Of a stretch of DNA of 64,000 bases, positions 1-64,000 are shown piece by piece. Source of the stretch: Pandoraea capi (GTDB lineage Bacteria; Pseudomonadota; Gammaproteobacteria; Burkholderiales; Burkholderiaceae). The stretch spans positions 124,001 to 188,000 of the forward strand of contig NZ_CABPRV010000009.1 in assembly GCF_902459735.1 (NCBI RefSeq). The letters run 5' to 3'. The notes under the pieces are model-generated. The model worked only from the letters and a program-made list of their open reading frames with translations. It searched no databases and was not told the DNA's origin. Within the stretch, counting starts at the first letter, position 1. Each line of letters starts with the position of its first letter. The position numbers and the translations under genes were made by a program.

Positions 1-3000
1 GCCAGTTGTCCCCCCAACTGGTTGACGATGTTGCCCGCGCGAATCGACAGCGGTCCCGCGCTGAGCACCGAGGCGCCCGTCGAGTTGGTGAACGTGCCGG
101 TGCCTGCGTCGAACGTCGTCGCACCGTTGATCAGTGCGAGGCCGTGCGTGCGGATCCACTGCGTTGCCGTGACGTCCAGCGAACCGCCCACGATCATTGC
201 GCCCGTGTCGACGCGCGCGCCCGCGAGCTTCGCGCCGTTCGTCACGAAGAGTTGCCCACCGCTCGCGTCGAACGAATCGGTCGCGGTGGCGGTGAAGGCC
301 TTGGATGCCGTCGTCGCGCCGGTAATGACGACGTTTCCGCCTGTGAGCGCCATGTCGCCCACGACGGTGTTGGTGCCGCCCATCGTCAACGTCTGGCCCG
401 CATGCAGCGTGACGGTGTCGTTACCGGACACGTCCACCACGCTCAGATTGCCGCTTTGTGCAGTGAGCGTCATGGCGCCCATGCTCGACAAGCCTTGCAG
501 CGCGCTCAGATAGGTCGCTGCCGTCGCGTCGAGTGTGCCGCCGACGAGTGTCTTGCCAAGCGTCAGGCCGCCCGCCGTGCTCGCGAGCGTTAGCTTGCCC
601 ATCGACGTCAGCGCCCCGAGCGACGCATCGCCTTGCGCCTTGATGCCGAGATCGCCCGCCGTATCCACACTGCCCAGCGTCAGCTTGCCGCCCGAGGTGA
701 TCGCGACATCCTTGCCGAAGGTGAGCGCCGCGTTCGTACCAGCGATATCGCCGCCCGATTGCAGCGTCGCCAGCCCCTTGCCGATGAGATGCCCGTTGAG
801 GGTCATCGCGCCGCCCGAGGTCAGCGTCGTGTCGCCATTGATCTGGCCAACGGTCTGCCCCGAAGTCTGCGCGCTGCCGAGCGCGAGCGCGCCGCCTGCG
901 GTTGCCGCGAAGTTCTTGATGGCGGTGATCGGCCCGGCGAGCGTGAGGTTGCCCCCGGTCGCCGTGAGTGCGATGTCCTGATTCGCCGACAACGCACCGA
1001 CCACGCTCAGGTCGCGTGCTGCGGTGACGGTCACACCGTCGCCCGCCGTTACCGCACCGCCCAGAACGACATCGCGTCCCGCCCCGATGGTCAAGCCGTT
1101 ACCCGTGGCGATATCGCCCGTCACCCGGACGTCGCCCGTGCCGCCCGCCGTCAATGCCGCGGACTTGCCTGCCTGAACGGACCCTACCGACAAGTCGCCC
1201 GACGTGGACATCGTCAACGCATTACCTGCGACGACAGCGCCGGTGACTTGCGTCGCCTTGCCCGAGGTCGTGGTGAGACCGCCATTGCCGAACGTCAGCG
1301 AGGTTGCATTCAGATTGCCGCCTGCCTTCAGCACACCGGCCACGGCGTCTGCCACGTCGGCAGCGACGCCGCGCACATTGCCCAGCGTCATGTCGCCGCC
1401 CGATATCAGACGCACGAGGCCATTCGCCGTCGTGTCGCCCTGCATCGTCAGCGACTTGCCAGCATTGACGGAGAGATCGCCCTGCGCGCCGACGTTGCCC
1501 GTCGAGATCGCACCATTCGATGCCGTCAACGTGAGGTTGCGTTCCGACGCGGTGTCGCCCTGAAGACGAATGTCCCCCGACGTAGCGGTCAGCGTGACGT
1601 TGTCACCGCCAACGGTTTTGCCGGTCACCGACACGTCGCGCGCGCCGGTCATCGTCACGGTGCCGAGTGCTACGGCATCGCCGCTCACGCCCACGTCGCC
1701 ACCGCCTGCGGTGCCGTCCGCCGTGACCGTCAGCGACTGCGTCGCCTGCACGTTGTGCAAGCCTGCATCGTTTGCGGCGTGGATGTCGACGTTCTTGCCT
1801 GACAACGTGCCCGTCAGCGCGGTGTTGCGTCCGGCATTCAATGTGACGTCACTGCCGAACACCGTCGCGCCATCGCCGTTGATGTCGTTACCCGCGCGCA
1901 ATGCGCCGATACCTTGCACACTCGTCTGCCCGGCGAGCGTCAGGTCGTTGGCTGCCGAAGCGCGCAAATCGCCCTGGAGATTCAGCTTGCCGCCAAGCGA
2001 CGCATTGCCGCCACTCGTCGCCAGCAAGGCGCCTGCCGTGGTGATGTCGCCGCTAATGGCGAGATCCCCCGTGCGCGTGAGCAACGACAGGTCGCCCAGC
2101 GTCAGGGCCGATCCGGTGACGGAGAGATTGCGCTGCGCGATCAGCTCGCACGCGGCGCCGCACGTCACGCTGCCCGCCAGCAGCACGTCGCGCGCTGCCG
2201 TTGCCAAGAAGGCGTTCGGCGACGATACCGCGCCGTTGAAGACGATATCGCCCGGGCCACCCAATACACCCTGCGCGCCCGCCGTGCCGGTCGTCGTCAC
2301 CTTGATCCCGGCGGCGGAGTTCAGCACACCGAGCGTGGCATTGCCCCCCGCCGTCACGTCGATGCCATTGGCTTGCACGCCGCCCGTCAACTTCGTATCT
2401 CCGGCCGAAGCGAGCGTCGCCGTGCCCGTGAAGACGGCCTTGCCACTGCCATCGCCCGCGTCGAGCAGTGTGCGGCCCGCCGTCAGATTGGCGTTGACGC
2501 CGACGAGGACGGCACCGAGTTGCAGATCGCGACCTGCGTTCACCGCGATGTCGCGCAAGGCGCTCGTCGATGCGCCCAGCACGACGTCCTGCGCGGCACC
2601 GATGGAGACGTTCCCCCCGCCGCTGATGCCACCGCTGGCGAGCACGCTGCCGCCGCGTGCCGTCAGAAGTGCGTCGCCGACCGACTGGATCGCACCGGTC
2701 ACCTTGATGTCGCGCTGCGCATCGAGCGTCGTCGTGCCGCCACCGCCCAATGTGCCGGTGACGCCGATGTCACGCGCAGCCTTCAACGACACGACGCCAG
2801 AGGCCCCCGTGCCGCCATTGACCGTGATGTCGCCGCCGCCCGCGAGACCGCTGGCGGTGAGCGTCAATGCGGCCGTCGATTCCGCATTCCTGACAGCGAC
2901 GTTGTTGCCCGCCGTGATCGTCAGACCGCCGCCTTGCAGCAAGCCGTCATGGGCGACATCGCGGGTGGCGCTCACATCGAACGCACCCGTGAACGATGCC

Positions 3001-6000
3001 GTCCCAGCCCCGCTCACGTCGCGACCGGCATCGATCCGGCCTGTTCCCTGCCCGTTGATCGTGCCGGTGACGATCGTGTCGCGGCCCGACGTCAGCGTCG
3101 TATCGCCCGACACGACAGTCTCGCCACCCATCGCGACATCCGTGCCCGCCGACACGCCAAGCCGGTTACCCACGCCCAGCTTGCCCTGCTGATTGACGCT
3201 ACCTTGCGTCGCCGTCAGCACGATGTCTTTAGCGGCCTGCACCGTGCCCGTGACATTGACGTCTCGCGCGCCGGTCAGCGTCGCCGTGTCGCCCGTCGCC
3301 AACGTGCCCGCCACGGTCACGTCGCGCGCCGCGCTCGCCTGCACTCCACCGACCACATTCGACGTGCCGTTCACCACGACATCGCCACCGCCCGCGTTGC
3401 CGCTTGCCGATACCGTGAAAGCGCCGTTGGACGTGACGCTCGACACCGTGGCACTGTTGCCTGCCGTCACGCTCACGCCATTGCCCTGCAACACGCCGGA
3501 CAGGTTGACGTCGCGATTCGCACTGAGCTTCGCGGTATCGGTGAATGCCGAAGCACCGGCACCGACGAGGTCGCGCCCGGCCTGCATCACACCCGCCAAT
3601 CCGACCAGCGCGCCGCCGAGCACGATGTCTTGTCCGGCCGTCACGGAAGCGTTGCCGATGGCACTCGTCTGCGGTGCGCCCAGCGTCACCGTCTGCCCGG
3701 CGTTCAGCGTCAACTGGCTGTTCGTACTCAGATTGGCGGTCGTCGACAGATTGCCGGACGAGGCCGTCATCGCGACATCGCCCACGGCCGTCACCCCGCC
3801 GTCGATCCGGACATCGCGCCCAGCCGTGACGCCGAGCTTGTCGTTCGCTGCGATGCTGCCGGTCGAGGTGACGAGCATGTCGCGCGCCGCGCGCAACGTG
3901 GCAACGCCGAACGACGCAAGCGGTCCCGCCACACGAATATCGCCGCTACCATCGAGACCGTTAGCCATGACGTCGAGCGTGCCGCCTGCCTGGACGTCGC
4001 CAAGTGTGACCGCGTTGCGGCTGGTGACGACGAGGTTCGCGGTCTGCAACTTGCCGCTCAGCGTGGCATTCGCGCCGGACGTCAACGACGTATTGCCGAG
4101 GAAGTGCGCACCACCGGTGATATCGAGATTGCCCCCGGCGTCGATCGTGCCCAGCCGTTGGCCGGACACATTACCTGCGACGCGTAGATCACCACCGGAT
4201 TGCAGATTGACGTCGCCCGCTGCGGTCGCACTGCCCGCCACATCGAGCGTCGTACCGGCGTTCGCCTTGAGGTCCGCGCTCGCTTCGATAGCCCCAGGCA
4301 CCGTGATGGCATTGCCCGCGGTAATCGACAGCGTCTTCGTCGTGCCCGCCGTTTGCAGCGAGCCTGCGACGCCAACGTTGCGCGCGGCGTTGAGCGTCAC
4401 CGCGCCGCCACCGGCCGTCGTACCGTTGATGAGGATGTCGCGCGCCGCGTCGAGCGCCGCCGCACTGTAGAACGACACTTTGCCTTGCAGTGCGATATCA
4501 CCACCGCCGGCCGTGCCCAACGCCCGCAGCACGGCCGTGCCGGTGCTCTGCATGTCGTTCAGCAACAGGCTGTTCTTCGCTTCGACGTCAAGCAAACCGG
4601 CCAGCAGCGTGCCGGTTAGCGAGACGTCGCGATCTGCGCGCAGCATGGCGGTCGTGCCGAAAGCCAGCTTGCCTTTGCCGGTGATGTCCGTACCCGCGCT
4701 AAGGGCGGCATCTGCCTGTCCGAGCAGCGTGCCGTCGACGTTCAACGCACCGTCTGCGCTCAATCGCGCGGTGCCCGTCGACGCGATATCACCCTGCACG
4801 TCGAGTCCGCCCTTTGACGTCATGTCCAACTGCGCGCCGGAGGCCAGCGTGCCATCGATACGCGTGTCGCCGGTGGATTGCGTCGACACGGCACTGTGCC
4901 CTGTCAGACGCGCACCTTGCGCAATCTGGAAATCGCCGCCGGTCACGACGGTAACGTTGCCGTTCGCGCCCGTGCTGTCCGTCACGACAAGACTGCGCGC
5001 GGCGTTTGCGGCGAGCGTGCCGGCTACCGTCACCGGCCCCGTCAGACGGATATCGCCAAGCGATGCGTCCTGCGTCGCCAGCGACAGATCGCCGCCGACT
5101 TGCGCTTCCTTGAGCGTGAGCGCCTTACCCGCGTTGAGTGTCGTGCTGTCGTTGGACTGGAGGTTGGCGAGCGTCAGATTCCCGCCCGCCCGGAGGTCCA
5201 TCGCCTTGCCCGACTGAAGCGATCCCGTCGACGACACGTCGCCGGACGCCGTCAGACGATAGCCGGTCTCGCCGAGTCCGGTGCCGGTGAGCGCGACGTT
5301 TCCCCCACTGGTCATCTGCACCTGCTGCTGCGCCGCGTGGTTGGCAACGGTCAGATCGCCGCCGGACGACAGCGTGAGATCGCCGGCAGTCGACGCCAGA
5401 TCGCCCGCCATGCGCACGCCGAGTCCGGCCGTCGTGCCGATCACCTGAATCTGTCCGGCGGTCATGGCGCCGAAGCGCGTGGCGTCGATGGCGAAGGCCT
5501 GCCCATTACCGCCATTGGCGAGCGCGCTCTGCACGGCCTGCGCCGTGTTTGCAGCGCCATTCGACGCCGTGACGTAACGCGTGCCGGTGCCGTCCACCGA
5601 GCCGGTCAGCACTTGCTGGTTGCCGGTGATGACGTTGATGCGCGTTCCCGCGTACAGCGGCGCATTCACGCCGACCGTCTGCCCGATCAGATCGATGCTA
5701 CCGACGGTGCCTTCGATGCCGCTGCCCGGACCGTTCACACCAGCGTTGCCTTCCAACTGAATGTGGCCGCTGGTCACGTTGTAGCCGAGGGCCGTGGCAT
5801 GGGTAAAGTCGGTCGGCGTGCCACCGGGGCCGGTAAGGAACTGCGGCGTACCGGTCGTCAACGTCACGCCGATCGTGTTCGTGAATCCCGCGCCCCGCAC
5901 GGAGATACCGTTCGGGTTCGCGATGATGACGGTAGCCGGCGCACCGAACACTTCGAGCGGGCCGTTCAAGGCGCTCGCGTAAGCGCTGCCCGACGACGTC

Positions 6001-6563
6001 ACCTGGTTGACGATGGTGCTTGCCGTGCGCCCTGTGAGGTTCGGGTTCGCGGCAATCGCGCCGCCGTTGAGCGACGTGCCGTTGAGCAGGCTGTTGTTAA
6101 GGATCAGGCCTGCCGCGTCGACGTTGAAACTCTGATACTGGTTGAGCGAGATCCCGGCCGCATTCGGCGCAGTGATGTTGACGACCGGCACACCGGCGCC
6201 GCTCGTGGTGATCTTCGGCGCGAAGACGACGGGGGCAGTCGGGTCGGTAATCGGTGCGGCCATTGCCTCACGCATGCCCACGTGAACACGCAATGTGGCG
6301 AGCGAGCGCAATACCGTCAACGCCGTCTCGTCGAAGCCCGGGCGGTTGGCAGCAAGTTCACGCGCGGCCGACTGACTGAGTTCGAACGTCACCGAAATCG
6401 GGCTGACGAGCAACGTCAGCGCCACGCTGGCCGCAATGGCGCGTTGCCACAGGCGGATCGCAGGCTTCTCGTCGAGACCGGGCAGCGGCGTGCTGTCATC
6501 GACCTCGGTCGATTGACGTACGTGATTCCCGACTTCGATGATCTCTCGCGAAGTTGCCTTCAT
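1..6563 (-). CDS. Giant two-partner secretion exoprotein (TpsA, filamentous haemagglutinin-like), 3' end outside window
   Basis: Reading the minus strand from ATG at 6563 gives an uninterrupted frame of more than 2180 codons that is still open at base 1, so the C-terminus is missing. An N-terminal extension of about 35 residues precedes a hydrophobic segment (AIAASVALTLLVSPISV), consistent with an extended Sec signal. A TPS secretion domain follows, with the hallmark VIIANPNGISV near residue 213 and LILNNSLLNG upstream. The remainder is a long array of degenerate haemagglutinin repeats (units such as GDVTLTAGRDVSV and NLTLASAGNA) expected to form a right-handed beta-helix. It probably acts as a surface adhesin or scaffold exported by the TpsB at 7740-9566. 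It is last in view of a minus-strand cluster and follows the parvulin gene by about 190 bases. Whether it ends in an anchor or a toxin cannot be seen. Confidence 0.9.
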   Translation of the reverse strand, partial: MKATSREIIEVGNHVRQSTEVDDSTPLPGLDEKPAIRLWQRAIAASVALTLLVSPISVTFELSQSAARELAANRPGFDETALTVLRSLATLRVHVGMREAMAAPITDPTAPVVFAPKITTSGAGVPVVNITAPNAAGISLNQYQSFNVDAAGLILNNSLLNGTSLNGGAIAANPNLTGRTASTIVNQVTSSGSAYASALNGPLEVFGAPATVIIANPNGISVRGAGFTNTIGVTLTTGTPQFLTGPGGTPTDFTHATALGYNVTSGHIQLEGNAGVNGPGSGIEGTVGSIDLIGQTVGVNAPLYAGTRINVITGNQQVLTGSVDGTGTRYVTASNGAANTAQAVQSALANGGNGQAFAIDATRFGAMTAGQIQVIGTTAGLGVRMAGDLASTAGDLTLSSGGDLTVANHAAQQQVQMTSGGNVALTGTGLGETGYRLTASGDVSSTGSLQSGKAMDLRAGGNLTLANLQSNDSTTLNAGKALTLKEAQVGGDLSLATQDASLGDIRLTGPVTVAGTLAANAARSLVVTDSTGANGNVTVVTGGDFQIAQGARLTGHSAVSTQSTGDTRIDGTLASGAQLDMTSKGGLDVQGDIASTGTARLSADGALNVDGTLLGQADAALSAGTDITGKGKLAFGTTAMLRADRDVSLTGTLLAGLLDVEAKNSLLLNDMQSTGTAVLRALGTAGGGDIALQGKVSFYSAAALDAARDILINGTTAGGGAVTLNAARNVGVAGSLQTAGTTKTLSITAGNAITVPGAIEASADLKANAGTTLDVAGSATAAGDVNLQSGGDLRVAGNVSGQRLGTIDAGGNLDITGGAHFLGNTSLTSGANATLSGKLQTANLVVTSRNAVTLGDVQAGGTLDVMANGLDGSGDIRVAGPLASFGVATLRAARDMLVTSTGSIAANDKLGVTAGRDVRIDGGVTAVGDVAMTASSGNLSTTANLSTNSQLTLNAGQTVTLGAPQTSAIGNASVTAGQDIVLGGALVGLAGVMQAGRDLVGAGASAFTDTAKLSANRDVNLSGVLQGNGVSVTAGNSATVSSVTSNGAFTVSASGNAGGGDVVVNGTSNVVGGVQASAARDVTVAGTLATGDTATLTGARDVNVTGTVQAAKDIVLTATQGSVNQQGKLGVGNRLGVSAGTDVAMGGETVVSGDTTLTSGRDTIVTGTINGQGTGRIDAGRDVSGAGTASFTGAFDVSATRDVAHDGLLQGGGLTITAGNNVAVRNAESTAALTLTASGLAGGGDITVNGGTGASGVVSLKAARDIGVTGTLGGGGTTTLDAQRDIKVTGAIQSVGDALLTARGGSVLASGGISGGGNVSIGAAQDVVLGASTSALRDIAVNAGRDLQLGAVLVGVNANLTAGRTLLDAGDGSGKAVFTGTATLASAGDTKLTGGVQANGIDVTAGGNATLGVLNSAAGIKVTTTGTAGAQGVLGGPGDIVFNGAVSSPNAFLATAARDVLLAGSVTCGAACELIAQRNLSVTGSALTLGDLSLLTRTGDLAISGDITTAGALLATSGGNASLGGKLNLQGDLRASAANDLTLAGQTSVQGIGALRAGNDINGDGATVFGSDVTLNAGRNTALTGTLSGKNVDIHAANDAGLHNVQATQSLTVTADGTAGGGDVGVSGDAVALGTVTMTGARDVSVTGKTVGGDNVTLTATSGDIRLQGDTASERNLTLTASNGAISTGNVGAQGDLSVNAGKSLTMQGDTTANGLVRLISGGDMTLGNVRGVAADVADAVAGVLKAGGNLNATSLTFGNGGLTTTSGKATQVTGAVVAGNALTMSTSGDLSVGSVQAGKSAALTAGGTGDVRVTGDIATGNGLTIGAGRDVVLGGAVTAGDGVTVTAARDLSVVGALSANQDIALTATGGNLTLAGPITAIKNFAATAGGALALGSAQTSGQTVGQINGDTTLTSGGAMTLNGHLIGKGLATLQSGGDIAGTNAALTFGKDVAITSGGKLTLGSVDTAGDLGIKAQGDASLGALTSMGKLTLASTAGGLTLGKTLVGGTLDATAATYLSALQGLSSMGAMTLTAQSGNLSVVDVSGNDTVTLHAGQTLTMGGTNTVVGDMALTGGNVVITGATTASKAFTATATDSFDASGGQLFVTNGAKLAGARVDTGAMIVGGSLDVTATQWIRTHGLALINGATTFDAGTGTFTNSTGASVLSAGPLSIRAGNIVNQLGGQL

Positions 6564-6755
6564 GACGTGCCCTGTTTTTTCAATGACTTGCGCTGCCCGA
6601 CAACGCCGCGCGCACAAGCGATACGCAGCCGTTCGCCGCGACGCTCACGATGGCCTTGGACGGCCCGCGACTCGTTCGGTGATGCGAAGCTTTCGACCCG
6701 CAGCCTGTGAGTCGCGCCCCGACGAGGTCCACGACCCACGGCCGAAGGCCAACGA

Positions 6756-7673
6756 TTACTGCTGAATGCGTGCGCTCTTGACGAGATCGCCGATGATTTG
6801 CGCGGTCGCCTTCTCCATCGCGACCTGCTCAAGCTGCTTGCGCAGCAGTGGTGCGCTTTCCTCGAACTTCGGAATCTGCGTGGTGCGCTTGTCGTCGACA
6901 CGAAGAATCCAGAGCTGGTCGCCGAGCTTCAGCGGCTCGGCAGACACGGCGCCCTTCGGCAGCTTCACCAGTGCTTCCGCAATCGGTTGCGGCCAGTTCT
7001 GCGTATTGCCTGCGCTGATCGGTGTCTTGAACGAGACCCAGTTCAACTGACCGCCTTGCGCGGCATTCGGGCCCTGGCTGTACTGGCGTGCCAACGACGC
7101 GAAGTCGGTGCCTTTCTTGAGTTCGTCGAGCACTGTCTGTGCCGTGACGGCGTCTCGCACTGCGATCACGCTCGCGTGGTACTCGTTCTCGCCCAGCGTG
7201 GCGACGACGGCGTCGTACTTCGCCTTCACGTCGGCATCGCTGACCGGCGCGGCGTTGAGATGTTCGGTCATGTAAGCGCGCGTGACGATCATCGTCTTCG
7301 CCGCTTCGAGGGCAGCCTGTACTTCAGGACGCGTCTCGTAGTGCTGCTTTTGCGCCGCCTGCTTGAGCAACTCGTTGGCAATCAGTTGCCCTTTGAACAG
7401 TTCACGCAACTGCGGACTGTCGGGCTGGCCGCTGGCCTTGACCATGGCGTCGACCGACACCTTCGAGATCACGACACCGTTGACGCTCGCCACGGCGTCC
7501 GTCGGCAACGGCTTGTTCTCGGATTGGCTGTCGGCGGTACCGGCGGATTTGCTCCCCGACTTGACCGACGACGGCGCCGCAGCCGATTTCGCGGCCATCG
7601 CCGGACCGGTGACAACGCTCAACACTGCGCAGACACCCGCAGCCACCCACACACGACTGAACTTCGCTTTCAT
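6756..7673 (-). CDS. Periplasmic parvulin-type peptidyl-prolyl isomerase (PpiC/EpsD/Par27-like)
   Basis: 305-aa protein with a Sec signal peptide (VWVAAGVCAVLSVVTGPAMA), a SurA/PpiC-like N-terminal helical chaperone region (about residues 60-160) and a parvulin domain (about 165-265). The parvulin motifs are DFASLARQYSQGPNAAQGG and GAVSAEPLKLGDQLWILRV, followed by a short C-terminal helix. I chose ATG 7673 over an upstream in-frame start because GGGAGAGG lies just before it. Parvulins catalyse proline cis/trans isomerisation and hold unfolded clients in the periplasm. In Bordetella, Par27 does this for FHA, and this gene sits between a TpsB transporter and a giant TpsA. The inference is a dedicated secretion chaperone for the locus. 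Its substrate is not shown by sequence. Confidence 0.88.
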   Translation of the reverse strand: MKAKFSRVWVAAGVCAVLSVVTGPAMAAKSAAAPSSVKSGSKSAGTADSQSENKPLPTDAVASVNGVVISKVSVDAMVKASGQPDSPQLRELFKGQLIANELLKQAAQKQHYETRPEVQAALEAAKTMIVTRAYMTEHLNAAPVSDADVKAKYDAVVATLGENEYHASVIAVRDAVTAQTVLDELKKGTDFASLARQYSQGPNAAQGGQLNWVSFKTPISAGNTQNWPQPIAEALVKLPKGAVSAEPLKLGDQLWILRVDDKRTTQIPKFEESAPLLRKQLEQVAMEKATAQIIGDLVKSARIQQ

Positions 7674-7739
7674 GACAACCTCTCCCGCAACGTTGACGGA
7701 CACCGCGAGCCGAGCGCCCGCACGTCCGCATCTTCCAAT

Positions 7740-9566
7740 TCACCCCGCCCAGTTGAGCGTGACGAGAACGACACTGCCTTTCGGCCCAAGCGACGCCGGC
7801 TGTACGAGGGCGCGTCCGGCCATCAACTCGCCGGAAAACGTCTGCCCACGGAACTGCCACTGCGCGCGCACCCCTACGCCTGCGCCGACAAGCGTCGGCC
7901 AGCCGGCTTCGGCCACCAGATGCGCCTTGCCGCCGTCGAGGAACAGATACGGTTCCCAGCGAAGTCCCTGCCAGACGGGGGCGTTGGCCCACACCGCCTC
8001 GTTGCGGACGTAGAAACCGCTGTCTCCGGCGATGCCGCCTTGCAGAAAGCCACGGACGGAATCCGTGCCGCCGAGGAATATTTGCGCGTTGCCGAAGAGC
8101 GCTACGGGGCTGTATTGACCGGTGAGTGAGGTGCGCCACGTCCAGTAGGTCGGACCGAGCTGGGCAAGCGGCATCTGGACGGTGGTGCTGGCGTCCAGCT
8201 TGGTGAATTGCGCGTGGGCGTCTTGTTTCTGAATGCCGTCGAAGTCTCGCGTGGCGTCGAGCCACGGCAGGCCTTGCGAGATGCCGAGCGAGGCCGTCAA
8301 CGCGCCGGGCAGGCCATTTCGCGTGAAGCGCCAGAGGCCGGAGACACCGACGCGCAGGATCGTGAGGTCTTGAGGCGAGAGGGGAATGTCGTTGACGTCA
8401 CGCTCGGTCGACAGTTTGGTCAGCGTGGCATCGAGACTCAGCCGCCCGCTCGACGACCGGGTGAACACGGTATTCCATCCGAATATCTGACTGAGCGTGC
8501 GGCCATAGAGCAATGCGGTGCCGCCGATGATCTGCTGGTATTCGGAGAGCGCCGCCGTGTAGCTGAACGTCTGGTAGCCATAGGGCACCGCCGCCGAGAC
8601 GACGAGCGCGTTGCTGTCGCGCGTGCCCGTGTAGGCGAGACTCAGGGACTCCTGCAAGCCGATGACGTTGGCGGCTTCCACCGAGGCACGGGTGCGCCAT
8701 CGTCCGGTTGCCGTGCTGCCATAGTTGTCGACACCGACGTTGTAGTTCAGCCGGCTGCCGAACGGGTTCTGGATCGCGACGATCGACTCGCCTGCGGCCT
8801 GCCCGGGCAGGATCTGGATCTGCGCCTGATTGCGGCGCAGCCGGTTGATCTGATCGACGCCCTGTTCGAGCGCGGGAAGTTCGAGAACATCACCGACCGA
8901 GGCGGGGAAGGCCCACGCGGTGCCGGCGTCCGTGAGCAGACCGCCGCCGTCGCCCGGTTTGCCGTCTCCCGTCGGACGCAGCGCGCCACCGTTCAGCGTG
9001 AAGCCGCTGATGCGACCGGCCACGAGCGTGATGGCGAGCGTGCCGGACGACAGGTTTTGCGGCGTGGCGAGGTAGGCGCGCGTGGTGATGAGGCCATTAG
9101 CCACGAAGGCTTCCGTCAGACGTCGCAGCAGCAGATCGATGCGGCGCCGACCAAGCGATTTGTGCAGGAAAGGCGCCGCGATGCGATCGAGTTGCGACTG
9201 ACTGAGGACGGCATCGCCTTTGAAGACGATATGGTCGATGCGGAAGGTCGGCTCCGGATCGGGGAGCGTTTCGACGTCGGCGTCTGCCGGGAGATCGGGC
9301 ACTTGCGACGCCGCGCCGGGGGCCACTTCAATCTGCGCGGGTTGGCGATCGAGTTCACGCTGCAACTCGCGGTTGCGTTGCTCGTCGAGCAGACGCTGCC
9401 CAGGGTCCTGTTGCGGGACGATGCCCGGAGGGAGTGCAGGCACGGGCGGCAGACCCGGTGGCGTTTGCGCGAATGCCGGGGACACCATCCACACGACGGC
9501 GAGCGTGGCGGCGATGCGGCGTGCGGAGTGTACGCTGAGACGCGTTCTCAAGGTCATAAAGGTCAT
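7740..9566 (-). CDS. Two-partner secretion outer-membrane transporter (TpsB, FhaC/ShlB family)
   Basis: 608-aa protein: signal peptide (LAVVWMVSPAFAQ), a Pro/Gln/Arg-rich linker, POTRA domains (about residues 90-260) starting at FRIDHIVFKGDAVLSQSQL, then a 16-strand-type barrel with the Omp85/TpsB motif VRGF in TDSVRGFLQGG. It opens a channel through which TpsA proteins thread to the surface. Start ATG 9566 makes a 4-base ATGA overlap with the stop of the upstream TpsA gene; other in-frame ATGs lie nearby. The overlap implies translational coupling with the 715-aa TpsA. The giant TpsA downstream is a plausible second client. The C-terminus is NWAG rather than a terminal aromatic residue. Confidence 0.93.
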   Translation of the reverse strand: MTFMTLRTRLSVHSARRIAATLAVVWMVSPAFAQTPPGLPPVPALPPGIVPQQDPGQRLLDEQRNRELQRELDRQPAQIEVAPGAASQVPDLPADADVETLPDPEPTFRIDHIVFKGDAVLSQSQLDRIAAPFLHKSLGRRRIDLLLRRLTEAFVANGLITTRAYLATPQNLSSGTLAITLVAGRISGFTLNGGALRPTGDGKPGDGGGLLTDAGTAWAFPASVGDVLELPALEQGVDQINRLRRNQAQIQILPGQAAGESIVAIQNPFGSRLNYNVGVDNYGSTATGRWRTRASVEAANVIGLQESLSLAYTGTRDSNALVVSAAVPYGYQTFSYTAALSEYQQIIGGTALLYGRTLSQIFGWNTVFTRSSSGRLSLDATLTKLSTERDVNDIPLSPQDLTILRVGVSGLWRFTRNGLPGALTASLGISQGLPWLDATRDFDGIQKQDAHAQFTKLDASTTVQMPLAQLGPTYWTWRTSLTGQYSPVALFGNAQIFLGGTDSVRGFLQGGIAGDSGFYVRNEAVWANAPVWQGLRWEPYLFLDGGKAHLVAEAGWPTLVGAGVGVRAQWQFRGQTFSGELMAGRALVQPASLGPKGSVVLVTLNWAG

Positions 9567-11710
9567 AACCCGAACCACGTCGTCAGACCGAGATGAGTGC
9601 CAATGCGCGCAGGTTCACGGTACGGCACGTATGCCGTCTCGATGCCCTGCGGCGCGCGCACGCCCTTCGCGCCCGTGATCACGCCGCCTTTGACGACACC
9701 CCGTCCTGTGAGCAGGACTTCACCCGATGCGGCCGAGAACAGACCACCGTCGTTCTGGGCGTAGATGGCGGCCCAGTGGTTGCCGAACCACGCTTTCAGC
9801 CCACGTGTGCCGTTGTAGGCCGTGTAGCCGAGCAAGCCCTGCGCCGTGACGAGTGGTGCGTCTACCGTCAGATCTCCGCCCCAGGCGATCACGTTGCCGC
9901 CGACGTTGCTGGCGCTTTGTCCCGCGTGCAAGGTGATGCTGCCCGCTGCCTGCATCTGCCCGCCGTAGGACGCCGTGGTGCTCGACGCCACCGCCTTGCA
10001 GAAAATGAAGCACGAACGCTGATACGACGCCTGCCCTGCCATGACGGCCTGATTGACGAGGTCGCTCGTGGCCGTCACGCGAATATCGCCGCCGTTGGTC
10101 AGCACCGTGCCGCCGTTGTTGTAGACGTTACGGCCGGAGAGTGTGACGTTGCCCGCGTCGGCAATGATGTAGGAGAGCTGGCCGGGCGCCGGAATCGCAC
10201 CATAGTCGACGGAGAAGCCTTCGTCACGTGTCGAGAAGAGGAGCCAGCGGCGGCCGCTGGTCGCATAGGCGGTCGAGACACCGCCGTTGGCGCCCTCGAT
10301 GTGGGAGATGACGTTGCTGAGATCGCCCTGCGCCTGCATCGATACCGATTGGTTCGATTCGATGCGCGCATTCAGGTTGACGATGTTGCCTGCGGCGCGC
10401 ATTACGACGTCGTCGTTCACACCGAAAATGACGCCGAACGCGCCGCCCGGATTGCTTGGGTCCGATGTGTTGGTGATGGTGCCGGTTGCGTCTAACGTGA
10501 TCGCGCCCGCCGACGACGTCAACGCGGAGTCGCGCGACACGCCCTGGATCAGGCTACTGACGTTCGTGACGTCACCCTGACTGTTGATCACGATGCCGCT
10601 ACGCGACGACACCAGCGTCGACTGGATCGCACCGGCATTGGCGATGAACACGCCGTGACTCGACAGGTTGATCGAGCCACCGGCGAGTATCGAGGCGCCG
10701 CTCAGGGTTGTCTGTCCCTGCGACTGCCATGACAGGTTGTTCGCGACATTGATCTTGCTCGATGGCGCCAGCATCACGTCGCCCGCAGACGTCAATGTGA
10801 AGTCACCGGCATTCGCCATCAGCGCCCCGGCATGACGCACACCCGCGCCGAGGTCGGTCGTCAGCAACTGGATACGGCCCGAGGTGATGCTGCCGTTCGG
10901 CTCCACGTCGAGCGCGATGGCGGCGGGATTCGCTTGCTGGTTGTTGGCGAGCGAGACCCAGTCGTTGTTGTTGTCGTCCGGCGAAAAGCTGGTGTTGAGC
11001 GAGACCTTGCTGCTACCGGCGATCACGCGCACGTAGGCCGTGGGGGACGAGAAGTCGTTGGTAATGGGCGCGCTGACCTTGACGGTCTTGGCGATGAGTT
11101 CCAGCCCGATGAGCGTGCCCGCGAGACCGCCGCCCGCCACCTCGATGGTTCCCTGACTGGTGTTGAGCACGACGTTGCGCTGGTAGAGGCCGGGGGCGAC
11201 GAGCACGTCGGTGAACGATACCTGCCCGGTGCTCAGCGCGACGTGGCCTGTGTTGACGAACGATCCGCCGTTGACGGTAATGCCGTTCGGGTTCGCGAGC
11301 ACGACGTTGGCGCGCGGCCCGGTCACGGCGATCTGCCCCTGAATCAGGCTCGGCGACGTACCCGTCACTTCGTTGACGATGGTTCGTGCGTTGACGCCTG
11401 TGTTGTTCAGCGTCGCGCCAGCGCGATCGACGTTAAAACTGGTGTAGGTGTTGTGCGACACCCCGTAGACAGGGGGTGCGATGGCGACGTTCTGGCGGCC
11501 ATCGGGACCGACGGTGACGGCAGTCGCCGTGCCGCCATCCGGGACAATGCCCGCGGCGTGACAATGCGCGGCCGCGACGAACATCGTCGTCAGGCCGAAC
11601 CTAGTTACGCTTCGAAACTGCTGAAACCGCCGAATCCCCGAACTGCGTGTGGTGTGCCCGTCAATCTCGCCGGCCAACGGCGAGACTTCGCGCGTTGATT
11701 GCCAAGGCAT
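9563..11710 (-). CDS. Short TpsA exoprotein with haemagglutination activity domain
   Basis: 715-aa exoprotein: long positively charged n-region, hydrophobic core (FGLTTMFVAAAHCHAAG), then a TPS domain with GPRANVVLANPNGITVNGG near residue 138 and a short haemagglutinin-repeat region to the end. Start ATG 11710 is chosen because AAAGATCAG precedes it exactly as it precedes the cdiA-like gene at 23265; an in-frame frame continues upstream to 11899. The protein is far shorter than typical FHA. It has an unusual close cysteine pair (SCFIFCK) and no recognisable toxin domain, so it may be a small secreted or surface-retained adhesin. The stop codon overlaps the tpsB start (ATGA). Confidence 0.87.
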   Translation of the reverse strand: MPWQSTREVSPLAGEIDGHTTRSSGIRRFQQFRSVTRFGLTTMFVAAAHCHAAGIVPDGGTATAVTVGPDGRQNVAIAPPVYGVSHNTYTSFNVDRAGATLNNTGVNARTIVNEVTGTSPSLIQGQIAVTGPRANVVLANPNGITVNGGSFVNTGHVALSTGQVSFTDVLVAPGLYQRNVVLNTSQGTIEVAGGGLAGTLIGLELIAKTVKVSAPITNDFSSPTAYVRVIAGSSKVSLNTSFSPDDNNNDWVSLANNQQANPAAIALDVEPNGSITSGRIQLLTTDLGAGVRHAGALMANAGDFTLTSAGDVMLAPSSKINVANNLSWQSQGQTTLSGASILAGGSINLSSHGVFIANAGAIQSTLVSSRSGIVINSQGDVTNVSSLIQGVSRDSALTSSAGAITLDATGTITNTSDPSNPGGAFGVIFGVNDDVVMRAAGNIVNLNARIESNQSVSMQAQGDLSNVISHIEGANGGVSTAYATSGRRWLLFSTRDEGFSVDYGAIPAPGQLSYIIADAGNVTLSGRNVYNNGGTVLTNGGDIRVTATSDLVNQAVMAGQASYQRSCFIFCKAVASSTTASYGGQMQAAGSITLHAGQSASNVGGNVIAWGGDLTVDAPLVTAQGLLGYTAYNGTRGLKAWFGNHWAAIYAQNDGGLFSAASGEVLLTGRGVVKGGVITGAKGVRAPQGIETAYVPYREPARIGTHLGLTTWFGL

Positions 11711-12549
11711 CTGATCTTTCGTTTCTAGTTGTTTTACTGCTCGCAACATCCGACGGCCGTCACGAATGTGGCGCATCGCCACTTCGTCGACGTTCCCCGA
11801 ACAGCCCATCGCGCGCCGGCTATCGTGTTGTGCCAGCTTTGCGCAACGTGCCGCGCCCGTCGGATTCCTAGCTGGTGAGAACCAGCCCAGAGAGAGCATT
11901 ACGGATGCAGATTGAGATTTCTTTAGGGTTGCGACGTGATTTTTTTACATTTATTTGCGCACAGTCGGTATTGACTTGGATGATTGACCGAAGGGATGTT
12001 GCTGCGACCTCCATCTACGTTACGGTGCATAACATGATCGTATGCCATTGATTTATATATATTTCATTGGAACCCAAACGCTTACCGTATTGACATGAAA
12101 TCTTGCGCAATTGACTATTTTTCAATAGGTGAATTTATTGTTTTCATAGAAATATTTCGGATTCCGGCGATAAGTCGACTCGTGACGACTAGGCATTCCG
12201 AATCTGCATGTCATACCGACCAGGTGACGCTCATCATCGTCGAGTGAGACGCCAAAGGTCCGGCGGAGCGTAACGGAGCTGGAGAAGATACTTGGCACAC
12301 CCCACCTCAGCTAGTGGAAGCGATGCGCGGGGAGGAAGGGTTTGCTACGTCAGAATGGACCGGTCAAAAAAACGCGAACTTGCTCGTCTTCATGGCATGT
12401 CTTCCGTTTCAAACTGTCAAATTCATGCCGGATTTTCTACTTTTCAGCGGCACTGCTTTCTGGGGTAGGGTCAATTGTGGCCACTCTCAATCATTGATTA
12501 AATGCTACCCCTGTCCACTAAATCCTGGTAACTCCATTTGTTGTTTGTG
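11711..12549. other. AT-rich intergenic region upstream of the short tpsA
   Basis: About 840 bases with no convincing gene. Base composition from about 11920 to 12190 is clearly more AT-rich than the neighbourhood, as expected for a regulated or H-NS-type-silenced surface-protein promoter region. It should hold the promoter of the minus-strand TPS cluster, but I cannot choose one -35/-10 pair. Short open frames here overlap one another and lack ribosome binding sites. Confidence 0.5.
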
Positions 12550-12771
12550 CTATAGCCGATTTCGTACCCGAAAATATTGCAGAATTGCCACGATCCAGAA
12601 GACTAGAGCCATGAGAGAACCACGAATCAGAACGAACCGTACGTCTTCCATTCCCCACCGATACGCTCCACCGTAAAACATTACAGCCATCAGGACAGAC
12701 GATACTTTGATCGCCGCGAAACATAGCATCGACAGGGCATAGGCCAATAGCAGTAGGAGCACTAGACGCAT
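12550..12771 (-). CDS. Small multi-spanning membrane protein, candidate orphan immunity protein
   Basis: 73-aa protein from ATG 12771 with GGAG 14 bases upstream. Almost all of it is hydrophobic, with likely membrane segments at LVLLLLLAYALSMLCFAAI, SSVLMAVMFYGGAYRW and GSLMALVFWIVAILQYF, then a basic tail (RVRNRL). I do not recognise a family. It lies in a cluster of CDI toxin and immunity pieces, directly behind the second copy of a 22-bp repeat that also borders the displaced toxin, and no toxin gene precedes it. An orphan immunity gene is the inference. An unrelated small membrane protein, or a chance ORF in low-G+C DNA, remain possible. Confidence 0.5.
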   Translation of the reverse strand: MRLVLLLLLAYALSMLCFAAIKVSSVLMAVMFYGGAYRWGMEDVRFVLIRGSLMALVFWIVAILQYFRVRNRL

Positions 12772-12791
12772 CAATTTTTTGCAGACTCCAT

Positions 12792-12813
12792 TTGTAGTGG
12801 TCAACCCATCCCG
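12792..12813. repeat. 22-bp direct repeat, copy A
   Basis: On the plus strand the unit begins TGTAGTGGTCAACCC and ends ATCCCGG. An identical copy in the same orientation is at about 13955-13976. Homology stops at both ends of the 22 bases. The copy lies just upstream of the small membrane protein at 12550-12771. The terminal TG and the general look resemble the end of an IS3-type element, but no transposase is present between or beside the copies. Confidence 0.75.
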
Positions 12814-12939
12814 GCTCACGCGTTATCGGGCAACGCTAAGAGACCGCTTCAAAATGACTATTACGTACGTACGAAGATGTTCTAGCAAGCGAGGGAGCAA
12901 CTGAGTTTGAGGAGGGCTTTATGAGCGGTGCCTTACCCT

Positions 12940-13224
12940 TTACGGCCCACCTTCTCTAGGCAACGCCCACCCCCACATGAGTAGTTGAAACTCAGCCAAT
13001 CGGTCTGCTACGTCCGCAAATTCAGGTATTTCCGACTCTATCTCCCAGCGTTCCAGCCAGTCCAGATGACGAGGTTGCATTATCAATCCCGCCTTCGTGT
13101 CGGATATCGCTTCGAGCAACGGCGGATAAGTTGCCAAAAAATCCACGTCCTTACTTTTGCCGTGATTTCTTTGAAGCGCGACCTCAAGCATTTCCGCATG
13201 CTCTTTCAATTTGACTGCATTCAT
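12940..13224 (-). CDS. Candidate CDI immunity protein paired with the displaced toxin fragment
   Basis: 94-aa soluble acidic protein, mostly helical by composition (KLKEHAEMLEVALQRNHG, LEAISDTKAG, EFADVADRLAEFQLLMWGW). I do not recognise a family. Its ATG overlaps the stop of the toxin fragment as ATGA, the tight toxin-then-immunity arrangement of cdiA-CT/cdiI pairs, and the two run on the same strand. By context it neutralises the toxin encoded at 13221-13988 in the cytoplasm. No other function is suggested by the sequence. Confidence 0.65.
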   Translation of the reverse strand: MNAVKLKEHAEMLEVALQRNHGKSKDVDFLATYPPLLEAISDTKAGLIMQPRHLDWLERWEIESEIPEFADVADRLAEFQLLMWGWALPREGGP

Positions 13225-13988
13225 TGCCTCAGACCTCTAATTTCCCCGATCTTGTTCGCGTTCGGATCTGTCCATTGACTGCGATTAGGGACCAAAACCT
13301 GTTGGGCGCCTCCGGGGGCAAAGTACGCTCCCTGTTGCACAGGCACAACTTCACTTGTGAACACCGTCGCGGGGGATCCCTGTTTCGGTGTCATTGAGTA
13401 CACGTCAAACCCAAACTGCGAGCCTCTAATTCCTTGCTCTGCCGGGAGGCCCAACCTTGCCGCGATTTGATTGGAAGGAAGTTTGGATAACGAGTCATAT
13501 TCTGCTTTCGTCATAAAGTAGGCAGAACTGTTACTGATAACATCGTTGCCGTTGATAGCCTTTGGCACCAACTTTATCAACTGGGTATCCGCCCCAACGG
13601 CGACCGCAGTAGGTAATGCAGTCCCGGTTTTTATAAGGCCGGCGGCGTAAACGTAAGCGCGGTCAAGAGGCAGTCCAGATAACACATGTGAATCCACAAT
13701 AGCTTGCGCCTGCGCCGTCTTCATTAGTTCGGCAGAAGGCTGCAATCCCAGGACACCGAATTTCTCGGAAGGAATGTAAGACAGCCGAGATAGGTCATTC
13801 AATGCCGCAGTTTGTTTGGCCGAAATATTTTCCAGTACTGAACCCGTTAATGCCCCGCCCAAGCTAATTGCAGCATAGGTGAACGCAGCCGTCTGGGGAC
13901 TTAGCCCCACACTCAGCAAGGCCTGCTTGCCATAAGTTGAATTAATGTCGCCGGTGTAGTGGTCAACCCATCCCGGACATTGAGTCAA
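13221..13988 (-). CDS. Displaced CdiA C-terminal toxin fragment (orphan CdiA-CT)
   Basis: 255 codons from a TTG, with an in-frame stop (TAG) five codons before it and no good ribosome binding site. It therefore looks like the broken-off 3' end of a larger gene rather than a gene with its own start. The N-terminal part (STYGKQALLSVGLSPQTAAF, ISLGGALTG) resembles CdiA/FhaB pre-toxin sequence. The C-terminal third (FDVYSMTPKQGSP, VVPVQQGAYFAPGGAQQV, VPNRSQWTDPNANKIGEI) looks like a compact toxin domain I cannot name. The open frame runs through copy B of the 22-bp repeat, where the recognisable protein begins. Such modules are known as a reservoir for toxin exchange with the main cdiA. Confidence 0.7.
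   Translation of the reverse strand: MTQCPGWVDHYTGDINSTYGKQALLSVGLSPQTAAFTYAAISLGGALTGSVLENISAKQTAALNDLSRLSYIPSEKFGVLGLQPSAELMKTAQAQAIVDSHVLSGLPLDRAYVYAAGLIKTGTALPTAVAVGADTQLIKLVPKAINGNDVISNSSAYFMTKAEYDSLSKLPSNQIAARLGLPAEQGIRGSQFGFDVYSMTPKQGSPATVFTSEVVPVQQGAYFAPGGAQQVLVPNRSQWTDPNANKIGEIRGLRQ
13955..13976. repeat. 22-bp direct repeat, copy B
   Basis: Identical to copy A at about 12792-12813 and in the same orientation. It sits at the 5' border of the displaced toxin fragment, inside its first codons. It marks the point where the upstream part of that gene was lost, whether by IS insertion and deletion or by recombination between cassettes. Confidence 0.75.
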
Positions 13989-14104
13989 GTTTTTCTTCTG
14001 CTACCGCAGGAGCTAGCCTCTCGTCGCACACAACCATTTTTCGTCAAACAAACAACATGGATGACAGACTCGGTGCCTCCTCCCGTAGGAATCTAACATG
14101 CACC

Positions 14105-14239
14105 TTAGAAAAAAAACCTTTTGATTGCCATAGCCCCCAAGATTGCGCACGCTATGGCAACACATACCCAATAGACGGTCCGATCTTTTGAACTCATTTT
14201 CTCCCATTGCTCTGGGGTTGGTCCTCCGCCTGCAGCCAT
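14105..14239 (-). CDS. 44-aa single-span membrane protein, candidate immunity protein of the CdiA-like toxin
   Basis: From ATG 14239 the product is 44 residues: a polar N-terminus (MAAGGGPTPEQWEKMSS), one membrane span (VYWVCVAIACAILGAMAI) and the tail KRFFF. A near-perfect ribosome binding site, AAGGGAGG, ends 5 bases before the start and overlaps the stop codon of cdiA at 14251, so the two genes are tightly coupled. It occupies the cdiI position. A membrane-resident immunity protein would fit a toxin acting on or in the inner membrane. I know of no family match; the assignment is by position, ribosome binding site and topology. Confidence 0.68.
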   Translation of the reverse strand: MAAGGGPTPEQWEKMSSKDRTVYWVCVAIACAILGAMAIKRFFF

Positions 14240-14250
14240 AATTACCTCCC

Positions 14251-17200
14251 TTATTTCAACGGTTCCGTTACCTGAGTGGAATGCCCCCAAGGCTGTACGC
14301 CGACGGTGAGCGGACCTAGCGTACCGATGCCCAATTCAATCCCGGTCGCCCCTCCGTACGAATGGGTGATCGCACCACTAACGTTAACCCTAAAAGGTGT
14401 TGGAATGGAAATGAACATCTGATTGCCATCCCCTGCAAGGAAACTGCTAGTTCCTTTGGCGCTGTCAACACCAAAGATCCAGCCAACGGTGGCGCTTAAA
14501 CCAGGCCGCCAAGAAATTGAAGATGGATTTGTTTGAGCCACGCCTCCTGATAGATAGGTAGATCCATCGTAGAAATTGATGACGCCGGTCACAACCCCAG
14601 ATAAGGTCCCGGTATTCAATGTTCCGTAGTCGGGCTTAAGACCACGACCACTTGTGCCCAACCCTGCTGAATAGTCCCCCGTATTAAATCCCGGTGAAAA
14701 CGGCCCGTTACCTTGACTATTCGGCAAATCGGCATGCGAGCGCCCAATACTCTCAGACGACGATACGTTCCAGCTGTACGGCGAACTTCCTCCCCCAGTA
14801 CTCGCTGCGATCAAGTCGCGCAACGCATCGGGAGGTGGGGATAGCATCGCAGCATCCTGAACAAGATACTTGTTTCCGGACGCATCGACGAAAACACGCA
14901 TGCCGGTACTATCGTAAATCTCCTTTGCCTTCGTGTCGGAATTGAGCGGCACTAGCATCCCTGTCCATGCGGTCTCGCCATAGGCGCTGTTATTGGCCGA
15001 GCGCATAGCATTTTTAATTTGATCTATCGAGATCGGAGATCCATCTTGGTTGACGATGCCTCTCCGCCTTGCATCCTCTAAGACTCTCTTAGCAAGCGCC
15101 TTTTCATCCGGATGCAACTGCCGATTAAACCGATCGACGTTATACCCGGTAAACGCCCCAGAACTCCCACCAACCGCTGCTCCCACCGCAGTACCAACGC
15201 CCGTCGCCACGATCTGGGCCAGCGCTTGATCGATGTCGGCGTTGCCTGTCGGATGAGCCTTCTGAATGTTCTCGCTAAGTTCGTTCAGTGTCCCGCCGAG
15301 CTTCGACGTCAACCCCGCGCCTAGCGCACCACCGAGCGCATTCCCGCCGCCTAAGCCCGCGATGATGGCGCCGCCCGCCGCGTGCATTGCCGCACGGTAG
15401 TCGCCGCCCTCCTTCCAGTCGTCGGCTTCCTTCTGATACTGCGCCTTCAATTCCGGATCGGTCGTGGCGTCGGCCAGCTTTTGTGCCGCGTCTCGCTTCT
15501 TATCTGCATACGTCCCGATATCGCGTGCCACCGCTTCCCCAGCCGCCGTCGCCGCCGCCATCAGACGTGACTGATCGTTAAGCAGGTTCTGCAAATCCGG
15601 TGTGCGGTTCACCGTTTCATTCAGATTCGACGTATCGCGATTCAGGCTCGCCAGATCCTGCGTCTGGTTCGCGCCGTTCGTCAGCGTGATCGTACCTTCG
15701 CTCACCCCGCTGCGCGTCACGCCTCGCTCACTACCGCTCTCCGACTGCGGCAGCATCGGTGCAAGGCCGCCCGTGTTCTTGCCCGAACTCGGCCCCGTCG
15801 TCCGCTCGTTTGCACCGCCATTGCCGAACGAGCCCCCACCGCCAAAACCGAAGCTGTTCGCGCTGTAGTCGGAATGGTTCTGGATGTCGGAGAACGTCAA
15901 CGTGCCCGTCGTGAGTTGATTCTTTGACGGGTCTGCCGTACTGGCGATATACGAGCCTTTCAGATCCGTATTCCCCGCGACATTGATGTCGAATCCGCCA
16001 GAGCCCGCCTGAATCCCCGCTTGCTCAACCACACCCGCATAGTTGCCGCTCGCGTTACCGCGCGAATAGCTGAAGCTGCCCGAAGCGCCGCCCATGCTCG
16101 CGCTGAACCCGCCGCCCATGCTCTCTTGGTGCGCTGAACTCTCGCTCGTGTCTTGCACGCTGGCGATGTTCAGATCGCCGCCCACACGCGCAATCACCTT
16201 GTCCGCATTCACATTGCCGCCGACGATATTCGTATCGCCGCCGCTCACAATCACCGCAGTGTTGCTCGCATTGATGTGGGAGTTGTTCTGGAACGTCGAA
16301 TCCGAGTTGGCGTCGCCGTTGGACTTCGAGAACGATGCCGATACACCCCAGCCACTCGTGCCAAACGACACACCGAAGCTGCCGCCCTTCGACTCGTTAT
16401 CGCTGCGCGTCGACTCCGTGTCCTTGCTGCTGAGAATATTGACCTGGTTGTTGGCTTGCAGGAGAACGTCCTTCGCATCGATGTTCGAGCCGATGATGTT
16501 GACGTTACCTTTGCCCGACGCCGCGTCGCCAGTGGCGACAAACGCCGTCGTGCCGCCCGATCTGATGTTGCTCGACACGTTCTGCGTCGTATCGACGGAT
16601 GATGTCGATCGGCTGCTCGACGAGCCAAAACTGAGCTCGACTTTGGCCTCCGGTGTTTTGCCTGCTTCGAGCATACTCAGCGCACCTTTGGCCTCGCCGA
16701 ATGCACCCACCGCGCCACTTGCCGCAGCATACCCACGCAGCGCCGAGACACGCGCATCGCCCCCCGAATCCACCGCAGCCTTGACCTGATTCGTCACGTT
16801 TTGCACTGCGTCGATGACCGGCGACTTCACTGCCAACGTAAAACCCGAGCTCTTGAACTCATGCATCTCGTCATGATGCTGCTGATTAAGCGCAGATTCG
16901 ATCGTGACGTTCTGACCGATGCCGGTGATATCGCCGGCCGCCATGATGTCGCTGCCTCTGACCCGCAGGTCGTTGCCCGCCACGATACTGACATTGCCGT
17001 TCAGGCTGCCGACCATGCTGCCTGTCTGCGTCACGCTGCTGTCGTTAGTCTGGTCACGTTGCTCGTTCTTGCCGTACGAAATACCCACACCGCCCGACGA
17101 ACCCAAGCCAGAACTCTTCTTCTCGTAAAACGAGCTGCTCTGGCTTTCGTTCTGCGCCGACTCGATGCGCACATCGCGTCCGGCCTGCAAAGCGACGTCC

Positions 17201-20200
17201 TGCGTGCCAACGACCGTTGAACCACTCACGACGAGGTCCTGGCCCGCCGACACGCCCACTGCATTGCCGGACACGGTCGATCCGACCGCAATCGTCTGAT
17301 GTGAGCTGGATGACGACGTCTCCTCCGTTTTGGAGAGAAATCCGGAACTGCTATCGTGCTGCCAATTCCGACTATCGTGGGTCTCCGTCACCGTGCCTAT
17401 ATTGACGTCCCCCGTCGCCGCCAATGCGATGGTTCCATTGCCCTGCGACGACACGGATGAACCCAGCACCGACAGATTTCCGGTGCCTGACGAGGCCGCG
17501 ACCGGACTGATCTGATACGCGCCGAGCACGCCACCGACGGCACTCGCCTGCCCCGCGCCGATCAGCACGTGGTTGCCCCCGCTCACAGACGCACCATTGA
17601 CCGCCTCGTCCAGCGACGACTTCGTGTACTGCAACGTGCCGCCGAAGGAACGCTCGTCGTGCGTGTGCGAATCCTTGACCGCCGTGACCGTGACGTCATT
17701 GCCCGCGAGTACCGTCGCATTGCCACCTGCGGCTACTGTCGTTCCGCTCAACGTGGTGTCGCGCCCTGAGACCGTCGTCAAATTTCCGCCAGCGGAGATC
17801 GCACTGCCGACGTTCTGCACAATGACATCACGACCACCGTTCTGCCCATCGGTCGTACCGACGATCTGCGACTGACCGACCGTCAATGTGTTGGCATTGA
17901 TGTCGCGTCCCGCCGCAACCACCACAGCGCCATCGCTGGCGATCGCGCCCGCATTGAGGGTGACGTCGCGCGCCGCCACGGCGGTGGCGCTGTTCGATCC
18001 CGAGATGATGCCGACTGCACCGATACCGGTGGCCGATGCGGACGACGTAAAGCTGCCACCGTTGTCCGTCCCTGCCGTCTGCGTAAGCGTGGTGGATTCG
18101 TTGATGAGATCGCGGCCAGCCTGCACCACGACATCCTTGCCGCCGATGCGCCCGCCGGTGTTCCGGATATCGCCGAGCGACGAGAGCGCGGTCGTGCCAC
18201 CGCTACCGATGACGCCGAGGTTGACGATGGCGTCGCCGAGAATCGTCGTCGCGGTGTCGCTGACGATCTGGCCACTGTTATTCACATCGCCCGTCGCGGC
18301 GAGCTTAACGCTGCCGCCCGAGACCAGCGCGCCCGTGTTCGTCAGATCGACGGTATTGGCCTGCGCCAGGTATACCTGCGGCACGAGCACGGACTGCACC
18401 GAGCCGTCGGGCAGCGTGACGTCTTGCGAGACCAGCCACACCATGTCGCTGGTCAGTTGCTTCATCTGAGCATCCGACAGCCCCACACCCACGCTCAGGC
18501 CAAATTGCTTTCCGTACGTCACACCGTTGTTGAGCAGCGCCGTGTATTCGTCGAGATGGTTGGTGTATCCCGCGAGCAGTGTCTTGCCGGTCAGCGCCGT
18601 GATCTGATCCCGCACCAATTGCGTTTCATAGAAGCCGTCGCCGATGCGCTTCTGCGTTGTCTGCGGATCGAGATTCAGCCCAGTGAGCATGTAGTCGCTG
18701 GAGATGAATTTGCCGTAATCGGTGAAACGCGAATCTGTGGCGACGAGATAGGTCTGCCCCGGTGCCGAACGCAATTGGAACAGCGCGTTTTTTGGCAAGG
18801 TCAAGCCGGGAATCGCCTGCGCAGACGAGCCGAGCGTCTGACGGTTGGCCACCGCGCCCGACAAGTTGCCCAACTGGGTTCCCGCCGCATTCCCCCCAGT
18901 CACGCCTGCGCTACCCACGGTGTTACCGGAAGGGTCCACGCTCGACACCGTGATGTTCCGACCAGTGGATTGCACTGACTGATTGCCCACGGCAATCGCC
19001 GGAAGCGATGCAAGTGTGGTCGGCGGCAACGGCGTGACGGGGTAGGCCACCGTCTGCTGGTCACTGTCGCCGCCCGATTTCTGATGCCAGTAGAAGGTCG
19101 ACGTCTGCGTCTGTGTCACTGTCTCCTGCAAAGTGATGCCAACGTCGTTGACGGACCCGCCGGTCGCTCGTCGAATCAGATCACGCCCGGCCGTCATCGT
19201 CGACGACTGGTTGTTGATCGCACCGCCATCGGCATTGATGCGAATCGATCCCTGTGCCTGTAGCTTCGCTTCGGGAGATGCACTGATGAGTTCGTCACGC
19301 GTTCGTGTCGTCGTGACGATGCGCGTGATTTCGTTGTAGTCTCGCTGGTCGATCCCCAGATCGCCGCGGGAGATTGCCTGATCCGGCCGGATCATCGTGT
19401 TCGGGTCCCAATCCGGCCAGAACACGACACGGTAGCTGTCCCCGTTATCGACGATGCTGTTGAAGTACTGCGTCGGGTTCTTGCCGACGTCGCGCGTCTT
19501 GGTTGTCGAAGCGCACTGACCGTGATCGTCGCACGGACCCTGGCCTTGCGTCGTCATGTCCTGATACGACTCTTCGAGCGGCTTCGTCAGACTGAAGGTC
19601 TTCGCCGCGAGATTCACATTCGTCACCTGCGACTTCGGAATATCGACGGTCAGCGGTCTGGCAAGCGTCTGCAGCAGAGACGACGATATCGGTGCCCGGC
19701 CCCCGCTCCAGAACCATTCGGGGAACGTCAGGCTCATGTGCATCAGCGTTTCATCGCCACCCGTCAACCCCGCCGTGTAGAGACTGAAGCCCTGCGTCGT
19801 GGACTGCGGCGTTCCCGGCTGCGTCACGATGCTGGTGCGGGAGTTGTTGATGACGCGAGCCGCAATGTCCAGATTGCCGTCGGCAACGATGTTGGCCGAA
19901 CGGTTGGTCAGCAGCGCCATCTGATTGGCGAGCAGCCCCTGCCCGTCGCGCGTGCCGTCACGCGCAATCTCGATGTCGCCTGTGCTGTAGAGCAATGCCC
20001 CGTCGTAGTTGGAGACGGAGTTGGACGCATATAGCGCGAGCCGCCTCGCGCCCCCCATAATCGCGGACGCGCTGCTGTTCTCGATATCGACGGCATCGAT
20101 CTGCACGTCGTTACCCAGTACACCGTAGCCATTGAAGAAGTAGTTCGCCTTGAGCCGCACCGTATCGCCACTGATGTTGCCGGTATTGGAGAACAGGCTC

Positions 20201-23200
20201 GCAGCACTCAGTTGTGTCGTCGTCGCATTGATCGAGCCATTCGCGTTATTGACGATCTGGGCGGCTTGTACGTCGAGCGTGCCGGGCGCCGTGAGCGTGC
20301 CATCGTTGGTGAAGCGTCCCGTCGACGTGAGCTTGAGGATGCCGTCCGCACGCAGACGGTTGGCGGATGCGTTCACGTAGTCGCCGATGGCAGCAAGCGT
20401 CAGATTGCGACCCGCCGTCATTTGTCCCGCACCGTTCATGGCGCCGCCTACGCCCACGTCGCGGTTCGAGCGAATGACGCCGCTACCGTTATCGAGCGAA
20501 GCGACCTGCAACGAGACGTCGCCACGACTCTCGATGGTGCCGCCCGCATTGTTCAAGCGTGCGGTGGCTTGCGTCACCGTCAGTGACATGCCGCCGAACA
20601 ACTGCCCCGCCGAGTTGTCGAGCAAGCCGACGACACCCAGCAGAACGTCTGCACCGCCAATGATCTTGCCGCCGGCGATGTTGCTCAGCGACGCCGCATT
20701 GACGTTCAGTTTGCCGTTGCCACCGATCGTTCCTCCGGCATTGCTCACGTCCCGAACAGCCGTCACGGTCGTATCGCCGTCGCCTGCATTCGTCAGTTGC
20801 CCGGACGCGTTCGCGACACTACCGACTGCTACCGTCAGCGTATCGTGTGCGCCGTTGGCACTGATGCGGCCACCGATATTGGTGAGCGTGCCGTTGGCAT
20901 TCAGCTTGATGGCACCACCGGACTGCATCGATCCCGCCGTGTTGTCGATGTCGGTGCTCGCCGAAACCGTCAGACTATTCGCGCCGTACACCACACCGCC
21001 ACTACGATTGACGATGTTCGCAGCGGCGGTAAGCCACACGGAATCGCCCGCACTCAGCTCGCCGCCCGTGTTATCGATACGCGCCGCCGAGATCCGGAGC
21101 GCGCCCAGACTTCCCAGCAGACCGGCTAGGTTTGTGACGTCACCCGTCGACACGACCGACAAGGTGCCGTTGCCGAGATGACTAATCTTCCCCTGGTCGT
21201 TGACCAGTTGTCCGACGTTCAGCGCCAGCTCGGCGGCCTTGGTCGCTACCGTGCCAGCACTGTTGTCCAGCGCGCCATCGACTTTGATGGTCTGACCCGA
21301 ATCGCCGTATTGCTTGATCTCTCCCGAACGGTTGGACGCATCGCCCGACACCGACAACGACAAGGTGTCCGCGTCGATCAGCCCATGATCGTTGACGAGT
21401 TTTCCAGCGCGAAGGGTCGATGTCGTCGCGGAAATTACGCCCTGACGATTGGTCAGAGCACCATCGGCGCTCACATCGATTTGTGCGCCGGAGAGTGTCC
21501 CGTTGGTGTTGTCCAGTTGCCCGGACGTAAGGGTCATCGTCGTCGCGGCAACGAGTTGCGCGGCATTGATCAGGGAGCCGGCATGCAGGCGCAGGTCGCC
21601 GTTGGTGCCGATGACCCCGCCGGCTGCGCCGAGTCCGTTCGTGCCCGCCGCGTTGCGCAATTCGCCGTCGATGTCGATCGAATTGCCGTCGCCACCGAGC
21701 GATACTACGCGCCCGGCGGTGTTGTTCAGCGACGCACCCCTGACCTTGAGAAGCCCACCCGATTGCATCAAGCCGCGCTGGTTATCAAGACTTGCCCCGG
21801 TGACGTCAAGCCGCGTTCTCGCGGCCGTTTGTGCATCGGTGTTGTCGATACTGCCCAGCGCTGTCAACGTGATCGTGTCGGCCGCCAATGCCCCGTTGGC
21901 ATTGAGGACGCCTTGCGCGGCCTTCACGCTCAGCGCGTTGGAAGCCGCGACAATGGCGCGCTGAAGGTCGATATCGCCTGCCCGCGACGTCAGCGACAAG
22001 CTTTGACTCGCATCCGTACGACTGCCGGAAAGGTCCAGCGCATCGGCGACGAATGTCATGTCGCCGCGAGCGACGTTGCGCCCGGTCGCGACCACCTTTC
22101 CGGAGGCCGTCACACTCAGATTGCCCGTGAGTGTCGGCTGACCAGCGGTGTCGATACCGGCTCCGAGCGTGCCGCGCGACGTCAGACCGGCGGCCTGCGC
22201 GATCAGATTCCCCGATGCGCTCAGCACACCGCTGTTATCGAGGATGCCGCCGGAGCGGATGTCCGCCAATCCGCCCGCATAGACGTTGCCCTGATTGTCG
22301 ATGCCTGCCCGAGCGTTGAGGCCCACATTGCCCGTTGCTTCGATCTTTCCAGTCGAGACGAGCTTGCCCTCGGTCGTCAACGTGAGATCGCCAGCCTGCG
22401 CCGCAATCACGCCCTTGTTGGAAACGCCGACACCATTTTCCGTGCCCACGAGAAAGATGCGCTGCGCGTACATCCCGCCTAACTGACCGACGTCCACTGC
22501 CACGTCGGGTGCGACACCGTCGCCCGCCGTCTTCTGCACCGCAAGCGTTTCGTGATCGACACGATTCGTGCCCGTTACCACATTGAGTTGCTTTGCATGC
22601 AACGCAGCGTTGACCTGAACAGCGCGTGCGATGAGGTCGACCTGATCGACATTCGCCGCGTTCAGGCCGTCTCCCTGAATCACCAGACGCCCGCCATTGA
22701 CCTGATAGCCGGCCAGGCTGCCGTCCCCGCCCATGATCGGGATACCGGTGGTCAGTACCGCACGCGTGGTGTTGATGAACCCGCCACCGTCGACCATGAT
22801 CCCCGCGCTGTTCGCCACGACGACCTGCGCAGCCTTCCCGGCCACCTCAAGGTAACCACGTAACTGACTCGGCGAATTGCTGTTGACCTGATTCAGGATG
22901 ACGCGGGCAGCCTGATCTCGCGCCAGATTCGGGTTGCCATTGACATACCCGGCCTGTTGCGTGTTCACGATCGTTGGCGAGTTATTGAGAATTACGCCTT
23001 GGCGCGGCACGTCGAATTGCGAGTAGACGTTTTTCGACACCCCGGCCGCCGTCGGCGCAGTGATGTTGACTTGCTGCAGTCCGTTTGCCGTCTGCACAAC
23101 ACCGGGCGCATTGGCTCCCGGAGCCGCGACGACCTGCGCGCGAACTGACACCGGCGCAACAACCTGCGCCAGAACAAGCGCGCGCACCATGGCGCGCTGG

Positions 23201-23265
23201 AGGCCGCCCTCTGCCCGATTTCCCCGAATCACGCCGTGGGCACGGCGATTGACTTGTGATTTCAT
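14251..23265 (-). CDS. cdiA: CdiA/FhaB-like contact-dependent inhibition exoprotein with C-terminal toxin domain
   Basis: 3004 aa, close to typical CdiA size. Layout: signal peptide about 1-43 (VVAPVSVRAQ); TPS domain about 45-300 with VVVANSAGIMVDGG near 153; FHA-1 repeats about 300-1130; non-repetitive, aromatic-rich stretch about 1150-1390, the likely receptor-binding region; conserved block about 1490-1650 (SDYMLTGLNLDP, IGDGFYETQLVRDQITALTG); FHA-2 repeats about 1660-2480; helical pre-toxin region with a Gly/Ala-rich segment and the boundary-like NVDRFNRQLHPDEK at about 2712; then about 290 variable residues. The last 115 (INFYDGSTYLSGGVAQ, WRPGLSATVGWIFG, HSYGGATGIELGIG) recall, from memory only, polymorphic toxin type 22. 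AAAGATCAG precedes ATG 23265. CdiB is divergent. Confidence 0.9.
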   Translation of the reverse strand: MKSQVNRRAHGVIRGNRAEGGLQRAMVRALVLAQVVAPVSVRAQVVAAPGANAPGVVQTANGLQQVNITAPTAAGVSKNVYSQFDVPRQGVILNNSPTIVNTQQAGYVNGNPNLARDQAARVILNQVNSNSPSQLRGYLEVAGKAAQVVVANSAGIMVDGGGFINTTRAVLTTGIPIMGGDGSLAGYQVNGGRLVIQGDGLNAANVDQVDLIARAVQVNAALHAKQLNVVTGTNRVDHETLAVQKTAGDGVAPDVAVDVGQLGGMYAQRIFLVGTENGVGVSNKGVIAAQAGDLTLTTEGKLVSTGKIEATGNVGLNARAGIDNQGNVYAGGLADIRSGGILDNSGVLSASGNLIAQAAGLTSRGTLGAGIDTAGQPTLTGNLSVTASGKVVATGRNVARGDMTFVADALDLSGSRTDASQSLSLTSRAGDIDLQRAIVAASNALSVKAAQGVLNANGALAADTITLTALGSIDNTDAQTAARTRLDVTGASLDNQRGLMQSGGLLKVRGASLNNTAGRVVSLGGDGNSIDIDGELRNAAGTNGLGAAGGVIGTNGDLRLHAGSLINAAQLVAATTMTLTSGQLDNTNGTLSGAQIDVSADGALTNRQGVISATTSTLRAGKLVNDHGLIDADTLSLSVSGDASNRSGEIKQYGDSGQTIKVDGALDNSAGTVATKAAELALNVGQLVNDQGKISHLGNGTLSVVSTGDVTNLAGLLGSLGALRISAARIDNTGGELSAGDSVWLTAAANIVNRSGGVVYGANSLTVSASTDIDNTAGSMQSGGAIKLNANGTLTNIGGRISANGAHDTLTVAVGSVANASGQLTNAGDGDTTVTAVRDVSNAGGTIGGNGKLNVNAASLSNIAGGKIIGGADVLLGVVGLLDNSAGQLFGGMSLTVTQATARLNNAGGTIESRGDVSLQVASLDNGSGVIRSNRDVGVGGAMNGAGQMTAGRNLTLAAIGDYVNASANRLRADGILKLTSTGRFTNDGTLTAPGTLDVQAAQIVNNANGSINATTTQLSAASLFSNTGNISGDTVRLKANYFFNGYGVLGNDVQIDAVDIENSSASAIMGGARRLALYASNSVSNYDGALLYSTGDIEIARDGTRDGQGLLANQMALLTNRSANIVADGNLDIAARVINNSRTSIVTQPGTPQSTTQGFSLYTAGLTGGDETLMHMSLTFPEWFWSGGRAPISSSLLQTLARPLTVDIPKSQVTNVNLAAKTFSLTKPLEESYQDMTTQGQGPCDDHGQCASTTKTRDVGKNPTQYFNSIVDNGDSYRVVFWPDWDPNTMIRPDQAISRGDLGIDQRDYNEITRIVTTTRTRDELISASPEAKLQAQGSIRINADGGAINNQSSTMTAGRDLIRRATGGSVNDVGITLQETVTQTQTSTFYWHQKSGGDSDQQTVAYPVTPLPPTTLASLPAIAVGNQSVQSTGRNITVSSVDPSGNTVGSAGVTGGNAAGTQLGNLSGAVANRQTLGSSAQAIPGLTLPKNALFQLRSAPGQTYLVATDSRFTDYGKFISSDYMLTGLNLDPQTTQKRIGDGFYETQLVRDQITALTGKTLLAGYTNHLDEYTALLNNGVTYGKQFGLSVGVGLSDAQMKQLTSDMVWLVSQDVTLPDGSVQSVLVPQVYLAQANTVDLTNTGALVSGGSVKLAATGDVNNSGQIVSDTATTILGDAIVNLGVIGSGGTTALSSLGDIRNTGGRIGGKDVVVQAGRDLINESTTLTQTAGTDNGGSFTSSASATGIGAVGIISGSNSATAVAARDVTLNAGAIASDGAVVVAAGRDINANTLTVGQSQIVGTTDGQNGGRDVIVQNVGSAISAGGNLTTVSGRDTTLSGTTVAAGGNATVLAGNDVTVTAVKDSHTHDERSFGGTLQYTKSSLDEAVNGASVSGGNHVLIGAGQASAVGGVLGAYQISPVAASSGTGNLSVLGSSVSSQGNGTIALAATGDVNIGTVTETHDSRNWQHDSSSGFLSKTEETSSSSSHQTIAVGSTVSGNAVGVSAGQDLVVSGSTVVGTQDVALQAGRDVRIESAQNESQSSSFYEKKSSGLGSSGGVGISYGKNEQRDQTNDSSVTQTGSMVGSLNGNVSIVAGNDLRVRGSDIMAAGDITGIGQNVTIESALNQQHHDEMHEFKSSGFTLAVKSPVIDAVQNVTNQVKAAVDSGGDARVSALRGYAAASGAVGAFGEAKGALSMLEAGKTPEAKVELSFGSSSSRSTSSVDTTQNVSSNIRSGGTTAFVATGDAASGKGNVNIIGSNIDAKDVLLQANNQVNILSSKDTESTRSDNESKGGSFGVSFGTSGWGVSASFSKSNGDANSDSTFQNNSHINASNTAVIVSGGDTNIVGGNVNADKVIARVGGDLNIASVQDTSESSAHQESMGGGFSASMGGASGSFSYSRGNASGNYAGVVEQAGIQAGSGGFDINVAGNTDLKGSYIASTADPSKNQLTTGTLTFSDIQNHSDYSANSFGFGGGGSFGNGGANERTTGPSSGKNTGGLAPMLPQSESGSERGVTRSGVSEGTITLTNGANQTQDLASLNRDTSNLNETVNRTPDLQNLLNDQSRLMAAATAAGEAVARDIGTYADKKRDAAQKLADATTDPELKAQYQKEADDWKEGGDYRAAMHAAGGAIIAGLGGGNALGGALGAGLTSKLGGTLNELSENIQKAHPTGNADIDQALAQIVATGVGTAVGAAVGGSSGAFTGYNVDRFNRQLHPDEKALAKRVLEDARRRGIVNQDGSPISIDQIKNAMRSANNSAYGETAWTGMLVPLNSDTKAKEIYDSTGMRVFVDASGNKYLVQDAAMLSPPPDALRDLIAASTGGGSSPYSWNVSSSESIGRSHADLPNSQGNGPFSPGFNTGDYSAGLGTSGRGLKPDYGTLNTGTLSGVVTGVINFYDGSTYLSGGVAQTNPSSISWRPGLSATVGWIFGVDSAKGTSSFLAGDGNQMFISIPTPFRVNVSGAITHSYGGATGIELGIGTLGPLTVGVQPWGHSTQVTEPLK

Positions 23266-23593
23266 CTGATCTTTTGTACGACTATTTTTAGTAGGGTCTT
23301 CGCCCGATTTCTACTTCTATCGATACAAACTTCGCATGTCGAATAGTACTCAATAATTTAGTATTTGTTTGTACAACTAAACTGCCTTTATGAAATAGAC
23401 TTTTACCTGTAACATTCCGATAAATAAATAATCCAAAGCAAATAGCACGGGGATCATGTTAGAGTCCGACGCCTGATTTCGGCGGTCCACATCGGGACAC
23501 GCCGCTCACACTTTGCTTCGCATTCCACCCCCCATCTTTGGATGGCGCGATAACGCTCGCCCTAGCACCGCGAATCACCACCGCCGCTTCGCA
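23266..23593. promoter_or_regulatory. Divergent promoter region between cdiA (minus) and cdiB (plus)
   Basis: About 330 bases, strongly AT-rich between 23280 and 23460, separating two genes that must be expressed together. It contains a dyad-like stretch around 23368-23385 (GTTTGTACAACTAAAC) and several weak -10-like hexamers on both strands, so a shared regulatory region is likely. I cannot assign start sites. Codons in frame with cdiB extend back to 23513 but lack a ribosome binding site. Confidence 0.6.
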
Positions 23594-25366
23594 ATGAATC
23601 TCGCTTCGCACCGCTCCGTAACGAATGTCCGTCGCCTGCTTTGCGCGCTGGCGGTGTCGTTCGCTTCGCTTCCAGGCGTTGCCCTTGCGCAAGCCGCGCC
23701 GCCGGCCGTAGATGCCGCCGCGACAAACGCCCGCCAGCAGCAGTTGCTTGAACAACAGCGCCAGGCGCAGGAACGCGCCGCCGCGATCAGTGCGCCAACG
23801 GTGCGCTCGGCGATTCCCGCTGCGGATGGATTCCCGACGCTTCCCGTAGAAGCCCCATGTTTTTCGGTCGAAAGATTTTCGCTGCACGTTCCAGAGATAC
23901 TCCGCAAACGTGCGCAAGCCGCCGGTGCGTCATCGCTTCCTCTCGATCCATTTGCGTTCGCTACGGACTGGCTTGCGCACTATCGGGGCGAATGCGTCGG
24001 CCGCGAGGGCATTGCAGCGATAACAGCCGGGCTTACCAGGGCGATTCTGGCCAAGGGCTATGTGACAACACGCGTTCTCGTGCCCGAGCAGGACCTCACG
24101 ACGGGAGAACTGAAGCTCACGCTCGTTCCCGGCCTCGTCGGGGACATCCGCTTCTCTGATGCATCGCAATACGGCACTTGGCAAACGGCGTTCCCCACAC
24201 GCCCAGGCGATCTCCTCGAACTGCGCGATCTGGAGCAGGGGCTTGAGCAGATGAAGCGCGTGGCGAGTCAGGACGTGACGATGCAGATCGTGCCGACGGA
24301 AGCGCCCGGAGAAAGCGATGTCGTCATCGACGTCAAGCGAACAAAGCGATGGAGCGTCGTCGCCTCGGTCGACAACTCAGGGTCTCGCGATACGGGGAAA
24401 TTGCAGGGTAGCCTCGCCCTCGGCATCGACAATCCCCTGGGTCTGAACGACATCCTGAATGTCGGCGCGACACATGATCTGTCGTTCGCTGACAAGCGCT
24501 TCGGATCGAACGGATGGAATGCTTTTTACTCGATTCCGTGGGGGTTTTGGACTGCGACTGTGGCTGCTTACGCCAATCGGTATAACCAACAAATCGCAGG
24601 TGTGAACGACACTTTCGTGACTCGTGGACAGTCGCAGAATCTCGATTTCAAACTGTCGCGGGTACTTCAACGCAGCCAGAGCAACGTGCTGAGTGCGCAC
24701 GTTCGGTTAAGCAAGCGCTTTGGACGCAGTTTCCTCGAGGATGCAGAAATCGATCAGCAGTATCGGAACAATACTTTCATCGAGTTCGGTATCTCGAATC
24801 GTCGCTACATCGGTGTCGGGCAATTCGACGGCACCCTTGCTTATCGTCAAAGCGTGTCGGGGCTCGGGGCTGCGCCGGATAACGCCTTGCCTGGCACGCC
24901 AACGTATCGCTTCAAGATGGCGGTACTTGACGCGAACCTGTCACTGCCGCTCGGTCAATTGCCACTTCGCTACGTCACGACATTTCACGGGCAATTCACC
25001 GGCGACGTGCTGCACTACATCGACGACATGAGTATCGGCAGCCGCTATACCGTTCGTGGATTTGACGGTGAATCATCCCTTGCTGCGGAAAAGGGCTTTT
25101 ACTGGCGCAACGAATTGCAGTGGGCACTCAGCGCGTCTGGCGTATCGCTCTTCGCCGGTGTGGATTACGGGCGTGTCAGCGGCCCCAACGCGCAGTACCT
25201 GGCCGGGACACAGCTTGCGGGCGCAGTCATTGGCGTACGCGGCAATACCAAGCTCCCATTCGGTTTTGTCACTGGTGAAGTCTTTGCCGGCACCCCAATC
25301 TATAAGCCAACTTCGTTTCAAACCGCACACGCTACTGTCGGATTCTCGCTTACCGCGCAGTTCTGA
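23594..25366 (+). CDS. cdiB: CdiB: TpsB outer-membrane transporter of the CDI locus
   Basis: 590 aa from ATG 23594, chosen because the signal peptide (LLCALAVSFASLPGVALAQ) then begins near the N-terminus. A Gln/Arg-rich linker (QQQLLEQQRQAQERAA) matches the plug-helix linker of TpsB proteins. POTRA domains follow at about 90-230 (FSVERFSLHVPEI; GYVTTRVLVPEQDLTTGELK). The barrel carries the conserved SIGSRYTVRGFDGE motif and ends in a terminal Phe (SLTAQF), the usual signature for BAM-dependent insertion. It exports the CdiA-like protein through the outer membrane. Orientation opposite to cdiA is unusual, since most cdi loci are co-directional operons. Confidence 0.92.
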   Translation: MNLASHRSVTNVRRLLCALAVSFASLPGVALAQAAPPAVDAAATNARQQQLLEQQRQAQERAAAISAPTVRSAIPAADGFPTLPVEAPCFSVERFSLHVPEILRKRAQAAGASSLPLDPFAFATDWLAHYRGECVGREGIAAITAGLTRAILAKGYVTTRVLVPEQDLTTGELKLTLVPGLVGDIRFSDASQYGTWQTAFPTRPGDLLELRDLEQGLEQMKRVASQDVTMQIVPTEAPGESDVVIDVKRTKRWSVVASVDNSGSRDTGKLQGSLALGIDNPLGLNDILNVGATHDLSFADKRFGSNGWNAFYSIPWGFWTATVAAYANRYNQQIAGVNDTFVTRGQSQNLDFKLSRVLQRSQSNVLSAHVRLSKRFGRSFLEDAEIDQQYRNNTFIEFGISNRRYIGVGQFDGTLAYRQSVSGLGAAPDNALPGTPTYRFKMAVLDANLSLPLGQLPLRYVTTFHGQFTGDVLHYIDDMSIGSRYTVRGFDGESSLAAEKGFYWRNELQWALSASGVSLFAGVDYGRVSGPNAQYLAGTQLAGAVIGVRGNTKLPFGFVTGEVFAGTPIYKPTSFQTAHATVGFSLTAQF

Positions 25367-25414
25367 TCGCGCACGGCGAGCGCATCCCAGCCCCAAATCG
25401 GGCGAGCCACTCGC

Positions 25415-26107
25415 TCAGGAATCCTGCCTCCTAATCAGGAAACGCCAGATTATTGCGCCTAACGCGCCGCCGACAAGCGGCGCCGCCCAAAAGAGCCAAA
25501 GCTGACCGAGGGCGTCAGTCCGGGCAAAAAGAGCGACTGCTGTCGAGCGTGCCGGATTGACCGATGTGTTGGTCACAGGGATCGAGATCAGGTGAATCAA
25601 CGTCAGCGCCAGGCCGATGGCCAGCGGACCGAACCCGACAGGCGCGAGCTTATGCGTCGACCCAAGAATCACAATGAGGAAGCCGGCGGTTAGCGTGATT
25701 TCGATCAGCGCCGCCGATAACAACCCGTAGTTCCCCGGCGACAAATCACCATAGCCGTTAGACGCAAATCCGCCGGGTTCAAAACCGGGGGCGTCGCTGG
25801 CGATGACGTAAAGCAGTGCGGCGGCGGCCACGCCGCCGATCACCTGTGCGGCCCAATACGGGAGAACATCGCGCCAGGACATTCGCCCTGCGGCCGCTAT
25901 GCCCAGCGTAACCGCGGGGTTGAAATGTCCACCGGAGATACCGCCAACGGCATATGCCATCGTCAGCACGGTTAGACCAAAAGCTAGTGCAACACCGGCA
26001 AAGCCGATACCAAGATTCGGAAAACCTGCCGCAAGCACCGCACTTCCGCAGCCGCCGAACACGAGCCAGAAGGTCCCAAATAACTCCGCAGTCAATTTCA
26101 TTTTCAT
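25415..26107 (-). CDS. aqpZ: Aquaporin Z
   Basis: 230-aa MIP-family channel with six membrane helices and the two half-helices carrying the NPA boxes, GGHFNPAVT in the first half and TSVNPARS in the second. The Arg after the second NPA forms the aromatic/Arg selectivity filter, with the rest of the sequence typical of the water-selective AqpZ branch. It passes water across the inner membrane. ATG 26107 and a second ATG two codons later are equally possible. It stands alone, convergent with cdiB and separated from the tRNA by about 600 bases without a clear gene. Length is normal for the family. Confidence 0.95.
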
Positions 26108-26705
26108 AGCAAACGCTTTAATTCAGGACTTCTTAAAACTTTTGGCTTCGCGTATATGCGCCGCCGACCTGCATCGCGCATCAATCCAGGATGAGATTTA
26201 ATGACATCTGCGGCGATTTTTTACATGCAGAATGCTGGCCTTTTCCTGTTAATTCCCCGCAGTTGCATGGCATTCCGGATCACGTGTGCCCCGGAAATAT
26301 CTACGCAATTTACGGCCACAACAGTATCAAAACTACTCCGCGGCGAATATGGGATTAGGCCCATTCTTGAAAGGAGAGGGGCAGACTTCCGCGCGCGTTC
26401 CGGGCTCGCGAAATCACAGGGGCGTGGAATTTCACTGCGCGAGCTGGATTGCGCAACGACCGAGCTATCGGAACCACGACGCCGTTGGGCGCCAGGAACG
26501 GGCCGATAAGGACGTTGAACGCGTGACGCTCCGCGAAGTTCTTCGTGCCGCGTTCAGTGATGGTGACGAAGTGCTCACGACCGGTGCCCTGTCGTCAGCT
26601 CGACGGCCTCGCAGGGGCATGGTGATTCACGACTCGCGCGGCAACGGCTTGAAAGGCCATCGCTGGGGACCAGATTGGAAACGCGTTGGTGATTTTAGAA
26701 ACGCA
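26108..26705. other. Stretch without a convincing gene between aqpZ and tRNA-Thr
   Basis: About 600 bases. Plus-strand frames here have low-complexity, Arg-rich products and no ribosome binding sites. The best hint of past coding is a minus-strand frame open from 26594 to 26337 (86 codons, no start codon) reading through EHFVTITERGTKNFAERHAF and FLAPNGVVVPIA, with regular codon use. It looks like a fragment of a lost gene. I could not identify it. Confidence 0.45.
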
Positions 26706-26735
26706 AAGGGGTTACGAGAAATCTCGTAACCCCTT
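26706..26735 (-). terminator. Rho-independent terminator of the tRNA-Thr transcript
   Basis: Perfect 13-bp inverted repeat (AAGGGGTTACGAG with its complement) around a 4-base loop, placed 8 bases after the tRNA 3' end on the minus strand and followed by TTTGCGTTT. Confidence 0.85.
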
Positions 26736-26743
26736 GCTGTATT

Positions 26744-26819
<76 letters not shown>

Positions 26820-26829
26820 GAAGTCGTGT

Positions 26830-26856
26830 ATTGTAACCGATTCACCGGTCACTGCG
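26830..26856 (-). promoter_or_regulatory. Probable tRNA-Thr promoter
   Basis: On the minus strand TACAAT lies 10 bases before the mature tRNA 5' end, a good -10 match at about the right distance. The -35 region about 17 bases upstream (GTCGCA) is a weak match to consensus. Confidence 0.5.
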
Positions 26857-26944
26857 ACTACCTGTCAGTGCAAAATCGTTCGCTTTTGCTGTCATGCCGT
26901 GCGATGCCGAAAAAAGCATCACGCCAGCAGACCGGCATCGCGAA

Positions 26945-27403
26945 TTACTTCACCACCTTCAGATGTGCGCGTCCGGCGTTGCCGCCAGCCGGGCTATTGC
27001 CGCCCGGGCGCGTCGGATCCGGATCGTCCTCGGCCAACTCCTGCGCCGGCGGTACCGCTTCCAGCTCCGGACTTTCGTCCGCACTTGCCTGCTTGTCGAC
27101 CGGGAAAGCCATCCCCTGACCGTTCTCACGAGCATAAATCGCCAGCACGTTCGGCACCTGCACTTCCACCTTCTGTGAGATACCGCCGAAGCGAGCGCTG
27201 AATTCGATCCAGTCGTTGCCCATCTGCAAACCGCTCGTGGCGTCGAAGCTGATGTTCAGCACGATCTCGCCATCTTTCACAAACTCGCGCGGCACCCGCG
27301 TTTTGGCATCGACATGCACGGCCAGATACGGCGTGTAACCATTGTCGGTACACCACTCGTACAACGCGCGCAGTAAATAAGGCTTGGTAGACGTTTCAGG
27401 CAT
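26945..27403 (-). CDS. sspB: ClpXP protease specificity-enhancing factor SspB
   Basis: 152 aa. The N-terminal folded domain (TKPYLLRALYEWCTDNGYTP; HVDAKTRVPREFVKDGEIVLNIS) is the SspB substrate-binding fold that delivers ssrA-tagged peptides to ClpX. A long acidic, Pro/Gly-rich linker follows, ending in the short basic-hydrophobic ClpX-binding tail AHLKVVK. Start ATG 27403 is chosen because it begins the conserved domain; frames continue upstream without a good ribosome binding site. It follows sspA by 76 bases on the same strand, the usual sspAB operon. Confidence 0.95.
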   Translation of the reverse strand: MPETSTKPYLLRALYEWCTDNGYTPYLAVHVDAKTRVPREFVKDGEIVLNISFDATSGLQMGNDWIEFSARFGGISQKVEVQVPNVLAIYARENGQGMAFPVDKQASADESPELEAVPPAQELAEDDPDPTRPGGNSPAGGNAGRAHLKVVK

Positions 27404-27479
27404 ATAACCAACGTATCCCGCCGCGAAACCCGTCCATCTCACTCGACAGACCGGCATCGCCAGCGGGCAAATCAACACA

Positions 27480-28091
27480 TTAACGACGCATGACCTTTTC
27501 GGACGGCGTCAGTGCTTCAATGTACGCCGGACGGCTGAAAATCCGCTCGGCATACTTCATCAACGGCGCAGCATTCTTCGACAACTCGATGCCGTAGTGA
27601 TCCAGACGCCACAGCAGCGGTGCGATCGCCACGTCGAGCATCGAGAACTCTTCACCCAGCATGTACTTGTTCTTCACGAAAATCGGCGCCAACTGCGTCA
27701 GACGATCGCGAATCGATTGACGTGCCTTCTCGTGATTCTTCTCCGCAGCCTTGCCCTTCTCGTTCTCGAGCGCGCTCACATGCACGAACAACTCTTTCTC
27801 GAAGTTGAACAGGAACAGGCGCGCACGCGCACGCTGCACCGGATCGGCCGGCATCAGTTGCGGATGCGGGAAACGTTCGTCAATGTACTCATTGATGATG
27901 TTCGATTCGTACAGAATCAGGTCGCGCTCCACAAGGATCGGCACCTGACCGTACGGGTTCATCACCGCAATGTCTTCCGGCTTGTTGAACAGATCGACGT
28001 CACGGATTTCGAAATCCATGCCCTTTTCGAACAGAACCAGCCGGCAACGCTGGGAGAAGGGGCACGTCGTGCCCGAGTACAAAACCATCAT
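27480..28091 (-). CDS. sspA: Stringent starvation protein A (GST-fold RNA polymerase-associated protein)
   Basis: 203 aa with a thioredoxin-like N-terminal half (VLYSGTTCPFSQRCRLVLFE; GQVPILVERDLILYESNII) and an all-helical GST C-terminal half. SspA proteins bind RNA polymerase rather than glutathione and affect stress-phase transcription. Tandem ATGs open the gene, with AAGGAAG upstream. It lies behind petC, separated by a hairpin with a T-run that may terminate or attenuate read-through from the bc1 operon, so sspAB can be partly independent of petABC. Confidence 0.95.
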   Translation of the reverse strand: MMVLYSGTTCPFSQRCRLVLFEKGMDFEIRDVDLFNKPEDIAVMNPYGQVPILVERDLILYESNIINEYIDERFPHPQLMPADPVQRARARLFLFNFEKELFVHVSALENEKGKAAEKNHEKARQSIRDRLTQLAPIFVKNKYMLGEEFSMLDVAIAPLLWRLDHYGIELSKNAAPLMKYAERIFSRPAYIEALTPSEKVMRR

Positions 28092-28103
28092 AGCGCGTCT
28101 TCC

Positions 28104-28159
28104 TTAAAAACCAACGGGGCCGGGGCGGGAAATCGACGCTTCCCAAACCCTGGCCCCGT
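28104..28159 (-). terminator. Hairpin with T-run between petC and sspA
   Basis: On the minus strand ACGGGGCC pairs with GGCCCCGT (arms at 28152-28159 and 28114-28121), with further GGG/CCC pairing inside. TTGGTTTTTAA follows. It lies between the petC stop and the sspA ribosome binding site and looks like a (possibly leaky) intrinsic terminator. Confidence 0.65.
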
Positions 28160-28174
28160 CGTACAGACGTTATT

Positions 28175-28894
28175 TTACTTCACGTCCTTCCAATAGGCCG
28201 AATTCAGGCGCCAGGCAAGTACCGTAAAGAGTCCCAGGAACAACAGAACCCAGACACCCAACTGCCGGCGCGTTCGCTGCGCCGGTTCCGACATCCAATC
28301 CAGATAAGATACCAAATCCGCCATAGCAGAATCAAATTCCACCGGCTTCATCGTCCCTTGAGTGATCTGCACGAACTGCGCCGGACCATGCTCCGCGCCC
28401 TCCACGTGCTTCAAACCCCGCTGTCCCTGCAACTGCCAGAACGGGTTCGGCATGCCCACATTGGGAAACGCCAGGTTGTTCCAGCCCGTCGGACGGGAAT
28501 CGTCCCGGTAGAAGGTACGCAAGTAGGTGTACAGCCAGTCCGTGCCGCGTGCCCGGGCCTCGACCGACAGGTCCGGCGGCGCCGAACCAAACCAGTCCTT
28601 GGCGTCCGCCGCGCGCATGGCCACGGTCATCGTTTCGCCGATCTTGTCGGTCGTAAAGAGGAGATTGTTCTTGATCTCCGCTTCCGAGAGCCCCAGATCC
28701 TTGAGACGCGAATACCGCATCGACGCCGCCGAGTGGCAGTTCAGGCAGTAATTCACGAACAGCTTGGCGCCCCTTTGCAGCGATGCCAGATCGTCGATGC
28801 GATTGGGCGCAGTGTCCAGCGCCCCGCCTTCTTCAGCCATGGCCGGCGCCGTGAAGCCACTCAGGAGCGCCAGGATAAGCAACAGTTTTCTCAT
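28175..28894 (-). CDS. petC: Ubiquinol-cytochrome c reductase, cytochrome c1 subunit
   Basis: 239 aa with a signal peptide (LLLILALLSGFTAPAMA), the haem c attachment site CLNCH, a Met-containing axial-ligand region, and a single C-terminal anchor helix (LGVWVLLFLGLFTVLAW) that leaves the haem domain in the periplasm. Cytochrome c1 receives electrons from the Rieske protein in complex III and passes them to soluble cytochrome c. It is third in petA-petB-petC, 31 bases after petB. Length and features are normal for beta-proteobacteria. Confidence 0.97.
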   Translation of the reverse strand: MRKLLLILALLSGFTAPAMAEEGGALDTAPNRIDDLASLQRGAKLFVNYCLNCHSAASMRYSRLKDLGLSEAEIKNNLLFTTDKIGETMTVAMRAADAKDWFGSAPPDLSVEARARGTDWLYTYLRTFYRDDSRPTGWNNLAFPNVGMPNPFWQLQGQRGLKHVEGAEHGPAQFVQITQGTMKPVEFDSAMADLVSYLDWMSEPAQRTRRQLGVWVLLFLGLFTVLAWRLNSAYWKDVK

Positions 28895-28925
28895 CTTGAT
28901 ATCCCTAGTCGTCGTTTGAGTGCGC

Positions 28926-30311
28926 TCAGTGCGCCGCGAAGGTCACGCGCTCCGGCACCGGCTTGAAGGTGCCGCGCTTGCTCCACAGCGGCATCAGCCA
29001 GAAGAATCCGAAGTAATACAGCGCACCGATCTGCGAGATGGCCGTCTTCACGGGCGTGGGGCCCTGAATCCCCAAATAGCCCAGCACGAAGAAAACGACG
29101 ACGAGAATACCCAACAGCACCTTGTGGAATCCCGGACGGTAACGGATCGACTTCACCGGGCTATGGTCCAGCCACGGCAGGAAGAACAGCGTCACCACCG
29201 CACCGCCCATCACCACCACGCCCCAGAACTTGGCTTCCGTCAGGAACATGAACACCAGCAGCAACACGACACCGCCGGACGCCGCAACCTTGGTCGTCGC
29301 CGCGGCCTTGCCCTTGATCCACCAGACGGCGGTAACCAGCACCGCAACCCCCATCAACACGTACTTGAAGTCGTCGGTCGTGGCCCGCAGCATCGAGTAG
29401 AACGGCGTGAAATACCACACCGGGGCGATGTGCGGCGGGGTCTTGAGCGGGTCGGACGGAATGAAGTTATTGGCTTCAAGGAAGTACCCGCCCATCGTCG
29501 GCGCGAAGAACACGATGGCCGAGAACACCATCAGGAACACGCCCACGCCCATGATGTCATGCACCGTGTAGTACGGATGAAACGGAATGCCATCGAGCGG
29601 CCGGCCGTTGGCGTCCTTCTTGTCCTTGATCTCGACACCGTCCGGGTTGTTCGAGCCGACTTCGTGCAGCGCGATGATGTGCGCGACGATCAGCCCGATG
29701 AGCACCAGCGGGATCGCGATCACATGGAACGCGAAGAAGCGGTTGAGCGTGGCGTCCGAGACGACGTAGTCGCCGCGAATCCACAGCGACAGGTCCGGAC
29801 CGATGAACGGGATGGCCGAGAACAGGTTCACGATCACCTGAGCGCCCCAGTACGACATCTGGCCCCACGGCAGCAGATAGCCCATGAACGCTTCTGCCAT
29901 CAGGCACAGGAAGATCAGACAGCCGAACACCCACACCAGCTCGCGCGGCTTGCGGTACGACCCGTACAGCAGCCCCCGGAACATGTGCAGATAGACCACG
30001 ACGAAAAACATCGAGGCGCCCGTCGAGTGCATGTAGCGGATGAGCCAGCCCCACGGCACTTCGCGCATGATGTACTCGACCGACGCGAACGCGAGGTTGG
30101 CGTCGGGCTTGTAGTTCATCACCAGAAAGATGCCGGTGAGGATCTGGATCACCAGCACCAGCATGGCCAGCGAGCCGAAGAAGTACCAGAAATTGAAATT
30201 CTTGGGAGCGTAATACTCGGACGCGTGGTCCTTCCAGAGCTGAGTGAGCGGGAACCGGCGATCGATCCAGCCCAGCAAGCCCGTCGTGTCGACCTGTTTG
30301 TCGGCGGCCAT
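28926..30311 (-). CDS. petB: Ubiquinol-cytochrome c reductase, cytochrome b subunit
   Basis: 461-aa integral membrane subunit carrying the two b haems and the Qo and Qi quinone sites of complex III. Conserved elements include MGYLLPWGQMSYWGAQVI and the paired histidines of the haem-binding helices (YMHSTGASMFF, HVIAIPLVLI). The Qo-site motif, PEWY in mitochondria, reads PVWY here (HIAPVWYFTPFYSML), a variant I recall from other proteobacteria. The protein is longer than the mitochondrial one because of an extended C-terminal membrane region. It lies 2 bases after the petA stop codon. Confidence 0.97.
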   Translation of the reverse strand: MAADKQVDTTGLLGWIDRRFPLTQLWKDHASEYYAPKNFNFWYFFGSLAMLVLVIQILTGIFLVMNYKPDANLAFASVEYIMREVPWGWLIRYMHSTGASMFFVVVYLHMFRGLLYGSYRKPRELVWVFGCLIFLCLMAEAFMGYLLPWGQMSYWGAQVIVNLFSAIPFIGPDLSLWIRGDYVVSDATLNRFFAFHVIAIPLVLIGLIVAHIIALHEVGSNNPDGVEIKDKKDANGRPLDGIPFHPYYTVHDIMGVGVFLMVFSAIVFFAPTMGGYFLEANNFIPSDPLKTPPHIAPVWYFTPFYSMLRATTDDFKYVLMGVAVLVTAVWWIKGKAAATTKVAASGGVVLLLVFMFLTEAKFWGVVVMGGAVVTLFFLPWLDHSPVKSIRYRPGFHKVLLGILVVVFFVLGYLGIQGPTPVKTAISQIGALYYFGFFWLMPLWSKRGTFKPVPERVTFAAH

Positions 30312-30313
30312 GA

Positions 30314-30928
30314 TTACGCTTCTCCTTTTTCGTCTTTACCGATCACGATCTTGGTGTCGTTCACGAACATGAAACGAGGAACGTCGAGATTCATTGGCGC
30401 CGGCTTGTTCTTGAAGACGCGGCCGGACATGTCATAGGTCGAGCCATGGCACGGGCACAGGAAGCCCGGATCCTTGCCCAGCGCTGCCTCGGCGCCCGCC
30501 TGGTACGGCCCGGAAGGAATGCAACCCAAATGCGTGCACACGCCGATGACCACGAGGAGGTCCTTGTGCTCGACGCGCGCCCGGAATTCGTTCTTCGCGT
30601 ATTCGGGTATCGGGAAGGTGAACGTCAGCTTGGAGTCCGGATCGGCCAGCTCAGCCGTCACTTTGGACAGCGAAGCCATTTCGTCCGGGGTACGACGCAC
30701 GATCCAGACGGGAAGCCCCCGCCAGGCCACGGTCATCTTCTCGCCGGGCTTCAGGCCGCTGATATCGGCTTCGACGGGCGCGCCGCCAGCCTTGGCACGC
30801 TCCGAGGGTTGCAGGGAACTGACGAAAGGAACCAACGTTACAACGCCGCCCACGCCTCCAGCTACGGACGTTGCAATCAACAGGTTCCGGCGGTTGCTGT
30901 CGACGGCACATTTCTGATTGTCACTCAT
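30314..30928 (-). CDS. petA: Ubiquinol-cytochrome c reductase, Rieske iron-sulfur subunit
   Basis: 204 aa from ATG 30928; a GTG four codons upstream is less likely. The N-terminus has a twin-arginine-like NRRNLLIATSVAGGVGGVV segment that serves as both signal and membrane anchor, consistent with Tat export, and the tat genes lie nearby. The 2Fe-2S ligands are in CTHLGCIPSG and FLCPCHGSTYD. It oxidises ubiquinol at the Qo site and passes electrons to cytochrome c1. First gene of petABC. Confidence 0.97.
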   Translation of the reverse strand: MSDNQKCAVDSNRRNLLIATSVAGGVGGVVTLVPFVSSLQPSERAKAGGAPVEADISGLKPGEKMTVAWRGLPVWIVRRTPDEMASLSKVTAELADPDSKLTFTFPIPEYAKNEFRARVEHKDLLVVIGVCTHLGCIPSGPYQAGAEAALGKDPGFLCPCHGSTYDMSGRVFKNKPAPMNLDVPRFMFVNDTKIVIGKDEKGEA

Positions 30929-31358
30929 CACAAGCCCCACACGGTTGAATTTGTATTTCCGTCAACCTTAAATCATACGCGAGCGTAAATGCCTGAAACA
31001 ACGGCAAAACGCCCCAGTCTCCTAGTGGTTTTCGCGTATTTTCAAAGGATTAACGTACCCTGCGGGTGGCTACCGCCCACCCGGGGTTTCGCTTCTGGGA
31101 TGCTGCACGAGAACCGCTATGATCGCCGCTTTCGTTGACGCGTGCACGACATTTAGTCATCATTTTCCTTGTCTCGCCCCGGTGACATCGTGCGTGGCCT
31201 GTGGCAATCGCGTGACATTGATGGACGTTTTGATCGACGTCGCCGATGCCGTCATCCCGAGACCCGCATGAGATTACCGGTCAAATCAATGCCAATTCGA
31301 GATGGCTGGTGCAGCGATGCTCCCCCCGGCCATTCATCAAAATCAGCGGAGGAATGGC
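30929..31358. other. Intergenic region between petA and mscL (divergent)
   Basis: About 430 bases that must hold the promoters of petABC (minus) and mscL (plus). Apart from the petA promoter listed separately, I see no gene and no RNA element. Confidence 0.5.
30972..31001 (-). promoter_or_regulatory. Probable sigma-70 promoter of petABC
   Basis: Minus strand: TTGTTT at 30996-31001, an 18-base spacer, and TATGAT at 30972-30977, about 45 bases before the petA ATG. Confidence 0.5.
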
Positions 31359-31805
31359 ATGAGCTTCATGTCGGAATTCAAGGAATTTGCCGTCAAGGGC
31401 AACGTGGTCGATCTGGCCGTCGGTGTGATCATCGGCGGCGCGTTCGGCAAGATCGTCGATTCGGTGGTCAAGGACCTGATCATGCCGATCGTCGGTGCGA
31501 TCTTCGGCGGGCTGGACTTCTCCAGCAAGTTCATCCTGCTGGGTTCGATCCCGCCGGACTTCAAGGGGAATCCGACGTCTTACGCCGACCTCACCAAGGC
31601 CGGCGTGGCGGTATTCGGGTACGGCAACTTCATCACCGTGGCCCTGAACTTCCTGATTCTGGCGTTCATCATTTTCCTGATGGTCAAGCAGATCAACCGC
31701 CTCAAGCGCCCGGCGCCGGAAGCCGCAGCCGCCCCGGCCCCGACGCCGGAAGACATCGTTCTGCTGCGCGAAATCCGCGACAGCCTCAAGAAGCAGAACG
31801 GGTAA
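31359..31805 (+). CDS. mscL: Large-conductance mechanosensitive channel
   Basis: 148 aa from ATG 31359, preceded by GGAGGAAT. The family signature is present: N-terminal amphipathic helix [23 protein letters not shown], first pore-lining helix ([23 protein letters not shown]), periplasmic loop, second helix ([21 protein letters not shown]) and the charged C-terminal bundle helix ([16 protein letters not shown]). It forms a homopentameric emergency valve releasing solutes on hypo-osmotic shock. It is a single-gene unit; length is normal. Confidence 0.97.
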
Positions 31806-31926
31806 AGCTCGGGCATCAGGTGTCCCATGGGGCCGGTCGGCGGCATGCTGGCCGCCCTTGCCCCCGCTCCCGCCAAGGGTCTCGGCAGATCACTCCCGTG
31901 CGCCCCCCTTGGGACGAGCGGCGCTA

Positions 31927-32676
31927 TCAGGCCGGGTTCGGCATATCGAAGAAGCGATGTTCGAGACCGAACCGCCCGGCGAGATGCTCGCCAACGGCCC
32001 TCGCGCCGCCGCGCTCGGTCGCATGATGGCCCGCCGCGAGATATCCCACGCCGCTCTCCAGCGCGAGATGTTGCGTCGGCTCGGACACTTCACCGCTGAT
32101 ATACACGTCCGCCCCGGCAGCAATCGCCGCTTCGAAGAAGCCTTGCGCCCCGCCCGTGCACCACGCCACACGGCGAATTTCGCGCGCCGGATCGCCCAAC
32201 ATCAGCGGCTTGCGTCCCAATTGCTGATCGACGTGAGCGGCAAGGGCGGCCAGCGTCGTCGGTTGCGCCGGCGTGCCGAGCCATCCGAGTTGATCGGGGC
32301 CAAAGCGGCCGCCATCATCGGCAAACCCCAGCAATTTACCGAGTTGTGCGTTATTGCCCAGCTCGGGATGCGCGTCGAGCGGCAGGTGGAAAGCAAACAG
32401 GTTGATGTCGTGACCGATCAGCAGCCCGAGACGCTTGCGTTTCATCCCGGTAATCCGGGCATCTTCGTTCTTCCAGAAATAACCATGATGAACGAGAACA
32501 GCATCGGCGCCCCAGTCTCGCGCGGCCTCGAGAAAGGCCAGACTGGCGGTCACGCCGGTGGCGATCTTCTGGATCTGGTCGCGCCCTTCGACCTGTAGGC
32601 CGTTGGGGCAGTAATCGCGAAATTGCGCGATTTGCAGGGTATCGTTCAGATACAATTCGAGTTCAACACGATTCAT
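31927..32676 (-). CDS. Nif3/YbgI-family dinuclear metal-centre protein
   Basis: 249 aa. Metal-ligand histidines are visible at [28 protein letters not shown] and, near the C-terminus, [20 protein letters not shown], with a conserved [11 protein letters not shown] segment. The family forms a hexameric ring with a di-metal site. Its cellular role is poorly settled, with proposals including a GTP cyclohydrolase I type 2-like activity and damaged-metabolite handling. The gene is divergent from the protease gene with only 18 bases between start codons, so the promoters must overlap the coding ends. Confidence 0.93.
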
Positions 32677-32694
32677 ATAAGGTCTCGCTCTTTC

Positions 32695-33912
32695 ATGCTC
32701 AGACGCTTCTGGCTACTGTTCGCGCAAGCGGTCACCGTGCTGCTTGCGTTGCTCTTCATCATCGCCACTCTCAAGCCTCAGTGGCTGCAACGCCAGGGTT
32801 CGTTCGGCAAGCAACTGGCCAATCCGATCATCGCCTTGCAGGAAGTCGCACCAAGCCTGTCCGACAAGCCGGCAACCGGCTCGTACGCCGACGGCGCGCA
32901 AAAGGCCATGCCCGCGGTCGTCAGCATTTTTTCCAGCAAGGAACAAAAGCAGAATCGCGATCCGCGCCTCGATGATCCGCTGTTCCGCTATTTCTTCGGC
33001 GACGGCGGCGGCACGGTGCGTCAGGACCCGGTGTCGAGTCTCGGTTCCGGCGTGATCGTGAGCAGCGAGGGCTATATTCTCACGAATCACCACGTGGTGG
33101 ACGGCGCCGACGAGATCGAAGTCGCGCTCGCCGACGGTCGCAAGGCTCGTGCAAAACTGGTCGGCAGCGACCCCGAGACCGATCTGGCCGTGCTCAAGAT
33201 CACGCTCGACAATCTGCCCGCCATCACGCTCGGCAGGATGGATCAGGTGCGCGTGGGCGATGTGGTGCTCGCCATCGGCAACCCGTTCGGCGTCGGTCAG
33301 ACGGTCACGATGGGCATCATCAGCGCGCTGGGCCGTAATCACCTCGACATCAGCACGTTCGAGAACTTCATTCAGACGGATGCCGCGATCAACCCCGGCA
33401 ACTCGGGCGGTGCGCTGGTGGACGTGAACGGCAACCTGCTGGGCATCAACACGGCCATTTACTCGCGTAGCGGCGGCAATATGGGCATTGGCTTCGCGAT
33501 TCCCGTGTCGACGGCCCGCTCGGTCCTGGAGAGCATCATCACGACCGGCGGCGTCACGCGCGGCTGGGTCGGGGTCGAGCCGCAGGACATCACGTCCGAT
33601 ATCGCCGAGTCGTTCGGGCTTCAGCAGGATTCGGGCGTCATCGTCGCGGGTGTCGTGCAGGGCGGTCCGGCCGACAAGGCGGGCGTTCAGCCGGGCGATA
33701 TCCTGACGAAGGTGAACGACGAGTCGATTCGCGACACGACCGAACTGCTCAACGTCATCGCCCAGATCAAGCCGGGCGCGCAGGCCAAGCTGCATGTCAC
33801 GCGCAAGAAGAAGGAGCTGGACCTGACGGTGACGATCGGCAAGCGTCCGCCACCGCCCAAGCGTGCGGTGCAGGACGACGAGGACGGCAACGACGAAAAC
33901 AACGCCGACTGA
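32695..33912 (+). CDS. Membrane-anchored HtrA-family serine protease (DegS/AlgW/DegQ type)
   Basis: 405 aa from ATG 32695. An N-terminal anchor helix ([20 protein letters not shown]) precedes the trypsin-like domain with catalytic His in [12 protein letters not shown], Asp in [11 protein letters not shown] and Ser in NPGNSGGAL. One PDZ domain follows (about 285-375, [11 protein letters not shown] and [15 protein letters not shown]), then an acidic tail ([12 protein letters not shown]). One PDZ domain and an N-terminal anchor point to a DegS/AlgW-like periplasmic protease that could trigger sigma-E-type envelope stress signalling. A DegQ-like quality-control role is the alternative. A hairpin terminator follows. 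Confidence 0.93.
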
Positions 33913-33970
33913 TCGGAACGACGCCCGGACGGATGTCCGGCGTCGGAGCACTGCCCCGGAGAAAGACAAG

Positions 33971-33997
33971 ACGGCTGCGCTTCGGCGCGGCCGTTTT
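33971..33997 (+). terminator. Terminator of the HtrA-type protease gene
   Basis: Stem ACGGCTGCGC/GCGCGGCCGT (one G-T pair) around a TTCG tetraloop, followed by TTTCG, 58 bases after the stop codon. Confidence 0.8.
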
Positions 33998-34093
33998 CGT
34001 TTGAGCGCCCGTGGACACGTGCCGTGACGTCTTAGCCGAACGACTGCCGAGCGCCATCCACGAATCGGCGCGCCGGTGACAGGTGCCCGGAGC

Positions 34094-34135
34094 CGTGCGT
34101 CGTGCGTCGTGCGTCGTGCGTCGTGCGTCGTGCGT
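34094..34135. repeat. Tandem repeat, six perfect copies of a heptamer
   Basis: Unit CGTGCGT repeated six times without mismatch in non-coding DNA between the protease terminator and the tatC terminator. The unit is 7 bases, so copy number could vary by strand slippage without any coding effect. Confidence 0.9.
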
Positions 34136-34153
34136 CAGTATCTGCGGACAACA

Positions 34154-34183
34154 AAAAAGCACGGGACGATACCCGTGCTTTTT
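34154..34183. terminator. Bidirectional terminator after tatC and after the protease region
   Basis: Perfect 12-bp stem AAAAAGCACGGG with its complement around a 6-base loop, giving A-runs and T-runs on both sides. It lies 53 bases beyond the tatC stop. Confidence 0.88.
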
Positions 34184-34236
34184 GTGGCGATGCTGCTTGG
34201 GAAACGGTCCCGCTGCATTACCGCCCGATCGGACGA

Positions 34237-35040
34237 TTACGACGTGGCTTCCCCGTTCCCTTCGCTGTCGCTCTTCTCACCGCTCTGCGGCTGCTGTCCT
34301 TGCTTGATGAACAAACGGGCGGCAATCAGGCCGAGTTCGTAAAGAATACACAGCGGCACGGCGAGCAACAGTTGCGAGAGGATGTCCGGCGGCGTCACCA
34401 CGGCCGCGAGCACGAACGCCCCGACCACCACGTACGGACGAATCTGCTTGAGCTTTTCGATACTCACCACGCCCATGCGCGCGAGCACCACGACGACCAC
34501 CGGCACCTCGAACGTCACGCCGAACGCCATGAACATCGTGAGGACAAAACTCAGGTAATTGTCGATATCGGTGTTCATCTCCGCGCCCAACGGCTGGTTG
34601 TAATGCGCGATGAAGTGGAACACCGTCGGGAAAACAAGGAAGTACGCGAACGCCATGCCGATCAGAAACAGCGTGTAGCTGCTCACGACCAGCGGCATCA
34701 CCAGCTTCTTTTCATGCTGATACAGGCCCGGCGCGATGAACGCCCAGATCTGATAAAGCACGATCGGCAGCGCGATCACGAACGCGACCATCAGCGTGAC
34801 CTTCATCGGGACGAAGAACGAACCGGTGATGTCGGTGACGATCAGCTTGCCGTCGGCCGGCAGCGACTGCGTGAGCGGACGGGCAAGCAGCCGGAAGATG
34901 TCCGGCGCCCAGTAGACCAGCGAAAGGAACACCACGATCACCGCCGTACCCGCACGAATGATGCGGTTACGCAGCTCGATCAGGTGCGAGATGAAGGTCT
35001 CTTCGGCGCCCCCGTCGGGGATTTGTTTCTCGTCGCTCAC
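34237..35040 (-). CDS. tatC: Sec-independent protein translocase TatC
   Basis: 267 aa with six membrane helices and the conserved N-terminal FISHLIELRNRIIRA, which with the cytoplasmic loops forms the twin-arginine signal binding site in the TatBC receptor. The acidic P-loop residues lie around LVFPTVFHFIAHYN. Exports folded cofactor-containing proteins; the Rieske protein encoded nearby is a likely client. Last gene of tatABC, about 115 bases after tatB, ending before a bidirectional terminator. The C-terminus is extended and charged (GQQPQSGEKSDSEGNGEATS). Confidence 0.97.
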   Translation of the reverse strand: MSDEKQIPDGGAEETFISHLIELRNRIIRAGTAVIVVFLSLVYWAPDIFRLLARPLTQSLPADGKLIVTDITGSFFVPMKVTLMVAFVIALPIVLYQIWAFIAPGLYQHEKKLVMPLVVSSYTLFLIGMAFAYFLVFPTVFHFIAHYNQPLGAEMNTDIDNYLSFVLTMFMAFGVTFEVPVVVVVLARMGVVSIEKLKQIRPYVVVGAFVLAAVVTPPDILSQLLLAVPLCILYELGLIAARLFIKQGQQPQSGEKSDSEGNGEATS

Positions 35041-35154
35041 GTCGACTTATCCAGGAATGAAGCCGGCACAGGGCCAGATGGCGGGAAGTTCGGGCGGTTG
35101 ATCTCGGAAGCTCGCGCGGGGGTCTCGGCAGGTCTCGGAAGGCCTCGTGATCCC

Positions 35155-35697
35155 TCAGAAGAACTTGACGGGCCGGCGCAGCCTGGCCGGTGTGTGACGC
35201 GCCACGCGTGCCGCCCCCGACTGTACGCGCGTACGCGTGGTGCTCGCCTGCTTGAACCAGATGGGCGTAGCGGCACGACGCACGCGCCAGTTGCGGCGCT
35301 TGGTCGACGCACGAATGCTCGACGTCACCACCGGTTCGGCGAGATAGCTGTCGGAATACCCGGTCGCGGCATCGGTGCCGCCACCGGCGATTTCGCCGGA
35401 GGACGTGCCGGTCGCGCTCGCCCAGGCGTCGTTAAGCGACGCCTCCTGCTCATGCAACTGCTTCTGAACGGTGTTTTGAGCGCTGCGGGCCGCGTCCTCG
35501 AACTGGGTGCGCATATTGCGCAGCTCGTCGAGTTCCATCTCGCGGCTCACTTCCGCCTTCACGTCGTTGATGTAGCGTTGCGCGCGCCCGAAGAGCGCGC
35601 CCGCCGTGCGAGCGACCTTGGGCAGACGCTCAGGACCGATCACGACCAGCGCAACCACGCCGATCAACATCAGTTTGGAAAGACCGAGATCGATCAT
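35155..35697 (-). CDS. tatB: Sec-independent protein translocase TatB
   Basis: 180 aa: one N-terminal membrane helix ending in the conserved hinge (LMLIGVVALVVIGPERLPKVART), an amphipathic helix (LFGRAQRYINDVKAEVSREM), a coiled-coil-like stretch (MRTQFEDAARSAQNTVQKQL) and a less conserved Arg/Ala-rich tail. TatB with TatC recognises twin-arginine signal peptides. It lies 12 bases after tatA. The basic C-terminal tail is variable in this family and not evidence of function. Confidence 0.95.
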   Translation of the reverse strand: MIDLGLSKLMLIGVVALVVIGPERLPKVARTAGALFGRAQRYINDVKAEVSREMELDELRNMRTQFEDAARSAQNTVQKQLHEQEASLNDAWASATGTSSGEIAGGGTDAATGYSDSYLAEPVVTSSIRASTKRRNWRVRRAATPIWFKQASTTRTRVQSGAARVARHTPARLRRPVKFF

Positions 35698-35709
35698 GTC
35701 GACGCCGGC

Positions 35710-35955
35710 TTAGCCTTGCTTGTGATTGCTCGCGTCCTTGGCCTGCACGTCGATGGTGGTCGAATCGCGCAGTTCCTTGGCAGCCGCCGGGTCTTCCTTG
35801 GCACCGGGGGCACCTTCGCCTTCCTTCATGCCGTCCTTGAAGCCCTTGACCGCTCCACCGAGGTCGCTGCCGATGTTACGCAGCTTCTTGGTGCCGAAAA
35901 CCATCATCACGATCACCAGCACGATCAGCCAGTGCCAAATACTCAACGAACCCAT
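35710..35955 (-). CDS. tatA: Sec-independent protein translocase TatA
   Basis: 81 aa from ATG 35955. GGAG lies 7 bases upstream; a GTG two codons earlier would leave the ribosome binding site too close. A short membrane helix ([20 protein letters not shown]) is followed by the [20 protein letters not shown] amphipathic helix and a charged, Ala/Glu-rich tail. TatA multimers form the transient translocation pore. First gene of tatABC, beginning about 300 bases downstream of hinT. Confidence 0.96.
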
Positions 35956-36250
35956 GACCACTCTCCTTGCGTTTGCTGACCTCTGCCGCTTCGCGGCGAG
36001 GTTTTATCGAGCCCGACGGCCGGCGGCCTCATGGCCTGCCGCGCCGTGCGCTGTGTTTGCCCCGTGTTTCGCGACCACGTGCCCCATTGTGGCACATCAC
36101 ACGTCACGTCCAGCATCGTAACCGGGCACGGCGCCGGGTAGAAATAAATGTTTCGTGAAACCTTTCCCGATGCGGGAGCGTTGCACGTTCCCGGCATATA
36201 ACGCGGCAAGATGTCGCGTTATTCCCGGAAAACCCGTCTTTCCTACGCGC

Positions 36251-36625
36251 TTACATGCGCTTCCATGGCCGAGGCCCGGCCAGAATGTGCATGTGAAGAT
36301 GATAAACCTCCTGGCCGCCGCCGGGCCCGGTGTTCATCACGACGCGAAACCCGTTGCCCTCGATGTTCGACGCATCGCCGTCGAAGCGATACCCCTGCTC
36401 CGCCGCCAGCTTCGGCGCGAGCAGCATCATCTTGCCCAGCAGCGCCTGATCTTCCGGTTGGCAGTCTTGCAACGTGGCGATGTGCTTGCGCGGCACCATC
36501 AGCAAATGCAGGTCCGCCGCCGGATTGATGTCCTTGAACACCACGACATCGTCGTCGGCGTAGACCTGAGCGCTCGGGATCTGCCCGGCGACGATTTTGC
36601 AGAAGATACAGTTGTCATGCGTCAT
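36251..36625 (-). CDS. hinT: HIT-family purine nucleoside phosphoramidase (HinT-like)
   Basis: 124 aa with the histidine triad HLHMHI near the C-terminus, the N-terminal NCIFCKIVAGQIPSAQVY and the nucleotide-binding FKDINPAADLHLLMVPRKH. HinT proteins hydrolyse AMP-phosphoramidate-type bonds; the biological substrate in bacteria is uncertain. It lies between the DUF4870-like gene and tatA on the minus strand, the usual Burkholderiales arrangement hisE-(membrane protein)-hinT-tatABC. Length is normal. Confidence 0.95.
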   Translation of the reverse strand: MTHDNCIFCKIVAGQIPSAQVYADDDVVVFKDINPAADLHLLMVPRKHIATLQDCQPEDQALLGKMMLLAPKLAAEQGYRFDGDASNIEGNGFRVVMNTGPGGGQEVYHLHMHILAGPRPWKRM

Positions 36626-36685
36626 GCGTGTGTCGTCCTCTATGGCTCTTTGTACTTTGCGTGGGATCGAAGCGTCGCCCTGCCG

Positions 36686-37126
36686 TCAGACGCGCTTCAC
36701 ATACATGGGTTTACCGTCGTTCAGATAGAGCCAGCCCTTGACGATCCGGTACAGCGTCCAGATGAGCAACGCCCAGAGAATCGCAAAGCCGACAAGCACG
36801 AACGCCAGCGCGAAACCGATCACGCCCCAGACCACCGACCACCAGAAGGTGCGGATCTGCCAGGTGAAGTGGGAAGCGTAAAGCGTACCGACCGCGTCGT
36901 CGCGTTTGATGTAGTTGATGATGATGGCCACGATGGCCGTCACGCCGCCCGTGAGCCAGAACAAGGCATAGAGCGCGTAGAGCACGTGCGTGAGCTTGCG
37001 CATCGCACGCTCCTGCTCCTCGGTAGGCGCATTCACGATATTGGGCGGTTGAGCGGTATAGGAGGTATAGGGATGGTCCGGGCTGCCGGGGGAGCCGGAC
37101 GAGCCGGGGCTATGCGGATCGTTCAT
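36686..37126 (-). CDS. DUF4870-like membrane protein
   Basis: 146 aa: a Pro/Ser/Gly-rich N-terminus (HSPGSSGSPGSPDHPYTSY), then three to four hydrophobic segments (VLYALYALFWLTGGVTAIVA, FWWSVVWGVIGFALAFVLVG, AILWALLIWTLYRIVKGWL) with the polar loop DDAVGTLYASHFTWQIRTFWW typical of DUF4870 proteins. Function unknown. It follows hisE by about 100 bases that include a G+C-rich hairpin, and precedes hinT. Its position between hisE and hinT is conserved in related genomes as I recall, but this says nothing about its role. Confidence 0.85.
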   Translation of the reverse strand: MNDPHSPGSSGSPGSPDHPYTSYTAQPPNIVNAPTEEQERAMRKLTHVLYALYALFWLTGGVTAIVAIIINYIKRDDAVGTLYASHFTWQIRTFWWSVVWGVIGFALAFVLVGFAILWALLIWTLYRIVKGWLYLNDGKPMYVKRV

Positions 37127-37153
37127 GAAGCGCCTCCTACTGAGAGCCTGCGC

Positions 37154-37180
37154 GCCCCGACGTCACGAAACGGTCGGGGC
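37154..37180 (-). other. G+C-rich hairpin between hisE and the DUF4870-like gene
   Basis: Eight-bp stem GCCCCGAC/GTCGGGGC with an 11-base loop. No T-run follows on either strand, so it may stabilise or process mRNA rather than terminate it. Confidence 0.5.
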
Positions 37181-37224
37181 AGCAGTGTCGGACAGATGAA
37201 AATGTCGCCGGCAAAACCGCAGAA

Positions 37225-37581
37225 TCAGTCCGCGTGTTCGCCGCGCGTACCGCGTTGTGCTTTCTCGACAAGTCCCGACAATCCTTCGCGGCGCGCCAGC
37301 TCGGCGAGCACTTCGTTCGGACTCAGGTCGTGATGCGCGAGCAGTACCATGCAGTGGAACCACAGATCGGCAGTCTCGTTGACCAGCTTCTGACGCAGAT
37401 CGTCGGCCCCGCCAATGCGGATGTCCTTGGCCGCGAGCACGACTTCCGTGGCTTCTTCGCCGATCTTCTTGCAAATGGCGTCGTCGCCCTTGTGGAACAG
37501 ACGGGCAACGTACGACTTGTCCGGATCGCCGCCGCGGCGCGAGGCGATCACTTCGGCAACACGCTCGAGCGTATCGTTCAT
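37225..37581 (-). CDS. hisE: Phosphoribosyl-ATP pyrophosphatase
   Basis: 118 aa from ATG 37581. All-helical MazG-like fold with Mg-binding acidic residues in [15 protein letters not shown] and [19 protein letters not shown]. It hydrolyses PR-ATP to PR-AMP, step 2 of histidine synthesis. The longer open frame upstream is not used: the conserved start [15 protein letters not shown] begins only 5 bases after the hisI stop. HisE and HisI are separate proteins here, unlike the fused HisIE of enteric bacteria. Last his gene of the cluster. Confidence 0.96.
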
Positions 37582-37586
37582 GGTGC

Positions 37587-37988
37587 TCACTTGTCGTAGA
37601 TCTTGCTGGGGTCCTTGAGCACCGGCTCGACGGTGGTCCACTGACCTTCCTCGACGTTGCCCTCGAACTTCTGGAAGAAGCAGGAATGACGGCCGGTATG
37701 GCACGCGATCCCGTCGTTCTGCGTCACCTTGAGCAGCACCACGTCTTCATCGCAATCGAGACGGATCTCGTGCACCTTCTGCACGTGGCCCGACTCTTCG
37801 CCCTTGTGCCACAGACGCTTGCGCGAGCGCGAGTAATAGACGGCTTCGCCAAGTTCCACCGTGCGCGCCAGCGCTTCCCGGTTCATCCAGGCGAACATCA
37901 ACACGTCGTTGCTGCCGACTTCCTGCGCGATCACGGGCACGAGGCCCTGCGCGTCCCAACTTACCTTGTTCAGCCAATCCTGGGTCAT
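37587..37988 (-). CDS. hisI: Phosphoribosyl-AMP cyclohydrolase
   Basis: 133 aa. Mg-binding [11 protein letters not shown] and zinc-binding [11 protein letters not shown] plus an upstream conserved [13 protein letters not shown] give the family signature. The enzyme opens the purine ring of PR-AMP, step 3 of histidine synthesis. It lies between hisF (17 bases upstream) and hisE (5 bases downstream), so the three are certainly co-transcribed. Length is typical of the stand-alone enzyme. Confidence 0.97.
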
Positions 37989-38005
37989 GATGCGTCGATT
38001 TCCGT

Positions 38006-38779
38006 TCAGAGGCGTACCGAAATGCCCTTGTCGGCCATGAAGCGCTTCGCTTCGCCGACCGTGTGCTCACCATAGTGGAAGATGCTCGCTGCGAGCACGG
38101 CGTCCGCATGGCCTTCGGTCACACCGTTGGCCAGATCGGCCAGCGACCCCACGCCGCCCGAGGCGATCACGGGAATGCTCACGGCATCGGACACCGCACG
38201 CGTGAGCGCCAGATCGAAGCCGCTCTTGGTGCCGTCGCGATCCATGCTCGTGAGCAGGATCTCACCGGCGCCCAGCGCCTCGATCTGCTTCGCCCAGGCC
38301 ACGGCGTCGAGGCCTGTGTTCTTGCGCCCGCCGTGCGTGAAGACTTCCCAGCGCGGCGCTTCGCCGTCGGCTGAGACACGCTTGGCGTCGATCGCCACGA
38401 CAATGCATTGCGAGCCGTACTTGGCAGCCGCGTCGGCCACCAGTTGCGGGTTCGCTACCGCCGACGAGTTCATGCTGACCTTGTCGGCACCCGCGTTGAG
38501 CAGACGTCGCACGTCCGCCACTTCGCGCACGCCGCCGCCCACCGTCAGCGGGATGAAGACCTGCGCGGCCACCGCTTCGATGATCGGCAAGATGAGGTCG
38601 CGTCCGTCGGAGGTCGCGGTGATGTCGAGGAACGTCAGTTCGTCGGCGCCCTGCTCGTCGTAACGGCGAGCGATCTCGACAGGGTCGCCCGCGTCGCGAA
38701 GTTCGACGAAGTTGACGCCCTTGACCACGCGGCCGGCCGTCACGTCCAGACACGGGATGATGCGTTTAGCGAGAGCCAT
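38006..38779 (-). CDS. hisF: Imidazole glycerol phosphate synthase, cyclase subunit
   Basis: 257-aa (beta-alpha)8 barrel with the two catalytic aspartates in [18 protein letters not shown] and [12 protein letters not shown], and phosphate-binding loops [11 protein letters not shown] and [12 protein letters not shown]. With HisH it converts PRFAR plus ammonia to imidazole glycerol phosphate and AICAR. HisH and HisA lie immediately upstream. The internal duplication characteristic of HisF/HisA half-barrels can be seen in the repeated GG loops. Confidence 0.97.
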
Positions 38780-38817
38780 GATGTTGGCAAGCGAGACGGC
38801 GCTAGCCGTCGTCCCGC

Positions 38818-39567
38818 TTATGCCGCTCCTTCGGAAAGCTCGTCCGCACGCGTTTGCGCCGACGAGAAATTCAGGTCGCCCGAGTAGATAGCACGGCCGC
38901 AGATGACGCCTTCGACGCCTTCACTTTCGACCTTGCACAGGGCATCGATATCGCCCAGATTCGACAGGCCGCCGCTGGCGATCACCGGCACCGTCACGGC
39001 CTGCGCGAGGCGCACGGTCGCGTCGATGTTGATGCCCTGGAGCATGCCGTCGCGGCCAATGTCGGTGTAGATGATCGACTCGACGCCGTAATCCTCGAAC
39101 TTGCGCGCCAGATCCACGACTTCGTGGCCGGTGAGCTTGCTCCAGCCGTCGGTGGCGACCTTGCCGTCCTTGGCGTCGAGGCCGACGATGATGTGGCCGC
39201 CGAACGCGCTGCACGCATCGCGCAGGAAGCCCGGGTTCTTCACCGCCGCCGTACCGATGATGACGTACGACAGACCGTCGTCGAGGTAGCGCTCGATGGT
39301 ACCCAGGTCACGAATGCCGCCGCCCAGTTGCACTGGGATGTCGGCGCCCACTTCCTGAATGATGGCGCGGATGGCCGCTTCGTTACGCGGCTTGCCAGCA
39401 AATGCGCCGTTCAAGTCCACCAGATGGAGACGGCGCGCGCCCTGATCGACCCAATGTCGGGCCATGGCGGCGGGGTCCTCCGAGAATACGGTGGCTTGAT
39501 CCATGTCGCCTTGTTTGAGGCGAACACATTGACCGTCTTTAAGGTCGATGGCCGGGATGAGCAGCAT
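38818..39567 (-). CDS. hisA: ProFAR isomerase
   Basis: 249 aa from ATG 39567; the reading two codons further would start at TTG. Half-barrel repeats carry the catalytic Asp in [20 protein letters not shown] and [17 protein letters not shown], with phosphate loops [10 protein letters not shown] and [11 protein letters not shown]. It isomerises ProFAR to PRFAR, the substrate of HisFH, and is homologous to HisF. It is separated from hisH by about 190 non-coding bases, the largest internal gap in this his cluster. Confidence 0.97.
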
Positions 39568-39758
39568 AGGCAATCGTGAAACGTCGCTAGTGGGAAGTAA
39601 AAGGGATTCGCGAAGTACGCGGACAACACAAAACCGACCCCGGTCTTGCCGGACAACGGCGCATCGGGATCGGGTTCATCAACATGACACAGTATAAGCC
39701 GTGATGGAGAGCACGCTCTGGGAGGAAACCGGGAGCCACCATACCGCACGGGATTTCA

Positions 39759-40400
39759 TCAGGGCTTCCACTGCGCAAAATTGCGATAAAGCGCAAGGCC
39801 GGCCTGGGCGCTCTTTTCCGGGTGAAACTGAGTGGCGAAGATATTATCTTGGGCCACAGCACAGGTAAAGGGCACTCCGTAGACCGTCTCGCCGGCCGTC
39901 AGTTCGGGCTTGGCGGGCACAACGTAGTAGCTGTGCACGAAGTAGAAGTAGCTGTCGTCGGGCACGCCGGCCCAGATCGGGTGACCGCCCTGCGTCTGGC
40001 GCACACGGTTCCAGCCCATCTGCGGCACCTTGAAGCGCGAGCCGTCGTCCTGCACCTGGCCCTCGAGGTCGAAACGCACCACGCGCCCCGGCAGCAGGCC
40101 GAGCGCGGGCGTGTTGCCCTCGTCCGACATGTCGAACAGCATCTGCTCGCCCACGCACACGCCGAACATCGGCTTGGTGGCAGCAGCCTCGACAACCGCC
40201 TCGCGCAGCCCCGATTCGTTCAGGCAGCCCATGCAGTCGCGCATCGCGCCCTGACCCGGCAGCACCACGCGGTCGGCGGCGCGAATCTCGGCGGCGTCGC
40301 TGCTGATGCTCACGTCGGCCTCGGGGGCTGCGGCCCGCAGCGCCTGATAGACCGAGCGCAGGTTGCCCATTCCGTAGTCGACAATCGCAATCTTATTCAT
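39759..40400 (-). CDS. hisH: Imidazole glycerol phosphate synthase, glutaminase subunit
   Basis: 213-aa class I glutamine amidotransferase. Nucleophile Cys lies in [12 protein letters not shown], where the usual residue after Cys-x-Gly is part of the oxyanion loop, and the His-Glu pair is in [10 protein letters not shown]. It supplies ammonia to HisF. The conserved start [17 protein letters not shown] at 40400 overlaps the stop of marC as ATGA, so it is translationally coupled to an unrelated membrane protein gene. Confidence 0.97.
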
Positions 40401-41023
40401 CTCAAACCCGGCAGCAGTATTTTCAAACCATCGATAATGAATTCCACGGCCAGCGCCGAGAGGATCAACCCCATCAGACGCGTGCCGATGTTGATGCCCG
40501 TGCGCCCGAGCCAGCCTTCGATCCGGCTCGCACTGCGCAACGCCACCCAGCACACCGCCCCGACACCCACGCCGATCGCCATGAGCGCCAGAATCTGCGC
40601 CCAGCCGTGCGCGCGTCCCGAGTAGATGATCACGGTACTGATCGTGCCCGGACCGGTCAGCAGCGGGATCGCGAGCGGCACCACGGCGATGTTCGGCCGC
40701 TCCTCCGCTTCATGACGCTCTTCCGCCGTCGCCCGGGTGTTGCCCGTCTGCGCGTTGATCATGTTCACCGCCATGAGCAACATGATGACCCCGCCGCCGA
40801 CTTCCAGCGACGCAATCGAGATGCCGAAGAAGCGGATGATCGTCTCACCGAACAGGCCCGACCCCGCGACCACAAGCGCCACGGCAATCGCCGCGACCTT
40901 AATCGTATGGCGCTTCTCTTCGCGCGTCTGCGCGGATGTCAGGCTGATGAACAGCGGGATCGCCCCAAGCGGGTTGATCAGCGCCAGCAGCGAGATGAAG
41001 AACTTGAAGGCGTCGAGCGTCAT
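40397..41023 (-). CDS. MarC-family integral membrane protein
   Basis: 208 aa with six hydrophobic segments and the family core [20 protein letters not shown] and [20 protein letters not shown]. The family (UPF0056) was once linked to multiple antibiotic resistance but its substrate is not established. ATG 41023 begins the conserved block. It sits inside the histidine cluster between hisB and hisH and overlaps hisH by four bases (ATGA). Its length and family features are normal, so it is an intact insert rather than a relic. Confidence 0.93.
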
Positions 41024-41184
41024 AGGAGGCCACCGGACGATCCGGAGCGCATGGGGCACGATCCCCGGCGTCCGGCCGGTCGATGAATCTTCGCAGGGGC
41101 GCCGGACTTTCGTCCGGCGGGCTATCCGGCGCGTGACGCCGTTCAGGCTGGCATCACGAACCGCTCACAGACCTTTCGCAACCT

Positions 41185-41772
41185 TCAGAGGCTACCCTTC
41201 GTGGACGGCACGACACCCGCCGCACGCGGATCGATCTCGACCGCCATGCGCAATGCGCGACCGAACGCCTTGAACACCGTTTCGCACTGGTGATGGGCGT
41301 TGATGCCGCGCAGGTTGTCGATATGGAGCGTGACGCCCGCGTGATTCACGAAGCCGCGGAAAAATTCGATGAGCAGGTCGACGTCGAAGTTGCCCACGCG
41401 AGCACGCGTGAAAGGCACATGGAATTCGAGGCCCGGACGACCCGAGAAGTCGATCACCACGCGCGAGAGCGCTTCGTCGAGCGGCACGTAGCTATGGCCG
41501 TAGCGCACGATACCTTTCTTGTCGCCGATGGCCTTGGCAACCGCCATGCCCAGCGTGATACCGACGTCTTCCACCGTATGGTGGTCGTCGATGTAGGTAT
41601 CGCCCTTGGCCTCGATATCCATATCGATGAGGCCGTGGCGCGCGATCTGGTCGAGCATGTGGTCCAGAAACGGCACGCCGGTATCGAGGGTCTTACGGCC
41701 GGTGCCGTCCAGGTCGATCTTGACGCGTATTTGCGTTTCGCTGGTATCGCGAACGACTTCCGCAATGCGCAT
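41185..41772 (-). CDS. hisB: Imidazoleglycerol-phosphate dehydratase
   Basis: 195 aa, the dehydratase only. The two manganese-site His/Glu clusters are visible: [10 protein letters not shown] and [11 protein letters not shown] with [19 protein letters not shown]. The N-terminal histidinol-phosphatase domain of enteric HisB is absent, so the phosphatase must be encoded elsewhere. It dehydrates imidazole glycerol phosphate to imidazole acetol phosphate. It follows hisC by about 28 bases and is separated from marC by about 160. Confidence 0.97.
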
Positions 41773-41799
41773 GATGGTGAGTTCTCGTCGTATAGCTTG

Positions 41800-42864
41800 T
41801 TAGAGCGATGCCGCCAGGGCGTTGACCATGGCTGCATTCTCCGTGGGGGTACCGACCGTCAATCTGAGGCAATTGGCCAGCAATACGTGCATTTTACCCA
41901 CGTTTTTGATCAACACCTTGTGCGCGAGCAGGCCAGCGTGGGTTTTGTCGGCTTCCGGCACACGCACCAGCAGGAAATTGGCGTCGCTGGGGAACACCGT
42001 CACCCCGGGCAGCGCCGCCACGGCAGCCGCCAGCCGCGCGCGCTCAGCGCGCAATTCGGCCGCCTGGGCGTCGAGCACGTCGAGATGATCGAGCATGAAT
42101 TCGGCGCATGCCTGCGTCAACACGTTGACGTTATAGGGCGGACGCACCTTGTCGAGCTGGTCCAGCCACTCGCTGCTGCCCGCGACATAACCCAGACGAA
42201 TGCCCGCCAGGCCGAGCTTCGAGACGGTGCGCATGACCAGCAGGTTCGGGAATTCCATCACGCGCGGCATCCACGTCTTGCCGGCAAACGGCTGGTAGGC
42301 CTCGTCGATCACCACGAGCCCATTGCCGGCGGCGCGCACCAGCGTCTCAATATCCGCGTCGGCGAACAGGTTGCCCGTCGGGTTGTTCGGATACGCCAGA
42401 TACACCACCGCGCCCGGGTGCGCCGCGATCGCACCCAGCATCGCCGACATATCGAGCGAAAAATCGGGACGCAGCGGCACGCCGACGAACTCGATGCCCG
42501 CAAAGCGCGACGACATCTCGTACATCACGAACCCCGGCATCGGCGCGATGACCGCCGCGCCCGGACGCGCCGTCGCCATGGCGATCATGCTGATGATTTC
42601 GTCCGAGCCATTGCCCAGCAGCAGCTTCGCCCCGGCCGGCACGCGCATCGTGCGGGCGAGCTTCTCCAGCAGCGCTTGCGGACGCGGCGCCGGGTAGCGG
42701 TTGAGCGCCACGTCGGCCAGCCGCTGCCCCAGCGCGGTGCGCAGCGCATCGGGCAGGCCGTAGGGATTCTCCATGGCGTCGAGCTTGAGGAAGCCGCTGG
42801 CATCGGGCACGGGGTACGTGCTCATGGCGAGCACATCGGGGCGGATCACTTGGCTGACGGACAT
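41800..42864 (-). CDS. hisC: Histidinol-phosphate aminotransferase
   Basis: 354-aa fold-type I PLP enzyme. The Schiff-base lysine is in [17 protein letters not shown], the PLP-binding Asp in [12 protein letters not shown], and the substrate-contacting [12 protein letters not shown] and [10 protein letters not shown] are present. It transaminates imidazole acetol phosphate to histidinol phosphate. A second ATG thirteen codons in is an alternative start. Downstream of a secreted protein gene and upstream of hisB. Confidence 0.96.
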
Positions 42865-42905
42865 GGCGATGAGTGTGAGGGAATGACGTTGGCCGAAGAT
42901 GAGTG

Positions 42906-43361
42906 TCAGTTGAACGCGAACGTGAGCAACCCGGCGTCCGCACCGTCGATCTTGACGGTACAGCGTCGACCGGTCTCAACGCTGCCGAGCGCATCGGTAA
43001 TACGCTGCACGCGCACGCCCGTCTGCCACGACAACGCCTGCGCCACGGCCGGGCTCACCCGGGTCCGAGACTCCTCGGCTTCGCAACGCATGGCGACGAG
43101 CCGGTTGCCCACACGGCCGAACACGCCGTGCGCGACCTCGTCGTCGGTGCCGCGCAGCGCGGTCTTGCCGTCCAGCCGCAGCACGTAGACGTCGTTATCG
43201 AACGCCTGACGTCGCACGCACACCGTCATCTTCTCGACGGAAGCGCCTTCGAACGTAGCGTGCTGACAGTAATTACCGGCCGCATGCGCGGCCGTGCTGG
43301 CAGCCAGGCCGAAGCCGAACAGGCCAACGATGGACACGACAGCGCGCAGCACAGCCCGCAT
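42906..43361 (-). CDS. Secreted protein of unknown function within the his cluster
   Basis: 151 aa from ATG 43361, with a signal peptide ([20 protein letters not shown]). The mature protein has four cysteines (NYCQH, TVCVRR, AMRCEAE, RRCTVK), suggesting two disulfides, and a hydrophobic beta-rich C-terminus ([12 protein letters not shown]). An alternative ATG at 43478, 1 base after the hisD stop, would add 39 residues ahead of the signal and give tighter coupling. I do not recognise the family. Neither start has a strong ribosome binding site. It lies between hisD and hisC on the same strand. Confidence 0.75.
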
Positions 43362-43479
43362 CAAGCGGGCTGGCAGCGGCAGCAACAACAGGGAAAGGGA
43401 GGCGTTTGCGCGGGTCCGACGCCGGGCCGTGGCCGGCGTCGTTTGACAATACGCGGGCCGCAGGGCGTCGTCGCGCATG

Positions 43480-44802
43480 TCAGGACTCGTGGTGCAGACG
43501 GTATTCGGCGCTGCGCGCGTGCGCTTGCAGGCCTTCGCCGTACGCCAGTTCGGCCGCGATCTCGCCGAGCATGCGGGCACCGCCCTCGCTCACTTCGATG
43601 AGGCTCGAACGCTTGATGAAGTCGTACACACCCAGCGGCGACGAGAAACGCGCAGTGCGCGACGTCGGCAGCACGTGGTTCGGACCGGCACAGTAGTCGC
43701 CCAGGCTTTCGCTCGTGAACTTGCCGAGGAAGATCGCACCGGCGTGGCGGATCTTGTCGCCCCACTGCTGAGGCGTCTCGGCGGAGATTTCGAGGTGCTC
43801 GGGCGCGATCACGTTGGCGATCTCGCAGGCTTCCGCCATATCGCGCACCTTCACGAGCGCGCCACGGCCTTGCAGCGATGCGGCGATCACGTCGCGACGC
43901 GGCATGTCGTCGATCTGACGCTCCAGCGAGGCGTACACGCGGGCGATGTACTCGGCATCGGGGCACAGCAGGATCGACTGCGCGAGTTCGTCGTGCTCGG
44001 CTTGCGAGAACAGGTCCATCGCGACCCAGTCGGGGTCCGTCGAGCCGTCGCAGATCACGAGAATTTCCGACGGACCGGCGATCATGTCGATACCGACGGT
44101 ACCGAACACACGACGCTTGGCCGCGGCCACGAAGGCATTGCCCGGGCCGACGATCTTGTCCACCGCCGGCACCGTCTCGGTGCCGTACGCCAGCGCGCCG
44201 ACCGCCTGCGCGCCACCAATGGTGAACACGCGGTCCACCCCGGCGATGTGCGCCGCGGCGAGCACCAGCGGGTTCTGCACGCCATCCGGCGTGGGCACGA
44301 CCATGACGATTTCCTTGACGCCCGCCACGCGCGCCGGAATGGCGTTCATCAGCACGGAAGACGGGTACGCTGCCTTGCCGCCCGGCACGTAGATGCCCAC
44401 GCGATCGAGCGGCGTGACCTTCTGGCCCAGCACCGTGCCGTCGGACTCGGTGTACTGCCAGCTATGGCTGCCGCATTCGATGCGCTGCTTCTCGTGATAG
44501 GCACGCACGCGCGCGGCCGCAGCTTCGAGGGCTGCCCGACGCTTCGGCTCAAGGCTCTCGAGCGCGGCGGCCAGCACGTCGGCCGGCAGTTCCAGCGCCG
44601 CCATGTCGGGCGCGCTCAGACGGTCGAACTTGTTGGTGTATTCGATGACGGCCGCGTCACCGCGGGTCTTCACATCGGCGAGGATTTCAGCGGCCGCACG
44701 GTCGATGGCGGCGTCTTCGCTCGCCTCGAACGCGAGCACGTCGCGCAACTGCTTCGCGAAGCCTTCGGCGGTCGAATCGAGTTTGCGAATGTCGAGTTTC
44801 AT
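43480..44802 (-). CDS. hisD: Histidinol dehydrogenase
   Basis: 440-aa bifunctional NAD-dependent enzyme oxidising L-histidinol to histidine in two steps. The zinc-site motif [12 protein letters not shown] and the catalytic Glu-His of [11 protein letters not shown] are present, with the NAD-binding [15 protein letters not shown] and a terminal YRLHHES. ATG 44802 begins the conserved MKLDIRKLD; frames run on upstream but cover hisG. Its start overlaps the hisG stop (ATGA). Final step of the pathway, second gene of the his cluster. Confidence 0.97.
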
Positions 44803-45488
44803 ACTGTTTGCCGGGACGCCTGCTCGAAGGCATCCAGAATAGGCTGCAACGACTCGCGCTTCAACTTGAGCGCAGCCTGATTGATCACGAGGCGGGACGA
44901 GATGTCCATGATCTCCTCCACTTCCACCAGATTGTTGGCCCGCAGCGTGCCGCCGGTGCTCACCAGATCGACGATCGCGTCGGCCAGCCCCACGAGCGGG
45001 CCCAGCTCCATCGAGCCATACAGCTTGATCAGGTCGACGTGCACGCCCTTGGCGGCGAAGTGCTCGCGCGCCACATGCACGTACTTGGTCGCCACCCGCA
45101 GGCGCGCGCCCTGACGTACCGCGTTGGCATAATCGAAGCCGTTCGGTACAGCCACAGACATGCGGCAACGCGCAATGTTCAAATCGATCGGCTGATACAG
45201 ACCGCCGCCGCCGTGCTCGATGAGCACGTCCTTGCCCGCCACGCCGAAGTCGGCCGCGCCGTACTGCACGTACGTCGGCACGTCCGTCGCCCGTACGATG
45301 ATGACGCGCAGGTTCGGATCGGTCGTCGGCAGAATCAGCTTGCGCGAGGTCTCCGGGTCTTCCGTGACTTCGATGCCGGCGGCTGCCAGCAACGGCAGCG
45401 TCTCCGTAAAGATACGCCCTTTCGAGAGCGCCAGCGTCAACGGTTGGGCTAGCGGCTTGGCCGACGTAGCCGACTTGGCGGAACTCAT
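44799..45488 (-). CDS. hisG: ATP phosphoribosyltransferase, short form
   Basis: 229 aa. GGGAGAG precedes ATG 45488. It has the PRPP-binding and catalytic core [18 protein letters not shown] and [15 protein letters not shown], and [19 protein letters not shown], but lacks the C-terminal ACT-like regulatory domain of long HisG. Short HisG needs a HisZ partner for activity and histidine feedback; hisZ is not in this window. It catalyses the first committed step of the pathway. It overlaps both murA (upstream) and hisD (downstream) by four bases. Confidence 0.97.
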
Positions 45489-46825
45489 GCAATCTCTCCC
45501 TGGCGTGCTTCGACACGCCGGATTCGCGCGCCCACGGCGCACAACTTGGCCTCGATACGATGATAGCCGCGATCGAGGTGATGAATACGGTCGACGAGCG
45601 TGCGGCCATCGGCCGTCAGCCCCGCGACGATCAGGCTGGCGGACGCACGCAGGTCGGTGGCCATGACATGCGCACCGGACAGGCGCTCGACGCCCGAAAT
45701 GCGCGCCGTGTTGCCTTCGATACCGATATTCGCGCCCAGACGCGTCAATTCCTGCACGTGCATGAAGCGGTTCTCGAAGATCGTCTCGACGACCTGCGAC
45801 GCGCCTTGTGCAATGCAGTTCAGCGCCATGAACTGGGCCTGCATGTCGGTCGGGAACGCCGGGTACTCGGACGTCCGGAAACTCACCGCCTGCGCGCGAC
45901 GATCCATCTGCACGCGCAGCCAGTCCGCACCGCCGGTTACGTTCGCGCCGGTTTCCCGCAGCTTCTCGATGACGGCGTCGAGCGTACCCGGAACCACACG
46001 GCGCAGCGTGATATCCCCGCGCGTGGCAACTGCCGCGCACAGGAACGTGCCCGCCTCGATACGATCGGGCACGACGTCGTGCGTCGCCCCATGCAGACGG
46101 GCCACACCCGTCACCACCAGACGATCGGTGCCGATGCCTTCGATCTTCGCGCCCATCTTCACGAGCAGATTGGCCAGATCGGTCACTTCCGGCTCGCGCG
46201 CGGCATTGGCCAGCACGGTCACGCCGTCGGCCAGCGTCGCCGCCATGAGTAGGTTTTCCGTACCCGTGACGGTGATCATGTCGGTCACCAGCGTCTCGCC
46301 GCGCAGACGCGACACGCGCGCGACGATGTCGCCGTGCGTGAGCGTGATCTCGGCGCCCATCTTCTGCAAGCCCTTGATGTGCTGATCGACGGGCCGCGCG
46401 CCGATGGCGCAACCGCCGGGCAGCGACACACGCGCTTCGCCGCAACGGGCGAGCAGCGGGCCGAGCACCAGAATCGACGCCCGCATGGTCTTGACCAGAT
46501 CGTAGGGGGCTGCCGGTTCGGTGATGTGCGAAGCATCCAGCGTCACGGACTCGCCGTGGCGCTCGACCTTCACGCCCATGCGCGCGAGCAGCGTGAGCAT
46601 GGTACGCACGTCATGCAGATCGGGGACATTGCCCAGCACCAGCGGCTCGGCCGTCAACAGGCTTGCACACAGAATGGGCAGCGCCGCGTTCTTCGCACCC
46701 GAGACCGTAATCTCGCCTGCCAGCCGCTCGCCGCCTTCGATTTCCAGGTGGTCCGCGGCCACTCGCTCGCCGGCGACAGTCTCACCGTTGCCGGCGGCGC
46801 CAGCGCTTTCTTGCGTAATCCTCAT
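45485..46825 (-). CDS. murA: UDP-N-acetylglucosamine 1-carboxyvinyltransferase
   Basis: 446 aa. The catalytic Cys is in [17 protein letters not shown], the PEP-binding Lys in [13 protein letters not shown] and the conserved Asp in [14 protein letters not shown]. MurA adds enolpyruvate to UDP-GlcNAc, the first committed step of peptidoglycan synthesis, and is the fosfomycin target; the Cys form is the sensitive type. It follows the BolA-family gene and overlaps hisG, both by ATGA. The N-terminal 25 residues before the fold ([18 protein letters not shown]) are longer than usual. Confidence 0.97.
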
Positions 46826-47061
46826 TGCGCCTGATACTCCGCCGGCGTGAGCGTCTTCATCGAGAGCGCGTGGATTTCGGCCTTCATGCGATCGCCCAGC
46901 GCGCCGTACACGAGCTGGTGGCGCGCGATGAGGCGCTTGCCTTCGAACTGTGCGCTCACGATGGTCGCGAAGAAGTGCTGACCGTCACCTTCGACGGCCA
47001 CGTGCTCGCAAGCCAGGCCGGCTTCGATGTACTGTTTGATTTGTTCGGGGGTAGGCAGCAT
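46822..47061 (-). CDS. ibaG: BolA-family protein (IbaG-like)
   Basis: 79-aa single-domain BolA/IbaG protein: [37 protein letters not shown] leads into the class motif region [19 protein letters not shown]. These proteins bind monothiol glutaredoxins with a shared 2Fe-2S cluster. A gene upstream of murA is the usual place for ibaG, which has been linked to envelope stress in gamma-proteobacteria. It overlaps murA by four bases (ATGA) and follows the ABC permease by 18. Confidence 0.92.
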
Positions 47062-47079
47062 TGCTGATCCTGGAGAAGT

Positions 47080-47835
47080 TCAGTGACGCAGTTTGTAGCC
47101 GCGGCGCAGCAGATTGAGCGCCACGGTTGCGAGTATCAGGAAAGTCGCACCGACAACGGTGAGGCTCGTCGTCGGGGCCACGTCGGACACGCCGAAGAAG
47201 CCGTACCGGAACCCGTCGATCATGTAGAAGAACGGGTTGAAATGCGAGACAGCCTGCCACAAAGGCGGCAGCGAATGAATCGAGTAAAACACGCCCGCGA
47301 GGAACGTCGCCGGCATGATCAGGAAGTTCTGGAACGCGGCGAGCTGGTCGAACTTCTCGGCCCAGATGCCCGCGATCAGCCCCAGCGTGCCGAGAATCGC
47401 CGCGCCGAGGAAGGCGAAGCTAATGATCCACAATGGTGCGGCAAATGTGAGATGCGTGAACGTGACCGTCACCACGAAGACACCGAAGCCGACCGCCAGC
47501 CCGCGCACGACCGCTGCCAGCACGTACGCACCGAACATCTCCCAGTGCGAGAGCGGCGGCAGCAGCACGAACACGAGATTGCCCGTGATCTTCGACTGGA
47601 TCAGCGACGACGAACTGTTCGCGAACGCGTTCTGCAACACGCTCATCATCACCAGCCCGGGCACGAGGAAGGACGTGTACGTGATCTGGTCGTAGACCTT
47701 CACGCGATCTTCGAGCACGTGGCCGAAGATCATGAGATACAGCAGCGCGGTGAGCACCGGCGCGGCCACGGTCTGGAAGCTCACCTTCCAGAAGCGCAGC
47801 ACTTCCTTGTAGAACAGCGTGCGAAAGCCGATCAT
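47080..47835 (-). CDS. ABC-2 type transporter permease
   Basis: 251-aa integral membrane protein with six hydrophobic segments and the ABC-2 signature around ITGNLVFVLLPPLSHWEMF and GVFYSIHSLPPLWQAVSHFNPFFYMIDGFRYGF. With the ATPase encoded just upstream (four-base overlap) it forms a two-gene exporter, the type found upstream of ibaG-murA in proteobacteria (YadH/YadG-like). Substrate unknown; the neighbourhood suggests an envelope component. Confidence 0.92.
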   Translation of the reverse strand: MIGFRTLFYKEVLRFWKVSFQTVAAPVLTALLYLMIFGHVLEDRVKVYDQITYTSFLVPGLVMMSVLQNAFANSSSSLIQSKITGNLVFVLLPPLSHWEMFGAYVLAAVVRGLAVGFGVFVVTVTFTHLTFAAPLWIISFAFLGAAILGTLGLIAGIWAEKFDQLAAFQNFLIMPATFLAGVFYSIHSLPPLWQAVSHFNPFFYMIDGFRYGFFGVSDVAPTTSLTVVGATFLILATVALNLLRRGYKLRH

Positions 47836-48758
47836 GCCGTCACCTCCTGTGCACGCGAGCCCGACATGATCTGCACGAATACGTCCTCGAGATCGGCCTT
47901 CTGAATGTCGATGTCCTCGACGATACCGCCCGCCGCACGGCAGGTGGCGAGAATGGATTCCACTTCGTCGCAGCCCGACAGACGCAACGCGAACTGATGC
48001 CCGCCCGTATCCTGGCCGTCGACCAGCAACGGACGCAGCTCGGCAGGCAACGTGCCTTGCTTGAAGCGCAGCACGAGGCGCGTGCCGGCGAACCGCTGCA
48101 ACAGCGACGCGGTACGTTCGAGCGCTACGACTTCACCGCGCTTGAGCATGGCGATGCGGTCGCACAGCGCTTCGGCTTCTTCGAGGTAGTGGGTGGTCAG
48201 CACGATGGTGTGACCTTCGCGATTCAGGCGCGAGATGAACTTCCAGAGTGTCTGACGCAGTTCGACGTCGACGCCGGCGGTCGGCTCGTCGAGCACGATC
48301 ACCGGCGGGCGATGCACCAGCGCCTGCGCCACCAGCACGCGTCGCTTCATGCCGCCCGAGAGCTGACGCATGTTCGCGTTCGCCTTGTCGGTCAGATCGA
48401 GGTTAGCCATCACTTCGTCGATCCAGTCGTCGTTACGCTTGAGTCCGAAATAGCCGGACTGAATACGCAGCGTTTCGCGCACCGAGAAGAAAGGATCGAA
48501 GACGAGTTCCTGCGGCACCACGCCGAGCTTGCGACGGGCGCTGCGGTAGTCGCGCACTACATCGTGACCGAGCACGCTGATGTTGCCCGAATCCGCGCGC
48601 GCAAGGCCCGCGAGAATGCTGATCAGCGTAGTCTTGCCCGCGCCGTTGGGCCCGAGCAGACCGAAGAATTCGCCTTCTTCGATCGAGAAGCTGACGCCTT
48701 TGAGCGCCTGCAACGCCTGATAGCGTTTTTTGACGTTACGGATTTCGATGGCGGCCAT
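47832..48758 (-). CDS. ABC transporter ATP-binding protein (YadG-like)
   Basis: 308 aa from ATG 48758; an upstream GTG three codons earlier is less likely. Walker A GPNGAGKTTL, signature LSGGMKRRVLVAQAL, Walker B PPVIVLDEPTAGVD and H-loop VLTTHYLEEAEALCD are intact. The C-terminal ABC-2-associated domain (about 225-308) follows. It powers the permease encoded immediately downstream. It is probably the first gene of a long operon reaching through murA into his. Confidence 0.93.
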   Translation of the reverse strand: MAAIEIRNVKKRYQALQALKGVSFSIEEGEFFGLLGPNGAGKTTLISILAGLARADSGNISVLGHDVVRDYRSARRKLGVVPQELVFDPFFSVRETLRIQSGYFGLKRNDDWIDEVMANLDLTDKANANMRQLSGGMKRRVLVAQALVHRPPVIVLDEPTAGVDVELRQTLWKFISRLNREGHTIVLTTHYLEEAEALCDRIAMLKRGEVVALERTASLLQRFAGTRLVLRFKQGTLPAELRPLLVDGQDTGGHQFALRLSGCDEVESILATCRAAGGIVEDIDIQKADLEDVFVQIMSGSRAQEVTA

Positions 48759-49020
48759 GGACTGCACGCACCCGTATCGACGGGTACGCCATTATTGTTT
48801 TTGGGATCGCATGCACTGCCATGATGGCAACGTCGATGCCCGGGAGGGGGTCACTGCCCAAAAGTCGGCAGAAAACCCCTGATTATAAAGGAAGCCGGTG
48901 GCGGCCGTGCTCACACCCGGGGGTCCGGCGCTGTAACCCCGGTAACGCAGGGATCGCGCCCAAGGTGCCTCACGGTGACTGCACGCCACCGCACATTCGC
49001 GCCAGTTCGCGCACGCCCAT
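48759..49020. other. Intergenic leader upstream of the ABC exporter-murA-his operon
   Basis: About 260 bases with no gene, bounded by the mla terminator. It must hold the operon promoter. A lone consensus -10 is listed separately, and no other element was seen. Confidence 0.5.
48882..48887 (-). promoter_or_regulatory. Consensus -10 hexamer upstream of the ABC exporter-ibaG-murA-his operon
   Basis: TATAAT on the minus strand about 125 bases before the first gene. No clear -35 at 16-18 bases. The next operon up ends in a terminator, so a promoter in this interval is expected. Confidence 0.45.
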
Positions 49021-49049
49021 AAAAAAAGCGCCGTTCGGAGACGGCGCTT
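49021..49049 (-). terminator. Terminator of the mla operon
   Basis: Minus strand: nine-bp stem AAGCGCCGT/ACGGCGCTT with a 6-base loop, followed by seven Ts, 30 bases after the mlaB stop. Confidence 0.9.
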
Positions 49050-49079
49050 CTTCGTCAGGCGGCAGTGCGGCCAAACGAA

Positions 49080-49337
49080 TCAGCTTGAGAGCAGATGGTC
49101 GACACCGTACACCAGCGCGAGACTGGCCAAGCCTGCCGGCAAGTTAGTGAACGCCAACGTCGCGCCCCGCCGACTCGCGTGACGGCGCAACGCCAGCAGC
49201 ACCGCCAGCGCCGACGAGTCGAAACGCGTGAGCCCGGCGCAGTCGACCTGGGTCTCGCCTGCGTCGATGCGATCGATGGCCTGCGCGAGGACGTCGCCGG
49301 CAGTATCGTGAGTCAGGTCGGTCTGCAACGCGAGCAT
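49080..49337 (-). CDS. mlaB: MlaB, STAS-domain subunit of the phospholipid ABC transporter
   Basis: 85 aa from ATG 49337; a GTG start five codons upstream is the alternative. STAS fold (TQVDCAGLTRFDSSALAVLL, with the phosphoryl-site-like Ser after the Asp) as in MlaB proteins that bind and stabilise MlaF. Last of mlaFEDACB, starting 4 bases after the mlaC stop. The classical order is changed by the insertion of mlaA between mlaD and mlaC. A terminator follows. Confidence 0.9.
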   Translation of the reverse strand: MLALQTDLTHDTAGDVLAQAIDRIDAGETQVDCAGLTRFDSSALAVLLALRRHASRRGATLAFTNLPAGLASLALVYGVDHLLSS

Positions 49338-49341
49338 GGAC

Positions 49342-49962
49342 TTACTTGCCACCTGCGAGTTGTTGGTTACGCTGGGTCAGGAACTGAATCAGCCCGTCGA
49401 TGCCCGACTGGTTGATCTTCTCGCTGAACTGCGTCTTGTACGTCTGGATCAGCCAGGCGCCGAGCACGTTCAGGTCGTACAGCTTCCATTCGCCGGTTTG
49501 CGTCTTGTACAGACGGTAGTCGAGCTCGATCGGCTGACCGTTGTTGATGACGCTGGTGTACACCACGGCGTCGGTATCGCCGGGCTGACCGCGGAACGGC
49601 TTGTAGTCGACCTGCTGATCGCGAATCTGTGCGATGGCGCCGGCGTACGTGCGCAGCAGCAACGACTTGAACTGCGCGGTGAGTTGCTCACGCTGTTGCG
49701 GGGTGGCCTGGCGCCATGCCGGGCCGGTGGCCAGCTGCGTGGTCTTGGTGAAGTCCGCGTGCGGCAGGATCTTCTGCTCGACCAGACGCGTGATGCTGTT
49801 CAGGTCGCCCTTCTGGATGTTCGGGTCGCTCTTGGCGGCGGCCATCACTTCGGTGACGGTCTGCTTGACGAGCGCATCGGGGGCCTGAGCCTGTGCCATC
49901 GCCGAGCCAGCGGCGGTGTACGTCATGAAAGCCATGACGGGAATGAGCCAGAACTTCTTCAT
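49342..49962 (-). CDS. mlaC: MlaC, periplasmic phospholipid-binding protein
   Basis: 206 aa from ATG 49962, with GAGGAAG upstream. It has a Sec signal peptide (WLIPVMAFMTYTAAGSAMAQ) and a mature domain with the MlaC/Ttg2D fold (FTKTTQLATGPAWRQATP, EFKSLLLRTYAGAI-like region, IELDYRLYKTQTGEWKLYDLNV). It shuttles phospholipids between the outer-membrane MlaA complex and the MlaFEDB transporter. Positioned between mlaA and mlaB. Confidence 0.95.
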   Translation of the reverse strand: MKKFWLIPVMAFMTYTAAGSAMAQAQAPDALVKQTVTEVMAAAKSDPNIQKGDLNSITRLVEQKILPHADFTKTTQLATGPAWRQATPQQREQLTAQFKSLLLRTYAGAIAQIRDQQVDYKPFRGQPGDTDAVVYTSVINNGQPIELDYRLYKTQTGEWKLYDLNVLGAWLIQTYKTQFSEKINQSGIDGLIQFLTQRNQQLAGGK

Positions 49963-50225
49963 TGTGGACTTCCTCTTTCGAGTGACGAGTGTTGCGGGTT
50001 TGGATACCCGCGTCGCGTCGGGAGTTCTCGGAATGACGGCAGTGTCGTGTAACAAACTGTTGCCCCGCCATCGGGCAGGACATCTGCCGTCGACGCCCCG
50101 GCCTGCGGGGCGCCCCTTCATTTTTTCAGATCGACGCCGAAGGACTTGCGATCGACGACGCTAGCGACACATCAGCGAGTCGCGACCGGTAACATCAGCC
50201 GCTACCGGCGACTATCGAGACCCGC

Positions 50226-51125
50226 TCAGCGACGGAACGGCAGCCCCCCCGGCACCATCTTGCCCGGCACCGGCGAACCTTGCGGCACTTCCGACTCGCC
50301 TTGCGCGCCCGAAGCCGGCGCTGGTGCGCTGGCACCGGACGCAGGCTTGGCGGGCATCGGCTGACCGCTCGTACCGCCGGCTGCCCCGGCCGCACCTGCG
50401 GCACCATCTTCCTCTTCGTAGTTCGGCAGGGAGGCGTCGTTCGATGCACCGCCGTTGATCAGATACTTACGACGGGCCAGATACGCATCGCGCGTGAACG
50501 AGTACGGATCGAGCGCAGCGGCTTCGAGCAGGTTCGACGCGTCGAGCAGGTTGGCGCGCGTGTTCACGAGGCGAACGCCATACAGCGAGTAGCTCACCCA
50601 GTCCGGCTTGATGTACGAAGTCGGGTCGATGAACATGTTGCCGGCCATACCGACCGTGTCGCGCACCGTGCTCGGGCCGAGCAGCGGCAGCACGAGGTAA
50701 GGACCGTCAGGCACGCCCCACTTGCCCAGCGTCACGCCGAAGTCCTGACTGTGCTTGGGCAGACCGGCCGGCGTAGCGAAGTCGACCAGACCGCCGACGC
50801 CGAACACCGTGTTGATCGTGATACGCATCAGATCCTGCACAGCGGCCGTGACTTCCAGCTGAAGCAGGTTGTTGGCGAAGTTGTATACGTCGCCCACGTT
50901 GGAGAAGAAGTTCGTGACCATGTCACGCGCCGGTTCCGGCACGGTGAAACGGTAACCCTTCGCGACCGGCACGAGCACCGCTTTGTCGAGCGTGTCGTTG
51001 AACTTGTACATCGAACGGTTGAAACCTTCGACGGGGTCGGCGGGATTGGGATTGGTGACGGTGGCGCATCCGGCCAGCGCCAACGCGCCGGCGGCCAACA
51101 CTGCCGAAGTACGGAAGCTGGTCAT
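50226..51125 (-). CDS. mlaA: MlaA (VacJ) outer-membrane lipoprotein
   Basis: 299 aa with a lipobox (LALAGC) placing the lipid-modified Cys at about residue 19. The VacJ domain follows: PVEGFNRSMYKFND, KHSQDFGVTLGKWG, YLVLPLLGPSTVRDTVG. It removes surface-exposed phospholipids at the outer membrane. The C-terminal 75 residues are Gly/Ala/Pro-rich and disordered, longer than in enteric MlaA. It lies inside the mla operon, whereas in E. coli mlaA is at a separate locus; this arrangement is common in beta-proteobacteria. Confidence 0.95.
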   Translation of the reverse strand: MTSFRTSAVLAAGALALAGCATVTNPNPADPVEGFNRSMYKFNDTLDKAVLVPVAKGYRFTVPEPARDMVTNFFSNVGDVYNFANNLLQLEVTAAVQDLMRITINTVFGVGGLVDFATPAGLPKHSQDFGVTLGKWGVPDGPYLVLPLLGPSTVRDTVGMAGNMFIDPTSYIKPDWVSYSLYGVRLVNTRANLLDASNLLEAAALDPYSFTRDAYLARRKYLINGGASNDASLPNYEEEDGAAGAAGAAGGTSGQPMPAKPASGASAPAPASGAQGESEVPQGSPVPGKMVPGGLPFRR

Positions 51126-51131
51126 TTTCTC

Positions 51132-51677
51132 TTATTTTCCTTGGGTTGCCGTTGCTGCCCCTGGCGCCGGTGCGGGTGCCGTCGCCGGTGCCGCCGAAGC
51201 GCCGCCCGATTGGGCGCCGCCGGCGTCTGCTGCCTTGTTGTACAGGAACTGGCCGATCAGGTTCTCGAGCACGATGGCAGACTGCGTGAGCGTGATCGTA
51301 TCACCGCCCTTGAGCATCTGATCATCACCCCCGGGTTCGAGCCCGATGTATTGCTCGCCGAGCAGACCCGACGTCAGAATCTTCGCCGACGAGTCCTTCG
51401 GGAACTGATATTGCGAATCGATGTTGAGCGTGACGTCGGCCAGGTAGCGCTTGTCGTCGAACTGGATCGACCCTACGCGGCCCACCACCACGCCGGCACT
51501 CTTCACGGCAGCGCGCGGCTTCAGACCGCCGATGTTGTCGAAGCGCACCGTCACCGGGTATGTATTCGAGAACGAAAGCGAACTCAGATTACCGGCCTTG
51601 AGCGCGAGGAACAGCAGCGCTGCGAAGCCGATAACCACGAACAGGCCAACCCAGAAGTCGAGGGGGTGTTTTTTCAT
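51132..51677 (-). CDS. mlaD: MlaD, MCE-domain phospholipid transporter subunit
   Basis: 181 aa: one N-terminal membrane anchor (FWVGLFVVIGFAALLFLAL) and a single MCE domain (about 40-120, YPVTVRFDNIGGLKPRAAVK and TLNIDSQYQFPKDS). MlaD forms a hexameric ring on the inner-membrane MlaFEB core and passes phospholipid to MlaC. An Ala/Pro-rich C-terminal tail (AGGAQSGGASAAPATAPAPA) is disordered. It is separated from mlaE by about 50 bases and from mlaA by 6. Confidence 0.96.
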   Translation of the reverse strand: MKKHPLDFWVGLFVVIGFAALLFLALKAGNLSSLSFSNTYPVTVRFDNIGGLKPRAAVKSAGVVVGRVGSIQFDDKRYLADVTLNIDSQYQFPKDSSAKILTSGLLGEQYIGLEPGGDDQMLKGGDTITLTQSAIVLENLIGQFLYNKAADAGGAQSGGASAAPATAPAPAPGAATATQGK

Positions 51678-51730
51678 TGTGTCAGTGTGCGCAAACTGTC
51701 TGTCTATCTATTGGCAGGCGAGCCGGCCCG

Positions 51731-52498
51731 TTAGCTGAACATGAGAGCCGTGAGCAGGAAGTCGAGGCCGAGAACCGCCAGCGATGCCTGCACGACCGTA
51801 CGCGTCGTAGCACGCGACACGCCTTCCGGCGTCGGCTGTGCTTCGAAGCCCTGATAAAGCGCAATGAACGTGACGGCAATGCCGAACACGATACTCTTGA
51901 CGACGCCGTTCGCGACGTCCGACCACACGTCCACGCCGCCTTGCATCTGCGACCAGAACGCGCCGGAATCCACGCCGATCAGTTGTACGCCGACGAGATA
52001 ACCGCCGAAGATACCGATCGCCGAGAAGATCGCCGCGAGAATCGGCATGGCGATGACGCCCGCCCAGAAGCGCGGCGCGACCACGCGGGCGATCGGATCG
52101 ATCGCCATCATCTCCATCGCGGTCAGTTGTTCGCCCGCCTTCATCAGACCGATCTCGGCGGTGAGCGACGTACCCGCACGCCCGGCGAACAACAGCGCCG
52201 TGACCACCGGTCCCAACTCGCGCACCAGCGAAAGCGCCACGAGCAGACCGAGCGCCTGCTCCGAGCCGTACTTGTTGAGTGTGTAATAGCCTTGCAGGCC
52301 GAGCACGAAGCCGACGAAAAGCCCCGAGACGGCAATGATCACGAACGAGTAGTTACCGACGAAGTGAATCTGATCGGTCACCAGACGCGGCCGGCGCAGC
52401 AACGCGCCGCTCGACGTGAGCATGCGCAGGAACATGCGGGCGCCGTAACCCAGGCGCTCGACGTGGCCGCGAACGAAACTGCCGATAGTGGTGATCAT
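51731..52498 (-). CDS. mlaE: MlaE, permease subunit of the phospholipid ABC transporter
   Basis: 255-aa MlaE-family permease with five to six membrane segments and the conserved cytoplasmic helix ELGPVVTALLFAGRAGTSLT plus AEIGLMKAGEQLTAMEMMAI, which contacts MlaF. Two copies form the membrane core of the transporter under the MlaD ring. It overlaps mlaF by four bases (ATGA). Confidence 0.96.
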   Translation of the reverse strand: MITTIGSFVRGHVERLGYGARMFLRMLTSSGALLRRPRLVTDQIHFVGNYSFVIIAVSGLFVGFVLGLQGYYTLNKYGSEQALGLLVALSLVRELGPVVTALLFAGRAGTSLTAEIGLMKAGEQLTAMEMMAIDPIARVVAPRFWAGVIAMPILAAIFSAIGIFGGYLVGVQLIGVDSGAFWSQMQGGVDVWSDVANGVVKSIVFGIAVTFIALYQGFEAQPTPEGVSRATTRTVVQASLAVLGLDFLLTALMFS

Positions 52499-53313
52499 GC
52501 ACGCGCTCCGATGCCGAAATCTTCCGCCAGCGGCGGCGCGGGATACTGGAACTTCACGGGGCCGTCCGGCTGGGCGTCGATGAACTGGCGCACCGTCGGA
52601 TCGTTCGAGGCACGCAGCGCATCGGGCGAACCCTCGGCGGCAATGCGGCCTTCGCTAATGAAATAGATGTAGTCGGCGATGGCGAACGTCTCCGCAACGT
52701 CATGCGACACGATGATAGACGTCGCGCCCAGCGCGTCATTGAGCTTACGAATCAGGTTCGCGGTGATACCCATCGAAATCGGATCCAGCCCGGTGAACGG
52801 CTCGTCGTACATGACGAGATCCGGGTCCAGCGCGATAGTGCGGGCGAGCGCCACACGACGCGCCATCCCGCCGGAAATCTCGGCCGGCTTCATGTCGCGT
52901 GCGCCACGCAGGCCCACGGCATTGAGCTTCATCAGCACGAGATCGCGAATCAGGTCTTCGTCGAGACGGGTATGCTCGCGCAGCGGGAATGCGACGTTGT
53001 CGAACACCGTCATGTCGGTGAAGAGCGCGCCGAACTGAAACAGCATGCCCATGCGACGACGCAGGCGATACCAGCCATCGCGATCGAGCGTGGAGACGTC
53101 CGTGCCGTCGAAGTCGACTTCACCGCGACTGGCATGCACGAGCCCCCCGATCAGGCGCAGGACGGTCGTCTTGCCGCAGCCCGAACCGCCCATGACGGCA
53201 ATGACCTTGCCGCGGGGAAACCGCATATTCAGCCCGGAAAGCACGAGACGTTCGCCATAACCGAAGCTGACGTCGCGTAATTCGAGCAGATTTTCCGGAT
53301 TCGGGATAGGCAC
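52495..53313 (-). CDS. mlaF: MlaF, ATPase of the phospholipid ABC transporter
   Basis: 272 aa with Walker A MGGSGCGKTTVLRL, signature AEISGGMARRVALART, Walker B DLVMYDEPFTGLDP and H-loop SIIVSHDVAETFAIAD. The GGM variant of the signature is typical of MlaF. First gene of mlaFEDACB, which maintains outer-membrane lipid asymmetry. The start is at ATG 53313, with TATAAT-type -10 sequences in the intergenic region upstream. Confidence 0.96.
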   Translation of the reverse strand: MPIPNPENLLELRDVSFGYGERLVLSGLNMRFPRGKVIAVMGGSGCGKTTVLRLIGGLVHASRGEVDFDGTDVSTLDRDGWYRLRRRMGMLFQFGALFTDMTVFDNVAFPLREHTRLDEDLIRDLVLMKLNAVGLRGARDMKPAEISGGMARRVALARTIALDPDLVMYDEPFTGLDPISMGITANLIRKLNDALGATSIIVSHDVAETFAIADYIYFISEGRIAAEGSPDALRASNDPTVRQFIDAQPDGPVKFQYPAPPLAEDFGIGARA

Positions 53314-53346
53314 GTTTCAGATCTTATAGTGCGGCGCAAAACGCCA

Positions 53347-53352
53347 ATTATA
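53347..53352 (-). promoter_or_regulatory. -10 hexamer for the mla operon
   Basis: TATAAT on the minus strand about 34 bases before the mlaF start; the -35 region is weak. Confidence 0.4.
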
Positions 53353-53514
53353 GGGGGGATTACCAATCGATGCCGTCCAAGCCCAATCGGCGAAAGCAAG
53401 GAACGGCGTAGCTCGGCGGGATTTTACAGGTCCCGCGCCGGTTCGCCGCATCACGTTCCAACGTGCGCAACGATGCAAAAACCTAACGGTGGCAAGGACT
53501 TATCTGCACGCGTC

Positions 53515-53544
53515 GGGACACCGGTGTTGCGCCGTTGCTACAAT
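53515..53544 (+). promoter_or_regulatory. Promoter of the GNAT acetyltransferase gene
   Basis: GGGACA and TACAAT separated by 18 bases, ending 32 bases before the start codon at 53577. Confidence 0.5.
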
Positions 53545-53576
53545 ACGACGTTTCACGCAATAAATCGTTGATCGGG

Positions 53577-54149
53577 ATGTCATCTCCCAGCCCCAAGCCT
53601 TTCCCTCCCATACGGTCGCATTCTGCGGTGACGCCGAACTTTCGGATCCGTCCGATGCGAATCGGCGACCTTCCCCACGTACTGGCAGTGCAGGCACTCG
53701 CTTACGGTGAGGTCATGCTCGAATCGGAAGCCACGCTCGCGTCGCGATTGCGACTGTCGCCGGGCACCTGCTGGGTCGCGGTCGATGCCGGGGTGACCCG
53801 CAACGACATTGCGGGCTATTTGTTCACGCACCCGTGGCATCTGAGCGCCCCGCCGCCGCTGGACACCATTCTCGACACCCTGCCGACACGCGCCGACTGC
53901 TGGTACGTGCACGACATGGCGCTGGCGCCGCGCACCCGGGGCGCGGGCGTCGCCGGTCAGCTCTACGCGGCCGCCCTGAGCGACGCGCAATCGCTCGGCT
54001 TGCAGGCATCGGCCCTTGTCGCGGTGCAGCAGTCACAGGGATTCTGGGCGCGCTTCGGCTACGAGGTGATGGCAGACGTCTCCCCGCAAATCGCCGCCAA
54101 ACTCGCAGGCTACGGAAACGGCGCGGTATTCATGACCCGCACGCTGTAG
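53577..54149 (+). CDS. GNAT-family N-acetyltransferase
   Basis: 190 aa from ATG 53577. The acetyl-CoA-binding segment WYVHDMALAPRTRGAGVAGQLY contains the RxxGxG-type pyrophosphate loop, followed by helix AALSDAQSLGLQASALVAV and a C-terminal FWARFGYEVMADVSP, all in GNAT order. The acceptor is unknown. It is a stand-alone gene divergent from mlaF, with its own -35/-10 pair. A start fourteen codons upstream is possible but places the start codon against the -10. Confidence 0.88.
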   Translation: MSSPSPKPFPPIRSHSAVTPNFRIRPMRIGDLPHVLAVQALAYGEVMLESEATLASRLRLSPGTCWVAVDAGVTRNDIAGYLFTHPWHLSAPPPLDTILDTLPTRADCWYVHDMALAPRTRGAGVAGQLYAAALSDAQSLGLQASALVAVQQSQGFWARFGYEVMADVSPQIAAKLAGYGNGAVFMTRTL

Positions 54150-54234
54150 CCTCCCGATCCTCGGCTGACGCCATCTCGCGGCCTGCACGGCACCGTCGCT
54201 GCGCGCATCACCGAACGCTCAGGACACGACCGGC

Positions 54235-55437
54235 TCAAGCCCGTCGCGCGAATGCCTGCTGCATCCCTTTCACCGCACCCGCCACATCGGACGCTTCCGT
54301 CACGGCCCGAACGACCGCCGCACTTCCCACACCGGTAGCGAGCACCTGTGACAGATTGGTCGCATCGATGCCGCCGATCGCCACGAGCGGGTAATGCGGT
54401 GCGATGAGCTTCACGTAACGCGCGAGCTTCGCCAGCCCTTGCGGGGCCGTGGCAATCACTTTGGTCGTGGTCGGAAACACGGCGCCGACGGCCAGATAGC
54501 TCGGACGGAAATGATGCGCGGCCAGCATCTCGTAATAGCCGTGCGTGCTGATGCCCAGACGCATGCCGCTCGCGTGCAGTGCGGCGACTTCGTCGGCCGA
54601 GAGCGCCGCCATGTCTTCCTGACCGAGATGCACCCCGTACGCCCCGGCTTGCGCGGCTTCGCGCCAGTGATCGTTGATGAACCACGCGCTGTCACGCGTC
54701 ACACGTCGTCCGGCGGCAACCGTCCGCTCGATCTCCGAGCGCAACCTGGGATGCGCCGGATCCTTGATGCGCAATTGCACCGTGCCGACCTGAAGTTCGG
54801 CCATGCGCTCGCACCAGTCGGCGTCGGGCAGCACCGGATAGAGCCCGAGACGCGCCGGGCACTCGGGGAAGCGTCCCGGCGACGGCACTTGTCCGAGCAC
54901 GGTAGGAAACGTCTCCAGCCGGGTCGGCCATGCGCCCAACGTATCGGCATCCCCTTCATCTCCCTTGCGCGCATGACTGCCGTCGGTGCGCCAGGCGCGG
55001 GCCAGCACGAGCGCATCGTGGGGTTCGAAACCGCAGTCGAGGAACGCGGCAAACGCCGGGAAGAACGACGGATCGTCGACGCCCGTCACGCGATAGACGC
55101 CGTCGCTCGTGTAGAGCGTGTCCTGCACATGCCCCTGCGCCGTCGCGCCGGTGCACAGCACGACCGCGCCGCTCGCACGCCACGCCTCTACCTTGACGGA
55201 TGCCATCGTGCCCAACCCGTGCTCGGGCACGAGCGGCAGCCAGACCACGTCACCTTGGGTTGCGGCTTCGGGCGTGCTGGCATGCAGACGCCAGTCAGGC
55301 GACGTTGCGCTCGACGGCCACGGCGCGAGCCGTGCGCGAATCCCGTCGGCCGCCTGCCGCCATGCGTTCGCGAGAGGTTCGTCGGTAGGCAGGCACTGGA
55401 CGTGCGAAAGCCCGGCGGCGCCAGCGTGCGTCGTCAT
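54235..55437 (-). CDS. thiE: Thiamine-phosphate synthase with an N-terminal extension resembling degenerate HMP kinase
   Basis: 400 aa, twice the usual ThiE length. Residues about 190-395 form the ThiE TIM barrel: LGLYPVLPDADWC, TVQLRIKDP, WFINDHWREAAQAGAYGVHLGQED, GISTHGYYE, GAVFPTTTK and VAIGGID, covering substrate and Mg/pyrophosphate contacts. It couples HMP-PP with thiazole phosphate to thiamine phosphate. The N-terminal 185 residues (VVLCTGATAQGHVQDTLYT; FFPAFAAFLDCGFEPHDALVLARAW) resemble the C-terminal half of ThiD but lack a clear kinase active site, so probably a non-catalytic relic or partner domain. Last gene of the thi operon. Confidence 0.9.
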   Translation of the reverse strand: MTTHAGAAGLSHVQCLPTDEPLANAWRQAADGIRARLAPWPSSATSPDWRLHASTPEAATQGDVVWLPLVPEHGLGTMASVKVEAWRASGAVVLCTGATAQGHVQDTLYTSDGVYRVTGVDDPSFFPAFAAFLDCGFEPHDALVLARAWRTDGSHARKGDEGDADTLGAWPTRLETFPTVLGQVPSPGRFPECPARLGLYPVLPDADWCERMAELQVGTVQLRIKDPAHPRLRSEIERTVAAGRRVTRDSAWFINDHWREAAQAGAYGVHLGQEDMAALSADEVAALHASGMRLGISTHGYYEMLAAHHFRPSYLAVGAVFPTTTKVIATAPQGLAKLARYVKLIAPHYPLVAIGGIDATNLSQVLATGVGSAAVVRAVTEASDVAGAVKGMQQAFARRA

Positions 55438-55491
55438 GAAAAGTCCTTGTTGGTCTGATGTCCGGCAGTGGTCTGTCTGTGCAGGTCGCGA

Positions 55492-56337
55492 TCAGGCGCC
55501 TGTCTGATGCCAGAACGGCACCCCGACGACCGGCGTGCTCGCTTCGGCGCTCTCGCGCTCGGCCATCGGCCCCGCGAGCCATGCGGCACGTCCGGCCTTG
55601 ATCGCCCCGGCGAACGCCCCGGCCATCTCGACCGGCTGCGCGGCAAGCGCCACAGCGGTGTTGAGCAGCACGCCGTCGTAGCCCCACTCCATCACCTGAC
55701 AGGCGTGCGACGGCAGGCCCAGACCCGCGTCGACGATCAGCGGCGTGTCCGGCAACCGGTCGCGCAGCAGACGCAGGCCATACGGATTGATCACGCCCTT
55801 GCCCGTGCCGATCGGGGCGCCCCACGGCATCAGCGCCTGACAGCCGACGTCCAGCAGACGGCGGCACAGCACCAGATCTTCCGTGCAGTACGGCAGCACC
55901 TTGAAGCCGTCACGAATGAGTTGCTCGGCCGCCGTCACGAGACCGAACGGATCAGGCTGAAGCGTGTAGTCGTCGCCGATGAGTTCGAGCTTGATCCAGT
56001 CGGTCTCGAAGACTTCGCGCGCCATTTGCGCCGTCGTCACCGCCTCCTCCACCGAGTGGCAACCGGCGGTATTGGGCAGCACCGGCACCGCCAGGCGGCG
56101 CAGCGTCTCCCAGAAATGCCCTTCGGACGCCTGCGCGCCCGTGCCCGACAACTGACGGCGCAACGCTACCGTCACCATGCCCGGCCGGGCGGCGTCGATC
56201 GAGTCGTTAAGCGCCTGCAGCGACGGGTAACGCGCCGTGCCGAGCAGAAAGCGGCTGCCGAAGCGGGTGTCGTAAAGCGTGAGCGCGTCGCGCGTGCTGC
56301 TGGCGGCCACGTTGTTCGATTCCGTGAATGCGTTCAT
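55492..56337 (-). CDS. thiG: Thiazole synthase
   Basis: 281-aa (beta-alpha)8 barrel. The Schiff-base Lys is in [19 protein letters not shown], with phosphate-binding [18 protein letters not shown] and [20 protein letters not shown]. It forms the thiazole ring from DXP, ThiS-thiocarboxylate and dehydroglycine, the last supplied by ThiO. About 1 base separates it from thiS upstream. An N-terminal extension of about 20 residues precedes the barrel. Confidence 0.96.
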
Positions 56338-56338
56338 T

Positions 56339-56536
56339 TCAGCCTCCGGCCACCGGTTGCACGACGTCGATCTTGTCGCCCTGCGCGAGCGCGCGCGCGG
56401 CGTATTGCGTCTTGGGCACGAACTGCCCGTTGATCGCCGCCGCGAACGGCGGTTTGGCGCCGTAGGCGGCGAGCGCCTCGGCCAGCGTCGCGGTCTCGGC
56501 CACGCTCAGTGTCTGTTGATTGATATGGATGTCCAT
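56339..56536 (-). CDS. thiS: Sulfur-carrier protein ThiS
   Basis: 65-aa beta-grasp protein ending in the required Gly-Gly (QPVAGG), which is adenylated and thiocarboxylated to deliver sulfur to ThiG. ATG 56536 is chosen over an upstream GTG because GGAAGG lies 10 bases before it. The middle ([20 protein letters not shown] and [12 protein letters not shown]) matches ThiS/MoaD proteins. It lies between thiO and thiG. Confidence 0.95.
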
Positions 56537-56552
56537 CGCCTGCACCTTCCTC

Positions 56553-57695
56553 TCATGCCTGACGGAACAAGTCCGGCCAAGGCCGGCTCGCTCGCCACGT
56601 CTCCCAGTCGAACGCTTGCCCGATGCCCGTTGGCGCGCCCGTCGTTTGCATCAATGCCTGCGCCAGCGCGCAGGCTTCTCCCGTGACCGCCGGCGCCAGC
56701 AGATAGCCGTGACGGTAAAGACCGTTCACGCGCAGCAACCGCGCCCCGTCCCACTGCACACGCGGCAGATGGTCGGGCAGCGCCGGACGGCAATTGACGT
56801 TCAGCTCGACGATACGCGCCTCGCCGAACGCCGGATTCAGCGAGTGCGCAGCCGAGAGCAGTTCGAGCGCCGAGCGCACCGTCATCGGCGACATGTCTTC
56901 CGATTCGAGTTCGGTCGCGCCGATCACGTACAGATCGTTTTCCTTCGGTGCGATGTAGATCGGATAGCGCGGATGCAGCAAGCGCACCGGGCGTCGCAAC
57001 CCGATCCCCGGCGCGTGAATGCGCACCACCTCACCGCGCACGCCGCGCAGTTGCGTGAGCGCCTCGCGGGCGCCCAGCCCCCGGCAGTCGACGACCAGAC
57101 CGGCGTCGGGATATTCGCCTTCCGCGATCTCGGTATGCCAGTGCAGCTCGGCGCCCGCCTTTTCCAGCCCGGCGGCAAGTGCACGCAGTAACTGGCGGTT
57201 ATCCAGTTGCCCTTCGTTCGGCAGCAGCCACCCTTCCTGGAAGCGCCCGGCGAGCGCCGGCTCGACCTCTTTCAGTTGCGCGCCCGCAATGCGCTCGACG
57301 CCACCGCGCAGCAGTTCCGGCGGCGCGTTGGCGCGCATGCGGCGATCGAACATGACGGCTTCGGCGCGGTCGGGCTGATGCCACACGACCAGCGTGCCGT
57401 TGCGTTGGAAGAAGACGTGTTCGGGCAGTCCGTCGATGAGTCCGGGCCAGCGCTCCAGACCGACGGCGCCCATCTCGACGATGCTCGGCTCGGCCACGGC
57501 GGCTTCGGCCAGCGGCGCGAGCATGGCGGCGGCCACCCAGCCGGCGGCTGACGAGCCATCGGCGTCGCCCCGCTCGTAGAGCGCCACGCGCGCACCGGCG
57601 CGAATCAGTTGCCAGGCCAGCAGACGGCCGGACAGCCCGCCGCCCAGCACGGCGACGTCGGGACGCCCGGCAGGACGTGAAGTGGCCGCGCTCAT
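56553..57695 (-). CDS. thiO: Glycine oxidase ThiO (FAD-dependent)
   Basis: 380-aa D-amino-acid-oxidase-fold protein. The dinucleotide-binding VAVLGGGLSGRLLAWQLI is at the N-terminus, with substrate-side VRLLHPRYPIYIAPKENDLYVIGAT and the C-terminal FAD contact RVNGLYRHGYLLAPAVTGEA. It oxidises glycine to dehydroglycine (iminoacetate) for thiazole formation, the aerobic route replacing ThiH. First gene of thiOSGE, about 160 bases downstream of a TPP aptamer. Confidence 0.95.
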   Translation of the reverse strand: MSAATSRPAGRPDVAVLGGGLSGRLLAWQLIRAGARVALYERGDADGSSAAGWVAAAMLAPLAEAAVAEPSIVEMGAVGLERWPGLIDGLPEHVFFQRNGTLVVWHQPDRAEAVMFDRRMRANAPPELLRGGVERIAGAQLKEVEPALAGRFQEGWLLPNEGQLDNRQLLRALAAGLEKAGAELHWHTEIAEGEYPDAGLVVDCRGLGAREALTQLRGVRGEVVRIHAPGIGLRRPVRLLHPRYPIYIAPKENDLYVIGATELESEDMSPMTVRSALELLSAAHSLNPAFGEARIVELNVNCRPALPDHLPRVQWDGARLLRVNGLYRHGYLLAPAVTGEACALAQALMQTTGAPTGIGQAFDWETWRASRPWPDLFRQA

Positions 57696-57793
57696 ACGTG
57701 CTTAGCCGTGGAACGCGTGGAGCGCGCGCAAGCCATCAAGGCGCGCAGGCACTCACGGGAATTCGAAGGGTGTTGTGGAAGGCAACGCATGGG

Positions 57794-57819
57794 GTCCTTT
57801 CCTCATGAAAGCAAAGGAC
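57794..57819 (-). promoter_or_regulatory. Hairpin in the thi leader, candidate expression platform
   Basis: Seven-bp stem GTCCTTT/AAAGGAC between the TPP aptamer and thiO, with no T-run. It may alternate with aptamer pairing to control translation or act with Rho. The mechanism cannot be read from sequence alone. Confidence 0.4.
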
Positions 57820-57854
57820 GAAACGGTGTTGGACACCTTACCCCACTGGAGGAG

Positions 57855-57921
57855 TCGGAAACTTCCCACGCCGGTATTACCCGGGTCGGGTGCAAAGGGT
57901 CTCTCTCAGCCCCGCATGATC
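57855..57921 (-). promoter_or_regulatory. TPP (THI-box) riboswitch aptamer
   Basis: Minus strand: CGGGG directly followed by CTGAGAG, then ACCCTT, GCACCCGACCCGGGTAAT, ACCGG and CGTGGGAAG, the conserved TPP-aptamer core. Helix P5 pairs CCGG with CCGG. The P3 stem usually between GGGG and CTGAGA is missing or very short. It sits about 160 bases upstream of the thiO start codon and should shut down thiOSGE when TPP is plentiful. Confidence 0.93.
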
Positions 57922-58257
57922 TCTGACATGGTGACGCATGGTAAGCCATCGCCTGCGTCCCGCCTACGTCAGTTACGGAGCACCCCTGTTTCGCCCGGAG
58001 CCATTACAACATAGATGCCGACGCCCGTGCAAGCTGGCTTCCCGGGCGTTTGCACGCGATTTACCGTACTTGGCGTCTCGTTTTTCGACGAATCTCCTGG
58101 CCCTTGTAACGGTCCGTAAACTGAAAATCCCCGTCACACGCGTCTCAGGCCGTAAATCGTGCAACGCACCATCGGGAACTGCGGTCCAATCAGCCAAAGA
58201 TGGCGCCCGACGGCGCTCGACAACGTAGCCACACCGCGGCCGCGCCGCCTGACGATC

Positions 58258-60060
58258 ATGGCCAAGACGCCGATGTCCCCCACACCGCCCGCCGCCCCGG
58301 CCTCTGGCGTCACCGCCACGCCTGCGCCCAGACCGCCGAAGCATCCCAGCGCGTGGCAACTGATCCGGCCGTATTGGGTGTCCGAAAAGCGCTGGGAAGG
58401 CCGACGGCTGCTCGCCCTCGTCATCGCGCTCAATCTGGCGGTCGTGTTCATCAACGTGCGACTCAACGCGTGGAACGCCAGCTTCTACGACGCACTCGAC
58501 AAACGTAACTGGCCGGTCTTCAAGTCGTCGCTCGCCGAGTTTGCAGTGCTAGCGTTCAGCTTCATCATCATCGCGACGTTTCGTACCTACTTCCGGCAGA
58601 TGCTCGAAATCCGCTGGCGTCAGTGGGTCACCGACGCCAACCTGACCAAGTGGTTCGCCCATCAGGCGTATTACCGGATCGAGCGCGATCACCTCGCCGA
58701 CAACCCCGACCAGCGTATTTCCGAGGACATCCGCACGCTCGTCAGTTCGTCGCTCGCGCTGTCGCTCGACCTGCTCACGACGCTCGTCTCGCTGTTCTCC
58801 TTCATCACCATTCTCTGGACGATTTCCGGCGCGCTGTCCTTCGCCCTCGGCGGCATGAACATCACGATCCCGGGCTACATGGTGTGGGTCGCGGCGTTGT
58901 ACGCCATCGTCGGCTCGTTCTTCATCTTCAAGGTCGGCCGCCCGCTCGTGGGGCTGAGCTATCGCCAGCAGCAGGTCGAAGCCGACTTCCGTTTCCTGCT
59001 GGTGCGTCTGCGTGAATCGGCCGAGCAAGTCGCGCTCTATCGCGGCGAAGGCGCGGAGTTGTCGCGTCTGAAAGGCGCGTTCGGTGCGGTGCGCGATAAC
59101 TGGTGGCAGATCATGGTCGTGACCAAACGCCTGATCTTCGCGAACTCGATCTATGCGCAGATCGCCATCGTCTTCCCGATCATGGCGGCCGCGCCGCGCT
59201 ATTTCGCGGGCGCATTCACGCTGGGCGTGCTGATGCGCATCATCGGCGCCTTCGGTCAGGTGAGCGACGGCTTCTCGTGGTTCGTGAACAGTTTCCAGAC
59301 ACTGGCCGACTGGAAGGCGACAATCAACCGTCTGCGCGAATTCACGCGCGTGATCGACGAAGCCCCGCAAACGGCCCAAACGGCCCAGAAGGGCGGCATC
59401 TCGGTGGCGACGGTCAACGACGCCCCGGCCTACGCGGCGGCCGACCTTACGCTGTCGCTGCCCAATGGCACACCGCTGACGGTGGCGGGTTCGTTCGCGT
59501 TCGCGCCGGGGTCGCGCTGGCTGGTTCGCGGACGCTCGGGCTGCGGCAAGAGCACCATGCTGCGCGCGCTCGCGGGGCTGTGGCCGTTCGGCAGCGGACG
59601 CATCGAAGTCCCCGCCAACGCCCGCGTACTCTTCCTCTCGCAGCAGAGCTACCTCCCCATCGACACACTCAAGGCCGCGCTGGCGTTCCCGTCGCCGCCC
59701 GACACCTTCACGGACGCCGAATGCCGCGACGCATTGAGCGCGGTGAATCTGTCGCAATACAGCGACGAATTGCAGACCTCCGCGCACTGGGCACGACGCC
59801 TGTCGGGTGGCGAACAACAGCGACTCGCCGCCGCCCGCGCATTGCTGCAAAAGCCGGACTATCTGTTCCTCGACGAAGCGACCAGCGCGCTCGACGTCGA
59901 GACCGAAGCGGCCGTGTACGACGCCCTGCATGCCCGGCTGCCGGGCACGGCCATCGTGAGTGTGGCGCATCGGGAAACGCTCGGTCGCTTCCATCAGCAC
60001 ACCATGACGCTGCCGGCACTCGGTGGCGTCGAGTCGTCGCCGGTGGCGGCCGCGAGCTAG
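58258..60060 (+). CDS. Fused permease-ATPase ABC transporter (YddA/SbmA-BacA-like)
   Basis: 600 aa from ATG 58258. An N-terminal half with membrane helices and the conserved RLNAWNASFYDALDKRNW and DNPDQRISEDIRTLV defines the SbmA/BacA/YddA (ABC_membrane_2) type. The C-terminal half is an ATPase: Walker A VRGRSGCGKSTMLRAL, signature RLSGGEQQRLAAARALL, Walker B PDYLFLDEATSALD and H-loop VSVAHRETLGRF. Works as a homodimer in the inner membrane; substrate unknown. It is a single gene divergent from the thi operon, and its Pro/Ala-rich N-terminal 40 residues are not conserved. Confidence 0.93.
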   Translation: MAKTPMSPTPPAAPASGVTATPAPRPPKHPSAWQLIRPYWVSEKRWEGRRLLALVIALNLAVVFINVRLNAWNASFYDALDKRNWPVFKSSLAEFAVLAFSFIIIATFRTYFRQMLEIRWRQWVTDANLTKWFAHQAYYRIERDHLADNPDQRISEDIRTLVSSSLALSLDLLTTLVSLFSFITILWTISGALSFALGGMNITIPGYMVWVAALYAIVGSFFIFKVGRPLVGLSYRQQQVEADFRFLLVRLRESAEQVALYRGEGAELSRLKGAFGAVRDNWWQIMVVTKRLIFANSIYAQIAIVFPIMAAAPRYFAGAFTLGVLMRIIGAFGQVSDGFSWFVNSFQTLADWKATINRLREFTRVIDEAPQTAQTAQKGGISVATVNDAPAYAAADLTLSLPNGTPLTVAGSFAFAPGSRWLVRGRSGCGKSTMLRALAGLWPFGSGRIEVPANARVLFLSQQSYLPIDTLKAALAFPSPPDTFTDAECRDALSAVNLSQYSDELQTSAHWARRLSGGEQQRLAAARALLQKPDYLFLDEATSALDVETEAAVYDALHARLPGTAIVSVAHRETLGRFHQHTMTLPALGGVESSPVAAAS

Positions 60061-60225
60061 GTTGTCGATGTCGATCGGCACGATGGATCGGACGCCGGGG
60101 AGCACGCAGGCACGGGCGCTGCGCCCCGGTTGGTTCACTTCATAAATAATATTGACGCGTCTGGTCCGGCGCGCCGGGCGTTTGGCATAATCACGAGCAC
60201 CCCTTAGGCTTCACCCGGGCTCACC

Positions 60226-61035
60226 GTGACTACCCCAGTTTCTTCATCCGGCCAGCCGATGCCCGTGCAGCCGCCCGCCGGACGCACCATCGTCGTGACC
60301 GGCGCCGCCTCCGGCATCGGTGCGGCCATCGCCCGCCGCCTCGCCTCCCCCGATTCCCGTTTGCTGTTGCACACCCGTGGCGCGTCAGATGAGAGTCAGG
60401 CGCGACTGGCGGACGTGCGTCGCCATTGCGAAGCCCTCGGTGCGCACTGCGCCGTGTGGCACGGCGATCTGACAGACACCTCGATGGCGGCTCGCCTCGT
60501 CGACGCCGCACACGACGCCTTCGGCCCCATCGACCAGTGCGTGAGCAACGCCGGTTTCGCAACGCGCCAGTCCGTGGCTGACATCGACGACGAGGCCTTC
60601 GCCCGCACGCTCGCCGCCATGCCGGGCGCGTTCGCCGCGCTGCTGCGCCACGCGCTGCCCGACCTGCAACGCTCGCCATTCGGGAGCGTCGTCGCCGTCA
60701 GCTCGTTCGTCGCGCACCGCTTTGCACCGAATCAGCCGGGCTTTCCGGCGACGGCCGCCGCCAAGGCCGCCATCGAAGCCCTCGCGAAAAGCGCCGCCGC
60801 TGAATACGCGCGCGCTGGAGTGACGATCAACTGCGTCGCGCCCGGTTACACGCGCAAGGACAGCGGCCACTCGGCGATCGATCCGGCCGCATGGCAACGC
60901 GCCGCCGATGCCACGCCGACCGGCCGGCTGTGCGAGCCCGACGACATCGCCGCGCTCGCCGTCTTCCTGCTCGGCCCGCACGCCCGGCAGATCACCGGAC
61001 AAGTCATTCATGTCGATGGCGGTCTCACGCTGTGA
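60226..61035 (+). CDS. SDR-family protein lacking the catalytic tyrosine
   Basis: 269 aa from GTG 60226; an ATG at 60259 would still leave the whole fold. Rossmann signature VVTGAASGIGAAIARRL, NAG-like VSNAGFATRQ and C-terminal ITGQVIHVDGGLTL are normal. At the active site the YxxxK motif reads TAAAK (FPATAAAKAAIEA), so Tyr is Thr while Lys is kept. The Ser of SSFVAHRF is in place. The protein may not be a classical oxidoreductase. It precedes the MFS gene by about 145 bases on the same strand. Confidence 0.88.
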   Translation: MTTPVSSSGQPMPVQPPAGRTIVVTGAASGIGAAIARRLASPDSRLLLHTRGASDESQARLADVRRHCEALGAHCAVWHGDLTDTSMAARLVDAAHDAFGPIDQCVSNAGFATRQSVADIDDEAFARTLAAMPGAFAALLRHALPDLQRSPFGSVVAVSSFVAHRFAPNQPGFPATAAAKAAIEALAKSAAAEYARAGVTINCVAPGYTRKDSGHSAIDPAAWQRAADATPTGRLCEPDDIAALAVFLLGPHARQITGQVIHVDGGLTL

Positions 61036-61179
61036 TGCCGTCCGCGATCCGTCATACCGCCATTAGCCACCCGCTTTCCCGAGTCAGACGTGGACTCAAA
61101 CATCGATGCCATGCATCGAATGACAATCACCACACGTCACGCACATAACGACAAGCACACGATCCACCGAGGAGTCTTC

Positions 61180-62439
61180 ATGGCATTTTTTTCCTGGTTC
61201 AACGAACTCAACACGAAGGAGCGCAAGGCCCTGTATGCGGGCTTCGGCGGCTATGCCGTCGACGCATTCGACTTCATGATCTATTCGTTCCTGATCCCCA
61301 CGCTCATCGCCGCATGGGGCATGACGAAGGGCGAGGCCGGCATGATCGCGACCAGTTCGCTGATCTCGTCGGCGGTGGGCGGCTGGCTCGCGGGGATTCT
61401 CGCGGACCGCTTCGGCCGCGTGCGCGTGCTGCAATGGACCATCGCCACGTTCTGCCTGTTCACGTTCCTCTCCGGCTTCACGAACTCGTTCTGGCAGTTG
61501 CTCGTCACGCGCACGTTGCAGGGCATCGGATTCGGCGGTGAATGGACGGTCGTCACGATGATGATGGGCGAGATGATCCGCTCGCCGCAGCATCGTGCGA
61601 AAGCGGTCGGCACCGTGCAAAGCAGTTGGTCGGTCGGCTGGGCTGCCGCCGCGCTGCTGTACTGGTTCTTCTTCGCGGTGCTCGACGAAGGCACGGCATG
61701 GCGTGCGTGCTTCTGGATCGGCATCGTGCCGGCGCTGTGGATCACGTATGTGCGCCGCAATGTGTCGGACCCTGAGATCTTCACGCAGACGCGCCGCAAG
61801 ATCGCCGAAGGCCAGTTGCAGGGCAACTTCACCCAGATTTTCTCGCGCGACCATCTGAAGACGACGATCCTCGGCAGCCTGCTGTGCACCGGGATGCTCG
61901 GCGGCTACTACGCGATCACCACGTGGCTGCCCACGTATCTGAAAACGGTGCGCGGTCTGTCGGTGTTCAACACGAGCGCGTACCTGATCGTGCTGATCGT
62001 CGGCTCGTTCGTGGGCTACATCGTCGGCGCGATTCTCTCCGACAAGCTCGGACGCCGCGGCGCATTCATCTTCTTCGCCATCGCCTCGTTCGTGCTCGGC
62101 ATGGTCTACACGATGCTGCCCATTACCGACAGCGCCATGCTGTTGCTCGGCTTCCCGCTGGGCATCGTCGTGCAGGGGATTTTCGCGGGCATCGGTGCGT
62201 ATCTCACCGAGCTGTATCCGAACCACATCCGCGGCTCGGGCCAGGGTTTCTGCTACAACCTTGGGCGTGGCATCGGCTCGTTCTTCCCGATTGCCGTGGG
62301 CACGCTCGCCCAGACCGGCTCGCTCGTGAAGGCCATCGGCATGGTGGCGGGCGGCGGTTATCTGCTGGTCGTCGTGTGCGCGTTGCTGTTGCCGGAAACG
62401 CGCGGCAAGTCGCTCGTCACGACCGACTTCGTGCATTAA
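61180..62439 (+). CDS. MFS transporter of the sialate/sugar-acid symporter group
   Basis: 419 aa from ATG 61180, preceded by GAGGAG. Twelve membrane helices with the MFS loop motif GILADRFGRVRVLQW after helix 2 and SDKLGRRGAFIFF after helix 8. The start GFGGYAVDAFDFMIYSFLIP and EWTVVTMMMGEMI resemble the sialate:H+ symporter group. Neighbouring uronate dehydrogenase and lactonase genes suggest a uronate or sugar-acid substrate, an inference from context. Convergent with the lactonase gene. Confidence 0.88.
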   Translation: MAFFSWFNELNTKERKALYAGFGGYAVDAFDFMIYSFLIPTLIAAWGMTKGEAGMIATSSLISSAVGGWLAGILADRFGRVRVLQWTIATFCLFTFLSGFTNSFWQLLVTRTLQGIGFGGEWTVVTMMMGEMIRSPQHRAKAVGTVQSSWSVGWAAAALLYWFFFAVLDEGTAWRACFWIGIVPALWITYVRRNVSDPEIFTQTRRKIAEGQLQGNFTQIFSRDHLKTTILGSLLCTGMLGGYYAITTWLPTYLKTVRGLSVFNTSAYLIVLIVGSFVGYIVGAILSDKLGRRGAFIFFAIASFVLGMVYTMLPITDSAMLLLGFPLGIVVQGIFAGIGAYLTELYPNHIRGSGQGFCYNLGRGIGSFFPIAVGTLAQTGSLVKAIGMVAGGGYLLVVVCALLLPETRGKSLVTTDFVH

Positions 62440-62600
62440 GTTCGCCAGATGGCAAAACGGGACGCCGGATCGAACACCACGATCGACCGACGTCCCGCCG
62501 CCTCACCGGATAGCCATTTGTGTAAGCCAGCCCTCCGGAACCGCTTCAGTGCGCGCCGCTTATGTCGTTCTTTGCAGCGTCGCCACCTTCGTACCCCCGC

Positions 62601-63584
62601 CTACACACTGCCTGCCGTCGCCTCGGGCAAAGTGCCCGCCAATGTTCCGGCTAATGATCCGGCATAAGGCGTTTCCGGCAATCCCTGCACGCCGCATCGC
62701 ACGGCAAATACGTGACCGTCGTGTTCGTTCGCGTTCGTCCCCGGACGAATGGACGTCACGAACAGCGTATCGAAATCTCGCCCCCCGAACGCGCACATCG
62801 ACGGCTTCGACACCGGCAGCACGATCTCGCGATCGAGCGCCCCCGCCGGCGTGAATCGCAGCAGACGGCTGCCGTCGTTGGCACACGTCCAGTAACCGCC
62901 GTCGGCATCGACCGCCGCGCCGTCGGGGCGTCCCGGATACTGGTGCATGTCGACGAACAGACGCCGGTTGCTGATCGCACCGCGCTCGGCATCGAAGTCG
63001 AACGCCCACACGCGACGCACCGTCGGATGCGAGTCGCTCAGATACATCGTGCGGCTGTCCGGCGAGAAACCCAGACCGTTCTGCGTCACCAGACCGTCGA
63101 CGAGCGGAGCGGACAGCCGTCCCTGCGCGTCGAAGCGGAACAGCGAACCTGCGTCGCTCGCGAGCGACATGTCGGCGACCATCGTCCCGGCCCAGAAGCG
63201 GCCCTGACGATCGCAACGTCCATCGTTGAAGCGCATGCCCGACGCCGGAAACACCGGCGCAGCGAGCCGTTCCCACGCGGACGTCGGCACCTGCCCCGGC
63301 GCGCCCAGCCGCACCGCGAACAGCCCGGTCTCGCACGCGGCGAGCAACGTGCCCGACGCGTCGAACGAGAAGCAGGCGACCTGCTCGGGGAATGTCCACT
63401 CGCGATGCTCACCGTCGGCGGGCGTCACGCGATGCAATTGCTTCGCGGGAATGTCGACCCAGTAGAGCGCCTGCTCGTCGGCGCGCCATAACGGGCTCTC
63501 GCCGACGGCGTGCGGCGCCGCACGCGACGGTTCGAGTCGCTCGATGGAGACGCCCGAGACACCCGACACGCCGGACACACTCAC
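62601..63584 (-). CDS. SMP-30/gluconolactonase-family sugar lactonase
   Basis: 327 aa. Six-bladed beta-propeller with divalent-metal ligands at VGESPLW (Glu), TQNGLGFSPD (Asn) and YPGRPDGAAVDADGGYW (Asp). The uronate dehydrogenase immediately upstream makes aldaro-lactones, which such a lactonase hydrolyses to aldarate. No ATG begins the frame: a GTG at 63584 overlaps the udh stop as GTGA, and another GTG follows at 63578. The first residues are a VSG tripeptide repeat before IERLEPS. Confidence 0.9.
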   Translation of the reverse strand: MSVSGVSGVSGVSIERLEPSRAAPHAVGESPLWRADEQALYWVDIPAKQLHRVTPADGEHREWTFPEQVACFSFDASGTLLAACETGLFAVRLGAPGQVPTSAWERLAAPVFPASGMRFNDGRCDRQGRFWAGTMVADMSLASDAGSLFRFDAQGRLSAPLVDGLVTQNGLGFSPDSRTMYLSDSHPTVRRVWAFDFDAERGAISNRRLFVDMHQYPGRPDGAAVDADGGYWTCANDGSRLLRFTPAGALDREIVLPVSKPSMCAFGGRDFDTLFVTSIRPGTNANEHDGHVFAVRCGVQGLPETPYAGSLAGTLAGTLPEATAGSV

Positions 63585-64000
63585 GCCTTCGGCTCCATCG
63601 GCCCCATCAATACGAACGGGCCGCCCTGGAAGCGCTGCGTCCAGTCGTCCATCTGCGGGTCCGGCGCCTTGGCCGGGAACAGACCGGCGAACTCGGCCGA
63701 GCTGTCTTGCGCACGGAAGCCGAGGAACGCCGCCTTGGTGTTGTCGACCCACAGCGTCGGGTTGTTCGACACGCCGTAAATGATCGCGTGACCCACACGG
63801 TTCGTGAACAGCGAGCAACGCACGAGTTCGACGAAATCGCGATAGCTCAGGTACGTCACCATCATGCGCGGGTTCTTCGGTTGTTCGAACGACGAGCCGA
63901 TACGCAGACACACGGTCTCGAGACCGAAGCGATCGAAGTAGTAACGCGAGAGGTCTTCGCCGAAGCACTTCGAGATGCCGTACATGCCGTCCGGACGGTG
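63581..64000 (-). CDS. udh: Uronate dehydrogenase, C-terminal part (5' end outside window)
   Basis: 139 visible codons continuing off the right edge. The SDR YxxxK active site is intact (GMYGISKCFGEDLSRYYF). The following LETVCLRIGSSFEQPKNPRMM, DFVELVRCSLF, VYGVSNN-like IIYGVSNNPTLW and DNTKAAFLGFRAQDSS match bacterial uronate dehydrogenase (NAD-dependent oxidation of D-galacturonate/D-glucuronate to the aldaro-lactone). Coupled by GTGA overlap to the lactonase gene. About half of the protein is missing from view. Confidence 0.9.
   Translation of the reverse strand, partial: HRPDGMYGISKCFGEDLSRYYFDRFGLETVCLRIGSSFEQPKNPRMMVTYLSYRDFVELVRCSLFTNRVGHAIIYGVSNNPTLWVDNTKAAFLGFRAQDSSAEFAGLFPAKAPDPQMDDWTQRFQGGPFVLMGPMEPKA

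Follow-up and report, generated by a model that had tools for sequence, protein, structure and literature searches.

The 64,000-nucleotide stretch of Pandoraea capi DNA analysed here (the window) contains a cdi locus in which CdiA ends in an Ntox22 toxin tip and is followed directly by a gene for a 44-aa membrane protein with a single span. Across the bacterial family the association between Ntox22 tips and such mini-proteins was strong. It is likely that the locus is a CDI cassette in which Ntox22 acts at the inner membrane of the target, probably by depolarising it, and in which the 44-aa mini-protein provides immunity. The features of the locus, in window coordinates, are as follows.

14251 to 23265, minus strand: cdiA, 3004 aa, with a TPS secretion domain, filamentous haemagglutinin repeats and a C-terminal toxin region (open reading frame and Pfam)
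23513 to 25366, plus strand: cdiB, a ShlB/FhaC-type outer-membrane transporter divergent from cdiA (PF03865, E 9.7e-95)
15100 to 15141, minus strand: the NVDRFNRQLHPDEK boundary motif, which opens the CdiA C-terminal region (sequence)
14641 to 15099, minus strand: presumed cell-entry domain of about 150 aa, between the boundary motif and the tip
14263 to 14640, minus strand: Ntox22 (PF15527) toxin tip (Pfam, E 1.3e-45)
14245 to 14252, minus strand: Shine-Dalgarno sequence AAGGGAGG, overlapping the cdiA stop codon (sequence)
14105 to 14239, minus strand: 44-aa single-span membrane protein, encoded by the gene proposed to confer immunity to the Ntox22 tip (cdiI)
14123 to 14179, minus strand: predicted membrane helix of the 44-aa protein, residues 21-39 (Kyte-Doolittle)

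The CdiA/CdiB architecture was identified from Pfam matches to PF05860, PF13332 and PF05594 together with PF03865, and on this basis the locus is predicted to be a growth-inhibiting CDI toxin/immunity cassette. Within the last 329 residues of CdiA, residues 201-326 (126 aa) matched positions 1-126 of the 129-position PF15527 profile, with a score of 155 bits against a cut-off of 25. The tip that an earlier note had likened to type 22 is a full-length member of Ntox22. In a sequence search of the PDB the best matches were antibody domains (0.001), which aligned mostly with the region preceding the tip, and the best match of the tip profile in the PDB (0.28) was unrelated.

The TAA stop codon of cdiA occupies positions 14251-14253 of the minus strand and is separated by 11 nt from the ATG of the small gene at 14239. 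The product, MAAGGGPTPEQWEKMSSKDRTVYWVCVAIACAILGAMAIKRFFF, consists of a polar head, a single helix and a terminal KRFFF, with a peak Kyte-Doolittle mean over 19 residues of 2.24 at residues 21-39. The gene arrangement, with a strong Shine-Dalgarno sequence lying over the stop codon, and the composition of the protein both read as the earlier note had described them. The 44-aa protein had no match in Pfam or NCBIfam. Comparison of 24 mini-proteins with the family libraries gave no family that matched more than four members, the best E being 3.7e-5 (RAMP4, two members, Pfam).

The distribution of the pair was examined by profile search in 398 genomes of the bacterial family, which revealed PF15527 at 38 places in 32 genomes. 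A phylum-wide PF15527 search of 398 genomes gave only the genome of the window and one further member of the family. Prior to any model of the mini-protein, the next open reading frame in most loci was seen to encode a protein of 41-50 aa with one hydrophobic span; these proteins follow the pattern (M)xxGGGPxPEQWxKM...YW...span...K. An HMM of 24 mini-proteins (profile A1) located a mini-protein directly after the tip in 35 of the 38 places, a recovery that is not independent because many of these pairs had served to train the HMM. Both A1 and the broader tip profile A3 were built partly from loci later counted with them. With G083 (cut short by the end of its contig) and G116 (a score of 22.8 bits that misses the cut-off, and an FHA-repeat-like frame by eye) left out, a mini-protein was present in 35 of 36 assessable places, the exception being G203, where a divergent tip precedes a different, larger anchored membrane protein. 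The 35 paired places include three with a broken or partial tip (G266, G217 and G378:C23) and two with a mini-gene frame that looks damaged (G152 and one of the four copies in G110). At L038 (G309), L017 and L035 (G392) and L006 a single locus contains two Ntox22 tips, both accompanied by a mini-protein of their own, the second tip of L006 being partial, and G110 contains four Ntox22 places.

The reverse search with A1 gave 48 mini-protein places at E<=1e-6 in the 398 genomes, of which 35 lie directly after PF15527 tips and 2 after tip remnants; the weaker matches (E above about 1e-4) were mostly situated in open frames of 378-424 aa and resemble chance hits. The remaining 11 places had no tip within 300 nt and are interpreted as orphan immunity genes. 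An NRQLH boundary motif was present inside the fetched stretch at three of them (L080, L086 and L091), and three others had weaker repeat-type motifs only. None of the searched CDI motifs was found near the other five (L081, L082, L083, L090 and L092), so the label of orphan immunity is to be read as an interpretation.

Profile A3, built from 21 tips of which two do not match PF15527, was used to extend the comparison to 379 genomes of the order and matched 7 places in as many genomes, including 5 new places. At L098, L099 and L100 the tip is followed directly by a one-span mini-protein of 43, 36 and 40 aa, respectively, and at L102 by a 150-aa protein with an N-terminal hydrophobic stretch. 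The 193-aa partner at L101 has a second hydrophobic stretch in addition to the N-terminal one, making a single anchor uncertain. When compared with classic Ntox22 using hhalign, the class C tips gave 97% (2e-11) and are clearly homologous, and the class D tips (the second tip of L024, L099, L100 and L101) gave 35% (E 4e-4), which is suggestive only. Pfam placed two of the divergent tips on Rhs proteins: L099, of class D, and L046, a Massilia plasmid tip that is also annotated as Rhs and scored 24.9 bits for Ntox22 against the cut-off of 25. The partner is single-span in both cases. L101 was considered as a third Rhs case and rejected, being Rhs-like by eye with no Pfam Rhs match.

Two invariant cysteines were found in seven of seven class C tips and in seven of seven larger partners compared, two sets that overlap and are not identical: the partners comprise six of class C tips and that of L101 (class D), with the first partner of L033, a 68-aa fragment, left out. 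The cysteine pairs of class C tips and larger partners suggest an oxidising periplasm. There is about an even chance that the Ntox22 superfamily, which both CdiA and Rhs proteins carry, forms a class of its own among the beta-rich toxins that insert into membranes, is unrelated in sequence to Ntox25 and is neutralised by single-helix mini-immunities (36-50 aa) situated largely inside the bilayer, with a cysteine-bearing branch that has instead an N-anchored partner with a periplasmic domain.

The composition was calculated for 37 tips, those in the set of 39 pairs with a length of 115 aa or more. Charged residues made up 6.0% on average (range 3.1-9.5%), glycine 17% and aromatic residues 10.7%. 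The charged fraction was 13.6% in the EC93 Ntox25 tip, 19.0% in the entry region of the window and 23.1% on average (range 8.0-34.7%) in 17 yardstick proteins, one of which, at 8.0%, is as charge-poor as some tips. The topology of the partners was examined for 37 of the 39 mini-proteins, L009 and L010 being left out. Each has one hydrophobic stretch, with a minimum 19-residue peak of 1.89, and each has more lysine and arginine before the span than after it, with means of 4.2 and 0.9, the second figure being lowered by a span boundary rule that absorbed some C-terminal residues. This excess predicts that the head is cytoplasmic. No partner lacking a hydrophobic stretch was seen among the intact downstream genes that were read, and this together with the low charge of the tips favours the envelope over the cytosol as the site of action. 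The earlier suggestion of a membrane-acting toxin is consistent with the single-span partners and the charge-poor tips, from which we infer the site of action; a low charge and a membrane partner are by themselves no proof of a pore.

The mechanism that we propose is as follows. CdiB and CdiA would deliver the C-terminal Ntox22 domain to a neighbouring cell, where this charge-poor, glycine- and aromatic-rich and probably beta-rich domain would remain in the envelope and damage or depolarise the inner membrane. Siblings would be protected by the 44-aa protein, which is predicted to span the membrane with a single helix and to have its charged head on the cytoplasmic side, and which would bind the toxin at the inner membrane or inside it and so prevent its active state from forming. 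Immunity, topology, membrane site and depolarisation are all predicted here from sequence.

The available passages of a 2012 survey (PMC3482391; Zhang et al. 2012) describe Ntox22 as mostly beta, with proposed active-site residues D, D, H, E, H and T5SS delivery, and predict that it is a two-histidine, metal-independent RNase, a prediction repeated in the available part of a 2023 review (PMC9990079). The survey passages give no positions for these residues, which were assigned in this analysis. The window tip has candidates for all of D, D, H, E, H. Among the 37 tips, E102 was present in 37, H93 in 36, H120 and D25 each in 30, D71 in 29 and D4 in 22. The near-invariance of H93 and E102 makes a different catalytic role possible, and both residues are absent from the class D tips, three of four of which keep a mini-partner.

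A toxin active in the periplasm or against a protein complex of the inner membrane, as an inhibitor or envelope enzyme and not as a pore, with an anchored partner blocking it there, would account for the near-invariant H93 and E102, for membrane-anchored partners of two types and for the cysteine pairs of class C tips and partners. We regard this reading as unlikely. The class D tips, if they are homologous as the profile comparison suggests, combine the loss of both residues with retention of the mini-partner in three of four cases, and the low charge and high glycine content of the tips would be more usual in a membrane-inserting beta structure.

The published prediction that Ntox22 is a two-histidine RNase would place the toxin in the cytosol and make its partner merely membrane-tethered. 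This agrees with the conservation of H93 and E102 and is nevertheless improbable. The second histidine, H120, is replaced in seven of the 37 tips, each of them paired with a mini-protein; at least four of the seven (L028, L032, L073 and L039) form one divergent group by sequence, so these are not seven independent losses. The variation at D4, D25 and D71 also tells against the RNase, as does the scarcity of basic residues (2.8 per tip on average, some tips having none) and the presence of a hydrophobic stretch in every intact partner gene that was read. The evidence argues for reassigning Ntox22 from a predicted RNase to a membrane-acting toxin.

The assignment of the 44-aa protein as the very probable antidote to its own tip was examined further by following the partner within the genus. 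Haemagglutinin-repeat proteins were present in 24 of 32 genus genomes, whereas A1 mini-protein matches were confined to 4 of the 32, three with a classic Ntox22 tip and one (G006) beside a partial divergent tip. Profile A3 matched at 6 places in 6 of the 32 genomes, namely the four mini-protein genomes together with G002 and G021, in which a tip of a divergent subclass is followed by a protein of 143-144 aa with an N-terminal hydrophobic anchor. The entry region of G021 is 80% identical to that of the window (125-aa query starting at the boundary motif), yet the tip of G021 is of the divergent subclass and its partner gene is correspondingly different, a natural swap which indicates that the partner tracks the tip.

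Burkholderia CDI loci can hold an accessory such as BcpO, and a gene inside a cdi locus could be a general accessory of this kind instead of immunity. We consider this very improbable for the 44-aa gene, given its presence in 4 of 32 genus genomes when 24 of them have haemagglutinin-repeat proteins, and given that partner type goes with the tip and not with the entry region. The mini-partner is also found beside the tips of the two Rhs proteins, which makes an accessory of CDI secretion unlikely.

The distances between tips and between mini-proteins were correlated in a Mantel test (r 0.56), and none of 5000 permutations was as high (maximum 0.26). The test set comprised 30 of the 39 pairs, selected by a 95% identity filter and a length of at least 110 aa with damaged mini-frames kept in, and nearest neighbours agreed for tip and mini-protein in 19 of the 30. 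The gene therefore has the property by which a CdiI is recognised, lying directly 3' of the toxin domain and being co-inherited with it (35/38; r 0.56). The proposal of the earlier note that the 44-aa gene is the immunity partner gains support from this pairing and co-variation, with protection as the inferred step, and the co-conservation beside homologous tips that it had proposed as a check was found in 35 of 38 PF15527 places. A different, larger gene after homologous tips, which it had named as evidence to the contrary, was encountered only in the cysteine-bearing divergent subclass; for classic Ntox22 the mini-protein was present in 35 of 36 places.

The mini-protein is under purifying selection, with a pooled pN/pS of 0.14 over 11 close comparisons, some of which share sequences. 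The small open reading frame is more than a chance frame because of this value and because a homologous frame occupies the same place in 35 of 38 PF15527 places. An alternative in-frame TTG start would give a 61-aa form overlapping the end of cdiA, and the start shared with relatives is the ATG that yields 44 aa, not this upstream TTG. A chance frame, or a membrane tail fused to the toxin by read-through or frameshifting, could draw on the longer TTG form and has a negligible probability in view of the pN/pS, the existence of solitary mini-protein copies and the position of the ATG, which varies from -4 to +19 nt relative to the tip stop, occurs in each of the three frames and is mostly preceded by a Shine-Dalgarno-like sequence. 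In two annotated plasmid records the gene tables, which are incomplete by design, list nothing at the mini-gene site, and the mini-gene illustrates how a gene of some 40 codons is overlooked.

The remainder of this part of the window contains further elements of related type. Downstream of the 44-aa gene there is an apparent orphan CdiA C-terminal module, a 255-aa open reading frame on the minus strand (13221-13988), followed by a 94-aa apparently soluble frame (12940-13224, minus strand) that may be an immunity gene; neither had a Pfam or NCBIfam match. The start of the orphan module overlaps a stretch (13948-14024) that matches IS3-family transposase DNA with 84-86% identity over 75-77 nt in three of the ten records listed out of 51 matched, all three from Pseudomonas, and this stretch is perhaps the scar of an insertion that displaced the module. 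An 89-aa hydrophobic frame (12550-12819, minus strand), in which two or more membrane spans seem likely by eye and which had only weak Pfam and NCBIfam matches, may be a further orphan immunity gene. At 7740-11899 on the minus strand there is a second two-partner secretion pair, formed by a TPS-domain protein of 778 aa and a transporter of the ShlB type, and a repeat-bearing frame of 4028 aa overlaps the window at 4116-4514.

The available passages of the 2012 survey (PMC3482391) contain no immunity protein entry for Ntox22, and the proposed assignment gives a partner to a toxin family shown there without one. No description of a single-helix mini-immunity family was found in the open-licence literature searched, nor was one of a CDI locus of this kind in Pandoraea among its titles and the starts of its abstracts. 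A membrane helix of this size that neutralises a toxin would provide a tractable system for the block of a membrane toxin by one helix.

As compared with Ntox22 in the available survey passages (PMC3482391), the window tip is a full-length member that agrees in T5SS delivery and beta-rich character. The differences are a proposed membrane immunity family, a membrane site proposed as probable and the Rhs-borne Ntox22-like tip seen at L046.

The closest mechanistic precedent is provided by the Ntox25 ionophores (CdiA-CT2 of E. coli EC93) and Tse4, which are likewise short, glycine- and aromatic-rich (EC93-2 tip) and, according to the parts of the sources available, mostly beta. Ntox25 was first predicted to be an RNase and later found to disrupt membrane potential, and has been modelled as a tapered beta barrel (PMC11630599); the EC93-2 toxin dissipates membrane potential (PMC8190604). 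The overturned RNase prediction and the hydrophobic immunity partner are further points of likeness (PMC8190604; PMC11630599). A relationship between the two families was not supported, as comparison by hhalign with a shallow three-sequence Ntox25 alignment gave a probability of 0.2-0.3%, with no profile similarity, and PF15530 was absent from the Pfam matches of 21 tips. The precedent is therefore one of analogy and not of membership. The CdiI of EC93-2, at 162 aa, shows several hydrophobic stretches by eye, while the Ntox22 partner has a single span. The genes after two Ntox25 tips (L094 and L095) encode hydrophobic proteins of about 150 aa in which several spans seem likely by eye, and the immunity design of these Ntox25 partners differs from that of the Ntox22 mini-proteins.

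The alpha-helical CDI ionophores (type 10, EC93-1 group), as described in the available part of PMC11630599, have in common with the proposed Ntox22 system CDI delivery, a membrane target, which for Ntox22 is the one proposed here, and polymorphic cognate immunity. These ionophores are five-helix toxins (PMC11630599), whereas Ntox22 is described as mostly beta (PMC3482391).
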